From positions 1 to 45,467 of the forward strand of contig NZ_JACHWU010000011.1 of the NCBI RefSeq assembly GCF_014191605.1: 45,467 nucleotides of DNA. Reading direction: 5' to 3'. This DNA comes from Prauserella isguenensis. Its GTDB lineage: Bacteria > Actinomycetota > Actinomycetes > Mycobacteriales > Pseudonocardiaceae. The position numbers and the translations under genes are program-made. Numbering within the stretch: position 1 is the first letter of the stretch; the number at the start of each line of letters is the position of its first letter. Positions 1 through 45,467 of this stretch are shown here, piece after piece. The notes under the pieces are model-generated. The model saw only the letters and a list, made by a program, of their open reading frames with translations, searched no databases and had not been told where the DNA came from.

Positions 1-1
1 A

Positions 2-58
2 ATGACAGAGATGACAGTAAGCACTTAGAATCCATCCGTCAAGACCTCTGTCATGACA
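2..58. promoter_or_regulatory. Operator-like inverted repeats upstream of the GntR gene
   Basis: ATGACAGAG at 2-10 is exactly inverted at 46-54 (CTCTGTCAT), and TGTCATGACA at 49-58 is a perfect 10-bp palindrome. Further TGACA/TGTCA half-sites lie at 12-16 and 76-80. Dyads just upstream of a GntR gene commonly bind that regulator, so autoregulation is the natural inference. The left edge of the window cuts the region, so the site may extend further. Confidence 0.45.
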
Positions 59-120
59 AAGGGGAATTTATGTACTGTCAGACCGAACAGAACCGCGATC
101 GAACGAGACGAGGTCGGCGC

Positions 121-939
121 ATGACCGCAGCGAACAGGCCGCGATGGCGGCACGTGTACGACGACCTCCGCACTCAGATCGAACGCGGAGACCTAGCTCC
201 GGGACAGCGCATACCGGCGGAGCTTGAGCTCGCGGAGCGGTACGGGTTCTCCCGGCCAACGATTCGCACCGCGCTCGGGCATCTCCAGCAGGACGCGCTG
301 ATCACTGCGGGAGCAGGGTCGCTGGGACGCACCGTCCGGTCGCGCTTCTCGATCTTCTTCAACGCCTCGGACTTCGAGCGCGGGGCCTACACCGACGACC
401 CCGCGCAGGCCGTCGATCAGTGGAAGGCCGACGTCGAACAGCAGGGGTGGACGCCACGGCAGGTCGTGACGGTGACGTGGATGGCCGCCCCATCCGACAT
501 CGCCGAAATGCTCGACGTTTCGGAGGGGACGATGCTGGCTCGCCGCCGCCGGCTACGGATGGTCAGTCGTCCACCGCAGGACTCGGAGATGCCGGTCATG
601 CTCGCCGACACGTGGGCACCCGAGGACGTCGCGGTGCGCACCGTCACTGGCGAGGATGGGCAGGAGTTCGCGCCGTTCCTCGTTGAGCGCGATGTCGTTG
701 TCACCGGCGGCATCTTCCGTGCCATCGGCTGCGAGCAGCGCGAGTTTGAAGACCGGATCGTGCCGCGTATGCCAACTCCTGACGAGGTTGAACTGCTGGA
801 TCTCCAGCCGGGTTCGCCAGTCGGTCAGCACGCACGCATCGGTATCGACCACTCCGGCCGACGTGTCCGCGTTCTGGTGTCGACCTGGGTGGGCGAGCGC
901 CAGGTGCTGCGGTATCGACTCCCCGCCAGCCCCAGCTGA
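121..939 (+). CDS. GntR/HutC-family transcriptional regulator
   Basis: 272-aa DNA-binding regulator. The N-terminal winged helix (about residues 6-75) has the GntR signature: a YDDLRTQIERGDLAPG helix, then AELELAERYGFSRPTIRTAL as the recognition helix region. The rest (about 100-265) has the size and pattern of a UTRA effector-binding domain of the HutC subfamily. I chose ATG 121 because GACGAGG (107-113) lies 7 nt upstream; an in-frame ATG at 70 would add 17 unconserved-looking residues. Actinobacterial integrative elements and plasmids often use GntR regulators of the KorSA type to repress transfer or replication, but the effector and targets here are unknown. The gene precedes a GNAT gene on the same strand by 45 nt, so the two may be co-transcribed. 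TGACA dyads upstream suggest autorepression. Confidence 0.85.
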   Translation: MTAANRPRWRHVYDDLRTQIERGDLAPGQRIPAELELAERYGFSRPTIRTALGHLQQDALITAGAGSLGRTVRSRFSIFFNASDFERGAYTDDPAQAVDQWKADVEQQGWTPRQVVTVTWMAAPSDIAEMLDVSEGTMLARRRRLRMVSRPPQDSEMPVMLADTWAPEDVAVRTVTGEDGQEFAPFLVERDVVVTGGIFRAIGCEQREFEDRIVPRMPTPDEVELLDLQPGSPVGQHARIGIDHSGRRVRVLVSTWVGERQVLRYRLPASPS

Positions 940-984
940 CCAAGCTTGCCCGTCGACCGCCGCCCATTGCAGAAAGGACCTCTG

Positions 985-1764
985 ATGTTGATCCGCATCG
1001 AGCCAGCTGTCCCCGACGAGTCCGACGCCGTGTTCTCAGTACTGGACGAAGCCGCTGCTTGGCTCCAGGACCAGGGCATTAAGCAGTGGCCGGCCCAATT
1101 CTCCGGCGTGGACGATTGGCGCGCCGAGCGCATCAACGCACACATCGAGGCAGGCCACGTGTGGGTCGTGCGCAGTCGTGACGAGATCGCGGCGGTCGTA
1201 ACCCTGGCCGGCCCAGACCCCGACTACGCCCACGGCTGGCCCACCGACGCCGACGACGCGCTCTACATCTATCGAATGGCGGTGCGACGCGCGCATGCTG
1301 GCCGCGGCCTCGGAACGCACATCCTGAACTGGGCAAGCGCTCGGGCAGCAGCCCTCGGCTACTCGTGGCTGCGATTGGACTGCCATCGCGACAACGAGTC
1401 GCTTCAGCACTACTACGAGCGCGCGGGCTTCGAGCGGGTCGGCACCGTGGTCACCAGCATCGACCCTGGCGGGTCCCGGCCAAGCGGTCAGACGTACACC
1501 CGTGGATCCGGTGCGTTGTACCAACGAGCGGCGGGCACGGTACAGATCGGCAGCGATGACCCGTACGACCCGACCGGAGAGGCCGCGGTGTGGCAGGCCG
1601 CGTCCGAGCTGGTCAACAGCGTCAAATCCGACGATGTCGAATCGGTCGTGGACCCGTGGAATACGGCGCTCGAGCAGGCCAGCCGGGTACTGGATAACGA
1701 GGCACGCGGCGTGAGACAGCGCAACGGTGTCTGGTATCGCGTCATCTCGGGCAGCACCAGCTGA
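985..1764 (+). CDS. GNAT-family N-acetyltransferase with C-terminal extension
   Basis: 259-aa protein. Residues 1 to about 160 form a GNAT acetyltransferase domain: the acetyl-CoA loop is seen in RRAHAGRGLGTHIL (about residues 100-113), followed by the typical YYERAGFERVG end of the fold. The last 100 residues are an acidic and polar tail that I do not recognise. ATG 985 is supported by AGAAAGGA at 971-978. The acyl acceptor cannot be told from sequence. The gene follows the GntR regulator by 45 nt on the same strand and ends just before a GC-rich hairpin, so the regulator and acetyltransferase probably form a two-gene unit. The fold is confident; the substrate is unknown. Confidence 0.8.
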   Translation: MLIRIEPAVPDESDAVFSVLDEAAAWLQDQGIKQWPAQFSGVDDWRAERINAHIEAGHVWVVRSRDEIAAVVTLAGPDPDYAHGWPTDADDALYIYRMAVRRAHAGRGLGTHILNWASARAAALGYSWLRLDCHRDNESLQHYYERAGFERVGTVVTSIDPGGSRPSGQTYTRGSGALYQRAAGTVQIGSDDPYDPTGEAAVWQAASELVNSVKSDDVESVVDPWNTALEQASRVLDNEARGVRQRNGVWYRVISGSTS

Positions 1765-1781
1765 CACCGGCGCTGCCTCTG

Positions 1782-1818
1782 GAGGCCCCGGCAGGCATCG
1801 CACCTGTCGGGGGGCCTC
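1782..1818 (+). terminator. Hairpin terminator after the GNAT gene
   Basis: GAGGCCCCGGCAGG (1782-1795) pairs with CCTGTCGGGGGGCCTC (1803-1818) with small irregularities and a short loop. It begins 18 nt after the GNAT stop. The 3' side is pyrimidine rich but has no long T run, which is usual for actinobacterial terminators. Confidence 0.55.
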
Positions 1819-1836
1819 TCTCGTGCGCCGTCCACT

Positions 1837-1878
1837 TCCACTCTGGAGATATCAATCAGCAATGCTGATCAGAGTGGA
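1837..1878. promoter_or_regulatory. Nested dyad upstream of the XRE-Nudix gene
   Basis: An outer inverted repeat TCCACTCT (1837-1844) / AGAGTGGA (1871-1878) encloses an inner dyad ATCAGC-AAT-GCTGAT (1855-1869). The encoded downstream protein has an XRE DNA-binding domain, so this may be its own operator. It could instead be the promoter region of that gene; no clear -35/-10 pair is visible. Confidence 0.35.
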
Positions 1879-1990
1879 CGTTTTCGCAGGTCACGTAGAC
1901 CCGCACGGACGTAGCGATGTTGTCCGCGAGGCGCGTGGACACCGGGTGGCGTCGCGGATACCGTCAGTGCCGATCAGCCAGGGGGACGTC

Positions 1991-3118
1991 ATGAGACGCA
2001 GCGACTTCGCGGCCATCGCCGACGAGCTACGCGCGGACGGCTGGACCACCAGCGACATCGTCAGACAGTGGACTGTCGAGCACGGTCTGAACCCGCGCAC
2101 CGCGGCGCGGCTGTCGCACGGGCTGACGCAGCAGCAGGTGGCCGACGAGGTCAACGAGCTGCGTGGCGCGCCGGACGATCGAGTCTGCACCCGCAAGGAC
2201 GTGTCGAATTGGGAGACCAGCCGGCAGCCGTCGCTCGGCACGCTCAACGTGTTGGCGCGCGTGTACCGGTGCAGCGCCGGCGACCTGCTCGGCGGTGAGG
2301 ACTACTCGCACCTCGACGGCACCCCGCGCCGGCCGGGAGCGGCGTCGCTGTCCGTGGCGATCTGCATCGTGATGGACGCCGGGCACGTCCTCCTCGTTCG
2401 GAACCGGGACGGCTCGTGGCAGTTCCCGACGGGCGTGGTGAAGCCCGGCCAGGACGCCGGTGAGCGTGCCGTCGAGGAATGTGCTGCGGAGACGGGCATC
2501 CGCTCGGCGGTCACCGCCTACCTCGGTGGCCGCATCCACCCTGTGACCTCGGCCTGGTGCGAGTACTACTCGGCCGAGTATCTGGCCGGAGACCTTGTCA
2601 ATGGCCAGGCAGCCGAGAACAGCGACGTTCTCTGGGCGCCGATCAACCGAATCGGCAAGTTCATTGACAGCGACCGGATCTTCGGTCCCGTCCTTCACGC
2701 ATTGGAGAGGCACATGAGCCAGGACGACGTCACTCCCCAGGTCGCGACCGCTGTCGTGGTCTCCGATCAGGGAGTGTTACTGGCCGCGCGGCACGACGGG
2801 AAGCCGCCGTGGACGTTCCCCGGTGGTGGGATCGAGGACGGTGAGAGCGTGGCCGATGCGGCTGTGCGCGAAGTCAAGGAGGAGACCGGCCTCGCCGTCA
2901 CCGCGGTGCGCGAGTTGGGCCGGCGGGTGCACCCAAAGACCGGCACCGCAATGGCCTACGTGCTGTGCGAGCCCTCCGACGGGCTCGAGGTGCACGTCGG
3001 CGAGCCCGAGGACCTGGCGGAGGTGCGCTGGTGCGACAAGATGGCGCTCGACGAGCGCATCAAGCCCGAGCATGTGTACGAGCCGGTGGCCGAGCACCTG
3101 GCCACGGCACTCACCTGA
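1991..3118 (+). CDS. XRE-type HTH fused to two Nudix domains
   Basis: 375-aa fusion. Residues about 35-95 are an XRE/Cro-type helix-turn-helix (LTQQQVADEV, then VSNWE and a LARVYRCSAGDLL end). Two Nudix domains follow. In the first (about 115-235) the Nudix box GVVKPGQDAGERAVEECAAE lacks three consensus residues: the first Glu is Gln, the Arg of RE is Glu, and the first Glu of the catalytic EE pair is Ala, so catalysis is doubtful. In the second (about 250-370) GGIEDGESVADAAVREVKEE is fully canonical. A nucleotide-sensing regulator with one ligand-binding and one hydrolytic Nudix domain is plausible (inference). ATG 1991 has GGGGGA 4 nt upstream. The reading frame is open upstream, but that extension overlaps the GNAT gene and looks non-coding. 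Confidence 0.8.
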   Translation: MRRSDFAAIADELRADGWTTSDIVRQWTVEHGLNPRTAARLSHGLTQQQVADEVNELRGAPDDRVCTRKDVSNWETSRQPSLGTLNVLARVYRCSAGDLLGGEDYSHLDGTPRRPGAASLSVAICIVMDAGHVLLVRNRDGSWQFPTGVVKPGQDAGERAVEECAAETGIRSAVTAYLGGRIHPVTSAWCEYYSAEYLAGDLVNGQAAENSDVLWAPINRIGKFIDSDRIFGPVLHALERHMSQDDVTPQVATAVVVSDQGVLLAARHDGKPPWTFPGGGIEDGESVADAAVREVKEETGLAVTAVRELGRRVHPKTGTAMAYVLCEPSDGLEVHVGEPEDLAEVRWCDKMALDERIKPEHVYEPVAEHLATALT

Positions 3119-3167
3119 TCGGCGACACGCCCCGCCCCACTACGCCGAAGTACGTATTTCGATGGTA

Positions 3168-3182
3168 GGTTGATCATCAACC
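3168..3182. promoter_or_regulatory. Perfect 15-bp dyad, probable operator of the Phd-like gene
   Basis: GGTTGAT-C-ATCAACC is a perfect inverted repeat around one central base, 20 nt upstream of the start of the Phd-like gene and just before its AGGAGG ribosome site. Phd/YefM antitoxins normally bind such palindromes to repress their own promoter. Confidence 0.5.
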
Positions 3183-3202
3183 CGGATGATCAGGAGGTCG
3201 CG

Positions 3203-3430
3203 ATGGCAGTCGTACCCACGACGACAACCGCGATTCAGGACGAGCCCGGCCTGGTCCGCAAACACATCAAACGCGGTGACGAGCTGGCGCTTGAGTTCCG
3301 TGGGCGCGCTTACGCCCGCATCGTCCCGGCCGACCAGTACGCCGAGATCGTCGAGCGTGCAGAGCGGGCCGCCGAGCTCGAGGCTCGCCTGGCCGAGCTC
3401 GAGGCGCAGCACGAGGCGGTGCCGGCATGA
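3203..3430 (+). CDS. Phd/YefM-like antitoxin-type protein (orphan)
   Basis: 75-aa protein. The segment LVRKHIKRGDELALEFRGRA followed by YARIVPADQY matches the pattern of Phd/YefM antitoxins (loop with a basic-Gly-Glu turn, a strand ending RGR, then ARLVPxxxY). The C-terminal half is a charged helix (ERAERAAELEARLAELEAQ) that would normally bind a toxin. ATG 3203 has a strong AGGAGG at 3192-3197. No RelE, Doc or PIN-type toxin follows on the same strand within 250 nt, so this is either a solitary antitoxin or a DNA-binding regulator that reuses the fold. A perfect dyad overlaps the expected promoter. Confidence 0.55.
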   Translation: MAVVPTTTTAIQDEPGLVRKHIKRGDELALEFRGRAYARIVPADQYAEIVERAERAAELEARLAELEAQHEAVPA

Positions 3431-3698
3431 CGTAGTCGCAGGCCTCGCGGTGGTGCTCGCACGTCGTCTGGCGATTCGTGGCCGGGCCGGCGCAGAGACA
3501 GAGAGCAACGCCGCAGACGACCCCAGACAGCAGAAAACCCCCCGCCTGAACTTTGAACGGTCCAGCGAGGGGTCTTCTAAGCCAGTAGCTGCGCCCGCAG
3601 CTCCTAAAAACGATGGTACATGACGAGGCACGGCAGTCCATGCCAACTCATGACCACGATCACGTGGCACGGGCGCGGCTCCGATCACTGGAGCCCAG
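3431..3698. other. Intergenic region with one weak terminator-like hairpin
   Basis: No convincing gene in these 268 bases. ACCCCCCGC (3537-3545) pairs with GCGAGGGGT (3565-3573) with one mismatch; it is flanked by AAAA on the left and TCTTCT on the right, which fits a bidirectional terminator after the Phd-like gene. Confidence 0.4.
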
Positions 3699-4565
3699 TT
3701 GAACAACACGTCCACCCCGCAACACGAGACCCCAATCGAAGTGGTTGTCGGCCCCTCTACGTCGGCGACCTCCCCGTTCTGGGACGAGCATCAACACTCC
3801 GACGACAGGTCATGGCATCGAAGCCTCAGTTCGGCCCCGACGTGCGGGGTGCCGTTCTGGGTCACTGCTTGTGTTCGGCTGATGCCGCCGAGGCAACGGG
3901 ATGGTTCACCGATCTCGCCGGCCATGGCCAACGCAGTCGTGCCTGCAGCTCAGGCATTGCTTGAGCGAGGGACGATTGACCGGAATCGGTTGTCGCAGGT
4001 CTGCGGCGTCGAGGTTCAGAACATCGACTGGGCGCTCGACTATCTCGAGCGGATCGGGTTCCTCACCCGCAGCGATGAAGCATGGGTCGTACGTACCTCT
4101 GAGCCGACCGGCTATCGCGGTCCGCTCGGCCCGAACGACCTGTACAGCGCACTTGAGGCCAGAGAGCACGGGATTCATGTTCCCCTGTTTTGCGAGGCCT
4201 GTGCGGACGTCGAGCGGCGGACGGAACAGTGGCGGCGGGAACAGTGGCGACGAATCACTCGGACGAGGCCGCCGGAGCAGGACACGTACATCTACATCAT
4301 CGGAGAAGAGACCAGCCCTCACGTGAAGATTGGAATGACCACCGATCTGCACCAGCGGCTGAAATCTCTCCAGTCGACGAGCCCTGCATCCCTTCATGTC
4401 CGGTGGTCTGCACTGGGCAGCCGCGACATTGAACAACAACTCCACGCTGAGTTCGCGCGGCACCGAACCCATGGTGAGTGGTTCAAGTTCAGCGCCAAGG
4501 TGGATCCGGTGAGCGTGGTCCGTGCCGAAGCTCTTCGCCTCGGTGCTGTGGAGGTGGCCAAGTGA
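3699..4565 (+). CDS. Winged-helix protein with C-terminal GIY-YIG-like (T5orf172) domain
   Basis: 288 aa from TTG 3699 (TGGAG at 3689-3693), or 213 aa from ATG 3924; the N-terminal 75 residues are weakly protein-like, so the start is uncertain. Residues about 80-140 form a small winged helix (IDRNRLSQVCGVEVQNIDWA, LERIGFLTRSDEAWVV). Residues about 190-270 match the T5orf172/MUG113 branch of the GIY-YIG nuclease fold: DTYIYIIGEE, VKIGMTTDLHQRLKSLQ, IEQQLHAEFARHRTHGEWF. That fold cuts or binds DNA. The stop overlaps the next gene's GTG start (GTGA), so both are translated together. Its winged-helix segment resembles the one in the next gene (RIGFLT ... YRGP), suggesting a shared role at the replication origin. 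Function beyond fold is inference. Confidence 0.65.
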   Translation: MNNTSTPQHETPIEVVVGPSTSATSPFWDEHQHSDDRSWHRSLSSAPTCGVPFWVTACVRLMPPRQRDGSPISPAMANAVVPAAQALLERGTIDRNRLSQVCGVEVQNIDWALDYLERIGFLTRSDEAWVVRTSEPTGYRGPLGPNDLYSALEAREHGIHVPLFCEACADVERRTEQWRREQWRRITRTRPPEQDTYIYIIGEETSPHVKIGMTTDLHQRLKSLQSTSPASLHVRWSALGSRDIEQQLHAEFARHRTHGEWFKFSAKVDPVSVVRAEALRLGAVEVAK

Positions 4566-5884
4566 CCCGCCCCGACTCCACGACACACGTCGACGACATC
4601 GAGGTTGCGCTGGAGAACACGCCGCGGGGTGTCCAGATCGACACCTGGATTCCGGCTTGTCTCCTGCTCGATCCGCCTCGCCAGTCGAACGGTAAGCCGC
4701 ATCCCAGTCCGGAGAAGGTCTGGCCTGTCGTTTACCAGCTCCTCGCGAGCACGGCGAACGCGCACGGCGATGCACGTGTCACGGTCACGCGCTCGGCGAT
4801 CGCGCATTGGGCTGGCTACAGCCGCTACGACAAGGCGGCGTGGATTGTCCAATGGCTGCAGCGCATCGGGTTCCTCACGGTGTACCGGCACTACACCCAC
4901 GGCAAGGGTGGCGGCGGGCGCACACGAGACAGCTTCACCGTTCGGCTTGATCCGCCGGAGAACTACCGCGGGCCGACCCACACCGGCGAGCTCGCCGCCG
5001 CGTACGCCGATCCTGAGGCGTGGGGATCCATCTGGACTGAAGACCCCGAATCTGCAGGTCAGGGGCAACACCCCCTGCAGGGGGTAAAGCCCGAAAAGGT
5101 TCTACCCCCCACAGAGGGCAAAGCCCTCAAAACCGCAGGTCAGGGGCAAAACCCCCTGTGGGGGGTAAAGCCCGAAAAGGTTCTACCCCCCACAGAGGGC
5201 AAAGCCCTCAAAACCGCAGGTCAGGGGCAAAACCCCCTGCAGGGGGTTTTCCCGCGCGCGCGTCGATCTGAGTCTGATCTCCTCTCCGAGGAGAGGAGAG
5301 GAGATCAGACTGAGCCCGTGCCGGGCGGTGCGGCGGAGCCGCCCGCCACGGGCAAAGACGAGCACGACGTAGCCGCGGCGGAGATCGTCGAGGCGGCGCC
5401 GTGGGACCGGGTGGCTACCCGGCTGGGGTCGGCGGTCTCTGCGTCGCAGCTGGATGTCGACCAGATGACCGGCCGGATCGCGGAGCGACTGCGGGATGGG
5501 TCGGTGACGGTGGTGCAAGCCCGACAGGTGATCGCCGCTGCCTTGGAGGAGGCCAGGCACAAGCCGGTCGCCTACGTGGCTGGTGCCTTCGGTGCTGGTC
5601 AGCTGTCGAGCTGGCGTGCCCGGGTGAGCCGGGTGGTGTTGGCTCAGCCGTCGACGTCGGGCGAGCAAATCTCGGCAGACGTGGTTGATTCGGACTCCGA
5701 TTCGCTGGCCAGCGCAGATGCGGCTGAGTCATTGCCCGAGTGCGAGGAGTGCGGAACTCCTCAGGGAGGCTCGGTGAAGGGACGTTTCCGCCGGGATGAG
5801 AACGGTCGGATGGTGCGCGATGCCGAGGGCCACCACGTGCCGTGTGCGTGCGTCGGTGGCCCGGCAGTGTGGCACGCCGCCTAG
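4562..5884 (+). CDS. Probable replication initiator / helicase-loader protein carrying internal repeats
   Basis: 440 aa, GTG start overlapping the previous stop, with GGAGGTGG at 4550-4557. Residues about 55-145 look like a winged helix (VWPVVYQLLASTANAHG, VTRSAIAHWAGYSRYDKAAW, LQRIGFLTVYRHYTHGK) as in phage replication O-like and DnaD-like initiators. Residues about 165-228 consist of a 27-aa motif repeated twice plus a partial third copy (GQGQ..PL.GVKPEKVLPPTEGKALKTA). The C terminus has CEECGTPQGG and a later CAC pair, a possible zinc ribbon. The gene lies directly upstream of a dnaB-type helicase, the order seen in phage replication modules. I infer that it binds the repeats inside its own gene and recruits the helicase, as lambda O does; this is not demonstrated. 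Confidence 0.6.
   Translation: MTRPDSTTHVDDIEVALENTPRGVQIDTWIPACLLLDPPRQSNGKPHPSPEKVWPVVYQLLASTANAHGDARVTVTRSAIAHWAGYSRYDKAAWIVQWLQRIGFLTVYRHYTHGKGGGGRTRDSFTVRLDPPENYRGPTHTGELAAAYADPEAWGSIWTEDPESAGQGQHPLQGVKPEKVLPPTEGKALKTAGQGQNPLWGVKPEKVLPPTEGKALKTAGQGQNPLQGVFPRARRSESDLLSEERRGDQTEPVPGGAAEPPATGKDEHDVAAAEIVEAAPWDRVATRLGSAVSASQLDVDQMTGRIAERLRDGSVTVVQARQVIAAALEEARHKPVAYVAGAFGAGQLSSWRARVSRVVLAQPSTSGEQISADVVDSDSDSLASADAAESLPECEECGTPQGGSVKGRFRRDENGRMVRDAEGHHVPCACVGGPAVWHAA
5054..5246. repeat. 81-bp tandem repeats (2.4 copies) inside the initiator gene
   Basis: Units start with GCAGGTCAGGGGCAA at 5054, 5135 and 5216; the spacing is exactly 81 bp (27 codons), so the frame is kept, and the third copy stops after 31 bases. 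Copies 1 and 2 differ at only a few positions. Each unit holds a CCCCCTGCAGGGGG palindrome (5071-5084 and 5233-5246; imperfect in copy 2) and GAGGGC-AAA-GCCCTC (5114-5128 in copy 1). Iterons with palindromes next to a helicase gene are typical of replication origins. Confidence 0.9.
5271..5311. repeat. 17-bp perfect inverted repeat (hairpin) within the initiator gene
   Basis: AGTCTGATCTCCTCTCC (5271-5287) is perfectly inverted at 5295-5311, with a 7-nt loop. It is AT-richer than its surroundings and follows the 81-bp repeats by 24 nt, inside coding sequence. A candidate origin hairpin, or a structure that affects translation of the initiator. Confidence 0.85.
5314..5353. repeat. Second stem-loop next to the 17-bp repeat
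   Basis: GCCCGTGCCGGGCGG (5314-5328) pairs with CCGCCCGCCACGGGC (5339-5353), 14 of 15 positions, with a 10-nt loop. It starts 2 nt after the previous hairpin, so the two can stack as a double hairpin. Confidence 0.75.
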
Positions 5885-6050
5885 ATCACCTCGAGAAGCC
5901 GCTCAGTTTCCCGCAGCAAGCCGTTCGGAGTTGCACGCGTGTGATTCCCCGGAGTGTGGGACTGGTAGCGACACAGGGCAACTCAGGCCGGAATTTGATC
6001 TTGAGGCCACGAGAGCCGCGCACGGTGTGGCCGGTTGGCCCCCAGCGAGG

Positions 6051-6080
6051 GCCCGGCCGGGGCGGCATCCCCGGCCGGGC
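6051..6080 (+). promoter_or_regulatory. Strong GC hairpin just before the dnaB ribosome site
   Basis: GCCCGGCCGGGG (6051-6062), loop CGGCAT, CCCCGGCCGGGC (6069-6080): a perfect 12-bp stem ending 10 nt before AAAGG (6091-6095). The 219-nt gap between the initiator gene and dnaB (5885-6103) otherwise shows no gene. It could be an attenuator, a terminator without a T run, or an RNA-stability element. Confidence 0.6.
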
Positions 6081-6103
6081 GGTGAACACGAAAGGTGCAG
6101 ATC

Positions 6104-7528
6104 ATGTCCACGACCACGAGTATCTCGCAGGACGACGAGGCCCGGGAACTGCTGGCCGATCTACCCGCTGAGCAGTCGGTGCTGGGCGGGATGCTGCTGT
6201 CGGCCGACGCGATCACGCAGGTGAGCGCCACGCTGACGCGGGAGGAGTTCTTCTCGGTCCGTCACCAGGTGGTGTTCGCGGCGATCCTGGCCCTGTACCA
6301 GGACGACCGGCCGGCGGATGCCATCACAGTGGCCGCCGAGCTCGAGCGCCGCGAGGAGCTGCACAAGGTCGGCGGCGCGCCGTACCTGCACACGCTGCTC
6401 GAAACCGTGCCTTCCGCGGCCAATGTTGGCTACTACGCCGAGATCGTGCACGAGAAGGCGACGTTGCGCCGGATCGCCACCCTCGGGATCCAGGCCAACC
6501 AGCTGGCCATCAGCAGCGCCCGCGTCGACGACCAGGGCGGGGCGGACGTGACCCAGCTGCTCTCGTCGGTCCAGCAGCGCCTTGACGAGGTCAACGACGC
6601 CGCCACCGGCACCACGCGCAAGGCGACCTTCGCGCGGCTGACACGGGACCGTCTGCAGCACTTGGACGACCTGCAGGCCGGCCGCCTACAGGGCGGGCTG
6701 CCGACCGGGTTCGCTGACCTTGACGAGGTGCTCTCCGGCGGATTCCGTCCCGGCCAGCTGGTCACCGTGGCCGCCCGCCCGGGCGTGGGCAAGTCGACCC
6801 TGGCCATGGACTGGGCTCGGCATGTGGCGTTCCACCACGGCGATCCTGTCGAGCGCAAGCCGGTGATGTTCTTTTCGCTGGAGATGTCCGAGGGCGAGCT
6901 GTGGGACCGGGTCATCTGCGCCGAAGCCCGCGTCCGCCACTCCGACTACACCAGCCAGGGCCGACTCGACGACGCCGGCCGCGATCGGATCTACCGCAAA
7001 GCCGCTGAGACCTCCCAGCCAGTGGCGCAGGGCTCGAGCGCCTGCGTCGGCGACCTGTTGATGATCGACGACAACGCCCGGGTCACCCCGGGCCAGATCC
7101 GCGCCCTGGCCCGGCAACAGCAGCGCCGCACCGGCCTGTCCATGATCGTCGTGGACTACCTGCAGCTGATGCACGCCGACTCCCCCGCCGACAACCGCGA
7201 ACGCGAGGTCGCCTCCATCACCCGCGAGCTCAAGCTCGCCGCGAAATCGCTCGAGGTGCCAGTGGTGATGCTCTCCCAGCTCAACCGCAAGAGCGAGGAC
7301 CGCGCCGACAAGCGGCCGGCAGCCTCGGATCTGCGTGAGTCCGGCGCGATCGAGCAGGACAGCGACATCATCATGCTCATCCACCGCCCCGACGCCATCG
7401 AGCGCGACGACCCGCGCGCCGGAGAGGCCGACCTGATCCTCGCCAAGAATCGCGGCGGCCCGTGCTCGACCATCTCGATCGCCCAGCAGCTGCACTACTG
7501 CCGCTTCGCCGACCTCGCCCAGGGCTGA
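6104..7528 (+). CDS. dnaB: Replicative DNA helicase, DnaB type
   Basis: 474 aa. The N-terminal domain begins with LPAEQSVLGGMLLSADAI, the usual DnaB opening. The RecA-like C-terminal domain has a GLPTGFADLDEVLSGGFRPG entry, Walker A ARPGVGKST (about residues 223-231), FFSLEMSEGELWDR, Walker B MIVVDYLQLM (about 346-355), QLNRK and DLRESGAIEQDSDIIML. Such enzymes are hexameric 5'-3' helicases that unwind DNA ahead of the fork. ATG 6104 has AAAGG at 6091-6095. Compared with chromosomal actinobacterial DnaB it is of ordinary length and has no intein. Its place after a winged-helix initiator with internal repeats, and before parAB, marks the replication module of a plasmid or integrative element. 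No primase is encoded nearby, so a host primase is probably used. Confidence 0.92.
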   Translation: MSTTTSISQDDEARELLADLPAEQSVLGGMLLSADAITQVSATLTREEFFSVRHQVVFAAILALYQDDRPADAITVAAELERREELHKVGGAPYLHTLLETVPSAANVGYYAEIVHEKATLRRIATLGIQANQLAISSARVDDQGGADVTQLLSSVQQRLDEVNDAATGTTRKATFARLTRDRLQHLDDLQAGRLQGGLPTGFADLDEVLSGGFRPGQLVTVAARPGVGKSTLAMDWARHVAFHHGDPVERKPVMFFSLEMSEGELWDRVICAEARVRHSDYTSQGRLDDAGRDRIYRKAAETSQPVAQGSSACVGDLLMIDDNARVTPGQIRALARQQQRRTGLSMIVVDYLQLMHADSPADNREREVASITRELKLAAKSLEVPVVMLSQLNRKSEDRADKRPAASDLRESGAIEQDSDIIMLIHRPDAIERDDPRAGEADLILAKNRGGPCSTISIAQQLHYCRFADLAQG

Positions 7529-8392
7529 CCCGCTGGCCACACCACCGCCGGGCGTATAACGACCTACACGGTGCTGCTATGGGGTGCGGCCTGGTCGAGA
7601 GTTCCTGTCGGTTCATACCGCGGGAACTCCCGGAGTCACGGGTAGCTACCTGTGTCACGGCCGGTAGTCATCTGGCGTGGTTACCTCACGTCGCCTCACA
7701 GAATCTGAGGTGACCGCGGCCCGGTCCCTACGCGTGCGCGTGCCCGCGCGCACGCGTAGGGACGCCGGTTACCCGGCTGTGCGCGCCGCCTCGTGAGGCG
7801 ATGATGAGGCAAATGAGGCGAGTACCGAGAGTAAGGCGTGGGGGACGCCGGACCCTTCTGCCACACCCGCCGCCTCCGGCGCCAGGATCGAGAACCGTGC
7901 GACGACGTCCTGGTCGGTGCGCAGCTCGTGATGACTGCTCCCCCGGGCCTGTCCAGCCACGTCGGTCAGTGCGCGCAGGCGGCGATGTGAGGCCCCGAGC
8001 GCGACACCTCATGAGTGAGATGCCCGTTCCGAACCGGATCGCGTGCTCGCGCGCGAACCGTCAGATGCACGCCTTCGTCTGCGGGCTCGCGCCGGCGACG
8101 CCGACCCCGTGCACGAGCGAGACTCCCGCGCACAGGGGCGCGCACAGCACGAACACGTGCCCGCGTGTCGAGGGCGTGCACAACCCGTGCAGACCCCGGG
8201 CCGAGGCCGCGCACTGGACCCCGCACGGTCGCCTGCACACCCCGCGCATAACCCGTGCAACTCGCAGGTCAGGCACCGTGCGCGGGGGCGCGCTACGTGC
8301 GCACGGCGCTCATTGAGGCCCCGTGCGTGAAGTGCTGACAACCCGCGCAGTCGAAACGGCAGGCGATGTGGTGACAGCTGGCGTCGACAGGG
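7529..8392. other. 864-bp non-coding region with hairpins and iteron-like repeats (candidate origin or partition region)
   Basis: No convincing gene; reading frames here are Arg/Pro-rich artefacts. Visible structure: a 17-bp hairpin (7724-7763); GCCTCA/TGAGGC motifs at 7692-7698, 7794-7799, 7805-7810 and 7814-7819 plus the palindrome CGCCTC-GT-GAGGCG (7787-7800); TGAGGCCCCG at 7988-7997 and 8314-8323; and ACAACCCGTGCAG-like repeats at 8180-8192, 8248-8260 and 8338-8350. It lies between dnaB and the 3' end of parB, where plasmid origins or incompatibility loci often sit. Confidence 0.55.
7724..7763. terminator. 17-bp perfect hairpin downstream of dnaB
   Basis: GTCCCTACGCGTGCGCG (7724-7740) is perfectly inverted at 7747-7763 with a 6-nt loop (TGCCCG). 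It lies 195 nt after dnaB. No T run follows, so it may be a factor-dependent terminator or a structural origin element rather than a classical terminator. Confidence 0.5.
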
Positions 8393-9232
8393 TTAGTCGG
8401 TCAGCAATACGACCACGGCTTGAAGTTCGGCTGCGTCGAGATGTGTCTTCAAGTCGTTGGCGATCTGCTCGGGCGATTTCAAGGGCACAGTCCGAGGGCG
8501 CTTGGGCGGCCGCTCCGATGCGGGGGTGTTTACCGGGTAAACACCCCCAACCTCGGCACGCCCGCTTTCGGAGGTGATCTCCGCCGGACCCGCCGGACTG
8601 GTGCCCTCCTGCTGAATCCGCTCCCACTCCGCGGTCTGCTCCCCCGGCGGCAGCTTGGCCACGCGCCGTGCGTCCGCCAGTCCCAGTTGACCCGACTCGA
8701 GCGCCGCCTTGAGTGAATCCTCCAGCTCGAGCAGCGCGAGCCGCTGCGAGACGAACCCGTTCGTTTTCGAGATGCGTTTGGCGACTGCGCGTTGGGACCC
8801 ATGGCGGTCCACGAGCAGCCGGATCGCCTCGGCTTCGCGCAGCGGCGGGAGCGCCTCACGGTGGATGTTCTCCACCAGTACCGACTCGTCGAGCGCTTCC
8901 TCTCGTCCGAGGTGGTCGACGACATGCACCGGCACCTTCTCGAGGCCGGCCTTCTGCGCAGCAGCCAGGCGCCGGTTGCCGTTGACCACGACCCAGTCGT
9001 GTGCGCCCACGTCGTGCTCGTGGTCCGGGTAGTGCGTCAGGAACACCTCGTAGCGCACCACCCCCAGGGGCTGGAGTACGCCGACCTCGCTGAGCGACTC
9101 GGCCAACTCCCCTACGTCGTCGTAGTCGGTGCGGGGGTTGCGCGGGTTGTGCGCGATCGAAGTGACCGGGACCGTCGACGGCGTCGTCGTCTGAGGCTGG
9201 GCGGACCCTGAAATTCCGCGGCGGCCACCCAT
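8393..9232 (-). CDS. parB: ParB-family partition protein
   Basis: 279 aa. The ParB N-terminal domain is clear: NPRNPRTDYDDVGELAESL, the GVLQPLGV motif, the nucleotide-binding NGNRRLAAAQKAG segment (the GERR motif of CTP-binding ParBs) and ENIHREALPPLREAEAIRLL, followed by the HTH QRAVAKRISKTNGFVSQRLA. ATG 9232 overlaps the parA stop by one base (TGATG), so the two are co-translated. ParB binds parS and with ParA segregates low-copy DNA. Residues about 229-237 (GGVYPVNTP) are encoded by a perfect 27-nt palindrome that recurs outside the gene, so parB may carry a centromere site in its own coding sequence. Confidence 0.92.
   Translation of the reverse strand: MGGRRGISGSAQPQTTTPSTVPVTSIAHNPRNPRTDYDDVGELAESLSEVGVLQPLGVVRYEVFLTHYPDHEHDVGAHDWVVVNGNRRLAAAQKAGLEKVPVHVVDHLGREEALDESVLVENIHREALPPLREAEAIRLLVDRHGSQRAVAKRISKTNGFVSQRLALLELEDSLKAALESGQLGLADARRVAKLPPGEQTAEWERIQQEGTSPAGPAEITSESGRAEVGGVYPVNTPASERPPKRPRTVPLKSPEQIANDLKTHLDAAELQAVVVLLTD
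8522..8548. promoter_or_regulatory. parS-like palindrome, copy 1 (inside parB)
   Basis: A 27-nt perfect palindrome centred on 8535: GGGGGTGTTTACC-G-GGTAAACACCCCC. The 19-nt core GTGTTTACC-G-GGTAAACAC recurs at 10013, 10052 and 12048. Family knowledge: ParB proteins bind 14-16-bp palindromes near parAB. This one differs from the chromosomal parS consensus, as expected for a plasmid ParB. Confidence 0.65.
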
Positions 9233-9909
9233 CAGGACACCTGCCCGCCGTAGCCGAGCTCCAAGGCGAGCATCAGGAAGTCGTTGCGCGCCTCGGTCGC
9301 TGTCCGGTTGCTTGAGTACTGCGTGGCGACCTTGCCCTCGGCGGCTGCCACGGTGTGCAGCTTGAACCGGCGCAGGATGGTGTTGGTGTAGGCCAGACCC
9401 TGCTGGTCCAGCCACTGGGTCAGCGCGTCGATGTCGAGGTGGCCATCGCGCCGGTCCCACAGATTGCGCACCACCCGATACGGAAGCCCCTTGGGCTGGA
9501 TCAGATCCAGCACCGTCCGTTCGGTCGGCCCGTAGGACAACGGCTCCGGGATCACCGGGACGATGGCGTCAGTGGCCACTTCCAGCGCACGCGAGAGCAC
9601 CGCTGGCCGCGCGAGCGACCCGGGCGCGTCGATGAAGATGTGGTCGTACTCCTCGAGCTTGTCGAGTTTGGCAACCTCGTCGGGCTGGTCGTCGACTTGG
9701 TCGTAGTCGAACGGGAGCTGTTGCCCGTCGACCCGCTCGGCCCACCACACGGCCGAACCCTGTGGGTCGATGGAGGCGACCAGAACTGGTGGTTTCGCGG
9801 GGTCGCCGCCCAGGGTTTGTGAAACGACGGCGGCCAGGTTGACCGCGAGCGTGGTCTTACCCACCCCGCCCTTCTGAGAGATGACGAGATGGACCTGCGG
9901 TTGAGTCAT
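9232..9909 (-). CDS. parA: ParA-family partition ATPase
   Basis: 225 aa. Deviant Walker A KGGVGKTTLAVNLA near the N terminus, Walker A' segment ASIDPQGSAVWWAERV, and HIFIDAPG as the Walker B region identify a small (type Ib-like) ParA without an N-terminal DNA-binding domain. ATG 9909 has GGAGG at 9916-9920. ParA ATPases form a nucleoid-bound gradient that moves ParB-parS complexes. The gene is the first of a two-gene operon with parB; two parS-like palindromes lie 100-160 bp upstream of its start, where ParB could also repress the operon. Confidence 0.93.
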   Translation of the reverse strand: MTQPQVHLVISQKGGVGKTTLAVNLAAVVSQTLGGDPAKPPVLVASIDPQGSAVWWAERVDGQQLPFDYDQVDDQPDEVAKLDKLEEYDHIFIDAPGSLARPAVLSRALEVATDAIVPVIPEPLSYGPTERTVLDLIQPKGLPYRVVRNLWDRRDGHLDIDALTQWLDQQGLAYTNTILRRFKLHTVAAAEGKVATQYSSNRTATEARNDFLMLALELGYGGQVS

Positions 9910-10012
9910 GAAAGACCTCCGTGTGCTTCCCCGAATCGGGTACTTCGGATCGCCGCTCAGCCTGCCATGCGGCACCCCGCAGCTCGAGCATTGGTCCACG
10001 CCGCGCGTCGGT

Positions 10013-10031
10013 GTGTTTACGCGGTAAACAC
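10013..10031. promoter_or_regulatory. parS-like palindrome, copy 2 (upstream of parA)
   Basis: GTGTTTAC-GCG-GTAAACAC, 8-bp perfect arms around 10022. Flanking CGCGCGTCG (10002-10010) and CGACGCGCG (10032-10040) are also inverted, extending the dyad with a 2-nt insertion. It lies between parA and tnpB, in the probable par promoter. Confidence 0.65.
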
Positions 10032-10051
10032 CGACGCGCGCGGCGCGTCGA

Positions 10052-10070
10052 GTGTTTACCGCGTAAACGC
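10052..10070. promoter_or_regulatory. parS-like palindrome, copy 3
   Basis: GTGTTTAC-CGC-GTAAACGC, one mismatch in the right arm, centre 10061, 39 bp from copy 2. Paired sites about four helical turns apart suit cooperative ParB loading. Confidence 0.6.
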
Positions 10071-10178
10071 AGCCGACCCCTCGTCTCCCCCGTCAGGTGT
10101 ACAGGGTTTTGTCAGGGGGCCCGGTTACGGTCCAGACGTTCCAGCGGAGACCCGCCAGATCAGGGAGGGGTGGGCAGC

Positions 10179-11681
10179 GTGGCTGAGCAGGCGGCACCCG
10201 GGCGCCGGCATCGCGCATACCGGTTCACCCTCGACCCCACGCCAGCTCAGGCCGCGGTACTTACCGCGCACGCCGACGCCGCCCGCTGGGCCTTCAACTT
10301 CGCCCTGGCCCAGAAGAGGGCGGCGAACCAGGCCTGGCGACTCCAGATCGCCGAGCTTGTGACGCTCGGCTTCGACGAGAAGACCGCCCGCAGGACGGCG
10401 GTGAAGATCCCGACCGCAGCCGAAGTGGCACGCCGGTGGACCGCGTGGCGCGAGGACCCGGCCGCCGACTCATGGCGCGGCGGGATCTGCCCCTGGTGGC
10501 GCGGAATCAACCGGTTCGCGTTCTCCTCCGGATTCCGCGACGCCGACCAGGCGTGGTCGAACTGGATGTCCAGCCTCGCCGGAACCCGCGCCGGCCGCGG
10601 GGTCGGCGAGCCACGGTTCAAACGCAAGGGCCGGGCGACGCCGTCGTTCCGGCTGCACCACGACGTTAAGAAGCCGACCATTCGCCCGGACGGGTACCGC
10701 CGTCTGCGGATGCCGAACATCGGCGCTGTTCGCCTGCACGGCTCGTGCAAGAGGATGGTGCGCGCGCTCGACCGGGGCGGGCGAGTGCAGTCGGTGACGT
10801 GCAGCCGCCGCGGCCATCGGTGGTACGTCTCGGTGCTCGTCGACGAGCCCGACCTCACGCCCGGCCGCGAGACCCAGGCCGGCCCCTCGCACCGCCAGAA
10901 AGCGGCCGGGCGGATCGGAGTGGACCTGGGCACGAAGGCGCTGGCGGCTCTGTCCGAACCCGTCGGCGGGCTGTCCGACGAACACGGCCTCGTCGCCAAC
11001 CCGCGGCACCTCAAGAAGGCACGGCGCCGGCTGGTGCGCACCCAGCGGCAAATGTCGCGCCGCGTCGGCCCCGACAAGCGCACCGGACAGGAGCCGTCGA
11101 ACCGGTGGAAACGCGCCCGCGCCCGCCTGTCGAAGATCCAGCGGGAGGTCACCGAACAACGCGCCTCGCACCTGCACTGGATCACCAAGACCCTGGCCAC
11201 GTCCTACGCCGAGGTCGCGATCGAGGATCTGAACGTGGCCGGCATGACCCGCTCGGCCAAGGGCGACGCCGCGGCGCCGGGGCGGAACGTGCGCGCGAAG
11301 ACCGGACTGAACCGGTCAGTACTGGACGCGGCGCCGGGCGAGTTCCGCCGCCAACTCGACTACAAGACTCCCTGGTACGGCTCACAGGTCGCGGTGTGCG
11401 ACCGGTGGGCACCGACCAGCAAGACATGCTCGGCATGTGGGGCAGTGAAAGCCAAACTGGCCCTGTCCGAGCGGGTCTACACCTGCGACCACTGCGGGTT
11501 CACGTGTGATCGGGACATCAACGCGGCGCGCAACATCGCCGCGATGGCCGTCCCCGTCGACCCTGGAGGAGGGCGACGAGAAACCGCGCGTGGAGCGGAC
11601 GTAAGTCCACCGCCGGCCTCGTGTCGGGGTGGCAGTCCGCAGCGAAGCGCGCAGCCCCAGCAGCACGCTGGGGCACCGTAG
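10179..11681 (+). CDS. tnpB: TnpB (IS200/IS605-type OrfB) RNA-guided nuclease, stand-alone
   Basis: 500 aa from GTG 10179 (AGGGAGG at 10162-10168). The N-terminal HTH begins RAYRFTLDPTPAQAAVLTAH. All three RuvC acidic residues are present: D249 in GVDLGTKA, E349 in AIEDLNVAGM and D446 in CDRDINAARNIA. The zinc knuckle is intact (CSACG ... CDHCG). TnpB proteins are RNA-guided DNA nucleases that keep their IS in place and are the ancestors of Cas12. No TnpA transposase is present, so the element can move only if TnpA is supplied elsewhere. The stop codon lies within a hairpin typical of the element's right end. The CRISPR-like array begins 75 nt downstream. The frame is open upstream to 9921, but that part covers the two parS-like sites and is unlikely to be translated. 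Confidence 0.88.
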   Translation: MAEQAAPGRRHRAYRFTLDPTPAQAAVLTAHADAARWAFNFALAQKRAANQAWRLQIAELVTLGFDEKTARRTAVKIPTAAEVARRWTAWREDPAADSWRGGICPWWRGINRFAFSSGFRDADQAWSNWMSSLAGTRAGRGVGEPRFKRKGRATPSFRLHHDVKKPTIRPDGYRRLRMPNIGAVRLHGSCKRMVRALDRGGRVQSVTCSRRGHRWYVSVLVDEPDLTPGRETQAGPSHRQKAAGRIGVDLGTKALAALSEPVGGLSDEHGLVANPRHLKKARRRLVRTQRQMSRRVGPDKRTGQEPSNRWKRARARLSKIQREVTEQRASHLHWITKTLATSYAEVAIEDLNVAGMTRSAKGDAAAPGRNVRAKTGLNRSVLDAAPGEFRRQLDYKTPWYGSQVAVCDRWAPTSKTCSACGAVKAKLALSERVYTCDHCGFTCDRDINAARNIAAMAVPVDPGGGRRETARGADVSPPPASCRGGSPQRSAQPQQHAGAP

Positions 11682-11700
11682 GAGAGCGATCTCCTACTCA
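11590..11700 (+). ncRNA. Candidate omega (reRNA) guide-RNA scaffold at the tnpB 3' end
   Basis: Family knowledge: the TnpB guide RNA is made from the 3' end of tnpB and the element's right end, and its guide is the flanking DNA. Here GCCCCAGC (11654-11661) pairs with GCTGGGGC (11667-11674), and GTAGGAGA (11678-11685) pairs with TCTCCTAC (11690-11697) around a GCGA tetraloop; the tnpB TAG lies in that stem. The 3' part of tnpB from about 11570 is unlike protein (SPPPASCRGGSPQRSAQ), as expected if RNA structure dominates. The right boundary near 11700 is a guess, so the guide would be about 11701-11720. Confidence 0.5.
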
Positions 11701-11756
11701 CCCCCGACCTAACTCCATAGCGGGGATACCGCCGGTATGAGCACAGGTCAGCAAGC

Positions 11757-12022
11757 GTGCTCCCCGCGCAAGCGGGGGTGATCCCAGGCGAGACGTACGG
11801 TTACCGGCCGGTCACGCGTGCTCCCCGCGCAAGCGGGGTGATCCGTGCCACGCGTTGTAGGCGCTGGCGCTGGCGCTGGCGCTGATGCCGATGCCGTGCT
11901 CCCCGCGCGAGCGGGGGTGATCCCACACACCGGAGGCGCCGCCTCCCGATACCGATGTGCTCCCCGCGCGAGCGGGGGTGATCGGCAGCCCACAGCAGGG
12001 GCTCCCCGCGCGAGCGGGCGGG
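11757..12022 (+). CRISPR. Small degenerate type I-E-like CRISPR array, five repeats
   Basis: 29-nt repeat beginning GTGCTCCCCGCGCAAGCGGG and ending GGTGATCCC, the hairpin type of I-E systems. Copies: 11757-11785; 11818-11845 (one G lost); 11896-11924; 11957-11985 (ends ATCGG); and a decayed fifth at about 11999-12022. Spacers are 32 nt (11786-11817), 50 nt (11846-11895, holding an expanded GGCGCT run), 32 nt (11925-11956) and 13 nt (11986-11998). Repeats 1-2 read GCAAGC in the loop, 3-5 GCGAGC. Decay at the right end suggests the leader side is on the left, next to tnpB. No cas gene is in the window, so the array would depend on host Cas proteins. Confidence 0.85.
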
Positions 12023-12044
12023 GTGGTTCTGCGCCAGTGCGCGC

Positions 12045-12069
12045 CGGGTGTTTACCGAGTAAACACCCG
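12045..12069. promoter_or_regulatory. parS-like palindrome, copy 4 (after the CRISPR array)
   Basis: CGGGTGTTTAC-CGA-GTAAACACCCG, 11-bp perfect arms around 12057, about 25 bp after the last CRISPR repeat and 100 bp before a Nudix gene. It shares the GTGTTTAC/GTAAACAC core with three sites around parAB. Confidence 0.6.
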
Positions 12070-12171
12070 CTGTCGGTGAGGGTGCCGTAGTCGGGTTCTC
12101 CGTGCGCCACGATTGGTGGACTTCGGATCGAGTTGCTGTGTCGGGGCAGTGTTGCAGGCAGGGTCGGCTGC

Positions 12172-12774
12172 ATGACTAGCGAGAGGCCGAGGATCCGTCC
12201 GTTGGGTGCCTACGAGCCGGGGGAGCGGCAGGTGGATGCGTCGTGGACGGTGCATCGCTCGCGGACGGCGTATGACGGGTCGCCGTGGCTGCGGGTGGAC
12301 ATGGTCGATGTGAGTGCGCCGAACGAGGATCGGTTCGAGCACGCGGCGATCTGGGTGCCGGATGCGGCGGTGGCGTTGATCGTCGACGAGCAGCGCCGGG
12401 CGGTGTTGATGCTGCGGCGGCAGCGGTGGGTGATCGGCCGGGATGGCTATGAGCTGCTCGGCGGGTTGGTCGATGACGGCGAGGACCCTGGGGACACTGC
12501 GCGGAGGGAGGCGCTCGAGGAGAGTGGTCACGTGCCGCGTGGGGCGGGGCGGCATTTGCTGACGGTGCATCCGATGCCGGGTCTGGTCGACAGTGCCATG
12601 CACGTCTACCTCTGGGATGAGGGTGCCGAGCAGGTGGGGGATCCGTCGGATCCGCATGAGGCGGGCACGGTGGAGTGGGTGCCGCTGGATCGGGTCGATG
12701 AGCTCGCCGACGGTGGTCAACTGTTGGGGGCGACCACGGCGGTGGCGCTGTATCGGTACTTGGCGTTGCGTTAG
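12172..12774 (+). CDS. Nudix hydrolase (ADP-ribose pyrophosphatase-like)
   Basis: 200 aa. The Nudix box GGLVDDGEDPGDTARREALEESGH matches GX5EX7REUXEEXGU except for the final hydrophobic position. The preceding strand AVALIVDEQRRAVLMLRRQR and N-terminal leader of about 60 residues resemble the ADP-sugar pyrophosphatase branch, which hydrolyses ADP-ribose and similar nucleotides. ATG 12172 was chosen because it lies just after GGCAGGG and gives a normal N terminus. The gene converges on the minus-strand cluster: its TAG overlaps the TAA of the GNAT gene at 12771. Substrate unproven. Confidence 0.8.
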   Translation: MTSERPRIRPLGAYEPGERQVDASWTVHRSRTAYDGSPWLRVDMVDVSAPNEDRFEHAAIWVPDAAVALIVDEQRRAVLMLRRQRWVIGRDGYELLGGLVDDGEDPGDTARREALEESGHVPRGAGRHLLTVHPMPGLVDSAMHVYLWDEGAEQVGDPSDPHEAGTVEWVPLDRVDELADGGQLLGATTAVALYRYLALR

Positions 12775-13214
12775 GGCTCGAGGGCGGCGGCGCGGCGCAT
12801 GTGGGCGCAGTAGGCCGGCTGGTGCGGCAGGTTCGGGGCGACGGCGGCCCAGAACGCGGCCGCGCCGGCGGTGTCGACGCGGGTGGTGGACCAGGCGTAT
12901 CCGGTGCCGCGGCGCAGGGCAGCGGTGACGAGGGCGCGTCCGTGGCCGCGGCGCCGGTGGGGCGGGTCGGTGCGGACGTGCTCGATCACTCCGCGGTGGC
13001 AGGTGTGGCAGACGGCGAGGTCGAGGTCCGCGACGATGCCGTGCGGTGCGGTGTGGAGCTCGATGCGGCCGAGGCCTGCCTCGAGGTCGGGCGGGAGCGT
13101 GACCAGCTGCGCGTCGCGCCGGGGCACGTTGGGGGTGTGCGGTACTGGGGGCACGTATCGAGTGTGCGCCTGGCGGGGCGGTGTCGCGGCTGGTGCGGGG
13201 GTCGTGCCGGTCAC
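12771..13214 (-). CDS. Small GNAT-like protein with conserved Cys pair
   Basis: 147 aa, GTG start overlapping the upstream stop (GTGA). The GNAT acetyl-CoA motif is seen in EHVRTDPPHRRRGHGRALV. LAVCHTCHRGVIEHV carries a CxxC pair just before the binding loop, and the C terminus reads RRGTGYAWSTTRVDTAGAAA followed by YCAHMRRA. The same order of features occurs in the longer protein at 15607-16251 (CGPC, then EEHRRLGYGRLL, then GPGYRWS and CTDMRRA), so the two are paralogues. The Cys pair suggests metal binding or a structural link. The acyl acceptor is unknown; location at the end of an operon with a DNA ligase hints at a role with DNA or a DNA-bound protein (inference). Confidence 0.6.
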   Translation of the reverse strand: MTGTTPAPAATPPRQAHTRYVPPVPHTPNVPRRDAQLVTLPPDLEAGLGRIELHTAPHGIVADLDLAVCHTCHRGVIEHVRTDPPHRRRGHGRALVTAALRRGTGYAWSTTRVDTAGAAAFWAAVAPNLPHQPAYCAHMRRAAALEP

Positions 13215-13540
13215 GTGTTCTCGCGCTCGCCGCGTCGTGTGCTGCGGCGCCGCACCAGGTGGAGCGGCACGTAGTGGGTGACGGTGGTCTGGTGCTGGCC
13301 GTCGCCGGTCCATAGCGGGTAGGTCACGAGCACGAGCATGCCGGCATCGGCCCGCGGGATCGTCTCTCTTGCCAGTCCCGGAACCTCGGTGTCGATACGC
13401 AGGCCCTGCTCGGCATCGCCCGGGGTGTCGTCGGTGGGGCCGATCGGTAGCAGCTGGCGGAGCTGTATCCATACCGGCCAGGGTGGGTCGAATGTGCGTA
13501 CCGACCGCGGAGGTGCGGCGGTGTCGTGTTCCGCAGCCAC
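13211..13540 (-). CDS. Hypothetical protein between GNAT and HhH-like genes
   Basis: 109 aa from GTG 13540; an upstream TTG at 13576 would give 121 aa, and neither has a good ribosome site, so the start is uncertain. It has beta-rich, charged sequence (VWIQLRQLLPIGPTD, AGMLVLVTYPLWTGDGQHQ, VTHYVPLHLVRRR) with no motif I recognise. The stop overlaps the GTG of the following GNAT gene, which supports real translation. The basic C terminus (RRRSTRRGERENT) could contact nucleic acid, but that is speculation. Confidence 0.5.
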   Translation of the reverse strand: MAAEHDTAAPPRSVRTFDPPWPVWIQLRQLLPIGPTDDTPGDAEQGLRIDTEVPGLARETIPRADAGMLVLVTYPLWTGDGQHQTTVTHYVPLHLVRRRSTRRGERENT

Positions 13541-13758
13541 CCCGTAAGTCGAACATGCGTTCGCTACTTGGGGCAACGTGACGTGTGGTGCGCCTCAGCT
13601 GGGTACATGAAGCGACGGCTCGTGGCGGCGATCTCTGTCGTGCCGTGCGCGATGTGGGGTGGTGCGGTGTCGAGCTGCTCAGCGGTCTGCGGGCTGTCGG
13701 CGGCAGGATGTGGGGCAAGAGCCGGGCGTGGCGGGCCGCCGATGCGGCGGGGTGGTTG

Positions 13759-14523
13759 TTATCCGCGGAGTACGGTCAGGCGCAGGACACAGGCGTAGGG
13801 TTCGGCGTCGCCGTCGAGGTCGGTGGGGGAGTAGTCGTAGTCCACGCCGACCAGGCCATGCGCCGGGTGCTGGGCGAGCCATCGGCTCGCTTCGGCGAAC
13901 AGCGCTTCGTCGCTGGTGGCGCGCAGGGTGACCATCTCGACCTGCGATTCCACGGCCACGACGTCGACCGAGTCCTCACGGCGGGTCGGGGTGGACTCGC
14001 CACCGGTGGTCGCGGGATGGGGCCGGGGTCCGGGGATGACCTCCCGCAGTCGGGCCAGATGGGTCTCGCCCATGCCGCGCATTTCCCGCAGGGCCGCGTC
14101 GGGTACCAGGGCGACCTGCTCGACGTAGCGGAAGTGGCGGCGCCACAGCAGGTTCCACACTTTCAGCGGCAACAGATCTTCTTTTGCGGCCAACGGTTCG
14201 GGCTCGTCGGGAAGCGTCGGTGCGCCCCAGCCCTCGAACCCCTCGGCCAGCAGGTTGTGCACCTGGTCGACGAGCGCACCCACACCCACCGGCAAGACCA
14301 GTGCGGGCCGGAGGCAGTACAGATCAACGCGCGCCTGCGGGTCTCGGCTCCCGCGGCGCTGACCCTCGCCGGGCGGAGTGAAGGCCAACAGCGACACGGT
14401 GCGGGTGCGGCCACGCGCCAGGCGCGCCAGCGCACCGCGCAGCGCCTCTCCAACGGTCGAACCGACGGGCTCGGGGTCGAGAACAGGGAGTTCGCCGTTG
14501 AGGCGGTACTCGTAGTCACTCAC
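13759..14523 (-). CDS. Protein with an RNA-polymerase-alpha-CTD-like helix-hairpin-helix segment
   Basis: 254 aa from GTG 14523 (GTG 14544 is possible). I do not recognise the N-terminal 110 residues. Residues about 120-165 (LKVWNLLWRRHFRYVEQVAL, PDAALREMRGMGETHLARLR) follow the pattern of the alpha C-terminal domain of RNA polymerase: a first helix, a hydrophobic turn, then a helix-hairpin-helix with a GMG turn. Such folds bind DNA or transcription factors. A hydrophilic linker and a C-terminal domain (VEMVTLRATSDEALFAEASR) follow. The gene lies 40 nt downstream of the DNA ligase gene on the same strand. Role unknown; a DNA-binding partner of the ligase is one possibility. Confidence 0.6.
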   Translation of the reverse strand: MSDYEYRLNGELPVLDPEPVGSTVGEALRGALARLARGRTRTVSLLAFTPPGEGQRRGSRDPQARVDLYCLRPALVLPVGVGALVDQVHNLLAEGFEGWGAPTLPDEPEPLAAKEDLLPLKVWNLLWRRHFRYVEQVALVPDAALREMRGMGETHLARLREVIPGPRPHPATTGGESTPTRREDSVDVVAVESQVEMVTLRATSDEALFAEASRWLAQHPAHGLVGVDYDYSPTDLDGDAEPYACVLRLTVLRG

Positions 14524-14562
14524 CCGGCCAGCGTGCCAGCCCACCCCGGACCGCCGGCCGGA

Positions 14563-15525
14563 CTACACGCGGACGACCTCGCCCGGGTTGCGGTCGGGGC
14601 GCAGGCCACGCCAGGACGGGTGGCGCAGGCGCCCGTCGGCGGTCCACTGGCGATGCTCGACCTCGCCGACCAGCACGGGCTCGACCCATCGCGCGTGGCG
14701 GGTGTATTCACGCGGCACCGCGCCGGCGAACGGGGACACGGCGGTTTCGATGCGTTCGAGCTGCTCCTGTAGCTGTGCCAGGGCGGTGTCGGTGAATCCG
14801 GTGCCGACGTGCCCGCTGTAGCGCAGCGCGCCCTGCGCGTCATGCACGCCGAGCAGCAGCGAGCCGAGCGCCCCGGAACGCCGGCCTTGCCCGGGCACCC
14901 AGCCGCCGATGACCACCTCTTGGGCCTGCCGCAGCGGCGTTTTGATCCAGTCCCGCGATCGCCTGCCGGGCAGATAGCGGGACTGCAGGCGCTTGGCGAC
15001 CACACCCTCCAGGCCGTGCTCGCCGGCGATGGCCAGCAGCTCGCCTCCGGCCATGTCGGTGTAGTGCGGCGGGGTGCGCAGCCACGGCTCCCGCGCCAGC
15101 CCTAACGCGGCGAGTCGCTCGCGCCGCTCGAGGTAGGTCAGTCCGGTCAGGTCCGCGTCGCGGTCGGCGAGCAGATCGAAGACGTAGAAGGCCACCGGCG
15201 TGCTGGCCAGCAGCTCGGTGGTGGGCCGCTGGACATGCATACGCGACTGCAGCCGGCCGAAATCCGGCCGCCCCTCGGTATCGAGGGTGACCAGCTCGCC
15301 ATCCACCATCACCGGCCGATCCACCAGCTCGCCCAGCTGCCGCAGCTCGGGGTAGGTCTCGAGCACCGGTCGCAGATTCCGCGACCACGCCTGCACACCA
15401 CCCGCCTCGGCCGCGACGATCGCGCGCACGCCGTCCCACTTCCACTCGAACGCCCACCCCGGCCCCGCGGGCGGATCCCCGGACGTGGCGAGCATCGGCG
15501 GGAGCGGTTCACCGGAGGCGGCCAT
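14563..15525 (-). CDS. ATP-dependent DNA ligase (LigC/LigD ligase-domain type)
   Basis: 320 aa, the usual size of a free-standing ligase with adenylation and OB domains. Motif I is FEWKWDGVR with the adenylated Lys at residue 29; motif III YVFDLLAD, motif IV GLEGVVAKR and motif V region RSRDWIKTPL follow in order. The C-terminal OB domain includes VVIGGWVPGQGRRSGALGSL, as in LigC and LigD. Such ligases join nicks or breaks in actinobacterial end-joining and excision repair. No Ku or primase domain is encoded here. ATG 15525 has GGATCGGG upstream. A ligase on a mobile replicon may seal its own replication or recombination intermediates; this is inference. Confidence 0.88.
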   Translation of the reverse strand: MAASGEPLPPMLATSGDPPAGPGWAFEWKWDGVRAIVAAEAGGVQAWSRNLRPVLETYPELRQLGELVDRPVMVDGELVTLDTEGRPDFGRLQSRMHVQRPTTELLASTPVAFYVFDLLADRDADLTGLTYLERRERLAALGLAREPWLRTPPHYTDMAGGELLAIAGEHGLEGVVAKRLQSRYLPGRRSRDWIKTPLRQAQEVVIGGWVPGQGRRSGALGSLLLGVHDAQGALRYSGHVGTGFTDTALAQLQEQLERIETAVSPFAGAVPREYTRHARWVEPVLVGEVEHRQWTADGRLRHPSWRGLRPDRNPGEVVRV

Positions 15526-15606
15526 GACCCGATCCTGACCGAGAACGCCGGCCGTCGCCGTGCGCTGGAACCTCTGTTCCTCGTGGTTCACACGCGGCTG
15601 GGGGAG

Positions 15607-16251
15607 TCACAGGCCGGCGTTGTGGTCGCCGAGGGCGCGGCGCATGTCGGTGCACCGGTGCGCGTCGCCGTCGGCGACCACGTGGGGTAGGGCCGCGGCC
15701 ACGAAGGCGCGGGCGACGAGGTCAGGCGTGAATCCGAGGGAGGGGGCCGACCAGCGGTAGCCGGGACCGCGGGCCACGCCGGCGGCGATCAGCAGCCTGC
15801 CGTAGCCGAGCCGGCGATGCTCCTCTGCGACGGTGACGTGCTCGAGCACGCCGACCCGGCATGGTCCGCACAGTCGCAGGGCCAGCTGTCCGACTCGAGT
15901 GCCCTCGACCCACAGGGCGATCTGTCCGAGCCCGCCGCGCGTCTCGGGTGGGATCGCCACCAGGTGCAGGCCCTGCGAGGCCGGCGGCACGTCCGGGTCG
16001 GTGGCGAGTGTCTGCTGGGTCGGATCCACCCGGCACCAGGTGTGGCCGGGCAGGTGCAGGTCCCGGCACACCCGACAGGTCTGTGAGGGCCGGTCGTAGT
16101 AGTGCAGCCACCCCATGCGCGTTCCGCCGTAGTCGAAGGCATGCCCCCGCGGGCAGCGCGCGGGTGCCGACTGCCCCGGCCACAGCGGCACCACCCGCTC
16201 CGGGCGCCCGAACTCGCCCTGCGCCCCCGAACGCAACCGATCATCGACCAT
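15607..16251 (-). CDS. GNAT-like acetyltransferase with N-terminal zinc-binding segment
   Basis: 214 aa, ATG 16251. Residues about 30-75 contain CPRGHAFDYGG, CRVCRDLHLPGH and a later Cys, a likely zinc ribbon. The rest is a GNAT fold: IALWVEGTRVGQLALRLCGP, HVTVAEEHRRLGYGRLLIAA (acetyl-CoA loop) and GPGYRWSAPSLGF. It is a longer paralogue of the 147-aa GNAT protein at 12771-13214, with shared CxxC, GYGRLL and CxxMRRA features. The two flank the ligase and HhH-like genes. Substrate unknown; a zinc ribbon on a GNAT often serves to dock it on nucleic acid or protein. Confidence 0.65.
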   Translation of the reverse strand: MVDDRLRSGAQGEFGRPERVVPLWPGQSAPARCPRGHAFDYGGTRMGWLHYYDRPSQTCRVCRDLHLPGHTWCRVDPTQQTLATDPDVPPASQGLHLVAIPPETRGGLGQIALWVEGTRVGQLALRLCGPCRVGVLEHVTVAEEHRRLGYGRLLIAAGVARGPGYRWSAPSLGFTPDLVARAFVAAALPHVVADGDAHRCTDMRRALGDHNAGL

Positions 16252-16347
16252 GTGTTCGATGCTAGTGCGGTGGTTGTGGTGGCCGCGGCCTGGCGATGCC
16301 GCAGGGCGCCGCGACGGCGTAGGCCCGTGGCCGTCACGGCCGCAGCG

Positions 16348-16590
16348 TCACGAGGTGTCGCCGTCCTGCACGGCGGCCTGCAACGCCAGCAGCAGCGAGC
16401 GGGCATCCACCACGACGTCCTTCGATGTCTCCACACGGTTTCCGAACCCGTCGAGCTCGGCCACGGAGATGTGCGCCTGCCCGCCGATGACGGCCAGGCT
16501 CAGCTCCCGACCCGGCGGCTCGGTGTAGGTGTCCTCATCCCGACCCAGCGCTGCGATGGAGATTTCCCGAATTGGCACGGTCGGCAGCAT
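16348..16590 (-). CDS. Small hypothetical protein
   Basis: 80 aa from ATG 16590, or 76 aa from GTG 16578; neither has a clear ribosome site. The sequence alternates beta-like and charged segments (REISIAALGRDEDTYTEPPG, ELSLAVIGGQAHISVAELDG) and ends with a helix (VVDARSLLLALQAAVQDGD). I recognise no family. Coding is supported by G/C-rich third positions and by its place between two clear genes on the same strand. Confidence 0.5.
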   Translation of the reverse strand: MLPTVPIREISIAALGRDEDTYTEPPGRELSLAVIGGQAHISVAELDGFGNRVETSKDVVVDARSLLLALQAAVQDGDTS

Positions 16591-16697
16591 AACCAGCGCG
16601 GCCGTACCGCCGACCCCACGGCGCGCACCATGGCCAGCCGACCGCACCCGCAAGGCCGTCACGCGTCAGCAACGTCATGGCCTCCTAAAACTAGTGC

Positions 16698-17162
16698 TCA
16701 CGTCGACGCGCGTGGCTTGGTCACCGTGACCGGGGGAATGTCGAGTGCTGCCCAGGTCGTGGTGGAGCTGGCGTTCTGCTCGACGCCCCAGTTCGCGGCA
16801 AGCTGTTCGAGAATGATGCGGCCGACCTGTAGCCCCTGGCTGGCCTCGGCGAGGCTCACTGTGGGCGGTTTGGCGCCGAGGGTGGTGACCTCAATCTGCA
16901 AGCAGTAGCCACCATTGGTGCGGCGCACATGCAGCAGGGCAGGTCCTCCGCTGCTGCGCAGGGTGTCGGTGATGAGTTCGTCTGCGACCAGTAGCGCATC
17001 GATCACGAACTCCTCGGGCAGGTCCGCCAATGTGTAGCGCAGTAGATCGCGAGCGGACGACAGTTCGTCGGTAGTCCCGTTCACGGTGATGTGGAGGGTA
17101 TCCGCACCGCTGTCCGTGAATAGATCGTCATGTCCGAAACGTGGGTCCTGATCGTCGCTCAT
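16698..17162 (-). CDS. Anti-sigma-factor-like ATPase (RsbW/SpoIIAB type, HATPase_c)
   Basis: 154 aa, ATG 17162 with GGGAGG upstream. The GHKL ATPase pattern is present but worn: N-box region VIDALLVADELITDTLRSSG has Asp where the Mg-chelating Asn is expected, the strand LLHVRRTNGGYCLQIEV follows, and a G-box-like segment ASQGLQVGRIILEQLAANWG leads to WGVE. Such small ATPases in actinomycetes bind and phosphorylate anti-anti-sigma factors or bind sigma factors. No sigma or STAS partner is nearby. The N-to-D change may reduce ATP hydrolysis. It may report stress to genes on this element (inference). Confidence 0.7.
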   Translation of the reverse strand: MSDDQDPRFGHDDLFTDSGADTLHITVNGTTDELSSARDLLRYTLADLPEEFVIDALLVADELITDTLRSSGGPALLHVRRTNGGYCLQIEVTTLGAKPPTVSLAEASQGLQVGRIILEQLAANWGVEQNASSTTTWAALDIPPVTVTKPRAST

Positions 17163-17306
17163 GGTGACCGTGCCTCCCTGAACGAGTCTCGCTGTCGATC
17201 TTTCCCCCGACATGTCGCGTCACATACCCCCGGGATATGCCACACAAACGGGGAGGGGGCGAGATCAACTACGATCCTTCGACCAGCCAGCCCCTGGAAT
17301 GGGCCG

Positions 17307-17588
17307 CTATTGGTCGATGCTGGGGGAGAACCCTTCCAGCGGGATGCGCTCGCCGTTGGACGTGATGAGGTCCTGATAGCCGCGCGCGGCGGCTGTCCTC
17401 GCGCAGCGGCGGCATCCACTGTCCTGGAAGGACAGGCGTGTGCCGACCCCGATCTTTCCTGAGCGAAGCCCGCGACACAGCACCTCGTTGGCATCCGGGT
17501 CGAACAGGTGGACCGACAACCCGCCCGTCGCGGCCACGCACATCAGCTCGGGACGGCCGGGACCTCCCGGGGCCGCTTCGGGTGTCAT
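17307..17588 (-). CDS. Small Cys-containing hypothetical protein
   Basis: 93 aa from ATG 17588 (GTG 17591 adjoins it). Contains GLSVHLFDPDANEVLCRGLR and SGCRRCARTAAARGY, so three cysteines (one isolated, one CxxC pair) could bind metal. No known domain. It ends 144 nt before the anti-sigma-like gene and follows the 492-aa winged-helix gene on the same strand, at the end of a cluster of Cys-bearing accessory proteins. Confidence 0.5.
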   Translation of the reverse strand: MTPEAAPGGPGRPELMCVAATGGLSVHLFDPDANEVLCRGLRSGKIGVGTRLSFQDSGCRRCARTAAARGYQDLITSNGERIPLEGFSPSIDQ

Positions 17589-17750
17589 CACCGCAGCATG
17601 CCGGACACCGCACGATAAACGGTCCAGGCCTCGCCGAGGCCTGCCTTGGCGCTCGCCGAATAGCTGTGACGATCCCGGAAGGAACCAGCGGCGGGGCCCA
17701 CGCCAGCCCCTGGGCGTGGGCCCCGCCGCGGTGCAAGGTGGGTGTGCTGG

Positions 17751-19229
17751 TCAGCAGGCCTGTTCGAGTTGCTGGCGGGTGATGACGGTGCCGGAGGCCC
17801 AGTCGTAGGTGAACAGCTCGACCAGGCCGTCGGGGGTGGCGTGCCCGTCGCCGACGGTGGGGGCCGGCGCGGTGATGTCTTTCAGGAGTCGGTGGGCGAG
17901 GGTGGCGAGGGTGCGCGGCCCGGTGCCCCCATACCCCCAGGACAGGCCGCCGTAGGAGTGCAGCGGGGCGGGATAGAGCGTGCCGTCCTGGGTGCGGACC
18001 CAGATCTCCTGTTCCAGGATGATCTCGGCAAGCGGGCTGGTGGCGGGCAGGCGCCGTGAGGACAGGGCGCGGACCTCTTCGCCGGGCTCGTCGGGCAGCA
18101 GCACGGGGATATCGGTGATGGGGTCGTACATGGCCACGCCCCGTTGGGAGGGGCTGCGTTCGAGGCCGGCGTAGATGGCGGTGCGCTCGGGTGCGGGTTC
18201 GAGACGGTCGAGCCATTCGGCGCGGGCGGGGCTGTGGGGGATGAGCAGGGTTTGTGACCACGGCAGTGACCTGCCTCCGTCCCAGGCCATGAGGGTGCGC
18301 ACGCACTGCTCGGCCAGCCGGTCGCTGCGGTCGAGAACCTCACGCCACCCGGCGTGGAGCACGGTTTCCTCGAGCGGGTCCGGCCGCTCGTCGGTCACGG
18401 GCTCGGCGGGCAGGGCGGCCAGGACGATCTCGTCGGGGGTGATCGAGCCGCGGTCGAGGCGTTCCTGCAGGATCTGCAGGTCGGTGCTGTCGGCGGCCTC
18501 GGTGTTGCGGTCGATCAGCTGGGCGGTGTGGATCAGCGCCCGGTGCGCGACGTGCTCGGGCGGGTACTGCAGCGCCATGCGCGTGAGCGGGAAGACATCC
18601 AGGTCCTGCATGCCCACATCGCGCGCTGGCGCATCCCCGGGCTGCCAGTCGGTGATCAGGTCGGGGGAGCGCAACCGGCCAGGCCAGTACGGTGCCGGCT
18701 GGCCCAGCACTCGGGCCAGGTCCGACCAGCTCACCTCGACCCGCTCGGCGTCGGGATCCTGCCCGCTCCAGCACCACAACGCGGGTCCGCGAATGCCCCA
18801 GTCCCAGCCGACCAGCACGTAGACATCGGCCATGGGCTCCATACGGGCCAGCTCACCGCCCTGGACCATGGCCGGGTCGTCGTGCCAGAACACCACCAAA
18901 CGCCCGGACTCGGTGGCCCAGTGCTGCGCCACGACGTCCCGCCGGCCGTAGCGCGGCGTGATGCGCTGGGCCCCGTCGAACTCGGCCGGCTCGCCGGCGT
19001 TCGGCCACCAATCCAGCGTCAGCTGCCGCGGTTTGCGGTAGTCGGTGGCTGCCAGCCAGTCCCGCAGCGCAGGGATCGACCGCCACACCCCCGACTCGTC
19101 CTCCGGGGGATCGACCGGCCGCGGAAACCCGTTGCGTTTGGTGAGCTTGCCCAGCTCACGCTCGGACATCCCCCACAGCTTCTGCAGCTCGGCGTCGCTG
19201 GCCACGTGCACGTAGTGCGTGCCGCCCAT
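17751..19229 (-). CDS. 492-aa protein with N-terminal winged-helix/excisionase-like domain
   Basis: ATG 19229 has a strong GGGAGGACGA just upstream. Residues about 10-60 (SDAELQKLWGMSERELGKLT, then a PALRDWLAATDY end) look like a MerR/excisionase-type DNA-binding domain that reads a target choice and then a short wing. The remaining 430 residues are Trp-rich (WGIRGPALWCWSGQDPD, HSYGGLSWGYGGTGPRTLAT) and contain a helical segment (VLHAGWREVLDRSDRLAEQC); no catalytic motif stands out. It is divergent from the CoiA-like gene across a 324-bp promoter region. I do not recognise the family; a regulator or a large accessory DNA-binding protein is likely. Confidence 0.6.
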   Translation of the reverse strand: MGGTHYVHVASDAELQKLWGMSERELGKLTKRNGFPRPVDPPEDESGVWRSIPALRDWLAATDYRKPRQLTLDWWPNAGEPAEFDGAQRITPRYGRRDVVAQHWATESGRLVVFWHDDPAMVQGGELARMEPMADVYVLVGWDWGIRGPALWCWSGQDPDAERVEVSWSDLARVLGQPAPYWPGRLRSPDLITDWQPGDAPARDVGMQDLDVFPLTRMALQYPPEHVAHRALIHTAQLIDRNTEAADSTDLQILQERLDRGSITPDEIVLAALPAEPVTDERPDPLEETVLHAGWREVLDRSDRLAEQCVRTLMAWDGGRSLPWSQTLLIPHSPARAEWLDRLEPAPERTAIYAGLERSPSQRGVAMYDPITDIPVLLPDEPGEEVRALSSRRLPATSPLAEIILEQEIWVRTQDGTLYPAPLHSYGGLSWGYGGTGPRTLATLAHRLLKDITAPAPTVGDGHATPDGLVELFTYDWASGTVITRQQLEQAC

Positions 19230-19553
19230 TCGTCCTCCCAGTAGCGAGACAAAAACTCACTCCACGTATACGGCACAACACCGACAGCGTCGGCCGATCG
19301 TAGCCGGCAAGGGGACGGTTGCTCGTCGTTAATGCTCGTGCCGCCATAGGCGTACTGCCGTCAGCACTGTGGCCGTGGCGGTGTGGAACTCAGCTCACGA
19401 ACGCCTCGCGTAGCCCTGATCCCGTGGCCATTGCGCGAGCGTAGGAACTCCTGTCAGGGAGGGAGGCCCGAACGGGCAACGTGCCCTGAATGTCGGTGAC
19501 GGGTGCGACGATGCCCGCGCAGAGATCTGAACATCCGCTGGGGGGTGGTATGG
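19230..19553. other. Divergent promoter region, no gene seen
   Basis: 324 bases between the start of the 492-aa gene (minus) and the CoiA-like gene (plus). No open frame has gene-like composition. It should hold promoters for both genes; I see no clear -35/-10 pair or dyad. GGGGGGTGG at 19538-19547 is the ribosome site of the plus-strand gene. Confidence 0.5.
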
Positions 19554-21269
19554 ATGGCGACGACCGCGCTGTTGGTGGAAGACGGCCAGACCCATGCACT
19601 GGATGCTTCGCGAGACCAGGATGATCTGGGCGGGGGCACGTCCTGGGAGCAGATCTACAAGGTGCGCGATCCGCGACCGAACCTGCAGTGCAGGGTCTGC
19701 GAAAACCCCATGCACGCCAAGCACAGCCCCCAGGGACGTCGCGGGTTCACGCACGACAAGAGGTCGCCGCATTGTCCCGCGAGCGAGACCTCTGAGTCCG
19801 AGGTGCACAAGGCGTTGAAGCATCTGTGTGCGCAGTGGATCCGCGAGCATGGCTACGAGGCGGAGCTTGAAGCGGTGGGCGACGGGTGGCGCGCCGATGT
19901 GCTGGCCACCGGCGCAGACGGTGCGCGCATCGCCTTCGAGATCCAGGTCAGTGCCCAGACCGAGGACGAGGCCCGCGCCCGCACCGAGCGCTACGCCCGC
20001 GACGGCATCGCGTGCGCGTGGATCGCCGTCGGAGAAAAGAACCGGCCCTGGTACCGGCCCAACGGAGCGTTGGTGGTGCCCGCACCCGACAGCGACGACA
20101 CCATCGATGAGCACACCTGGACCGTGGTCGATGGCTGCGCCACCTGGACCATCCGCGCGGAAGGCGCCTTCCGCACCTACGGGCACTGGGAACCGGTGGC
20201 CAAACCGGACGCCTCGTTGAAAACGATGGTGCAGTGGATCACCGACGGTCGTATCGTGCCCTCCCGCCCTGAACCGCACGCCACCCCGCAGGATTGGTGG
20301 TGGGTATACGCCACCGAGCGCGCGGCCGCGGAGGACGCCGGAGCGTTCGAGAACCCGACCGACTGGATCCACCGCACCCACAACTGGCGCCTTCGCCAGC
20401 GCGCTCTGAGGGCACCGGCTACCGCAGCCGCCAAGAACCGGTGGCCGGGCCTGTCTGACTCCAAGATCGACCGTGCCCAGCCGGGCGAGGACCGGACCAT
20501 CCTGGCCATAGACCCCGTGGTGTACGGCGAACTGGTGGTTATCCGGTTCGACAATGGCAAGACACAGCAGGCTGGAAAGGAGAACAGCCCCCCATCGCAT
20601 CTCTTCGCTCTGCTGCTGCCCGATGTGATCGCCGAGGACGAGCGGGAGATCAAGGTCCTGGCCGACAACTGGTCTGCAGCGGAGAAGATCTCCCGCCGCT
20701 ACCCCGAGGTGCGCGTGGCCGTCCCCGAGGGCTCGGTGCCGTGGACGTTATACCGATACCGCGACGGAGCTTGGATACCGGCAGGACGGTTCGGCGAGCT
20801 CTCCAAACGCGCCCCGCAACCCGCGAAACCGAAGAACACCGCCGCCTCGGTCGATAGCGGGGCAGCGCTGTCGACGTCGTCGGCGTCGATCTCGACATCC
20901 GGTTCGCCAACGGCGGCAGGGGAGCGTTCCACGTCGTCCACGCCAGCCCCGGCGTCCGTGCCGCAGCCCACGCCACCGTCACCGCCCACGCCACCGGTAT
21001 CGAACCGGCCGGCAGCCGAGCCGAAGCCACCGGCCCGCCTCAGCCCGCCGCCGAAACGCCTACCCAGCGCCCCGGGCAGCACGACGCCGCTGTCGTGGAC
21101 GTGGTGGCGCCGGGCCGCGTTGATCGCTGCCGTCCTGTGCATGGCCTTGGCAGGCCTACTCACCACCGTCACCGACACGGGATTCACGGACCTACTGCTG
21201 TGGATCGGCGGAATCGAGGCCGGCCTGCTCGCAGCGACGGCCACGGTGTGGGCCGTGCTACGCAGGTGA
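19554..21269 (+). CDS. CoiA-like PD-(D/E)XK nuclease with C-terminal membrane segments
   Basis: 571 aa from ATG 19554 (GGGGGGTGG upstream). Residues about 44-160 match the CoiA family: zinc-type CRVCENPMHAK (C46, C49), FTHDKRSPHC, SETSESEVHKALKHL, then GWRADVLATG and IAFEIQVSAQTEDEARAR with the catalytic RADV (113-116) and E-x-Q (129-131). CoiA proteins are nuclease-fold proteins linked with DNA uptake and processing. Residues about 240-440 are unknown. A Pro/Ser/Thr-rich linker (about 440-515) leads to two hydrophobic helices (RRAALIAAVLCMALAGLL and LLLWIGGIEAGLLAATATVW), an arrangement unusual for CoiA. It stands next to a two-helix membrane protein and an Abi_2 protein, so a membrane-tethered DNA-cutting defence function is possible (inference). 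Confidence 0.7.
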   Translation: MATTALLVEDGQTHALDASRDQDDLGGGTSWEQIYKVRDPRPNLQCRVCENPMHAKHSPQGRRGFTHDKRSPHCPASETSESEVHKALKHLCAQWIREHGYEAELEAVGDGWRADVLATGADGARIAFEIQVSAQTEDEARARTERYARDGIACAWIAVGEKNRPWYRPNGALVVPAPDSDDTIDEHTWTVVDGCATWTIRAEGAFRTYGHWEPVAKPDASLKTMVQWITDGRIVPSRPEPHATPQDWWWVYATERAAAEDAGAFENPTDWIHRTHNWRLRQRALRAPATAAAKNRWPGLSDSKIDRAQPGEDRTILAIDPVVYGELVVIRFDNGKTQQAGKENSPPSHLFALLLPDVIAEDEREIKVLADNWSAAEKISRRYPEVRVAVPEGSVPWTLYRYRDGAWIPAGRFGELSKRAPQPAKPKNTAASVDSGAALSTSSASISTSGSPTAAGERSTSSTPAPASVPQPTPPSPPTPPVSNRPAAEPKPPARLSPPPKRLPSAPGSTTPLSWTWWRRAALIAAVLCMALAGLLTTVTDTGFTDLLLWIGGIEAGLLAATATVWAVLRR

Positions 21270-21414
21270 CCACCGAGCTCAGCCGAGACTCCTCGTGCCC
21301 GAGACATCAGCCAGCCTCGGGTATGAGCGACGTCGAGCTCGTCCGCTCGCGAGTGCTGGCGAAGTGGCTGCTTTATGCGGTGGTGTCGTTGCCCGCGTGA
21401 TCGAGCCTGTTGCG

Positions 21415-22368
21415 CTAATCCTCTTCCGCGACGGTGCGCAATGCCCGCTTGAGGAGCGCGTCAGCGGGCACGGGCTCGCCGACGCGGAGCGTGAAGGACT
21501 TCGTGACGGTGTCGGGGGTGCCGGTGACGCCGGAGGAGGCCTCGATGTGTGCACGCATGTCGTTGTTCGTGTTGGTGGAGCTGTAGAGGTACAGCACTTC
21601 CATCGGCTGGTTGCGATCGTCGGGCCGTACGGTGATGTCTGGGTAGGTGACTGTGGTGCTGCCGTCTGCGTGGTCAATGATGTCGATGTCCGGGGGCATG
21701 TCGACAGGCGTGAAGGCTGATGTCAGCCCGGGTATCGACGGCATCGACAGGAAACTCCCTCCCTTCCCGTAGGGCTTCGGCTGCTCGGGGAACGCGACCT
21801 CGTTCGGAGTGTCGAGCTCGTCGGGGTCGAGCACGGTGATTCCGGGCGGCAGGCGCAGAGTCACTCGAACCTTCTCGAACGGACCAGCGCCGTCGCTGGA
21901 GATCCTCAGTTGTAACGGGCCGTGCTGTTCGGCGACGTATTGGCTGTGCAGCAGCTCGCGCAGTGCCGTCGGCAACGCGTCGAGGTACTCCTCGACCTGG
22001 CCTCGGTACTGCTCTGGACTCCGTTGCTCGGGGTGGGAGAGCGCGAGCAACGGCGGCCGCGGTGTCTGGTCCAGCGCGCCCAGGAGCTCGTCGCGTATGC
22101 CCTGTACGACCTGGTCAATGACCTGCTCCACATCATCGAGGACGGGTATCGACAAGCGATCAGCAGTGATGCGGAAGTGCAGGCGTTTTCTTGCGTACTC
22201 ATCACGAGCTTTGGCGACAACCGACACCCCCGTCATGATGATCCCGGCCCATATCAGCGCCGTGGTGTCGGAGAACGCGGAGCCCGCCGCTGTCATCGCC
22301 GTGCCGAGGGCGGCGACAGCGAGCCACCCCCATCGTTTGAGTGTCCTGGTGACGTGTCCCCGGCGCAT
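21415..22368 (-). CDS. Two-helix membrane-anchored protein of unknown function
   Basis: 317 aa, ATG 22368. Two N-terminal hydrophobic stretches (LAVAALGTAMTAAGSAF and ALIWAGIIMTGVSVVA) form a hairpin anchor; the remaining 260 residues are hydrophilic and probably cytoplasmic. After the anchor comes a helical region (DVEQVIDQVVQGIRDELLGA), then beta-rich repeats with DITVRPDDRNQPMEVLYLY. I do not recognise the domain. It is convergent with the CoiA-like gene and lies downstream of the Abi_2 gene on the same strand (90 nt gap), so the two may be co-expressed. Confidence 0.6.
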   Translation of the reverse strand: MRRGHVTRTLKRWGWLAVAALGTAMTAAGSAFSDTTALIWAGIIMTGVSVVAKARDEYARKRLHFRITADRLSIPVLDDVEQVIDQVVQGIRDELLGALDQTPRPPLLALSHPEQRSPEQYRGQVEEYLDALPTALRELLHSQYVAEQHGPLQLRISSDGAGPFEKVRVTLRLPPGITVLDPDELDTPNEVAFPEQPKPYGKGGSFLSMPSIPGLTSAFTPVDMPPDIDIIDHADGSTTVTYPDITVRPDDRNQPMEVLYLYSSTNTNNDMRAHIEASSGVTGTPDTVTKSFTLRVGEPVPADALLKRALRTVAEED

Positions 22369-22457
22369 AGGGGTTGTTGTACAGCACCGGTCGGTCTTCG
22401 AGTCTCGGGTCCGGCACGCAATTAGCGGGGCATCACCATGAGTCGTGGCACCCGTAT

Positions 22458-23363
22458 CTACAGCGAGGCACAGGCGTGGTCGCGGGGGCTCTGCGGCCGG
22501 ACGAGGCCTTCCCAGAAGGCCGCGTTGCTGCGGTGTTCGGTGACGAGGTCGGGGAGTAGTGGGTCGGCAGCCTTGCCCCGCGTGAGCATGTCGTCGAGCG
22601 AGGCGATGACATCGAGGACGGAACGAGGCTCGAACTGCCCGGCCCGGCGCTTCGCCTGCTTACGCACGTTGTTGGGCGTGGGACCAGCGTCGAGGACGGA
22701 GTGGTGCCAGAGCCGACTGTGGTGCGCACACCGGTTCCGCAGATAGACCAGCGATCTCACGCGGTAGGCCAAGCCGGCCTTGGCGATCCCGATGCTGCCG
22801 GCGACGGCATCGACCAGTGTGCCTCCTGCACCCCGTTCGATGGCCTTCGACAACGTGCCGAACGACCACGCCTCGACCGCGGACCACACGGGCAGTCGGC
22901 TGTACTCGGCGCGGTCGCCTGCGGTGTCCTCCCGATAGCGCAGGATGTGGCGGTCCTTGCTCCGGTCGATGTCGCGGCGGCACAGCTCGACGGTCGGCTC
23001 CCGGTCACCGACATCGGTGTAGAAGTCCTCTTCGAGGAAGCGGCCGTAGGCGCCGTGCTCGTCGGCGATCACGCGCGCGACGTGTGCGCGGAGCATCAGC
23101 TCGATGCGAGCGAGGGGGACGGCGAGTCGAGCCCGAAGTTGCTCGTCGGCGTCGTAGACAGCGCGGATCTCGTCGAAGGTGCTGCCGGGTACGAACGAGT
23201 CGTCGCCCAGGTGCGGAGCTCGCTGGTAGTACCGGGCGTAGCCGGAGAACCGGTAGTAGTTGTTCGCTGCGAGGAACTCGGCGCAGGCGCTCGTGTCGTC
23301 GACGACGAGGCCGCGCTGCATCATGAGGGCGACCTGCTGCTCGCAGGACAGGCTCGGCTTCAC
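22458..23363 (-). CDS. Abi_2-family (AbiD/AbiF-like) abortive infection protein
   Basis: 301 aa, GTG 23363. Family pattern: ANNYYRFSGYARYYQ near the N terminus, STFDEIRAVYDADEQLRARL, IELMLRAHVARVIADEHGAY, and YLRNRCAHHSRLWH near residues 205-218, which holds the R-x4-H HEPN RNase motif. Abi_2 proteins abort phage infection, probably by cutting RNA. The start has no strong ribosome site, and a terminator for the preceding gene lies just upstream, so it needs its own promoter there. Neighbours with nuclease and membrane domains suggest a small defence island. It could also act alone. Confidence 0.82.
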   Translation of the reverse strand: MKPSLSCEQQVALMMQRGLVVDDTSACAEFLAANNYYRFSGYARYYQRAPHLGDDSFVPGSTFDEIRAVYDADEQLRARLAVPLARIELMLRAHVARVIADEHGAYGRFLEEDFYTDVGDREPTVELCRRDIDRSKDRHILRYREDTAGDRAEYSRLPVWSAVEAWSFGTLSKAIERGAGGTLVDAVAGSIGIAKAGLAYRVRSLVYLRNRCAHHSRLWHHSVLDAGPTPNNVRKQAKRRAGQFEPRSVLDVIASLDDMLTRGKAADPLLPDLVTEHRSNAAFWEGLVRPQSPRDHACASL

Positions 23364-23380
23364 GCACTACCCCAGAAAAG

Positions 23381-23430
23381 AAAAAGGCCCCTCCCATTTG
23401 AGCTTCAGCGAGAGGCTTGGGAGGGGGGCG
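23381..23430 (-). terminator. Intrinsic terminator of the HTH gene (minus strand)
   Basis: GGCCCCTCCCA (23386-23396) pairs with TTGGGAGGGGGGC (23417-23429) with one bulge. On the minus strand the stem is followed by TTTTTCTTTT, a classical terminator for the gene at 23487-23954. Confidence 0.75.
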
Positions 23431-23486
23431 ATCGCCTTCCAGTGTAGCCGACCGGTGGGACGGGCGTACACGGACTGGGCGGTGTG

Positions 23487-23954
23487 TCATTCGGCATCGT
23501 GGTCCGGCTCGAGGACGGCGCGGGAGCGGGCGGTGTCGTGGAACTCGGGCACGCGCTGTTCCTGCAGTTCGATCTTGCGCTGGTACCACTCGTGCGCGGC
23601 CTGGCGGCTCATGCCGAGCGCGGCACCGATCTCGGCCCAGCTGGCGCCGGCCTCGCGGGCGTCGCGCATGACGACCCAGCGGCGTCCGGTCATCAGCTCG
23701 ACCAGGCGACGGTTGGCCTCGAGGGCCTGTACCGCGGTGACCGGGGCGAGGCCGGCCAGAACGTGGCCGAACACGGGGTCGCCGTCGGAGCGGGCATCGG
23801 CCCGCCGGCAGAACTCGCGTTCGAAGTAGGTGTTCCAGGTGGCGTTGAGTTCCCGCTCGTCGCCGTCACGCAGGACGGCCTCCAGGTCGATGCCAGCGGG
23901 CAGCAGGCCCGGCATGAGCCTGTCGCTGCCGTCGGTCAGCTCGATGCGCTCCAT
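23487..23954 (-). CDS. HTH regulator-like protein
   Basis: 155 aa from ATG 23954. The C-terminal third holds a helix-turn-helix: GASWAEIGAALGMSRQAAHE followed by WYQRKIELQE, the layout of sigma-70 region-4-like or MarR-type recognition helices. Upstream helices (VTAVQALEANRRLVELMTGR) probably dimerise. Two 16-bp operator-like repeats lie just upstream of its start, which is strong circumstantial evidence of autoregulation. An intrinsic terminator follows. The divergent gene at 24101 may share the operator region. Targets unknown. Confidence 0.7.
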   Translation of the reverse strand: MERIELTDGSDRLMPGLLPAGIDLEAVLRDGDERELNATWNTYFEREFCRRADARSDGDPVFGHVLAGLAPVTAVQALEANRRLVELMTGRRWVVMRDAREAGASWAEIGAALGMSRQAAHEWYQRKIELQEQRVPEFHDTARSRAVLEPDHDAE

Positions 23955-23957
23955 GTT

Positions 23958-24001
23958 GTCAAGCCAGCCTGACGTTTCCCACTGTGTCAAGGCAGCTTGA
24001 C
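23958..24001. promoter_or_regulatory. Two copies of a 16-bp imperfect palindrome (operator pair)
   Basis: GTCAAGCCAGCCTGAC (23958-23973) and GTCAAGGCAGCTTGAC (23986-24001) share GTCAAGnCAGCnTGAC; each is an imperfect dyad and their starts are 28 bp apart. They overlap the expected promoter of the minus-strand HTH gene (start 23954); the reverse strand also shows TTGACA hexamers. Confidence 0.65.
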
Positions 24002-24100
24002 AGTCGGTCAGTAGTCGAGGTGGGGACCGGGTGATAATCCGCTGTATCACCCGGCGTCGTCAGCTTTCGCATCGGTGCGTTACGCCGATGGTCTGCTGTG

Positions 24101-24706
24101 ATGGCAGGTATGGATCCGCAGAACTGGTCGGCGATCTTCGCTGGAGTCAGTGCGCTCGGGGCTGTCGCGACGGCTGGTATCGCCGGATGGTCGTTGCTCG
24201 GTGCGCGCAAGGACAGCAGGGACCGCACCCGCCCGGTGGTGGTTGCCTCTTTGAAAAAGGGGCCGGAGATGTCTTTGGGCGTGGTCTATCTCGTCATCGA
24301 GAACAACGGCCAATCGCTCGCTCGCCACCTCGAAGTGCGTTTCGACCCGCCGCTGCCGGACTACACCCACACCGATGACGGACAGCAAGGTGTGGTCGCT
24401 CCCGTCCTGCGGAAACGCTATGGAACGGCGATTACCTTGCTTGCCCCCGGTCACCAGCTGAAGAACATCTACTCCTACATGAGCGCAGGATCTGACGGGA
24501 ACGTCGAGCCAGTCCCTGCACAGTTCACCGTCTCGGTTCACTACGTCGACGACCATGGCCGTGGGTACGCCGACTCCTTCCCGTTAGACGTCGACCTCAT
24601 CGGCCTGGAAACACAATCCGACCCGAGCGACGGCAACAATCCGGAACGGCGGAAGAACAAGAGGGACCGCCGGGATACGGGAGAAACCTGCCAAGTGGTC
24701 GGGTAA
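24101..24706 (+). CDS. Single-pass membrane protein of unknown function
   Basis: 201 aa from ATG 24101; GTG 24098 and ATG 24110 are alternatives. WSAIFAGVSALGAVATAGIA is one N-terminal membrane helix. The following 150 residues are beta-rich (VVYLVIENNGQSLARHLEVR, FTVSVHYVDDHGRGYADSFP), resembling an Ig-like soluble domain seen in many short membrane proteins near phage-defence or mobile genes. The C-terminal tail is charged. It ends 8 nt before the converging serine recombinase gene. No function assigned. Confidence 0.55.
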   Translation: MAGMDPQNWSAIFAGVSALGAVATAGIAGWSLLGARKDSRDRTRPVVVASLKKGPEMSLGVVYLVIENNGQSLARHLEVRFDPPLPDYTHTDDGQQGVVAPVLRKRYGTAITLLAPGHQLKNIYSYMSAGSDGNVEPVPAQFTVSVHYVDDHGRGYADSFPLDVDLIGLETQSDPSDGNNPERRKNKRDRRDTGETCQVVG

Positions 24707-24713
24707 TGCCTGG

Positions 24714-25586
24714 TCAGGAGTTGATGTCGGCGAGGGCGCGGTAGAGCGAGGCGACTGAGGGGTGCTGGCCGGCGTTCTTGCCGGTTTTGATGGTCAGCTT
24801 CTTGACGATGTCGGGCATCGGGGTGCCCTTGTCGCGGAGCGCGCGGGCAAAGACCAGCATGTCCTCGTCGATGACCTTGGGGCGGCCGCCGTGGTTGCCG
24901 CGTGCGGCGGCGGCTTGCTGGCCTTCGAGGGTTTTCTCGCGGATGTAGTCGCGGTCGAGCTGGGCGGCGACAGCGAGCACGGCGAAGAGCATGGAGCCCA
25001 TGCCGTGTGGGTCGTAGATCCCGGTCAGGGGTCCGGTAAGCAGTTCCAGCTGCACCCCGCCGCCCTGGAGCTGGGCGGACAGCGTCATCAGTTCGGCGGC
25101 GTTGCGGGCGAGGCGTTTCATCTCGTGCACGGTCACGATCACCGGCTGGTCCGGCGCGGCGGTCTTGATCTCGTGGGCGAGGGTGAGTGCCTTCTCCAGT
25201 TCGGGGCGGATCTTGATGCGGGTGCTGATCGTCTCGGAGAACACCCTGGTGCAGTGTGCGGCCGCGAGCGCGTCGAGCTGGCTGTGCAGTTCCTGGGTGG
25301 CGGTGGAGCAGCGAGCGTAGCCGATCCGGATCGGCGCCCCGTGTGTCTCCGGCTTCGCCGCGGCGACCTCCGGGCCCTGCGTCCACTTCTTGCCCGGCCC
25401 CCGGTCGGCAGGGACGGGCACGGTGAGCTCATCGCGCAGTGACGGCACGAGGATGAACCGCGCGGTGTGGTATTTCGCGGCGGTCTTCCCGGCGCGGGTG
25501 CGGCAGGCGCTGCCGGCGGGCACGTCGCATTGCGGGCAGGGGTGGCGTTCGACCGCGGCCGTGGCGTCGTCGGGTCCGCGTTGCAT
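24714..25586 (-). CDS. Serine recombinase (resolvase/invertase) with N-terminal zinc segment
   Basis: 290 aa from ATG 25586. Residues 17-43 (HPCPQCDVPAGSACRTRAGK, then YHTARF) form the Cys/His segment common on actinobacterial recombinases. The catalytic domain starts IRIGYARCSTATQELHSQLD, with the nucleophile Ser at about residue 94, and continues with RLARNAAELMTL, YDPHGMGSMLFAVLAVAAQL and REKTLEGQQAAAARGNHGGR. A C-terminal HTH follows (MPDIVKKLTIKTG, SVASLYRALADI). Such enzymes resolve dimers or invert DNA. A TCTCAT-TT-ATGAGA dyad upstream may be part of its site. It is distinct in sequence from the second resolvase at 28945-29532. Confidence 0.88.
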   Translation of the reverse strand: MQRGPDDATAAVERHPCPQCDVPAGSACRTRAGKTAAKYHTARFILVPSLRDELTVPVPADRGPGKKWTQGPEVAAAKPETHGAPIRIGYARCSTATQELHSQLDALAAAHCTRVFSETISTRIKIRPELEKALTLAHEIKTAAPDQPVIVTVHEMKRLARNAAELMTLSAQLQGGGVQLELLTGPLTGIYDPHGMGSMLFAVLAVAAQLDRDYIREKTLEGQQAAAARGNHGGRPKVIDEDMLVFARALRDKGTPMPDIVKKLTIKTGKNAGQHPSVASLYRALADINS

Positions 25587-25607
25587 GCCGTCACTCTCGC
25601 AGAACTC

Positions 25608-25633
25608 TCTCAAAAGTGGTCTCATTTATGAGA
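25608..25633. promoter_or_regulatory. Dyad upstream of the serine recombinase (possible crossover or operator site)
   Basis: TCTCAT-TT-ATGAGA (25620-25633) is a perfect 6-bp inverted repeat around an AT-rich centre, with another TCTCA half-site at 25608-25612. Resolvase genes often lie beside their res site, and its AT dinucleotide centre suits a serine recombinase crossover point. It may equally be an operator. Confidence 0.4.
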
Positions 25634-25727
25634 GGTGTTGTGCGAATCGCGACCTGCGGAAACCCCGGGCGGATCGGGTCGTTCGCAGAACTGTCACAAC
25701 TGGTCATTTGTGCGATGAACTCGACTC

Positions 25728-26024
25728 TCACCCGCCTGGCGGCCACCGGTCACGCGCGTCGTGCAACGCCTGGGTCGCGTCCCGAAACGCACCACCACTG
25801 TCAAGTCGCCGCTCCAGAATCTCGGCCAACCCTGCGATCGCGACCGTGCCGCGCCCGGTGGCACCGGCAAGCTTGACGACGATGTCTCCGGTCAGTGCCA
25901 TAGGCGCGTCCGGTTCAGCCGCGTGCACCTCGCGCCACGCCGCATCCAACTCGTCAAGGGCACGCAGCATGCGTTGCCACATCGCATACCGATCGGTGCC
26001 GTGACCCCGTGCAGTGTCCGCCAC
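25728..26024 (-). CDS. Small helical hypothetical protein
   Basis: 98 aa, GTG 26024 with GAGAGG upstream. The first half is a long helix (YAMWQRMLRALDELDAAWRE), followed by VKLAGATGRGTVAIAGLAEI and a helical end. It may dimerise. I do not recognise the family. It lies 141 nt after the start of the recombinase gene on the same strand and downstream of the cupin gene; the 140-nt gap on its other side (26025-26164) shows no convincing gene. Confidence 0.5.
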   Translation of the reverse strand: MADTARGHGTDRYAMWQRMLRALDELDAAWREVHAAEPDAPMALTGDIVVKLAGATGRGTVAIAGLAEILERRLDSGGAFRDATQALHDARDRWPPGG

Positions 26025-26164
26025 GATCGCCTCTCTTTCCGCGGAAGAACGTGCGTCACTGCGTGACGCGCTGGGTCAGCTGCTCGACCGCCGGCAGGGT
26101 CGGAGAGCCAGTACAGGGTGTCCGCGGCGTGCATGCTGCTGGCGTTGCCTCTGTTCCCTGCTGA

Positions 26165-26500
26165 TCACTGGTGCGCGCCCACGGTGAGCAGGACTGCGGA
26201 GTCCTCGATGGCGTGGAGGGTGTGGCGGTCCTGCGGCACGATGAGCAGGTCCCCGGGCGAGCCTTCCCACTCGATGTCGGCGGCGGCGAGGCGCACCCGC
26301 CCGTGCAGCACGTGCACGGTGGCCTCGCCGGGGTTGTTGTGCTCGTCGAGGCCGTGGCCGGCGGCGAGCGCGATCAGGGTCTGACGCAGTACATGCTCGT
26401 GGCCGCCGTACACGGTGTGTGCGCTGCGCCCGCTCGAGGCCCCCGTGGCAATCTTCAACTGCTCCCGGGCCAGGGCGGTCAGCGACGACTTCGTCTTCAC
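26165..26500 (-). CDS. Cupin-domain protein
   Basis: 111 aa, GTG 26500 with AGGTG upstream. The cupin pattern is visible: GHGLDEHNNPGEATVHVLHG (motif 1 with a His and Glu), then SPGDLLIVPQDRHTLHAIED (motif 2 with His). The N-terminal helix KSSLTALAREQLKIA and the late HTLHAIEDSAVLLTV fit small metal-binding cupins that act as sensors or simple enzymes. Its neighbour is a sulfite-oxidase-like remnant, so this pair may come from a chromosomal fragment. Substrate unknown. Confidence 0.75.
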   Translation of the reverse strand: MKTKSSLTALAREQLKIATGASSGRSAHTVYGGHEHVLRQTLIALAAGHGLDEHNNPGEATVHVLHGRVRLAAADIEWEGSPGDLLIVPQDRHTLHAIEDSAVLLTVGAHQ

Positions 26501-26572
26501 GGTGGCACCTATTTCTACGTCGGGGTTCGCGGACGGCTGGATGCCGCTGCGGTACTGCGCTCTGTCAAGTGG

Positions 26573-26723
26573 CTAGATGGATTGGCGGTAGCCGAAGAAC
26601 TCGTGGTCGTTGTTGTAGCCGCCCTGGCCGCCGCCGATCTCGGTGAAGTCCTCGAGGAACTCAATTCCCTTGATCCATTTGACGTGTTTGAACCCGAGTT
26701 GGACCTCGTTGCGCGCGCAGGCC
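26573..26723 (-). pseudogene. 3'-terminal fragment of a sulfite-oxidase-like molybdopterin enzyme gene
   Basis: 50 codons in frame up to TAG at 26573 read like the C-terminal end of this family: GFKHVKWIKGIEFLEDF and GGGQGGYNNDHEFFGYRQSI. A stop codon (TAG, 26724-26726) lies directly upstream in the same frame, no start is present, and the catalytic domains are absent. The gap 26501-26805 otherwise holds nothing I recognise. Together with the cupin gene it suggests an old piece of chromosomal DNA captured by the element. Confidence 0.65.
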
Positions 26724-26805
26724 TACTGGCCCGCGCTCAACCATCGTATCGTTCCCGCCTATGCGGATGGCCCGCTAAGTCGTGGGCGCGCCGTACCCTG
26801 AGTCG

Positions 26806-27408
26806 GTGCCCATTCCGTCTTCGCCCGCTAATCGGTGCGCGTTTGCCGACGAGTCATTCAAGGAGGCCCACGACGGCGGGTACTACGTGCTCGCGGCGGC
26901 GATGTTCGAGCCTGCCGATGAAGACGAGGTGCGCGAGGTTCTGCAGCGACTTCGTGGTCCGCGACGTGGTGGCGGCAAGCTTCACTGGAACGAGATGAAC
27001 CAGTCGCAGCAGCACCGCGCGGCGAAGGAGATTGGTGCGCTCGAGGGTTTCCATGTGGTGGCCGTGGGAGCTCCGGTTCCGTACAAGCGCCAGGAGCGGG
27101 CCCGGGCAATGTGTCTGCGCACGCTGTTGTTGGAGCTGCACAGCTACGGTGCGGAGCGTTTGATTATGGAAAGTCGAAGCAAAGAGCTCAACGCACGTGA
27201 CGTCAAAGCCGTCGTGGGAGCGCGGTACCAACTGCCGAAGGGGACGTCGTTTCGGGTTGAGCACGTGCCCGGACCGAACGAGCCACTTCTCTGGGCAGCT
27301 GATGTCGTGGCAGGTGCCGTTCGGGCCAGCCGGGAGGACGAATCGGCACCGTTCCGCGCGGTGCTGGAGCACTGCGTGTACGAGATCTCGGTGGATACCG
27401 GCTGTTGA
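26806..27408 (+). CDS. DUF3800-like protein (probable RNase-H-fold)
   Basis: 200 aa from GTG 26806, or 208 aa from GTG 26782; no strong ribosome site decides. Acidic residues at typical DUF3800 positions are visible: FADESFKE near the N terminus, KLHWNEMNQSQQ, RLIMESRSKELNARDVKA and PLLWAADVVAGAVRAS near the end. DUF3800 proteins have an RNase-H-like fold with conserved Asp/Glu and are common on mobile and defence loci. The central part is charged (REVLQRLRGPRRGGG). Function unproven. Confidence 0.6.
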   Translation: MPIPSSPANRCAFADESFKEAHDGGYYVLAAAMFEPADEDEVREVLQRLRGPRRGGGKLHWNEMNQSQQHRAAKEIGALEGFHVVAVGAPVPYKRQERARAMCLRTLLLELHSYGAERLIMESRSKELNARDVKAVVGARYQLPKGTSFRVEHVPGPNEPLLWAADVVAGAVRASREDESAPFRAVLEHCVYEISVDTGC

Positions 27409-27568
27409 TCGGCCCTAGACATGCGTAAGGCCAGGGTCCCGGTCTGCCCCGAGTAGCACCTGGCCTTGCGACTCGCCCCGCACCCGCGGTGCGGAACTCC
27501 TGCGTCCAAGGGTAGCCCACGTGCCGTTTGCGGTCCAGCAGAGCCCAGTGTCTTCCAGTGTGCTGCTG

Positions 27569-28864
27569 TCAGGTGGCGGGGTGTAGTCGACGGAGGAGCG
27601 TGCCGCCTGCGGCGTGGTCTCGCAGGGCGTCGGCCAGGGCAACGAGGTTGCTGCCCGGTGGCTCCTCCTCGGTGGTCGCAGCCCGTCCGCGCGTGCGAGG
27701 TTTGGGCGCGGGTCCGCGGCGGCGTTTCGGGGCACCGACCGCGGCGGCGTGCAGTTTCGCGACGTCGGTGTCGAGGGCGTGGATCCCGGTTTCGGCGGGT
27801 GGGGCCAGGCGTGATTCGTCCCAGGAGTCGCTGTGGGCTGGTGGAGTCAGGTTCTCACGCGGGTCGGCGCCGGCCACGGCCGCGTTGAACACACCCAGCG
27901 CGCAGGCGGCATAGCCGCGCGCCGCCCGCAGGGCATGCTGGCCGATCGTGGCGACGTGCTCGGCGGCGAGCTGGGAACGCTGTTGGGCGGTGTCCTGCCG
28001 CAGGGAATGCCGGTCGTGGGCGAGCTGGGCGATCTCGCCCGGCAGCACCGGGTCCGGTTCCGGTTCTGCGGTGGCTAGCTCGGCCTCGGCCAGCTGCTGC
28101 ACGGCACGCGCCTCGTGCCAGGCGGTCCGCAGCGCGCGGTAGTGGTGCTGGTGCTCGACGAGGATCTCGTCGACTCGGGCCGGCCAGGGGTCGGCCTCGG
28201 CGCCATCGGGATGTGGGGCGCGCACGTCGGGGTGCGCGGCGGTGTGGGCCGCGTAGTGCTCGCGGTAGAACTCGCGCCCGGCATCGGTGATCTCGTACCC
28301 GGCGTACCACTCGAGCCTACGGGCCAGCGGTGGGTTGTTCTTGTCGATCAGCACACGATCGATCGTGCTCGAGCGCCCCCAGTTCAACCGTGTTCCCTCT
28401 TGGTCGCAAGACCACAGCAGAGCCAGCACCTCCCACGCCCGGTGGCCTAGCGGTGCTTTCCGTGCCGAACCTGTGGTCAGAGACGTGCCCGCGCGGGCGG
28501 CGGCACGTCCGGCACGAGTGAGGGCCACCGTGTACATCTGCCCCAGCGCTGTGCCGCGGCTGCCGCGCGTGATCAGCCCGCGGCAGGCCAGCGCAGCCAT
28601 CGTCGCTCCGTTGCCCTGGTTATCCCACCCCTGACGGGACAACCGGGACTGCAGCTCGGTCATTCCGAACAGCTCACGGTCGGAGGGATCGTGGGCAAAG
28701 TCGATCTGGCGCCACTCCGCCGCGGGGCGCTTGTCCCAGTACCCGTTGGCCGCATCGATCCTCCGTGCGGACTCGACCTCCTGGTCCAATTCGAAGACCA
28801 CCTTCAGGGTGGCCTGTTGCCGGTCATTGAGCTCCGTCCAGGCTGATAGTGCTTTCGAACCCAC
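27569..28864 (-). CDS. 431-aa hypothetical protein with winged-helix-like N terminus
   Basis: GTG 28864, ribosome site GGGGTGA nearby. Residues about 10-125 resemble a winged helix: LNDRQQATLKVVFELDQEVE, SRLSRQGWDNQGNGATMAAL, CRGLITRGSRGTALGQMYTV and ALTRAGRAAARAG. A second similar module follows (LGHRAWEVLALLWSCDQEG, YEITDAGREFYREH). A helical region (about 230-330) and a Pro/Ala-rich tail complete the protein. It resembles phage or plasmid DNA-binding proteins that carry a PadR/MarR-like fold twice. No partner gene is evident; a serine resolvase is transcribed downstream on the other side of it. Confidence 0.55.
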   Translation of the reverse strand: MGSKALSAWTELNDRQQATLKVVFELDQEVESARRIDAANGYWDKRPAAEWRQIDFAHDPSDRELFGMTELQSRLSRQGWDNQGNGATMAALACRGLITRGSRGTALGQMYTVALTRAGRAAARAGTSLTTGSARKAPLGHRAWEVLALLWSCDQEGTRLNWGRSSTIDRVLIDKNNPPLARRLEWYAGYEITDAGREFYREHYAAHTAAHPDVRAPHPDGAEADPWPARVDEILVEHQHHYRALRTAWHEARAVQQLAEAELATAEPEPDPVLPGEIAQLAHDRHSLRQDTAQQRSQLAAEHVATIGQHALRAARGYAACALGVFNAAVAGADPRENLTPPAHSDSWDESRLAPPAETGIHALDTDVAKLHAAAVGAPKRRRGPAPKPRTRGRAATTEEEPPGSNLVALADALRDHAAGGTLLRRLHPAT

Positions 28865-28944
28865 CTCCGGTCACCCCTTCTCCGTCACGAGGGCCAGGCG
28901 TGGGCGGCGGGCGCATCCGTCATGGGTCTGCAGGTCATCAGACA

Positions 28945-29532
28945 TCAGTGGGGCTCCTCATTACGGGAGTCGTCGACGATGTTCTCGGTCACCACGCGGT
29001 GGACCACGCCGACGGAGACGCCGGTGCCGCGGCTAATCTGCCGGATCGACTGGCCTTCGTCATGGCGGGCGAGGATGGCGCGGCGCTTGTCGTCGTCGAC
29101 GACGGGCGGGCGCCCGCCGGTTCGCCCTTGTCGCTTGGCCGCCTCAAGGCCGTTTTTGGTTTTGCGGCTGATGTCGCGGCGTCGATCCTCGGCCAGGGCG
29201 AGGGCCAGGTCGAGCACGAGTGATCGCTCGCGGTGCTCGCCGGCGGCGATGCCCTCGAGGACCTTGACCGCCACGCCGCGCTGGAACAGTTCCGAGAGCA
29301 CGAGCAGGCCGTCGAGGAGGTTGCGGCCGAGCCGGTCGACCTCTTGCACCGTGAGCATGTCGTCGGGCCGCAGATAGTCGACGGCGGCGGAGAGCTGCGG
29401 CCGGTCGGCCGCGCGTTTGCGACCGGAGATCTTCTCCTCGAACACGCGCACGCAGATCGGCTCGAGCGCATCCCGCTGCCGCTGCGTCTCCTGCCCGCTA
29501 CTGGAGACCCGGACGTAGCCCACGAGCGCCAT
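28945..29532 (-). CDS. Serine resolvase/invertase (Tn3-like, small)
   Basis: 195 aa, ATG 29532 with GGAGG upstream. Catalytic motif GYVRVSSSGQETQRQRDAL with Ser10 as nucleophile, DRLGRNLLDGLLVLSELFQR and the E-helix region SLVLDLALALAEDRRRDISR follow. The C-terminal HTH (GRTGGRPPVVDDDKRRAILA, SIRQISRGTGVSVGVVHRVV) is like Hin and Tn3 resolvases. Such enzymes resolve plasmid multimers, an obvious need on a low-copy replicon with parAB. Repeated GTTCGT/GTGAAC boxes just upstream of the start look like a res site. No transposase gene is nearby, so it is probably a plasmid stability gene. Confidence 0.9.
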   Translation of the reverse strand: MALVGYVRVSSSGQETQRQRDALEPICVRVFEEKISGRKRAADRPQLSAAVDYLRPDDMLTVQEVDRLGRNLLDGLLVLSELFQRGVAVKVLEGIAAGEHRERSLVLDLALALAEDRRRDISRKTKNGLEAAKRQGRTGGRPPVVDDDKRRAILARHDEGQSIRQISRGTGVSVGVVHRVVTENIVDDSRNEEPH

Positions 29533-29544
29533 CGCGCACGCCTC

Positions 29545-29645
29545 CGTTCGTTAAACGTGTTCGTCAACTGATCCACACCCTACATGTTTTTGAACGAGTT
29601 TGTGAACACCGCGACGTGCAAACACGCGAACGGACGCCCTCTTGT
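29545..29645. repeat. Candidate res site upstream of the resolvase
   Basis: GTGTTC (29557-29562) and GAACAC (29604-29609) bound an imperfect dyad with AT-rich middle (TACATGTTTTTG), and further CGTTCG (29545-29550), GAACG (29592-29596) and CGAACGG boxes lie nearby. Resolvase sites consist of several dyads of this kind upstream of the gene. Similarity between half-sites is partial, so this is a candidate only. Confidence 0.4.
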
Positions 29646-29749
29646 GCGCGCTGTTCGGGAACCGACCGTTTGGTGAACAGGCTCGAGGCCAGTTCATCAC
29701 CACGCAGAACGGCCCCTCCCCGCGGCACCATGGCGATGCTTGCGAGCCT

Positions 29750-29787
29750 CACTAGTAGTGGAGTACGTTAGTACTTGTGAAGTTCAC
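29750..29787 (+). promoter_or_regulatory. Three short dyads in the higBA promoter
   Basis: CACTA-G-TAGTG (29750-29760), AGTAC-GTTA-GTACT (29762-29775) and GTGAA-G-TTCAC (29777-29787) stand side by side, directly upstream of the toxin start at 29800. HigA antitoxins repress their own operon by binding such dyads. Confidence 0.5.
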
Positions 29788-29799
29788 CAGTAGGGCGTC

Positions 29800-30078
29800 A
29801 TGATCCGATCGTTCGCGAACAAGAACACCGAGAAGATCTGGCGTCGTCGCGACACCCGACTGCCACCCGACGTGCGACGCCGCGCCTGGATGAAGCTCGC
29901 GATGCTCGACAAGGCAGGACAGCTCGACGACCTCCGCGTCCCGCCCGGCAACCGACTCGAACAACTACGCGGCGACCGCGCAGGACAACACAGCATTCGC
30001 ATCAACGACCAGTGGCGCATCTGCTTCACCTGGACCGACAGCGGCCCCGAGCACGTCGAGATCGTCGACTACCACTAG
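29800..30078 (+). CDS. higB: HigB/RelE-type toxin (mRNA interferase)
   Basis: 92 aa, ATG 29800 with AGTAGGG upstream. The pattern is of HigB plasmid-maintenance killers: FANKNTEKIWRRRDTRLPPD, RRAWMKLAMLDKAGQLDDLR, then PPGNRLEQLRGDRAGQHSIR and the signature INDQWRICFTWTDSGPEHVE with a final IVDYH. HigB cuts mRNA on the ribosome and is held in check by HigA. The toxin-first order and 10-nt spacing to the antitoxin gene are typical of higBA. It probably contributes to plasmid maintenance. Confidence 0.9.
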   Translation: MIRSFANKNTEKIWRRRDTRLPPDVRRRAWMKLAMLDKAGQLDDLRVPPGNRLEQLRGDRAGQHSIRINDQWRICFTWTDSGPEHVEIVDYH

Positions 30079-30088
30079 CGAGGGAGAC

Positions 30089-30388
30089 ATGACCAGCACG
30101 CCAACCATGCCGCCGGTGCACCCCGGCGAGATCCTCAAGGAGGAGTTCCTCGACCCGATGGGCATCACCCCGTACCGACTCGCGAAAGAGATCGGAGTCG
30201 ACCAGACACGCCTGTCGCAGATCATCGCCGGAACTCGCAGCATCACCGCCGACACCGGACTGCGCCTGTCGCGATTCTTCAACATGAGCGAGGGGTTCTG
30301 GACCGGGTTGCAGGAGCTCTACGACCGCGAGACCGCGCGTGATGAGCTCGGCGACAAGCTCGAGCGCATCCATCCGATCTCGGCATAG
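30089..30388 (+). CDS. higA: HigA-type antitoxin (XRE HTH)
   Basis: 99 aa, ATG 30089 with GAGGGAG upstream. PPVHPGEILKEEFLDPMGIT followed by PYRLAKEIGVDQTRLSQIIA and TGLRLSRFFNMSEGFWTGLQ is the HigA/VapA pattern: a short N-terminal segment that binds HigB and an XRE-type HTH that binds the operator dyads upstream of higB. A bidirectional terminator follows the gene by 50 nt, which makes higBA a closed two-gene unit. Confidence 0.92.
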   Translation: MTSTPTMPPVHPGEILKEEFLDPMGITPYRLAKEIGVDQTRLSQIIAGTRSITADTGLRLSRFFNMSEGFWTGLQELYDRETARDELGDKLERIHPISA

Positions 30389-30433
30389 CAGTGGGACCGC
30401 ATCGGAGAACCACGAGGAAGGCACCTCTGAAAC

Positions 30434-30476
30434 GCAAAAAGGCCCCTCCCCGGCGTGATGCCGAGGAGGGGCCTTT
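30434..30476. terminator. Bidirectional intrinsic terminator after higBA
   Basis: AAAGGCCCCTCCCCGGC (30438-30454) pairs with GCCGAGGAGGGGCCTTT (30459-30475), one mismatch, loop GTGA. It is flanked by AAAAA on the left and TTTGAG on the right, so it can stop both higBA and the minus-strand gene at 30487-30783. The same GGCCCCTCC stem recurs at 23386. Confidence 0.8.
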
Positions 30477-30486
30477 GAGTAGGACG

Positions 30487-30783
30487 TCACGTGGAGGTGT
30501 TGATGGTCCGGAGGTCTCCGTCGTGGTACTTGATGATCGCTCCGTGGCCGGTTGCTGCTGCCTGCCCGATCCGAGCGGCGAGGTAAGAGACCGCGTCGTC
30601 TATATCGAGGTCGGCGATTTGGCAGACGGAGTGCCGTCGGTGCCGAAGTTCTCCCTCGCCGTGCGCGAAAGCGCCGCTCTGCTCCGTTGTGGTCACAGAC
30701 AGACTGCCCTGGTGCTCTGAGATCGAGATGATCTCTTCCGAGCGGATCGCTGTCCGCGCGGTCTTGACCCACACCGTGCTCAT
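30487..30783 (-). CDS. Small hypothetical protein
   Basis: 98 aa from ATG 30783, 9 nt after AAGGGG; ATG 30789 is too close to that site. The sequence is beta-rich at the start (VWVKTARTAIRSEEIISISE, then HQGSLSVTTTEQSG) and helical in the middle (DIDDAVSYLAARIGQAAATG), ending with IIKYHDGDLRTINTST. I do not recognise a family. Its gene ends at the bidirectional terminator and starts 122 nt from the HNH gene stop, so it is probably the last gene of the transfer-region transcript or has its own promoter. Confidence 0.5.
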   Translation of the reverse strand: MSTVWVKTARTAIRSEEIISISEHQGSLSVTTTEQSGAFAHGEGELRHRRHSVCQIADLDIDDAVSYLAARIGQAAATGHGAIIKYHDGDLRTINTST

Positions 30784-30904
30784 TCTCATTCCCCTTCTCT
30801 TCTGTCTTCCACTCGTCCTCGTTCGTCACGTGAAACGTCACCGTGTCGAATCGTGGCTGCCTGCTGGTCCGGCCAGATCCGCGTTGTGGGGCGCTGTTGG
30901 TGGG

Positions 30905-31534
30905 TCAGCAGCGCTTGAGGACGCTGGTGAGGGCCTCGTGTTCGGCCCGGTCGACGGTGAGCTCGTAGCGCTGCTTGATCTGGATCCATGTGGCCACGTA
31001 GCCGCAGCGGTCCTGCTCGGGCAGCCACGTGGCCGGATCCTGATCGCCCTTGGACCGGTTCGAGCTGGCCGTGACCGGCACGAGGACGTCGGGATCGTTG
31101 GCGTAGGCCTCGCGCTCGTCCTCGCTCCAGTCGCGGGCGCCGGAACGGGCGACCTCAGCCAGCGGCACCCAGTGGTCGACGTCCAATTCGGAGGCGTCGG
31201 TGACGACCTCGCCGTCGTAGATGCTGGTCCATTCCCCGGACACGGCACAGTCATCGCCGACCGTGACGCCTCGCCCGTGGGCTTTGAGGGCGGCATCGCG
31301 GGCATCGCACCCCTCGCCCACGCTCGACCAGTGGGGCCAGTCCTCGCGGTCGTAGTGGGCGCCGGTGTCTTCCGGGGCGACGGTCAGCTCGGACAGATCC
31401 ACTCCGCCCGCCGCGGGCGCGGCTTCGGTGGTGGGCGTGTCGGACTGTGCGAACGGGAGATCGGCCCCCGTGTAGACGTAGGCGCCGGCGGCCACGACAA
31501 GCGTGGTGAGGGCGGTGACGAGCTTCTTGTTCAT
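30905..31534 (-). CDS. Secreted or membrane-anchored HNH endonuclease (DUF1524/GmrSD-C type)
   Basis: 209 aa, ATG 31534 with AGGAGA upstream; the start overlaps the stop of the Nudix gene (ATGA). MNKKLVTALTTLVVAAGAYV is a signal peptide or anchor. After an acidic linker comes the HNH core: GEVVTDASELDVDHWVPLAE with the D-H pair, then AYANDPDVLVPVTASSNRSK with a conserved N and K, and QDPATWLPEQDRCGYVATWI with a Trp-Pro motif and paired cysteines. Exported actinobacterial HNH nucleases of this family degrade extracellular DNA; on a conjugative element it could act at the cell surface during mating. The role is inferred. Confidence 0.8.
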   Translation of the reverse strand: MNKKLVTALTTLVVAAGAYVYTGADLPFAQSDTPTTEAAPAAGGVDLSELTVAPEDTGAHYDREDWPHWSSVGEGCDARDAALKAHGRGVTVGDDCAVSGEWTSIYDGEVVTDASELDVDHWVPLAEVARSGARDWSEDEREAYANDPDVLVPVTASSNRSKGDQDPATWLPEQDRCGYVATWIQIKQRYELTVDRAEHEALTSVLKRC

Positions 31535-31989
31535 CGGATCTCCTGGTGGTGTCGACCGCGCAGCTGCGCGACAGCGTCGGCAATGATGTCGCCGTGGTCG
31601 AACGCCAGTGGCGGGAGTCGGTCGATGTGCCACCATCGGGCGTCTGCGGCGTCGTCGGCCGGCTCCGGCGTGGGACAGCCGCCGATGCCGCCCAGTGCGG
31701 GCACGAGGCCCCACCAGGCATCGCTGGTGACCTCGCCGCGCGGGTCGCGGCCGGGAGCTTTGTAGTGATCCACGAACTCCAGGGCATGGCAGGCGACGTT
31801 GGTTTCCTCGGCGAGCTCGCGCCGTGCGGCGACCTCGGAGCTCTCGCCCGGTTCGACGTAGCCGCCCGGGATGGCCCACCGGCCGGCATACGGTTCCCAG
31901 CGGCGGCGCACCAGCAGGATGTGCCAACCGGCGGTGTAGCCGAACAGGCAGCAGTCGGCGGTGTCGGCGGCGATGTGGTGGCGAGACAT
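31531..31989 (-). CDS. Nudix hydrolase
   Basis: 152 aa from ATG 31989 with GAGGAGG upstream. The Nudix box GGYVEPGESSEVAARRELAE continues ETNV; position 22 is Asn in place of Gly, which many active enzymes tolerate. HILLVRRRWEPYAGRWAIPG and CCLFGYTAGW precede it, similar to the ADP-ribose or dinucleotide branch. It is translationally coupled to the HNH nuclease gene. Nudix enzymes remove oxidised or signalling nucleotides; substrate not predicted. Confidence 0.85.
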   Translation of the reverse strand: MSRHHIAADTADCCLFGYTAGWHILLVRRRWEPYAGRWAIPGGYVEPGESSEVAARRELAEETNVACHALEFVDHYKAPGRDPRGEVTSDAWWGLVPALGGIGGCPTPEPADDAADARWWHIDRLPPLAFDHGDIIADAVAQLRGRHHQEIR

Positions 31990-32034
31990 CGGACCTCCTC
32001 GAAGAGACGTGGGCGCGGGGTTGGTGGCCACAGG

Positions 32035-32547
32035 TCATGCGGCCAGGTGCGTGGTGGTGAGGGCGTTGGCGGCGCGGGTACCGAGCCAGGAGGCGATGCC
32101 CACGGGCACGGCGTTGCCGATCTGGCGTTTGACCTCGGCGGTGTTGCCGACGAACTCGTGCTCGTCGGCAAAACCTTGGGCGCGGGCGCATTCGCGATTG
32201 GTGAGCATGCGGTGCCAGGCGGTGCCGCCAGCGATCACGGTGGCGACGGCGTGGTGGTTGCCACCGGCGGTGATGGTGGCCAGCCGGTGCTGGTCGGCCC
32301 GGCGCGGGCGGGCGTGGCGCCGGTAGGTGACCAGGTGGGGCACGTCGGGGTCGGTGATCGCCTCGATCTGGTCGGCGACGTAGAGCCGCCGCGTGACCCG
32401 CTTTCCGAGGTGCTCCTCTAGGACGTCGGTGGCGGGCACGAACGTCGGCTCCGGCGGTGTGAGGTTCACACGGGCGTCGCGGGTGGCGATGAGGAACCAT
32501 CGGCGGCGGTGTTGGGCGTGGCCGAAGTCGGCGAACAGCAGAACTAC
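32035..32547 (-). pseudogene. 5'-truncated C5-cytosine DNA methyltransferase
   Basis: About 170 codons match the C-terminal third of a C5 methyltransferase: motif VIII-like [20 protein letters not shown], motif [22 protein letters not shown] and motif [17 protein letters not shown]. The frame is closed upstream by TGA at 32548-32550, so the SAM-binding and catalytic motifs I-VI (PCQ) are missing. An internal GTG at 32469 could allow translation, but no ribosome site stands before it. The fragment cannot methylate DNA alone; the break near 32547 marks a recombination scar or deletion. Confidence 0.75.
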
Positions 32548-32603
32548 TCATGCGTTGTCGAGTCCCTTCCTCATCTGCAGCGATATGGGGATGTGGAACG
32601 GAG

Positions 32604-32640
32604 TTCGGGGGCTGCACCGCATGGCGGCGCAGCCCCCGAA
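32604..32640. terminator. 12-bp perfect intergenic hairpin
   Basis: TTCGGGGGCTGC (32604-32615) is inverted at 32629-32640 (GCAGCCCCCGAA) with a 13-nt loop. It lies 50 nt after the gene at 32690 (minus) and before the methyltransferase remnant. A terminator or RNA-processing hairpin; no T run follows. Confidence 0.55.
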
Positions 32641-32689
32641 AGGCCAATGCGTATATGGCGTTATGCAGAAGCTGTGTCGGCAGGTGTGC

Positions 32690-32941
32690 TCAGCGCGTCT
32701 CCGTGCCGTTTCCCATGATGTGCGGGCACAGCCCACCCAGGCTCCAGCACCACGAGCAGCACGGGCCTGGAATGTCTCCCTGCTCGTCGACGGGCATCAC
32801 CAGGCGGGCGTTGGAGCTGCCAAGGCGCTCGAGCTCACCCACGACGTAGTCGGCGATGCGGGTGGCGAGTTCGTCGTCGTCGAGGTCGAGTTCGTGCCTG
32901 GTCGCGGCGATGTAGTCGCGATTGGCTTCCAAAGTGGTCAC
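32690..32941 (-). CDS. Small Cys-rich hypothetical protein
   Basis: 83 aa from GTG 32941 with GAGGAGGA upstream. The first 50 residues are helical (ANRDYIAATRHELDLDDDEL, then YVVGELERLG), the end is Cys-rich (GPCCSWCWSLGGLCPH), likely a zinc or iron-sulfur site. It is one of several Cys-rich microproteins in the transfer region (compare 33246-33371, 33390-33614, 35873-36061). No family recognised. Confidence 0.6.
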   Translation of the reverse strand: MTTLEANRDYIAATRHELDLDDDELATRIADYVVGELERLGSSNARLVMPVDEQGDIPGPCCSWCWSLGGLCPHIMGNGTETR

Positions 32942-32960
32942 CGTGTCCTCCTCGGCATGG

Positions 32961-33236
32961 TCAGTGCTCGGGTGTTCGGGGTGGTTTCGCCGCCGGCCGC
33001 AACGGTTCGGCGGCGTCGTCGGAGTCGGTGTCGAGCTGGTACGGCACGGGTTCGAGTGCGGCGTCGTCGATGCGGCTGATGCGCCACCGGCCGCGCGGAT
33101 CGACACTGAGTGGCTCGTACGGGGCGGGTTCGGTGGTGTGGGGTCGGGCGCGGCGCAGATGCCAGGCCAGCGCGGCACCCGCCGTGGCCGCGACGAGAAC
33201 CAGCCCGATCGCCGCGGCCACGAGCAGGCTCCACAT
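32961..33236 (-). CDS. Small single-pass membrane protein
   Basis: 91 aa, ATG 33236 with AGGAGC upstream. LLVAAAIGLVLVAATAGAAL is an N-terminal membrane helix, followed by a charged cytoplasmic or external tail (LSVDPRGRWRISRIDDAALE). Typical of the small membrane proteins that fill actinobacterial transfer operons. No family recognised. It lies 20 nt upstream of the Cys-rich gene at 32690, and probably shares its transcript. Confidence 0.6.
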   Translation of the reverse strand: MWSLLVAAAIGLVLVAATAGAALAWHLRRARPHTTEPAPYEPLSVDPRGRWRISRIDDAALEPVPYQLDTDSDDAAEPLRPAAKPPRTPEH

Positions 33237-33245
33237 GGTCAGCTC

Positions 33246-33371
33246 CTAGTCGAGTCCGTGTACCGGGCAGTCGCGGTTGATCACCGCTCCCGTCTCCGGG
33301 TGTAAGGGCGGGACTCTGCAGATGCAGCCCCGCTCGCGCAGGTCGTCGAACGTGAGGGTGTCGTCAGACAT
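33246..33371 (-). CDS. 41-aa Cys-containing microprotein
   Basis: ATG 33371 with AGGAGA 8 nt upstream, stop TAG 33246-33248. The product has LRERGCICRVPPLHPETGAV and RDCPVHGLD: C-x-C and a later Cys and His, which could bind a metal. Short, but the ribosome site, codon pattern and tight packing between neighbours (10 nt to 33236, 19 nt to 33390) support a real gene. Confidence 0.6.
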   Translation of the reverse strand: MSDDTLTFDDLRERGCICRVPPLHPETGAVINRDCPVHGLD

Positions 33372-33389
33372 CGGGTGTCTCCTGACAGG

Positions 33390-33614
33390 TCAGGGGTTGC
33401 GGCCAAACATGCGGGCCAACAGGCGGATCTTCTTGCCGGTGCCACCGCACCGGCCGCATTTGCGCCAGTAGCGGCCCTGCGACTGCGGCGCGGTTCGTTT
33501 GCCGCCTCCGCAGGCTCCGCAATGCGTGAAGGGCCAGATCAGGGCGTAGAGCACGTACGCGGCGGCGAAGGCGAGCAACACGAGCACGGCGCGGACGTTG
33601 GGGTCAGCCCACAT
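33390..33614 (-). CDS. Small membrane protein with DnaJ-like zinc motif
   Basis: 74 aa, ATG 33614 with GGAGG upstream. RAVLVLLAFAAAYVLYALIW is one membrane helix. Two CxxCGGG/T repeats follow: HCGACGGGKRT and KCGRCGGTGKK, the pair that builds a DnaJ-type zinc centre. The start overlaps the end of the hydrolase gene by 11 nt. A membrane-bound zinc microprotein, probably a partner of neighbouring transfer proteins. Confidence 0.7.
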   Translation of the reverse strand: MWADPNVRAVLVLLAFAAAYVLYALIWPFTHCGACGGGKRTAPQSQGRYWRKCGRCGGTGKKIRLLARMFGRNP

Positions 33615-34359
33615 CGACGCCTCCGGTGACCTCGGGGAGCAGCAGACTCGCGGTGGCCGCGGCGATCGCCAGCAAGCACAGCGGCGTGACCAGCCAGTTC
33701 TCGACCTTCCCGCCGGTGCGGAACCGCAGAGCGCGGGGCGGGCGGACTTCGTAGTAGGTCTCCCCGGCGATCGGGATCGGGAACAGGATCGGGGCGCCGG
33801 AGAGGGTGATCATGTCGCCGAGGGTGTGGACCAGGCAGCCCAGCCCGGCGGCCACACCGACTGCCGCGGACAGTTCGCCGATCTCGGCGATCATCGCGGC
33901 CGGGGTGGTGCCGGTGCCCAGCCACAGGGCCAGCAGGCCGGCCACGAGGCCGAGGAGCCAGCCGCCGAGGCGGTCGACGGCCAGCAGCACGCCGAACACC
34001 GCAGCCGCCACGGGCACCCAGGCGGTGAGCGTGCCGGCCCAGCCGAGCACCACACCCACCAGCACGGCAAACAGCCCCGTATGCGTGACCGTCCGGTGAA
34101 CCCCTTGCTCGTCGCGGGGGCCTTTGGTGGCGCGGTAGATCAGGCCGCTGCCCGTGCGCACCAGCCAGGACAGCAACCGTGTGACCGGGCCCAGCAGCCT
34201 CGAGGCTGACGAGCTCGGGTGGTCGAGGTCGGGCACGATCGCCCACCCGGCAGTGATCACGGCGAACACGGCGGCGTGGGCGAGGGTGTCGAGTCCGGCC
34301 AGGGGTGCGGCGGCGAGGCCGGCGGCGGCGCCGGTGAGGGCGTGGGTGCGGCCCATCAT
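33604..34359 (-). CDS. Membrane-bound metal-dependent hydrolase (YdjM/DUF457 family)
   Basis: 251 aa, ATG 34359, with ATG 34356 next to it. MMGRTHALTGAAAGLAAAPL with a conserved His, AIVPDLDHPSSSASR with the Asp-Asp-His metal site, VHRTVTHTGLFAVL and GCLVHTLGDMITLSGAPILF are the classical motifs; several membrane helices surround them. The fold is that of a lipid-phosphate or peptidase-like membrane hydrolase of unknown substrate (in E. coli YdjM is LexA-controlled). Its ATG overlaps the upstream HTH gene (ATGA). Family assignment is firm, role in transfer unproven. Confidence 0.85.
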   Translation of the reverse strand: MMGRTHALTGAAAGLAAAPLAGLDTLAHAAVFAVITAGWAIVPDLDHPSSSASRLLGPVTRLLSWLVRTGSGLIYRATKGPRDEQGVHRTVTHTGLFAVLVGVVLGWAGTLTAWVPVAAAVFGVLLAVDRLGGWLLGLVAGLLALWLGTGTTPAAMIAEIGELSAAVGVAAGLGCLVHTLGDMITLSGAPILFPIPIAGETYYEVRPPRALRFRTGGKVENWLVTPLCLLAIAAATASLLLPEVTGGVDVG

Positions 34360-34631
34360 GCCCCGGCCCTCCGCCGTCGACGTCGGTGTTGCCGCACCCC
34401 CGCACTCGTCACGCCGAGGCGGAGTGCGATGGCGGTCGTGTCGAGCCCGGCGGCCTCGAGGGTGGCCAGCTGGTCCGGGTCGATCGCGGGCCGCACCGGT
34501 GGGTAGGTGTGCAGCACACCCTCGGCCGCGGCGGCGGTGCGGCAGGTCTGGTCCAGACCGCGGGTGGCGTGCCGGCGTCGGGCGGTGAACGGTCTGCCGC
34601 AGCGGCGACAGGCACCGGGTCGGTGCAACAC
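34356..34631 (-). CDS. Small HTH protein with N-terminal Cys motif
   Basis: 91 aa from GTG 34631; a TTG next to it is possible. ACRRCGRPFTARRRHATRGL is a short CxxC segment, and the C terminus TIALRLGVTSAGVRQHRRRR is a helix-turn-helix with a very basic tail (the same frame continues RRRRAGA). It may bind DNA or RNA. It is coupled to the downstream hydrolase gene by an ATGA overlap. Confidence 0.55.
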   Translation of the reverse strand: MLHRPGACRRCGRPFTARRRHATRGLDQTCRTAAAAEGVLHTYPPVRPAIDPDQLATLEAAGLDTTAIALRLGVTSAGVRQHRRRRRRAGA

Positions 34632-34739
34632 TGGAGATTCGCCCCCTTTCTCAGGTGGGGTGAGTTGGTCACCGGGTGCGGCGCAGGTGGTGCTGTGGAA
34701 GGTGCGTCCGCGCCGCACCCGGCAGATCCGGCAGATGGG

Positions 34740-35738
34740 TCAGTCGACGAGCGCGAGGTCCCGGCGGCGCAGCACGGTCTGGGCGTGCCGCTCGTCGTAG
34801 TCGGCCGTGGCCATGGCCAGGGCGCCCCAGCCGGCGGCGATCACCGCCAGCACGGCGAACACGGCCGAACCGGTGGCGCCCAGCAGCAGCAACGCGGCGG
34901 CGACAGCGGCACTCGAGGCGATGACCTGGAACGCCACCACCTCCCGGTCGCACTGGTGTCCCAGTGCCGAGCGCCACTCGATCCATGCCCGCGAGCCCGG
35001 GGTGAGGCGCTCGACCGTCTCGGTCAGCTGCCGGCGCAGCCGGACGAGTTCGCCGTTGGGGGCGTCGGCTGCGACGGCGGCATGCAGCAGCGCCTGCTGC
35101 CGGTCCATCCGCGTGCGCAGCTCGGCCTCGTCGTCGCGCCGCACCCGCGACTGCGGAGTGGGCAGCTGTACCAGGCCGATCATGGTGAGCAGGGCCAGCG
35201 CGGCGCCGGTCGTACCGGCCGCCAGAGCGGGTGCGGCCGGATCGGCCCCGCCGTAGGCGAGGGCGGTGGTGGCCGCGGCCCAGCCCAGCCACAGTACGAG
35301 GCACACGAGCCCGAGCCGGTGGGCCGTGGACGAGGCGATCCACAAACCGGCCCCGGCTGCTGCCCAGCACAGCAGCATGACCAACGGGTCGAACCCCGCC
35401 GCGGGCGCGTGCAGGTCGAACCAGAGGGTGATCGGCATGACCGCGGCCGGGTAGAGCACCTGATCCCAGAATCCGGCGGCGCCGTCGGCGACCACGCCGA
35501 ACAGCCACGCCACACCGCTACCCAGGACATCGCCCAGCGCGATCGCCGCCGCGACCGCCGCCGCGGCGGCGAGCACAACGCCCGCGATGGCGCCGACTTG
35601 GGTCCGCCGGGTGCCGTCCTCCCGCAGGGAGCCGGCAGTGGTGGTGATCCGTTCTCGCATACCGGTGATGCGGTCGGCCGCCGCCGACAGCGCCGGCGAG
35701 TACGGCTCGATCGAGAGTTCGTGACGTTGCGGGTGCAT
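34740..35738 (-). CDS. Polytopic membrane protein of the transfer region
   Basis: 332 aa from ATG 35738. Multiple membrane segments are seen: AIAGVVLAAAAAVAAAIALG, LVMLLCWAAAGAGLWIAS, LGLVCLVLWLGWAAATTALA, AALALLTMIGLVQL and a final pair VAAALLLLGATGSAVFAVLA. A central charged coiled segment (RRDDEAELRTRMDRQQALLH, LVRLRRQLTETVERL) separates the halves. It resembles the large membrane proteins that accompany TraB in Streptomyces-type elements, but no named family is assigned. A terminator with a 14-bp stem lies upstream. Confidence 0.65.
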   Translation of the reverse strand: MHPQRHELSIEPYSPALSAAADRITGMRERITTTAGSLREDGTRRTQVGAIAGVVLAAAAAVAAAIALGDVLGSGVAWLFGVVADGAAGFWDQVLYPAAVMPITLWFDLHAPAAGFDPLVMLLCWAAAGAGLWIASSTAHRLGLVCLVLWLGWAAATTALAYGGADPAAPALAAGTTGAALALLTMIGLVQLPTPQSRVRRDDEAELRTRMDRQQALLHAAVAADAPNGELVRLRRQLTETVERLTPGSRAWIEWRSALGHQCDREVVAFQVIASSAAVAAALLLLGATGSAVFAVLAVIAAGWGALAMATADYDERHAQTVLRRRDLALVD

Positions 35739-35800
35739 CAGCGAGCAGGTCCTCTCTGCAGATATGTGCTGACCAGATGCGTGGGAGTGGGCAGAAAAGC

Positions 35801-35839
35801 GGCTGGGCCGGAGCCCGTGGAGTGAGCTCCGGCCCAGCC
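35801..35839 (-). terminator. 14-bp hairpin terminator with 11-nt loop
   Basis: GGCTGGGCCGGAGC (35801-35814) / GCTCCGGCCCAGCC (35826-35839), perfect, loop of 11 nt reading TCACTCCACGG on the minus strand. On that strand GCTTTTCTG follows, so it terminates transcription from 35873. The loop shares CCACG with two other hairpins in this operon. Confidence 0.7.
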
Positions 35840-35872
35840 GGATAGTTCGAATCGAGGGTTGTCCGTGCCTGA

Positions 35873-36061
35873 TCAGCACGGTGTCGCGACGTCGCAGTAA
35901 CTGCCGCCTGCGAACACGGCCTTCTCCATCGGGCGGAGCCACTGGTCGGTGTGCTCGCCGCAGGCGTAGTCACGGGATTCCGGACGGCCGGAGGCATCGC
36001 GCGTGACCTGGGTGTGGGTCGCAGGAAGGTCGCACCAGCTGCAGGCGGGTCGGCGGGTCAT
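35873..36061 (-). CDS. 62-aa Cys-rich small protein
   Basis: ATG 36061 with AAGGAGAA upstream. RRPACSWCDLPATHTQVTRD, YACGEHTDQWLRPMEK and SYCDVATPC carry six cysteines and two histidines, a probable zinc-binding fold. It follows the TraB/FtsK gene across a hairpin and a tiny upstream frame. Role unknown. Confidence 0.65.
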   Translation of the reverse strand: MTRRPACSWCDLPATHTQVTRDASGRPESRDYACGEHTDQWLRPMEKAVFAGGSYCDVATPC

Positions 36062-36086
36062 GGTGGGTTCTCCTTCGGTACGGGGG

Positions 36087-36227
36087 TCACCAGCGGACGA
36101 GTTCGGTGTGGTCGATGTCGCCGTCCAGGCAGCGTTGATGCAGCTCGCGTTGCTGGGCTGCCAGTTCTGGGGGCGCGGCTTCCCACACGTCGCACGGGCC
36201 GTCGATGTCGCCTCCCGAGTACGGCAA
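36087..36227 (-). CDS. Possible 46-aa protein with TTG start
   Basis: A frame ending at TGA 36087-36089 has gene-like codons (G/C in most third positions): GGDIDGPCDVWEAAPPELAA, then QQRELHQRCLDGDIDHTELV and RW. No ATG or GTG precedes it; TTG 36227 is the only start and has no clear ribosome site. The competing frame from ATG 36247 gives unlikely protein. Either a real microprotein or the remnant of one. Confidence 0.4.
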   Translation of the reverse strand: MPYSGGDIDGPCDVWEAAPPELAAQQRELHQRCLDGDIDHTELVRW

Positions 36228-36270
36228 CGGCGTGTTCGTAGGCGCATGAGGTGGGGCCTTTCGAGACAGA

Positions 36271-36309
36271 GCGAGGCCGGGACTCTCACGTGGACAGTCC
36301 CGGCCTCGC
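36271..36309 (-). terminator. 14-bp hairpin after the translocase gene
   Basis: GCGAGGCCGGGACT (36271-36284) / AGTCCCGGCCTCGC (36296-36309), perfect, 11-nt loop reading GTCCACGTGAG on the minus strand. It lies 24 nt after the TraB/FtsK stop. No T run follows, so it may be an RNA-processing or stability element rather than a strict terminator. Confidence 0.6.
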
Positions 36310-36332
36310 CGGTGGAAGGTGTGCGGTTGTGG

Positions 36333-38591
36333 TTATTCGACGACGGCGTATTCGCCGCGCCCGGTGCGTTCGATCTGCTGGTCGCCGACCAGCGCGTTGA
36401 GTGCACGGTCGATCGTGGCGCGGCTGGCCTTGTTGGACATCGCTGTTTCCAGGTCGGCCACGCGTGTGGTGCCGGCGGCGATGAGTTCGTACACGTGCCG
36501 CTGGGTGGGATCGGCGATCGTCCCGCCGTCACCATCGCCGTCGGTGCTGGTGCGGGGCGTGCCGAACCCGGACTTGCGCACCCGACGCGTCCCGGACTTG
36601 GTGTCCTGCTCCTCATCGCGGAACCGGTGAGTGCCGCCGACGCCGATGATCCACCGGCCATCTGCGTTGGGCTCGCCCAACGCGGCCACCAGGGCGTCGT
36701 ATTCGACCTGGGTCAGGCCGGGCTCGGTGACGTAGGCGTCCCACGCCGCGCCGGCCCGCCACGGCGGCTCGTCGCCGTCGACCGGGTCGTCGTCAGCCGG
36801 CAGCCAGTCCCACTTGGCCGGCACGTTCGCCCGGCGAGTGTTCACCCCGACGCCGAAGCCCGGGATGGGCTGTTCGTCCTGCCCGAGGCCTGCTTCGTCT
36901 TCGTCGTAGGTCGGCAGGGTCGAGGGCCGGTAGGTCAGCCCGTTGATCAGATCGTCGGACGAGGTGTTGAGGTAGAACACGAACGCCTGCTTGCCCCATG
37001 CAGCCCGGTTGTTCGTCCCTGCCCACGCCGATCCGTGCATGTCGTGCGCGGTGACCACGGGCCAGATGCCCAGCGACCGGGCTGTGGTGGACAGGTTCTC
37101 GGATTCCTGGGCGAACTTCGGGTCGGCCTTGATGCCCTTGGCAATCTCCTCGATGAACAGGAACCAGCCGGGACGATCCGCGGTGGGGAACTGCTTGTCC
37201 CGCGGGTCGTTCTGGAGCCGGGTCGTGGTGAGCAGGTGGAGCAGCTTGCGCACGTCGGTGGTGGCATCGCGGCCCACCACCACGATCCGCGCCCGACTGC
37301 GCAGCATCCCCGAGCTGTTGCCCTTGAAATCCACATAGATGGAGTTCAGCAGGCCAGTGCTCAGGGCACCGATCGTCAGGGCGTTAGACGCGGCAGACTT
37401 TCCTGATCCGGTACCGCCGTAGATGGTGGTCGGCACCATCCCGTCCGTGGTCCACATCGTGCACTGAGCCTCGCCCTGCCCATCACGGAACCGCGCGAGA
37501 TTGGTCAGCACGGCGGCGGTACCGTCCGGCTTCATCTGTACGTTCGGACCGCTCCAGTGGCGCACGCCAGCAGCCACGTCACGGACGATGATCGTCAGGC
37601 GTGCCCGGTTGGCCGGTTTGAATCCGTCCTCGTTGGCCTTGGGCGGCTCCACAATGACCTGCTGAGAATCCAGGCCGAGCGTCCCGGCGATCTTCTCGGT
37701 GGACTTCATGACGGTCGAGTTGGTCACTTCGCCGGTCAGCTCGATGTCATAGCGGATGATGTTGTCATCCGCGGTGCGGTTGGTGAGCACGCCGAAGCCG
37801 GAGGGCAGCTTCTTCCACGCCAGCGCGTACGGGTCCCGCTCGACCGGCGCCGCGGCCGGGCCGCTGGGCGCCGGCGCCGGAGCGGGCTGCGGCGGGGACA
37901 GCGGCGCCACGTCCACGCCGAGCGCGTTCTGCGGCGATCGCCACCACCGCGCGCCCAGCATGACCGTGCCCAACAGCAGTGTCAGCACAACCAGCGCAGA
38001 CACCCCGGAGGTTGCGATCCAGAAGATCACCGCGCCCCCGCCGAGTCCGGCCAGTGTGACCTCGACCAGCCACCGCCGGTGCGTAGGTTCGGGCGGCTGG
38101 TCGCCGCGCCGGTCGGCGAGCGTGACGTGCTGACGGTGCACGCGCTCCATGCGCCACGCGCAGCCCAGCGCCACCACCGGCCCGGCAGCGGCGAACACGG
38201 CCGCCACCACGAGCATCGACACGCCCAGGCCGGACAGCAGTGCGGCCACGCCGGAACCTGCCAGGCCCAGCGTCAGGACGGCGAGGGTGGCGTACCAGGG
38301 GCGGCGGCGCCGCCGGTTGCGGTCCCGCACCATTCCCTTCCGCTTGGATTCGGCCAGCTGGTCGGCCGACGGCCGCTCCGTCTCCTTCTGCTGCGGTTCC
38401 TGCAGCTTCGCGGCCACGCGCAGGTTCTGCTCGGTCGACAGCCGCCGGCCGCCGCCCATGCCGGCCGCCTTCTTGAACTTGTCGGTGCGCTGCTGCTTGG
38501 CCTCGGCCTTTTCCTTCTCAGCGGCCTGCTCGGCCAGGCGCTGCAGGTCGGCGGAGGTCAGCTTGCTCACGGGGGTGGCGGTCTTCGACAT
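36333..38591 (-). CDS. TraB/FtsK-type DNA translocase of conjugation
   Basis: 752 aa from ATG 38591. A charged cytoplasmic N terminus precedes four membrane helices (AVLTLGLAGSGVAALLSGLG, MLVVAAVFAAAGPVVALGCA, AGLGGGAVIFWIATSGVSAL, VVLTLLLGTVMLGARWW). The motor has Walker A IYGGTGSGKSAASNAL (about 389-400), LLNSIYVDFKGNSSG, Walker B GWFLFIEEIAKGIKAD (about 474-489, Glu-Glu) and SLGIWPVVTAHDMHG. The C-terminal winged helix (THVYELI-like, then DLETAMSNKASRATIDRALN, QQIERTGRGEYAVVE) matches the DNA-reading domain of TraB proteins that recognise 8-bp repeats. TraB alone moves double-stranded plasmid DNA between actinomycete mycelia without a relaxase, which fits the absence of one here. Confidence 0.88.
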   Translation of the reverse strand: MSKTATPVSKLTSADLQRLAEQAAEKEKAEAKQQRTDKFKKAAGMGGGRRLSTEQNLRVAAKLQEPQQKETERPSADQLAESKRKGMVRDRNRRRRRPWYATLAVLTLGLAGSGVAALLSGLGVSMLVVAAVFAAAGPVVALGCAWRMERVHRQHVTLADRRGDQPPEPTHRRWLVEVTLAGLGGGAVIFWIATSGVSALVVLTLLLGTVMLGARWWRSPQNALGVDVAPLSPPQPAPAPAPSGPAAAPVERDPYALAWKKLPSGFGVLTNRTADDNIIRYDIELTGEVTNSTVMKSTEKIAGTLGLDSQQVIVEPPKANEDGFKPANRARLTIIVRDVAAGVRHWSGPNVQMKPDGTAAVLTNLARFRDGQGEAQCTMWTTDGMVPTTIYGGTGSGKSAASNALTIGALSTGLLNSIYVDFKGNSSGMLRSRARIVVVGRDATTDVRKLLHLLTTTRLQNDPRDKQFPTADRPGWFLFIEEIAKGIKADPKFAQESENLSTTARSLGIWPVVTAHDMHGSAWAGTNNRAAWGKQAFVFYLNTSSDDLINGLTYRPSTLPTYDEDEAGLGQDEQPIPGFGVGVNTRRANVPAKWDWLPADDDPVDGDEPPWRAGAAWDAYVTEPGLTQVEYDALVAALGEPNADGRWIIGVGGTHRFRDEEQDTKSGTRRVRKSGFGTPRTSTDGDGDGGTIADPTQRHVYELIAAGTTRVADLETAMSNKASRATIDRALNALVGDQQIERTGRGEYAVVE

Positions 38592-38611
38592 GGCCGGAGA
38601 TTCCTTCCTGG

Positions 38612-39091
38612 TCAGAGCGCGGAGGTGGGGTTCAGTGAGGCGTCGTAGAGGGTGTTGTGCACCGCTTCGACGTGCGGAATGTCGGTGAACGTCAGCGGTT
38701 CTTCGCTCATGGCTTCGACGATGAGTGAGCCGCAGCCGAAGATCCGGTCGTTGAGGTCGTGCTCGTAGCGCACGGACGTGATGCGGCGGATCGGAATGTT
38801 CATCCCGGACCGGCGCAGCACCCCTTCGCGGAACATGACTTTCTGGTCGGTGACGACGAAGTGGGTGGTTTTCCATCGCACGATCGGCGCGCCCACCAGC
38901 ACGGAAAGGCCGATCAGCGCGGCGGCGGCGACGATGAGGCCGGCCTCGGCGGGCACGGCGGCCATGAGTGCGGCCGCGGCGACCGCGAGTACGGCGCCGC
39001 CCAGGCCCGGCAGGATCAGGCACTTCCAGTGCTGGTGGGAGTGCACGAGCACGGTCTCGTCATCGCCGATCTGATCGAACGGGTACGACAT
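38612..39091 (-). CDS. PH-domain (bPH2/YdbS-like) membrane protein
   Basis: 159 aa, ATG 39091 with GAGAGGAG upstream. Two membrane helices (CLILPGLGGAVLAVAAAALM, GLIVAAAALIGLSVLVGAPI) are followed by a bacterial PH domain: KTTHFVVTDQKVMFREGVLR, SGMNIPIRRITSVRYEHDLN and CGSLIVEAMSEEPLTFTDIP. The family sits in membranes and binds partners or lipids. It lies 20 nt upstream of the translocase start on the same strand, so it is probably co-expressed with it. Confidence 0.8.
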   Translation of the reverse strand: MSYPFDQIGDDETVLVHSHQHWKCLILPGLGGAVLAVAAAALMAAVPAEAGLIVAAAALIGLSVLVGAPIVRWKTTHFVVTDQKVMFREGVLRRSGMNIPIRRITSVRYEHDLNDRIFGCGSLIVEAMSEEPLTFTDIPHVEAVHNTLYDASLNPTSAL

Positions 39092-39144
39092 CGCTGGCTC
39101 CTCTCAAAAGAGTGGTGGGGTGCGGTGCTGGCGTCGCGGCGAGC

Positions 39145-39173
39145 AGCCAACCCAGCCGTGGGCCGGGTTGGCT
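39145..39173 (-). other. 9-bp intergenic hairpin with 11-nt loop
   Basis: AGCCAACCC (39145-39153) / GGGTTGGCT (39165-39173); the 11-nt loop reads GGCCCACGGCT on the minus strand and shares CCACG with the hairpins at 35801 and 36271. It lies between the helical gene (39200) and the PH-domain gene. Confidence 0.6.
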
Positions 39174-39199
39174 GGTCACCGTGGCGGCAGCCGCGCGGG

Positions 39200-39493
39200 T
39201 CAGTCCCGGCCGAGCGAGGACTTGTTGCCGACCATGCGGTTGGCCGCGCGGGCCTCGCTGACTCCCTGGGCCAGGCCGACCTTCTCGGCGACCGCGGCCA
39301 GCGCGTCGCGGGCCTGGTCCAGCTTCATGCGCGCTTCGGCCAGGCCGTCGAGGTTTTCCCACTCGCCGGACTCGAGGTCCTGGTGCAGCGCGATGTTGGC
39401 CTGCTGCATGTCTTCGAACTCGTCCACGGCCTGCTGCACCTGGCCCTTGATCTCCTCGGGGCTGGCCGTGCCGTCCATCGGCGTCGTACTCAT
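39200..39493 (-). CDS. Helical protein, WXG100-like in shape
   Basis: 97 aa from ATG 39493 with AAAGGA upstream. It reads as two long helices separated by a short turn holding Trp45: EEIKGQVQQAVDEFEDMQQA, LHQDLESGEWENLDGL, then AEARMKLDQARDALAAVAEK. Length, helix pair and central Trp fit the WXG100 shape, though the exact W-x-G is absent (WEN). It lies close to the FtsK-like translocase, and type VII secretion also pairs FtsK-type motors with such substrates. The alternative is a simple coiled-coil accessory protein. Confidence 0.5.
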   Translation of the reverse strand: MSTTPMDGTASPEEIKGQVQQAVDEFEDMQQANIALHQDLESGEWENLDGLAEARMKLDQARDALAAVAEKVGLAQGVSEARAANRMVGNKSSLGRD

Positions 39494-39543
39494 CGGCTGT
39501 GTCCTTTCTGGAACGTGCTGATCGGGGAATCGAGGTGGAAAGG

Positions 39544-40689
39544 TCAGACGAGGGCGGCCTTGTCCGGTGCCCACGGCGCCTCGTCGTAGGCATCGTTGAC
39601 GCGGTTGCCTTCGGCGAGGATCTGCTCGGCCAGATCGCTGTAAACGGTCGACACCTGACCCAGCGCAACCCGCATCTCGGCCAGCGGCTCGGTCACCTCG
39701 GCGCCCCAGCCAACACCGCCCATGTCATCCGACAGCTGCGCCAACGCAGCCGCGTAGCCGTCGATCTCATCGGCGTGGTTGTTCAGCTTCTGCGCAGCCT
39801 CCTGATACACGGTTCCTCCAGTCGTTGCGGTCGTTCCAGTCGATTGAGCAGGCACAACAGGAGTCGATGCGGTGCCCGTGGGCGTGCTGCTCATCTGCTC
39901 GTAGGGATCGATCGCCGGCGGCTCGTCGGGGTTGATCGCCGGCGGCTCGTCGAATGCGGATTCGGTGACGGGCGTGCTGTCGTGGCCGGTGGACTGGCGC
40001 AGACGCTGCCGGTGGCCGTCCTGGCCAACGACTTCCAGCTTGCCGCCGTTTGCTTCGGCCTCGGCGATCAGCTCGTCCCGCAGGTCCGACGGCAGCGCAT
40101 TCCACGCCTCGGCGGACATGTGCTTCTTGTTCTTGCGCAGCGATTCGCGCCAGGACTGCATCCGCTGGGTTTTGTCGTCGTCCTGGGCCTGCGCCCGCTG
40201 CCCCTTGTCAATCTCGGCCTGCTCGGTCTGTTGAGCTGCTTCGGCATCACGGCGGGCGTTCTCGTCCCAGGCTTCGCGTTCCTGACGTGCGGCGATGGGG
40301 TGGGCCAGAATGCCGCGTGCGCGGGCGAACTTCTCGGCCCGCTTTTCCGACTTGATGAGCTTGTTGGTCTGCTTCTCGCGCCATTTCTGGTCGCGCTGCG
40401 GGGCTTGCTCGGCGAACCATGCCCGCCAACGGCGATGCTTGTCGTCGGAACGTTCCTTGGCCTTCTCGCAGGCGTTGGCCCACCGTTGAGACAAGGCCAG
40501 CCGGGTCGCGCCCGGCCCTGTCGGCTTGCCGCTGTCCGCGACCTTCCCGCCGCCCTGTTCCCATTTGCGGCGGTGTTTGACCACCGACGGCGGTTCTTTC
40601 CCGGCCTTGTAGGCGGCCTGCGAGGTGTCCTTATCGAACTTGCCGCGCACCATGTACGTGATCGCGGCAAGTAAGAGCGCCAGCTCCAC
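39544..40689 (-). CDS. Membrane-anchored helical protein with WXG100-like C terminus
   Basis: 381 aa from GTG 40689 with AAGGAG upstream. ELALLLAAITYMV is a short N-terminal anchor; residues about 35-185 are strongly charged and helical (SQRWANACEKAKERSDDKHR, KWREKQTNKLIKSEKRAEKF), followed by a Pro/Thr-rich linker. The last 95 residues form a second helical unit: TVYQEAAQKLNNHADEIDGY, MGGVGWGAEVTEPLAEMRVA and STVYSDLAEQILAEGNRVND, with a G-W328-G turn between helices as in WXG100 proteins. The gene is the second upstream of the PH-domain gene on the same strand. Function unknown. Confidence 0.6.
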   Translation of the reverse strand: MELALLLAAITYMVRGKFDKDTSQAAYKAGKEPPSVVKHRRKWEQGGGKVADSGKPTGPGATRLALSQRWANACEKAKERSDDKHRRWRAWFAEQAPQRDQKWREKQTNKLIKSEKRAEKFARARGILAHPIAARQEREAWDENARRDAEAAQQTEQAEIDKGQRAQAQDDDKTQRMQSWRESLRKNKKHMSAEAWNALPSDLRDELIAEAEANGGKLEVVGQDGHRQRLRQSTGHDSTPVTESAFDEPPAINPDEPPAIDPYEQMSSTPTGTASTPVVPAQSTGTTATTGGTVYQEAAQKLNNHADEIDGYAAALAQLSDDMGGVGWGAEVTEPLAEMRVALGQVSTVYSDLAEQILAEGNRVNDAYDEAPWAPDKAALV

Positions 40690-40731
40690 GAGGCTGCTCC
40701 TTCCTGGTTGAGGACGGGTGGTGTTCGTGCG

Positions 40732-40791
40732 TGCGCCGATCGGGACTCGAACCCGACAACCCACCAGTGGGTGGGCGCCTCGTTACGGCGC
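40732..40791 (-). other. tRNA 3'-end-like segment (T arm and acceptor strand)
   Basis: On the minus strand TCGGG-TTCGAGT-CCCGA (40756-40740) is a perfect T arm, followed by TCGGCGC (40739-40733) and a discriminator A. A CCCACC-CACT-GGTGGG hairpin (40775-40760) lies upstream, and GCGCCGT at 40791-40785 pairs with 6 of 7 acceptor positions. The spacing between arms is too short for a complete tRNA (no normal D arm), so it is a fragment, perhaps an attachment-site remnant. Confidence 0.45.
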
Positions 40792-40807
40792 TGCAGAACG
40801 GGGCGCC

Positions 40808-41290
40808 TCAGACGATCTGGTCCCGCACGGCGTTGCCGAGCGAGGACACGACCCAATCGGCGCCGTTGTAGAACTCGGGAATCACGGCCGCGATCACAGC
40901 GCCGACGACAGCCAGCACGCCGCACAGCAACAGGCCCTTGAACTTCGCGCCCATGCCCGAGCCCTTGGTGGCGATGCCCTTGCCCTTGATGCGGGACGCG
41001 GCCCAGGCGACGCCTCCCAGCACGAGCACGGCGAGCGCGGCCGTGCCGATTGCCTGTCCGGCCCACCGTTCGCCCCAGGACACGGCGGTCGCGCCGCCGT
41101 TGACGATGTGGTTGCCGACCCATCCGGCGGCGCCGCCGAGGGCGCCGAATCCGCCGATCACGGCGATGACGGCGCCGATCTTCGCCCAGGGCGCCCCACC
41201 GGGCATGTCGACCAGGACCAGAATGACCGCCAGCCCTAAGCAGAGCGAGCCGACGTAGGCCATCGAGTTGGGGATGAAGATCTCCCACAT
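40808..41290 (-). CDS. Four-helix membrane protein of the transfer region
   Basis: 160 aa, ATG 41290 with GAAAGGA upstream. About four membrane helices (MAYVGSLCLGLAVILVLVDM, AKIGAVIAVIGGFGALGGAA, GTAALAVLVLGGVAWAASRI, GLLLCGVLAVVGAVIAAVIP) separated by Gly-rich loops. This is the pattern of small Spd-type membrane proteins of Streptomyces plasmids that help intramycelial spread. The short C-terminal loop (NGADWVVSSLGNAVRDQIV) ends next to the tRNA-like segment. Confidence 0.65.
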   Translation of the reverse strand: MWEIFIPNSMAYVGSLCLGLAVILVLVDMPGGAPWAKIGAVIAVIGGFGALGGAAGWVGNHIVNGGATAVSWGERWAGQAIGTAALAVLVLGGVAWAASRIKGKGIATKGSGMGAKFKGLLLCGVLAVVGAVIAAVIPEFYNGADWVVSSLGNAVRDQIV

Positions 41291-41302
41291 GGTTCGTTCC
41301 TT

Positions 41303-41743
41303 TCAGAGCAGTTGGGTGAGGGTGATGAGTACGGCGATGGTCAGTACGAACGCGATCGGCTTGTCGCGGGACCGCAGCACCACATCGAGCGGGTAGGTCA
41401 AGACAAACGACAGGAGCGTGGCCAGGCCGTGCACCGCGCGCTTGGCACCGTTGTCGGCCGCGGCCCAGTCACCGCGCTGGGAGTGCTCCAGCGTTTCGGC
41501 CATCGACGGGGGCCGGGTGGCCATCCGGGGCCGGGCCGCCACCCACCCGACGGCGGCTTCCTTGAGGCGCACATCGATCGGCGCGCGGGCGGCGACGGGG
41601 TTGCCCTCGCTATCGAGGACCGGGACCGGGCCGGTGATCTCCGTGTCGTGCTCAGGTGGCGGTTCTGGCGGGTCCTCGTCGCGAACGACCTGCAAGTCGG
41701 GGCGAGACCCTGGTTCCGGTTGGGTGTCAGTTGCGACGCTCAT
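41303..41743 (-). CDS. Membrane protein with acidic N terminus
   Basis: 146 aa, ATG 41743. The first 50 residues are acidic and Pro-rich; a charged amphipathic section (DVRLKEAAVGWVAARPRMAT) precedes two C-terminal hydrophobic segments (AVHGLATLLSFVLTYPLDVV, KPIAFVLTIAVLITLTQLL). Its start overlaps the stop of the preceding gene (ATGA), so it is made in step with it. A transfer-region accessory protein; no family recognised. Confidence 0.6.
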   Translation of the reverse strand: MSVATDTQPEPGSRPDLQVVRDEDPPEPPPEHDTEITGPVPVLDSEGNPVAARAPIDVRLKEAAVGWVAARPRMATRPPSMAETLEHSQRGDWAAADNGAKRAVHGLATLLSFVLTYPLDVVLRSRDKPIAFVLTIAVLITLTQLL

Positions 41744-42090
41744 GAACGTTGTCTCCGTTCTGCTCGGGCGATGCGCCGCTCCTCGGCGCGGATCGTGGTC
41801 ATGGCGTGTTCGTGCTGGGCGGTGTGCAGCTCCTCGACCAGCGCGGCGATCTGCGCGGTGATCTGGTCCAGCCGCCGGGCCACGCCCGGCGGGTCGGGCT
41901 GGTGCCGCCCTGGCGCCGCGGCCGATCGCAACGCCAGGGCAGCTTGGTTGAACCGCTGCTGCGCCGTGGTGGCGCGGGCGTAGTCGGTGGTGAACCGGTC
42001 CCTCTGGCCCGCCACGCGGGCGACGGTGGCCTGAGCTGCCCGAACTCGCCGGCGCGGACGGGCAGCACCCTCAGCAACGGCAGAAGACAT
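41740..42090 (-). CDS. Basic helical protein
   Basis: 116 aa, ATG 42090 with AAAGGA upstream. Strongly basic and helical throughout (RRRVRAAQATVARVAGQRDR, ARRLDQITAQIAALVEELHT, then RAEERRIARAERRQR), so coiled-coil formation and nucleic-acid contact are likely. It is the upstream partner of the membrane gene at 41303 (ATGA overlap) and divergent from the gene at 42174. Confidence 0.6.
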   Translation of the reverse strand: MSSAVAEGAARPRRRVRAAQATVARVAGQRDRFTTDYARATTAQQRFNQAALALRSAAAPGRHQPDPPGVARRLDQITAQIAALVEELHTAQHEHAMTTIRAEERRIARAERRQRS

Positions 42091-42173
42091 CAGCGATCAG
42101 TCCTTTCTGGAACCACGTGGATACGGCCGGTAATCTCGGAAACGGCCGCACAGCAACGAGGGAGGAACACGAC

Positions 42174-42482
42174 ATGGGGTGGCGCGACCGTGACGAACGT
42201 TTCGAGCTGCACCTGACCCGCAGGGACGGGCAGCGCATCAACCGCCAGCCGCGGGCGGTGACTGAGGTGTTCGAGCTCGACAACGACAAGCAGCGCGAGG
42301 AGGTCGTCGGCAAGCACTTCGTGCACATGGCCGCAGCGGCCGAAGGGCGCACCGTGCGTGACCACCAGCGCATCTCCGAGTTCAGCTCGTGGCTGCCCAA
42401 GTACCAACTGGAGATCTGGCACGAGCGGTTCCCGCACGAGCCAGTGATGGTCTCGACCTCCACGCGCGGCTGGCGCGACTAA
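42174..42482 (+). CDS. Plus-strand hypothetical protein inside the transfer operon
   Basis: 102 aa, ATG 42174 with GAGGGAGGA at 42159-42167. Charged (RDRDERFELHLTRRDGQRIN, EVFELDNDKQREEVVGKHFV), with an aromatic end (SSWLPKYQLEIWHERFPHEP). No family recognised. It is the only gene on the plus strand between 30.4 kb and the end, stands alone with its own promoter space, and ends at a perfect terminator, so it may be a regulator or a separately controlled factor. Confidence 0.6.
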   Translation: MGWRDRDERFELHLTRRDGQRINRQPRAVTEVFELDNDKQREEVVGKHFVHMAAAAEGRTVRDHQRISEFSSWLPKYQLEIWHERFPHEPVMVSTSTRGWRD

Positions 42483-42500
42483 CCCCCTCGCCCCTGCCCA

Positions 42501-42532
42501 GCGCCCCCGCCCTCGAGGGCGGGGGCGCTTTT
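42501..42532. terminator. Perfect 14-bp palindromic terminator
   Basis: GCGCCCCCGCCCTC (42501-42514) is directly followed by its inverse GAGGGCGGGGGCGC (42515-42528) and then TTTTG. It stops the plus-strand gene at 42174; being symmetric, it may also affect readthrough from the minus-strand gene at 42539. Confidence 0.85.
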
Positions 42533-42538
42533 GCATGC

Positions 42539-43576
42539 TCACCGGCGCCACCGGCGGATGGTCGACGGGTTCACCGTGTCGTAGCCGCGCGCCGCCATCC
42601 GCTTGTTGATCTCGGTCGGGCCGAGCCGGTCGAACTCATCGCCGAGCTCGCGGCGGGCGGTCTCTTGGTCAAACGACCGGCCAGATTTGCCCGTGCTCTT
42701 CTTGGGCTTGGCCGCCGGCTTGGGAGCCGGGGCCGGTTCCTTCTCCGTTTCCGGCTGCGGGGCAGGCTGCTGCGGCGCGACGGCGACCGTCTGGCGTCGT
42801 TCACGCTCGGCCAGCTGCCGACGATTGCGCTCGCCGATCTCGTTCTGCTTGACGATGCGGCGCTGTTCGGCCCAGGTCCGCACCGCGCGGCCGGCGGCGT
42901 GCACGAACAGTGCCAACAACACCGGCACCAGCACCGCAGCGCACGTGCCGGACCACGACCAGTGCGCCGGCAGGCCGGCGGCCGCCCCGCCACGGATGTC
43001 GTGGCCGACGAGGTTGAACAGCACCGAGGCGGCCAGGGTGGCCACGACGAGCTGGTGGCCGGTGGTGCGGTAGATGCGGTGGGTGGAGATCGCACCCATC
43101 AGCACACCGCCGACCGTGCCGACATCCACCAGCACCGGAAACAGCGCCGCCATCTCCGGAGACCAGCCGTAGCGCATGGCGGCGGTGCGCATCATGTCGA
43201 ACGACAACGCGAACGCCAGAGCAGCAACGGCCACGGTCAGGGCCATGACGGTGGCGAACGCGCCGGTCGTGATCGGCTCGTCGTCCTCGGCCTTGCGCGT
43301 CTTCTTGGCCTTGGGCGGGCGGGTCCGGAGGGTCGCGGCACGGGCCGAGATCCAGTCGGCAAGCGCCGCACGCACCGTCGTCCCGGACTTCGTATCTCCC
43401 TCACCCGCAGCCGACGAATCCGGCGCGGACTCGGCAGGTTCAGCCGATGCCGGCTGATGTCCAGGCGACGTCGGCGTGGTTGTCGGCTCGTCGGCGTCGA
43501 AATCGAGGCGCGCGACGATCGCGGCGAAGGTGCCGTCGTCGTCGGGCTGGTCATGTGCGGTGGGCTGCGCGTCCAC
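42539..43576 (-). CDS. DUF2637/SpdB-like membrane protein
   Basis: 345 aa from GTG 43576 with GGAGG 6 nt upstream. A Pro/Thr-rich acidic N terminus leads to the DUF2637 membrane region: VMALTVAVAALAFALSFDMM, AMRYGWSPEMAALFPVLVDV, GTVGGVLMGAISTHRIY and AAVLVPVLLALFVHAAGRAV. The C-terminal tail is a basic coiled helix (QRRIVKQNEIGERNRRQLAE) followed by a small HTH-like end (DRLGPTEINKRMAARGYDTV). In Streptomyces plasmids these proteins act in plasmid spread or as regulators with a DNA-binding tail. A structured leader (43608-43682) lies directly upstream. Confidence 0.75.
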   Translation of the reverse strand: MDAQPTAHDQPDDDGTFAAIVARLDFDADEPTTTPTSPGHQPASAEPAESAPDSSAAGEGDTKSGTTVRAALADWISARAATLRTRPPKAKKTRKAEDDEPITTGAFATVMALTVAVAALAFALSFDMMRTAAMRYGWSPEMAALFPVLVDVGTVGGVLMGAISTHRIYRTTGHQLVVATLAASVLFNLVGHDIRGGAAAGLPAHWSWSGTCAAVLVPVLLALFVHAAGRAVRTWAEQRRIVKQNEIGERNRRQLAERERRQTVAVAPQQPAPQPETEKEPAPAPKPAAKPKKSTGKSGRSFDQETARRELGDEFDRLGPTEINKRMAARGYDTVNPSTIRRWRR

Positions 43577-43607
43577 AGCAAACCTCCAAGAGCTGTACGG
43601 AATGGCT

Positions 43608-43682
43608 TCGGCGGCCTGGGAAACGCTCACCGCCGTGGCCGTCGGGGGATTTCGGCCGCGGTGAGCGCTCCCCCGGTGCCGA
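43608..43682 (-). ncRNA. Structured leader RNA element, copy A
   Basis: 75-nt element in the 5' leader of the DUF2637 gene, starting 10 nt after the preceding stop. On the minus strand: TCGGCACCGGGGGAGCGC, then a stem TCACCGC/GCGGTGA with an inner GGCCG/CGGCC hairpin, then GCGTTTCCCAGGCCGCCGAA. The end blocks are identical to copy B (44571-44639), while the stem differs but still pairs. Possible pairings: P1 TCGGC/GCCGA, P2 GGGGA/TTCCC, P3 variable. Confidence 0.65.
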
Positions 43683-43691
43683 AACACCAGG

Positions 43692-43901
43692 TCAGGGGCG
43701 GTTGTCGATCACGGTTACGCCGATGCCAGCGACGGCACCGACCGCGATGCCGGTCACGCCGACCAGGTCGTTGCCGGTGGCGGTAGCAACGGCGATGCTG
43801 GCCAATGGCGCGGCCGCGGCGATCCCCGCCAGCACCAGGAACACGGCCAACAGGCCGATCGACATGACCGGCTCGTCGGTGTCGAGGTCGGGTTCAGGCA
43901 T
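43692..43901 (-). CDS. Small two-helix membrane protein
   Basis: 69 aa, ATG 43901, overlapping the end of the upstream gene by 8 nt. Acidic N terminus (PEPDLDTDEPVM), then two membrane helices: GLLAVFLVLAGIAAAAPLAS and VGVTGIAVGAVAGIGVTVI. Typical small Spd-like plasmid membrane protein. No named family. Confidence 0.65.
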   Translation of the reverse strand: MPEPDLDTDEPVMSIGLLAVFLVLAGIAAAAPLASIAVATATGNDLVGVTGIAVGAVAGIGVTVIDNRP

Positions 43902-44136
43902 GGCTGGCGTCCGTGGCGGTCAGCAGCTCCCGGCCGTACGGGGTGAGCTGCGCGGCAACCGAACCGACCGGGCCAGTCGCGTTGAGCACGATGCAGCCGG
44001 TCAGCAACAGCGACGCCAGTGCACCGTCCTGCTCGCGACTCGACGGGAATCCGTCGACGTCCAGCTGGGCAGTGGCCCCGCAGGTGACCCGGCCTTGGTC
44101 GATGGCGGCGAGCAGCGATTCAGCCACAGCGCCCAC
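43894..44136 (-). CDS. Small hypothetical protein
   Basis: 80 aa from GTG 44136 (a GTG stands just before it at 44139), CGAGG close upstream. Overlaps the upstream gene by 17 nt. Sequence such as ESLLAAIDQGRVTCGATAQL, ASLLLTGCIVLNATGPVGSV and LTPYGRELL resembles a small winged helix (the pattern ends in a GRELL strand), similar in layout to the 119-aa neighbour. Possibly a DNA-binding protein. Confidence 0.5.
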   Translation of the reverse strand: MGAVAESLLAAIDQGRVTCGATAQLDVDGFPSSREQDGALASLLLTGCIVLNATGPVGSVAAQLTPYGRELLTATDASHA

Positions 44137-44479
44137 CACCTCGGGAGGTGTAGGCCTTGAACCCGCGCCACCGGCCAACCAGGACGTCTCCGTCCGGGGT
44201 GAGCTGCACCGTGCGGCCGTCGACGTCACCGAAGAAATCGCCTTCGACGTAGCCGGAATCGACGAGCTGGTCCAGGAACCGGACCTCGACGTCAGTGGCC
44301 CGGCGTCCGTCGACAAGGTAGGACCCACCGTCGGTGGAGAGTTCCACGCGGCCGTCTTTGACGGTGTGCAGCATGCGGTGCACGTGCCAGAGGTTCGGCA
44401 GCGAGCCTCCTGCCGCGTCGATCGCTTCGGTGCCGTCGGGCTGGCCGATGATCGGGTCCGGGCTGGCTATGGTGGTCAT
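44120..44479 (-). CDS. Small hypothetical protein, winged-helix-like
   Basis: 119 aa from ATG 44479 with GGAGAA upstream. HRMLHTVKDGRVELSTDGGS, RFLDQLVDSGYVEGDFFGDV and VQLTPDGDVLVGRWRGF give a helix-strand-turn pattern with a wing-like VQLTPDG. Structured leader copy B lies upstream (44571-44639), between this gene and whiB. Its 3' end overlaps the 80-aa gene. A regulatory role in transfer would fit, but is unproven. Confidence 0.5.
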   Translation of the reverse strand: MTTIASPDPIIGQPDGTEAIDAAGGSLPNLWHVHRMLHTVKDGRVELSTDGGSYLVDGRRATDVEVRFLDQLVDSGYVEGDFFGDVDGRTVQLTPDGDVLVGRWRGFKAYTSRGGGRCG

Positions 44480-44570
44480 GCGGTTCTCCAATCGCAGTGT
44501 TCGGCCCCCGCCCGTGTGCTTGGCGGCTATCGGCGGGGCCGAACTGTGTGCAGAGGCAGGCCGTTGGTGT

Positions 44571-44639
44571 TCGGCGGCCTGGGAAACGCACCGGCGGTGA
44601 TCTGCGGGCGCATGTGCCGGTGCGCTCCCCCGGTGCCGA
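44571..44639 (-). ncRNA. Structured leader RNA element, copy B
   Basis: 69-nt element that starts directly after the whiB stop, in the 5' leader of the 119-aa gene. On the minus strand: TCGGCACCGGGGGAGCGC, stem ACCGGC/GCCGGT, then GCGTTTCCCAGGCCGCCGAA. The outer blocks are identical to copy A; the inner stem is different in sequence but still pairs, which supports an RNA structure rather than a chance repeat. Confidence 0.65.
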
Positions 44640-44891
44640 TCACCGGGTCTGGGCGGCCTCCCAGAGTTCGTGGCGCCAGATGGCGGCGCGGTCGTCCTCG
44701 GTCAACCCGCCCCAGATGCCGTGCTCGATCCGGGCGGTCAGGGCCTCGTCTGCGCAGTCGGCCTGCACCGGGCAGTCGTGGCAGATCTCCAGGGCACGCT
44801 CGACGTTCACCGGGGTCTGCGGGGCGAAGAACAAGTCGGCGTCCTTATGTCCTCGGCAGGCGGCGGACAGGCGCCAGTCAGCGGGCATCAT
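44640..44891 (-). CDS. WhiB-family iron-sulfur regulator
   Basis: 83 aa, ATG 44891 overlapping the upstream stop (ATGA). Four cysteines at 12, 37, 40 and 46 (SAACRGHKD, EICHDCPVQADCADEAL) form the [4Fe-4S] site, followed by the WhiB turn EHGIWGGLTEDDRAA and a basic end. Such proteins are redox-sensitive transcription factors found only in actinobacteria and their phages and plasmids. As second gene of the transfer operon it probably controls the operon. GGGAG stands upstream. Confidence 0.93.
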   Translation of the reverse strand: MMPADWRLSAACRGHKDADLFFAPQTPVNVERALEICHDCPVQADCADEALTARIEHGIWGGLTEDDRAAIWRHELWEAAQTR

Positions 44892-45136
44892 GCGGCAACT
44901 CCCATCTGGTCGAGGTCGTGCGGCTCGACGCCGCGGGCGGTCGGTAGCGCGAGAACCGGCGCCAACCGAGCGCGACGGTCGCGAAGGTCAGTGGCTTCGG
45001 CTTGCTCGGCAAGCAGCGCCTCGATCAGGGACTGGGTGTCGTCCCAGGCCTCGTTCTCAAGGGCGACCAGGTCGGCGTCGGTGGGCTCGAGGCCGGGCAA
45101 GTCGACGGCGAGCGGGTCGATGGTGTTCACGGACAT
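44888..45136 (-). CDS. First gene of the transfer operon, acidic helical protein
   Basis: 82 aa, ATG 45136 with GGAGA upstream. Acidic and helical (PTDADLVALENEAWDDTQSL, then IEALLAEQAEATDLRDRRAR), ending HDLDQMGVAA. It is coupled to whiB by an ATGA overlap. No family recognised; a small partner of WhiB is a guess. Confidence 0.6.
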   Translation of the reverse strand: MSVNTIDPLAVDLPGLEPTDADLVALENEAWDDTQSLIEALLAEQAEATDLRDRRARLAPVLALPTARGVEPHDLDQMGVAA

Positions 45137-45467
45137 GTGATCTCCAATCCAGGCGAGTACGGGTCAGAAACGACTTGGCGGATCTCGCCGCTACCCAGAC
45201 ACCGCGTGGGGCCTAGGCAGCAGCGGCACCCGCCAAGCGGGTGCGTGTCCCGCCTCATGCCCAGCCACGTCGGGCGGAGCAGTGGAGGCGGGGGTGTCGT
45301 CTCGCGCTCTGAAGTTCGGCCGATGCACCGGCCCGGTTCGTGGTGGCGGCCCCGGGAGCTTGAGCAGGCGACAAATGCGGTTCTCAGGCCCGGTCAGGCG
45401 ACCACCCCGGACGGGGATCGCTGGCTCAGTGCCGATGGGGTCGGACCATTCGGCTCTGTCCTGTCTG
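45137..45467. other. Upstream region of the transfer operon, no gene seen
   Basis: 331 bases to the window end. GCACCCGC-CAA-GCGGGTGC (45226-45244) is a tight hairpin, and CCCGCCTC (45249-45256) is inverted at 45285-45292 (GAGGCGGG). The operon promoter should lie here; I cannot point to a clear -35/-10 pair. A further gene may begin beyond the edge. Confidence 0.5.

What the first reader, a model, noticed from the sequence alone, without database searches (positions are those of the whole stretch)
43608..44639. Two structured leaders with identical ends and a covarying stem
Copies at 43608-43682 and 44571-44639 share an 18-nt 5' block and a 20-nt 3' block exactly; the stem between them is different in sequence and length (TCACCGC/GCGGTGA versus ACCGGC/GCCGGT) yet pairs in both. 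Each starts right after an upstream stop and leads into the next gene of the transfer operon. This is the signature of a conserved RNA or its protein target, and I cannot match it to a known riboswitch.
Basis: seen in the sequence. Interest (0 to 1): 0.82.

Follow-up and report, generated by a model that had tools for sequence, protein, structure and literature searches.

The report
Hairpin RNA of plasmid transfer operons
The two look-alike stretches belong to an apparently undescribed family of folded RNA elements that sit between the first genes of plasmid-transfer operons in one family of soil bacteria, so far always in the company of one membrane-protein gene whose output they may help to set.

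Summary
On the minus (coding) strand, 44570-44639 and 43607-43682 share an 18-nt 5' end and a 20-nt 3' end exactly and enclose different stems that both pair. A covariance model finds 19 copies on 13 replicons, all in one bacterial family (Pseudonocardiaceae). The lower stem covaries (28 two-sided cells against 10.2 shuffled, 0/500). In 13 stem pairs x 19 copies there are 16 G.U and 1 A.C cells, so the sense strand is what folds. No Rfam family fits. The copies lie between early cistrons of an FtsK-type transfer operon, mostly beside one gene (c1: predicted helical membrane protein with an HTH-like C-terminus). In 90 genomes c1 and the RNA occur in the same five. Two named plasmids found through c1 carry two copies each, before and after c1. 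A conserved 5' flank can pair with the invariant CACC, giving a second fold that excludes the outer stem. Mechanism is inferred: an intercistronic hairpin that partitions the transcript; antitermination and a translation-coupled switch are live rivals. New RNA family, function unproven.

The parts
44570..44639 (-). RNA element copy 1 (18-nt 5' end, ACCGGC/GCCGGT stem, 20-nt 3' end), just after the WhiB stop
   Evidence: R2 80.2 bits
43607..43682 (-). RNA element copy 2 (same ends, TCACCGC/GCGGTGA stem), between the 69-aa ORF and c1
   Evidence: R2 71.1 bits
44630..44646 (-). alternative 5' hairpin P0 of copy 1 (CCGGUG...CACCGG); contains the WhiB UGA; excludes the outer stem
   Evidence: local fold -9.2 kcal/mol; in nascent but not full-length minimum-energy fold
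43673..43690 (-). alternative 5' hairpin P0 of copy 2 (CUGGUGU-UUCG-GCACCGG)
   Evidence: local fold -8.2 kcal/mol
42539..43576 (-). c1 gene: membrane protein (DUF2637 match, E 2e-7) with C-terminal HTH-like tail; its family keeps company with the RNA
   Evidence: AlphaFold2 model of a homologue
44640..44891 (-). WhiB-type regulator gene upstream of copy 1
   Evidence: Pfam WhiB E 1.1e-20
44120..44479 (-). 119-aa ORF downstream of copy 1 (no Pfam family at E <= 0.01)
43692..43901 (-). 69-aa ORF upstream of copy 2 (no Pfam family at E <= 0.01)
44500..44544 (-). second GC-rich hairpin between copy 1 and the next start codon; not part of the conserved motif
   Evidence: seen in sequence; a different hairpin at the same place in the P. 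rugosa-like locus
36333..39023 (-). FtsK-type ATPase ORF of the transfer operon (start codon uncertain; no Pfam match, FtsK-type by my reading of its Walker-type motifs)
   Evidence: cluster c0, 11 of 11 loci

Best explanation
The two elements are copies of a cis-acting structured RNA in the polycistronic transfer (tra) mRNA. As each emerges, its 5' end first forms a short hairpin (P0, GGUG...CACC); once the 3' strand is made the whole 62-97 nt folds into one long hairpin with a conserved base (GCACCGGGG facing CCCAGGCC: an outer stem, an asymmetric internal loop, a G.A mismatch, then a long stem whose letters are largely free as long as they pair). In 14 of 19 copies it starts 0-18 nt after the end of an upstream ORF, and in 14 of 19 the next start with a Shine-Dalgarno-like stretch is 30-90 nt further on. 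I think it works as an intercistronic boundary: recognised at its conserved base by a protein, it divides the tra transcript into separately stabilised or processed segments and so sets how much of the early genes, above all c1, is made relative to the rest. SHOWN by computation: conservation, covariation, sense-strand folding, position, and company with the c1 gene family. INFERRED: that the long fold acts at RNA level in cells, that a protein reads it, and that the output is mRNA partition. My confidence that it is a genuine sense-strand RNA family is about 0.9; the figure below is for the partition mechanism.
For: Nineteen copies on 13 replicons at E <= 0.001; of 285 lower-stem cells 90.9% are standard pairs, 28 cells changed on both sides against 10.2 shuffled (0/500), and slid registers fall to 23-49% paired. 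Stem cells: 214 Watson-Crick, 16 G.U, 1 A.C, 16 other. The 15 matches in 11 of 390 family genomes all lie in tra operons with the FtsK-type gene and c1. c1 profile and RNA share the same 5 of 90 genomes; the seven FtsK operons fetched without the RNA (one cut short) show no c1 on the operon strand at E <= 10; the FtsK tree needs 4 changes for the label and puts RNA-bearing G339 next to RNA-less G041 (100/100), so the link is to c1 more than to the ATPase lineage. Prediction test: two plasmids found by c1 protein carry two copies each, one just before and one after c1. A third plasmid with a DUF2637 gene has, by eye, a diverged but alike hairpin directly upstream of it. In five loci a different conserved-ended long hairpin (motif 2) takes the place after c1; counting it and one diverged copy, 8 of 11 loci have long conserved hairpins on both sides of c1, which fits a boundary role. 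No U-tract follows the stem in the 15 copies printed.
Against: No expression, probing or binding data exist here. RNase III-type processing or 3' protection needs little sequence conservation (recalled), yet CACCGGG and CCAGG are the same in all 19 copies, which asks for more specific recognition or a functional second fold. In the window and the P. rugosa-like locus copy 1 lies after WhiB, several ORFs before c1, and the Kutzneria-like copy lies one ORF before c1, so bracketing of c1 is not universal; in AmyC, AmyR and pAS20800 the copy after c1 lies about 165-370 nt past its stop. Two of five covariation measures do not clearly exceed shuffles (further pair types 479/500, pairs changed on both sides 24/500). 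Pair 5 is unpaired in 11 and pair 13 in 12 of 19 copies. FU40's hairpin is not found by R2 at E <= 1. On the FtsK tree 48 of 500 shuffled labels need as few changes as the RNA label, so part of the pattern may be descent.
Confidence: 0.42

Rival explanations
1. A processive-antitermination RNA: near the start of the long tra operon the nascent element (perhaps as P0 plus the upper stem, two adjoining hairpins) modifies RNA polymerase so that it reads through later terminators or Rho sites, like put, EAR or the conAn2 RNA of pLS20.
For: Position within about 3 kb of the apparent start of an operon of roughly 10 kb in the 11 loci (my reading); conjugation operons of the pLS20 family start with such a system (PMC8955417, passages); P0 is in the nascent minimum-energy fold in 14 of 17 copies.
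Against: In the window no excess of terminator-like sites was found (6 against 4.5 expected on both strands of 32000-45467; of the three on the coding strand one is strong and lies past the ATPase gene), although U-poor actinobacterial terminators are not covered by that scan. Two copies 1-1.6 kb apart in one operon and copies after c1 are not needed for it.
Confidence: 0.2
2. A translation-coupled or protein-gated conformational switch: P0 and the outer stem are alternatives, and a ribosome finishing the upstream cistron, or the c1 protein, decides which forms, changing access to or decay of the downstream cistron.
For: The 18-nt P0 region folds in 17 of 17 copies examined (median -8.6 against -2.0 kcal/mol in 5678 control windows; 12 of 17 reach -8, controls 2.0%). 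Where the A of CACC is changed, the partner is changed too: GGCG/CGCC in Prug.2 and GGGC/GCCC in AmyC.1v, and CCGC/GCGG in the plasmid of Amycolatopsis sp. FU40 (by eye). P0 is lost in the full-length fold in 16 of 17. An upstream ORF ends 0-18 nt before 14 of 19 copies.
Against: P0 has a C.A mismatch in AmyR.1 and pAS20800.1 and a bulge in SthxP.1. The strict 4-bp test was met in 11 of 17 (control rate 2.9%), and the weakest P0 (-3.8) is reached by 22% of controls. The fold window was chosen after P0 was noticed. The full hairpin is more stable by 0 to 16 kcal/mol, and the next Shine-Dalgarno is in neither fold. The three copies with altered P0 letters are diverged in the main hairpin.
Confidence: 0.2
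3. A DNA-level site: a hairpin in single-stranded DNA or a recombination or binding site for c1's HTH-like domain or another plasmid protein, with RNA folding incidental.
For: c1 has a predicted three-helix C-terminus that I read as HTH type and stands next to the element; membrane protein SpdB2 binds DNA without specificity and SpdA2 binds 12-bp palindromes in Streptomyces plasmids (PMC4170104, passages).
Against: A duplex operator explains neither the covarying stem of free sequence and length nor 16 G.U to 1 A.C on one strand. All 19 copies lie in the sense orientation between cistrons of one kind of operon.
Confidence: 0.08
4. An ordinary attenuator or U-less terminator that simply lowers downstream expression.
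For: Long GC-rich hairpin after a stop codon; further strong hairpins follow in some loci.
Against: No U-tract after the stem in the 15 copies printed; invariant internal-loop letters are not expected; the operon needs transcription beyond the element.
Confidence: 0.1

Closest known systems
conAn2 RNA / EAR / HK022 put (processive-antitermination RNAs)
   Same: structured RNA that acts on a long operon; conAn2 stands at the start of a conjugation operon, EAR in exopolysaccharide operons (PMC8955417, passages)
   Different: no Rfam match to any family; several copies spread between cistrons; antitermination not tested; terminators not found in excess
Intercistronic stabilising or processing hairpins (recalled: puf-type hairpins, RNase III sites)
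   Same: long hairpin next to an upstream stop codon inside an operon
   Different: here the base of the hairpin is conserved letter by letter and an alternative 5' hairpin is kept
sps palindromes bound by SpdA2 in Streptomyces plasmids (PMC4170104, passages)
   Same: repeated palindromic element of actinobacterial plasmid spread genes tied to one protein
   Different: sps is a 12-bp DNA palindrome in spdA genes; this is a 62-97 nt covarying RNA hairpin between genes
SpdB2-type membrane proteins (for c1)
   Same: integral membrane protein of a TraB-type transfer system with DNA-binding ability (PMC4170104, passages)
   Different: no sequence comparison made here; c1 has a predicted HTH-like C-terminus

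Membership tests
Any Rfam 15 family | match to a covariance model | tested here: not met
   one gathering-level match in the window, abiF, elsewhere; only sub-threshold matches, all with E of 0.05 or more, in relaxed scans of window 43400-44900 and nine relatives
Structured cis-acting RNA (generic) | compensatory changes supporting the helix | tested here: met
   28 cells, 6 of 15 pairs, 0/500 shuffles for cells and score (24/500 for pairs, 479/500 for pair types); slides far lower
Structured cis-acting RNA (generic) | strand preference for the transcribed strand | tested here: met
   16 G.U to 1 A.C; z-scores of the two window copies; 19 of 19 copies in sense orientation
Processive-antitermination RNA | early position in a long operon | tested here: met
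Processive-antitermination RNA | terminators inside the operon that are read through | tested here: inconclusive
   6 terminator-like sites against 4.5 expected; U-poor terminators not covered
Processive-antitermination RNA | readthrough activity | not testable with these tools
   needs a reporter or in vitro transcription
Intrinsic terminator | U-tract right after the hairpin | tested here: not met
   3' flanks printed for 15 copies, none U-rich
Metabolite riboswitch | multi-helix aptamer domain with conserved pocket | tested here: not met
   single hairpin (or P0 plus hairpin); no Rfam match; unknown riboswitch classes cannot be excluded this way
RNase III / stabilising intercistronic hairpin | long duplex between cistrons | tested here: met
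   25-36 base pairs in 15 folded copies, position
RNase III / stabilising intercistronic hairpin | cleavage or altered half-life | not testable with these tools
   needs RNA end mapping
Recombination site of attC type | cognate recombinase and exchange of cassettes between sites | not tested
   gene blocks between paired copies differ among loci, but no recombinase link was looked for

The most novel reading that the evidence does not exclude
A new RNA-protein regulatory module of conjugative plasmids: a bistable mRNA element whose nascent P0 hairpin and final long hairpin compete, coupled to termination of the upstream cistron, and read by the membrane-bound c1 protein, so that assembly of the transfer apparatus at the membrane feeds back on the tra transcript.
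Probability: 0.15. Interest if true: 0.82.

Novelty: new variant of a known kind. Interest (0 to 1): 0.62.

Why it matters
Regulation of DNA transfer in actinobacterial FtsK/TraB-type plasmids is known mainly through repressors (recalled). A dedicated, covarying RNA family between the first tra cistrons, tied so far one-to-one to one membrane-protein gene and with a second conserved hairpin family in the neighbouring slot, would put an RNA layer into that control and make it testable by mutating and restoring a single stem. It also gives a model (R2) that can mark this plasmid group in draft genomes.

Tried and rejected
IMG/VR: three pattern scans gave 0, 2 and 2 contigs; the four matches did not fold into the motif and, by eye, look coding; they were dropped. 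BLASTN of the two elements against plasmids gave no record covering 80% of the query and only short pieces, judged chance. Matches outside the family in the order search (4 of 397 genomes, E 0.009-0.1) did not show the structure and were dropped. R2 on the seven RNA-less operons gave two weak matches in one locus (L069, E 0.49 and 0.84); the second lacks the long stem and looks coding (by eye), the first was dropped on its alignment. Sub-threshold R2 matches in the held loci other than Prug.2 and AmyC.1v (12 of 29 at E <= 5, several on the opposite strand of a true copy) were not pursued except one at the Kutz c1 stop, which proved to be motif 2. Whole-model fold search of c1 against the PDB gave nothing at E <= 0.001, and the SacA FtsK-type protein matched no PDB chain by sequence at E <= 0.01. 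Of the two c1 proteins given to Pfam, the window's matches DUF2637 and SacA's has no match; FU40's is annotated DUF2637. One search had a pattern error (replaced), a register error in its pair count (replaced; its P0 folds stand), one search stopped on an error (replaced).

Papers: searches. Seen: PMC8955417 and PMC4170104 as passages only; all others as search listings. No paper describing this RNA or DUF2637 in conjugation turned up in those searches, which cover open-access text only.

Full report
THE OBSERVATION. The genes at the right end of the window run on the minus strand. Read that way the two elements are TCGGCACCGGGGGAGCGC - variable stem-loop - GCGTTTCCCAGGCCGCCGAA at 44639-44570 and 43682-43607. 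The blocks are exact and found nowhere else in the window at 3 mismatches (expected 0.02 and 0.42), and a 14-nt core occurs exactly only twice in the own genome. The minus-strand RNA folds far better than shuffles (z -6.7, -5.6), the plus strand less so (-3.0, -2.5). Copy 1 starts directly after the stop of a WhiB gene (Pfam E 1.1e-20); copy 2 lies between a 69-aa ORF and a membrane-protein gene with a DUF2637 match (E 2e-7), here called c1. Rfam has no family for them.

RELATIVES. One further genome with the exact pattern turned up among 200 of the same family. A model of three copies (R1) searched in 346 family genomes gave 11 genomes with a match at E <= 0.1, of which the own genome and five others held structures I accept. 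A pattern scan of named genomes gave five contigs, all of genera of the Pseudonocardiaceae (placement of Prauserella, Saccharomonospora and Kutzneria recalled; Amycolatopsis and Saccharothrix as). Model R2 (11 copies) gave 11 of 390 family genomes at E <= 0.1, with 15 matches, all accepted; 9 of 397 in the order, of which 4 outside the family, all rejected by eye; and only the own genome of 246 in the class at E <= 0.02. These large searches use strict filters that lose weak matches. The final set is 19 copies at E <= 0.001 on 13 replicons, plus two diverged copies in place (29.4 and 20.8 bits) and one diverged hairpin in a plasmid of Amycolatopsis sp. FU40 that R2 does not find at E <= 1. Eleven replicons come from genome assemblies; of these 7 carry one copy at the threshold and 4 carry two; both named plasmids carry two.

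STRUCTURE. In 19 copies, 90.9% of 285 lower-stem cells pair; 28 cells are changed on both sides (shuffles 10.2, 0/500), covariation score 0.295 (0.141, 0/500); sliding the 3' side by 1-3 columns drops pairing to 23-49%. Against this, further pair types (479/500) and the number of pairs with two-sided change (6; 24/500) do not clearly exceed shuffles, pair 5 is open in 11 and pair 13 in 12 copies, at pair 13 always as G.G. The alignment was fitted to the model, but the two arms are ungapped there. Over 13 consecutive stem pairs per copy there are 214 Watson-Crick, 16 G.U, 1 A.C and 16 other cells; an earlier count on 15 copies and 10 pairs gave 126, 15, 0 and 9. Copies are related, so these are not independent, but the G.U cells fall at five stem positions (13, 14, 15, 19 and 20). 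CACCGGG on the 5' and CCAGG on the 3' side are the same in all 19.

SECOND FOLD. Just 5' of the element lies a short stretch, usually CGGU or GGUG, able to pair with CACC(GG). Eighteen-nt windows there fold at -3.8 to -10.3 (median -8.6; 12 of 17 at -8 or below) against a median of -2.0 in 5678 control windows, of which 2.0% reach -8 and 22% reach -3.8. The window was chosen after the pairing was noticed. A strict four-pair test is met by 11 of 17 (control 2.9%). Three copies in which the CACC letters differ keep a pairing with altered partners; AmyR.1 and pAS20800.1 have a C.A mismatch and SthxP.1 a bulge. The P0 pairs are in the minimum-energy fold of the nascent RNA in 14 of 17 copies and absent from the full-length fold in 16 of 17; forcing P0 costs 0-16 kcal/mol. 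So P0 is at least a conserved folding possibility and perhaps a switch state; this is computed, not observed.

CONTEXT. All 11 loci found through the RNA share an FtsK-type ATPase gene (c0), c1 and c2 (c2 weakly in two); c3-c5 occur in 9, 8 and 7. Of the 15 copies in them, eight lie directly before c1; four lie after c1 (immediately in SacA and SacP, about 165 and 370 nt past its stop in AmyC and AmyR); two follow WhiB; the Kutzneria-like copy lies one ORF before c1. In 14 of 19 copies an ORF of 40 aa or more ends 0-18 nt upstream (one of these, at AmyR.2, has no coding-like composition), and in 14 of 19 the next start with a Shine-Dalgarno-like stretch lies 30-90 nt downstream; in the other five it lies at 144 and 152 nt or was not found within 200. 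A GntR-type profile (c8) hits in 7 of 11 loci. The window's first two genes (GntR, GNAT acetyltransferase) have the same order as in plasmid pAS20800, so the window contig is probably a plasmid of this kind, though its ends do not overlap.

LINK TO c1. An FtsK search of 90 genomes gave 14 with a match. Seven operons without the RNA were fetched; none shows c1 on the operon strand at E <= 10, though one (G028) ends before the region. On the FtsK tree the RNA label needs 4 changes, at least 2 forced by supported branches, but 48 of 500 shuffles are as low, so descent explains part of the pattern. A c1 profile found 5 of the same 90 genomes, exactly the five that carry the RNA, whose 390 genomes appear to be all those held for the family. 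The profile was built from RNA-adjacent genes, so very distant c1 relatives without RNA could be missed. The independent test went the other way: c1 as a protein query against plasmids gave two records, and R2 then found two copies in each at E 5e-8 to 2.3e-6, one just before and one after c1. One copy changes pair 12 from G-C to A-U, another breaks it to A.C. An AlphaFold2 model of one c1 (mean pLDDT 72.5, pTM 0.47) shows four long helices and a confident three-helix C-terminus; no PDB match at E <= 0.001. HTH-like is my reading of that shape and of the RRW-type tail.

MECHANISM. The facts fit a cis element of the tra mRNA that marks a boundary between cistrons, near the upstream stop and clear of the next ribosome-binding site. 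In five loci the slot after c1 holds another conserved-ended long hairpin (motif 2, six copies); counting it and the diverged AmyC copy, 8 of 11 loci have conserved long hairpins on both sides of c1. I favour partition of the transcript by protein-bound hairpins (0.42). Antitermination as in put, EAR and conAn2 (PMC8955417, passages) is the best-precedented rival; a P0-based switch is the most interesting; a DNA role is least likely given the strand bias. Nothing here measures function.

NOVELTY. I found no Rfam family and no paper on it in the searches named (65, 66, 68, 106). It is a new RNA family of a known kind (cis-acting intercistronic RNA), seen so far in one bacterial family and one plasmid type.

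Noticed in passing
L028, L044, L045, L046, L047 (after c1), e.g. L045 near 7779 minus: A second conserved-ended long hairpin (GAUCCGCCCGUA - variable stem - GAGUCGGACGGCUC, motif 2): six copies in five loci, in the slot where other loci carry a second copy of the first motif. Not seen in the window by that pattern; no compensatory count made.
   Followed up: partly
window 11756-12018: Four copies of a 31-nt repeat (CGTGCTCCCCGCGC.AGCGGGG.TGATC) at 61, 78 and 61 nt spacing and a partial fifth 42 nt on: looks like a short type I-E CRISPR array (type recalled).
   Followed up: no
window 23389-23424 and 22458-23363, minus: abiF RNA (Rfam RF03085, 38.4 bits) directly upstream of an Abi_2 gene (Pfam E 3.1e-31).
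   Followed up: no
window 5040-5282: Three 81-bp tandem repeats rich in inverted repeats shortly before a DnaB-type helicase gene; may be an origin region.
   Followed up: no
window 8524, 10011, 10050, 12046: Four copies of a palindrome of the type GGGTGTTTACC..GGTAAACACCC, possible operator sites, around a TnpB-like ORF at 9921-11681.
   Followed up: no
window 42117-42482, plus: A small ORF on the opposite strand between c1 and the next tra ORF, with relatives in two other loci (cluster c11); a terminator-like hairpin with a T-rich tail follows it at 42508-42527.
   Followed up: no
stem positions 13-18 of the RNA: In the stem, nearly fixed and freely varying pairs alternate (14, 16, 18 nearly fixed; 13, 15, 17 vary). 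I have no explanation.
   Followed up: no
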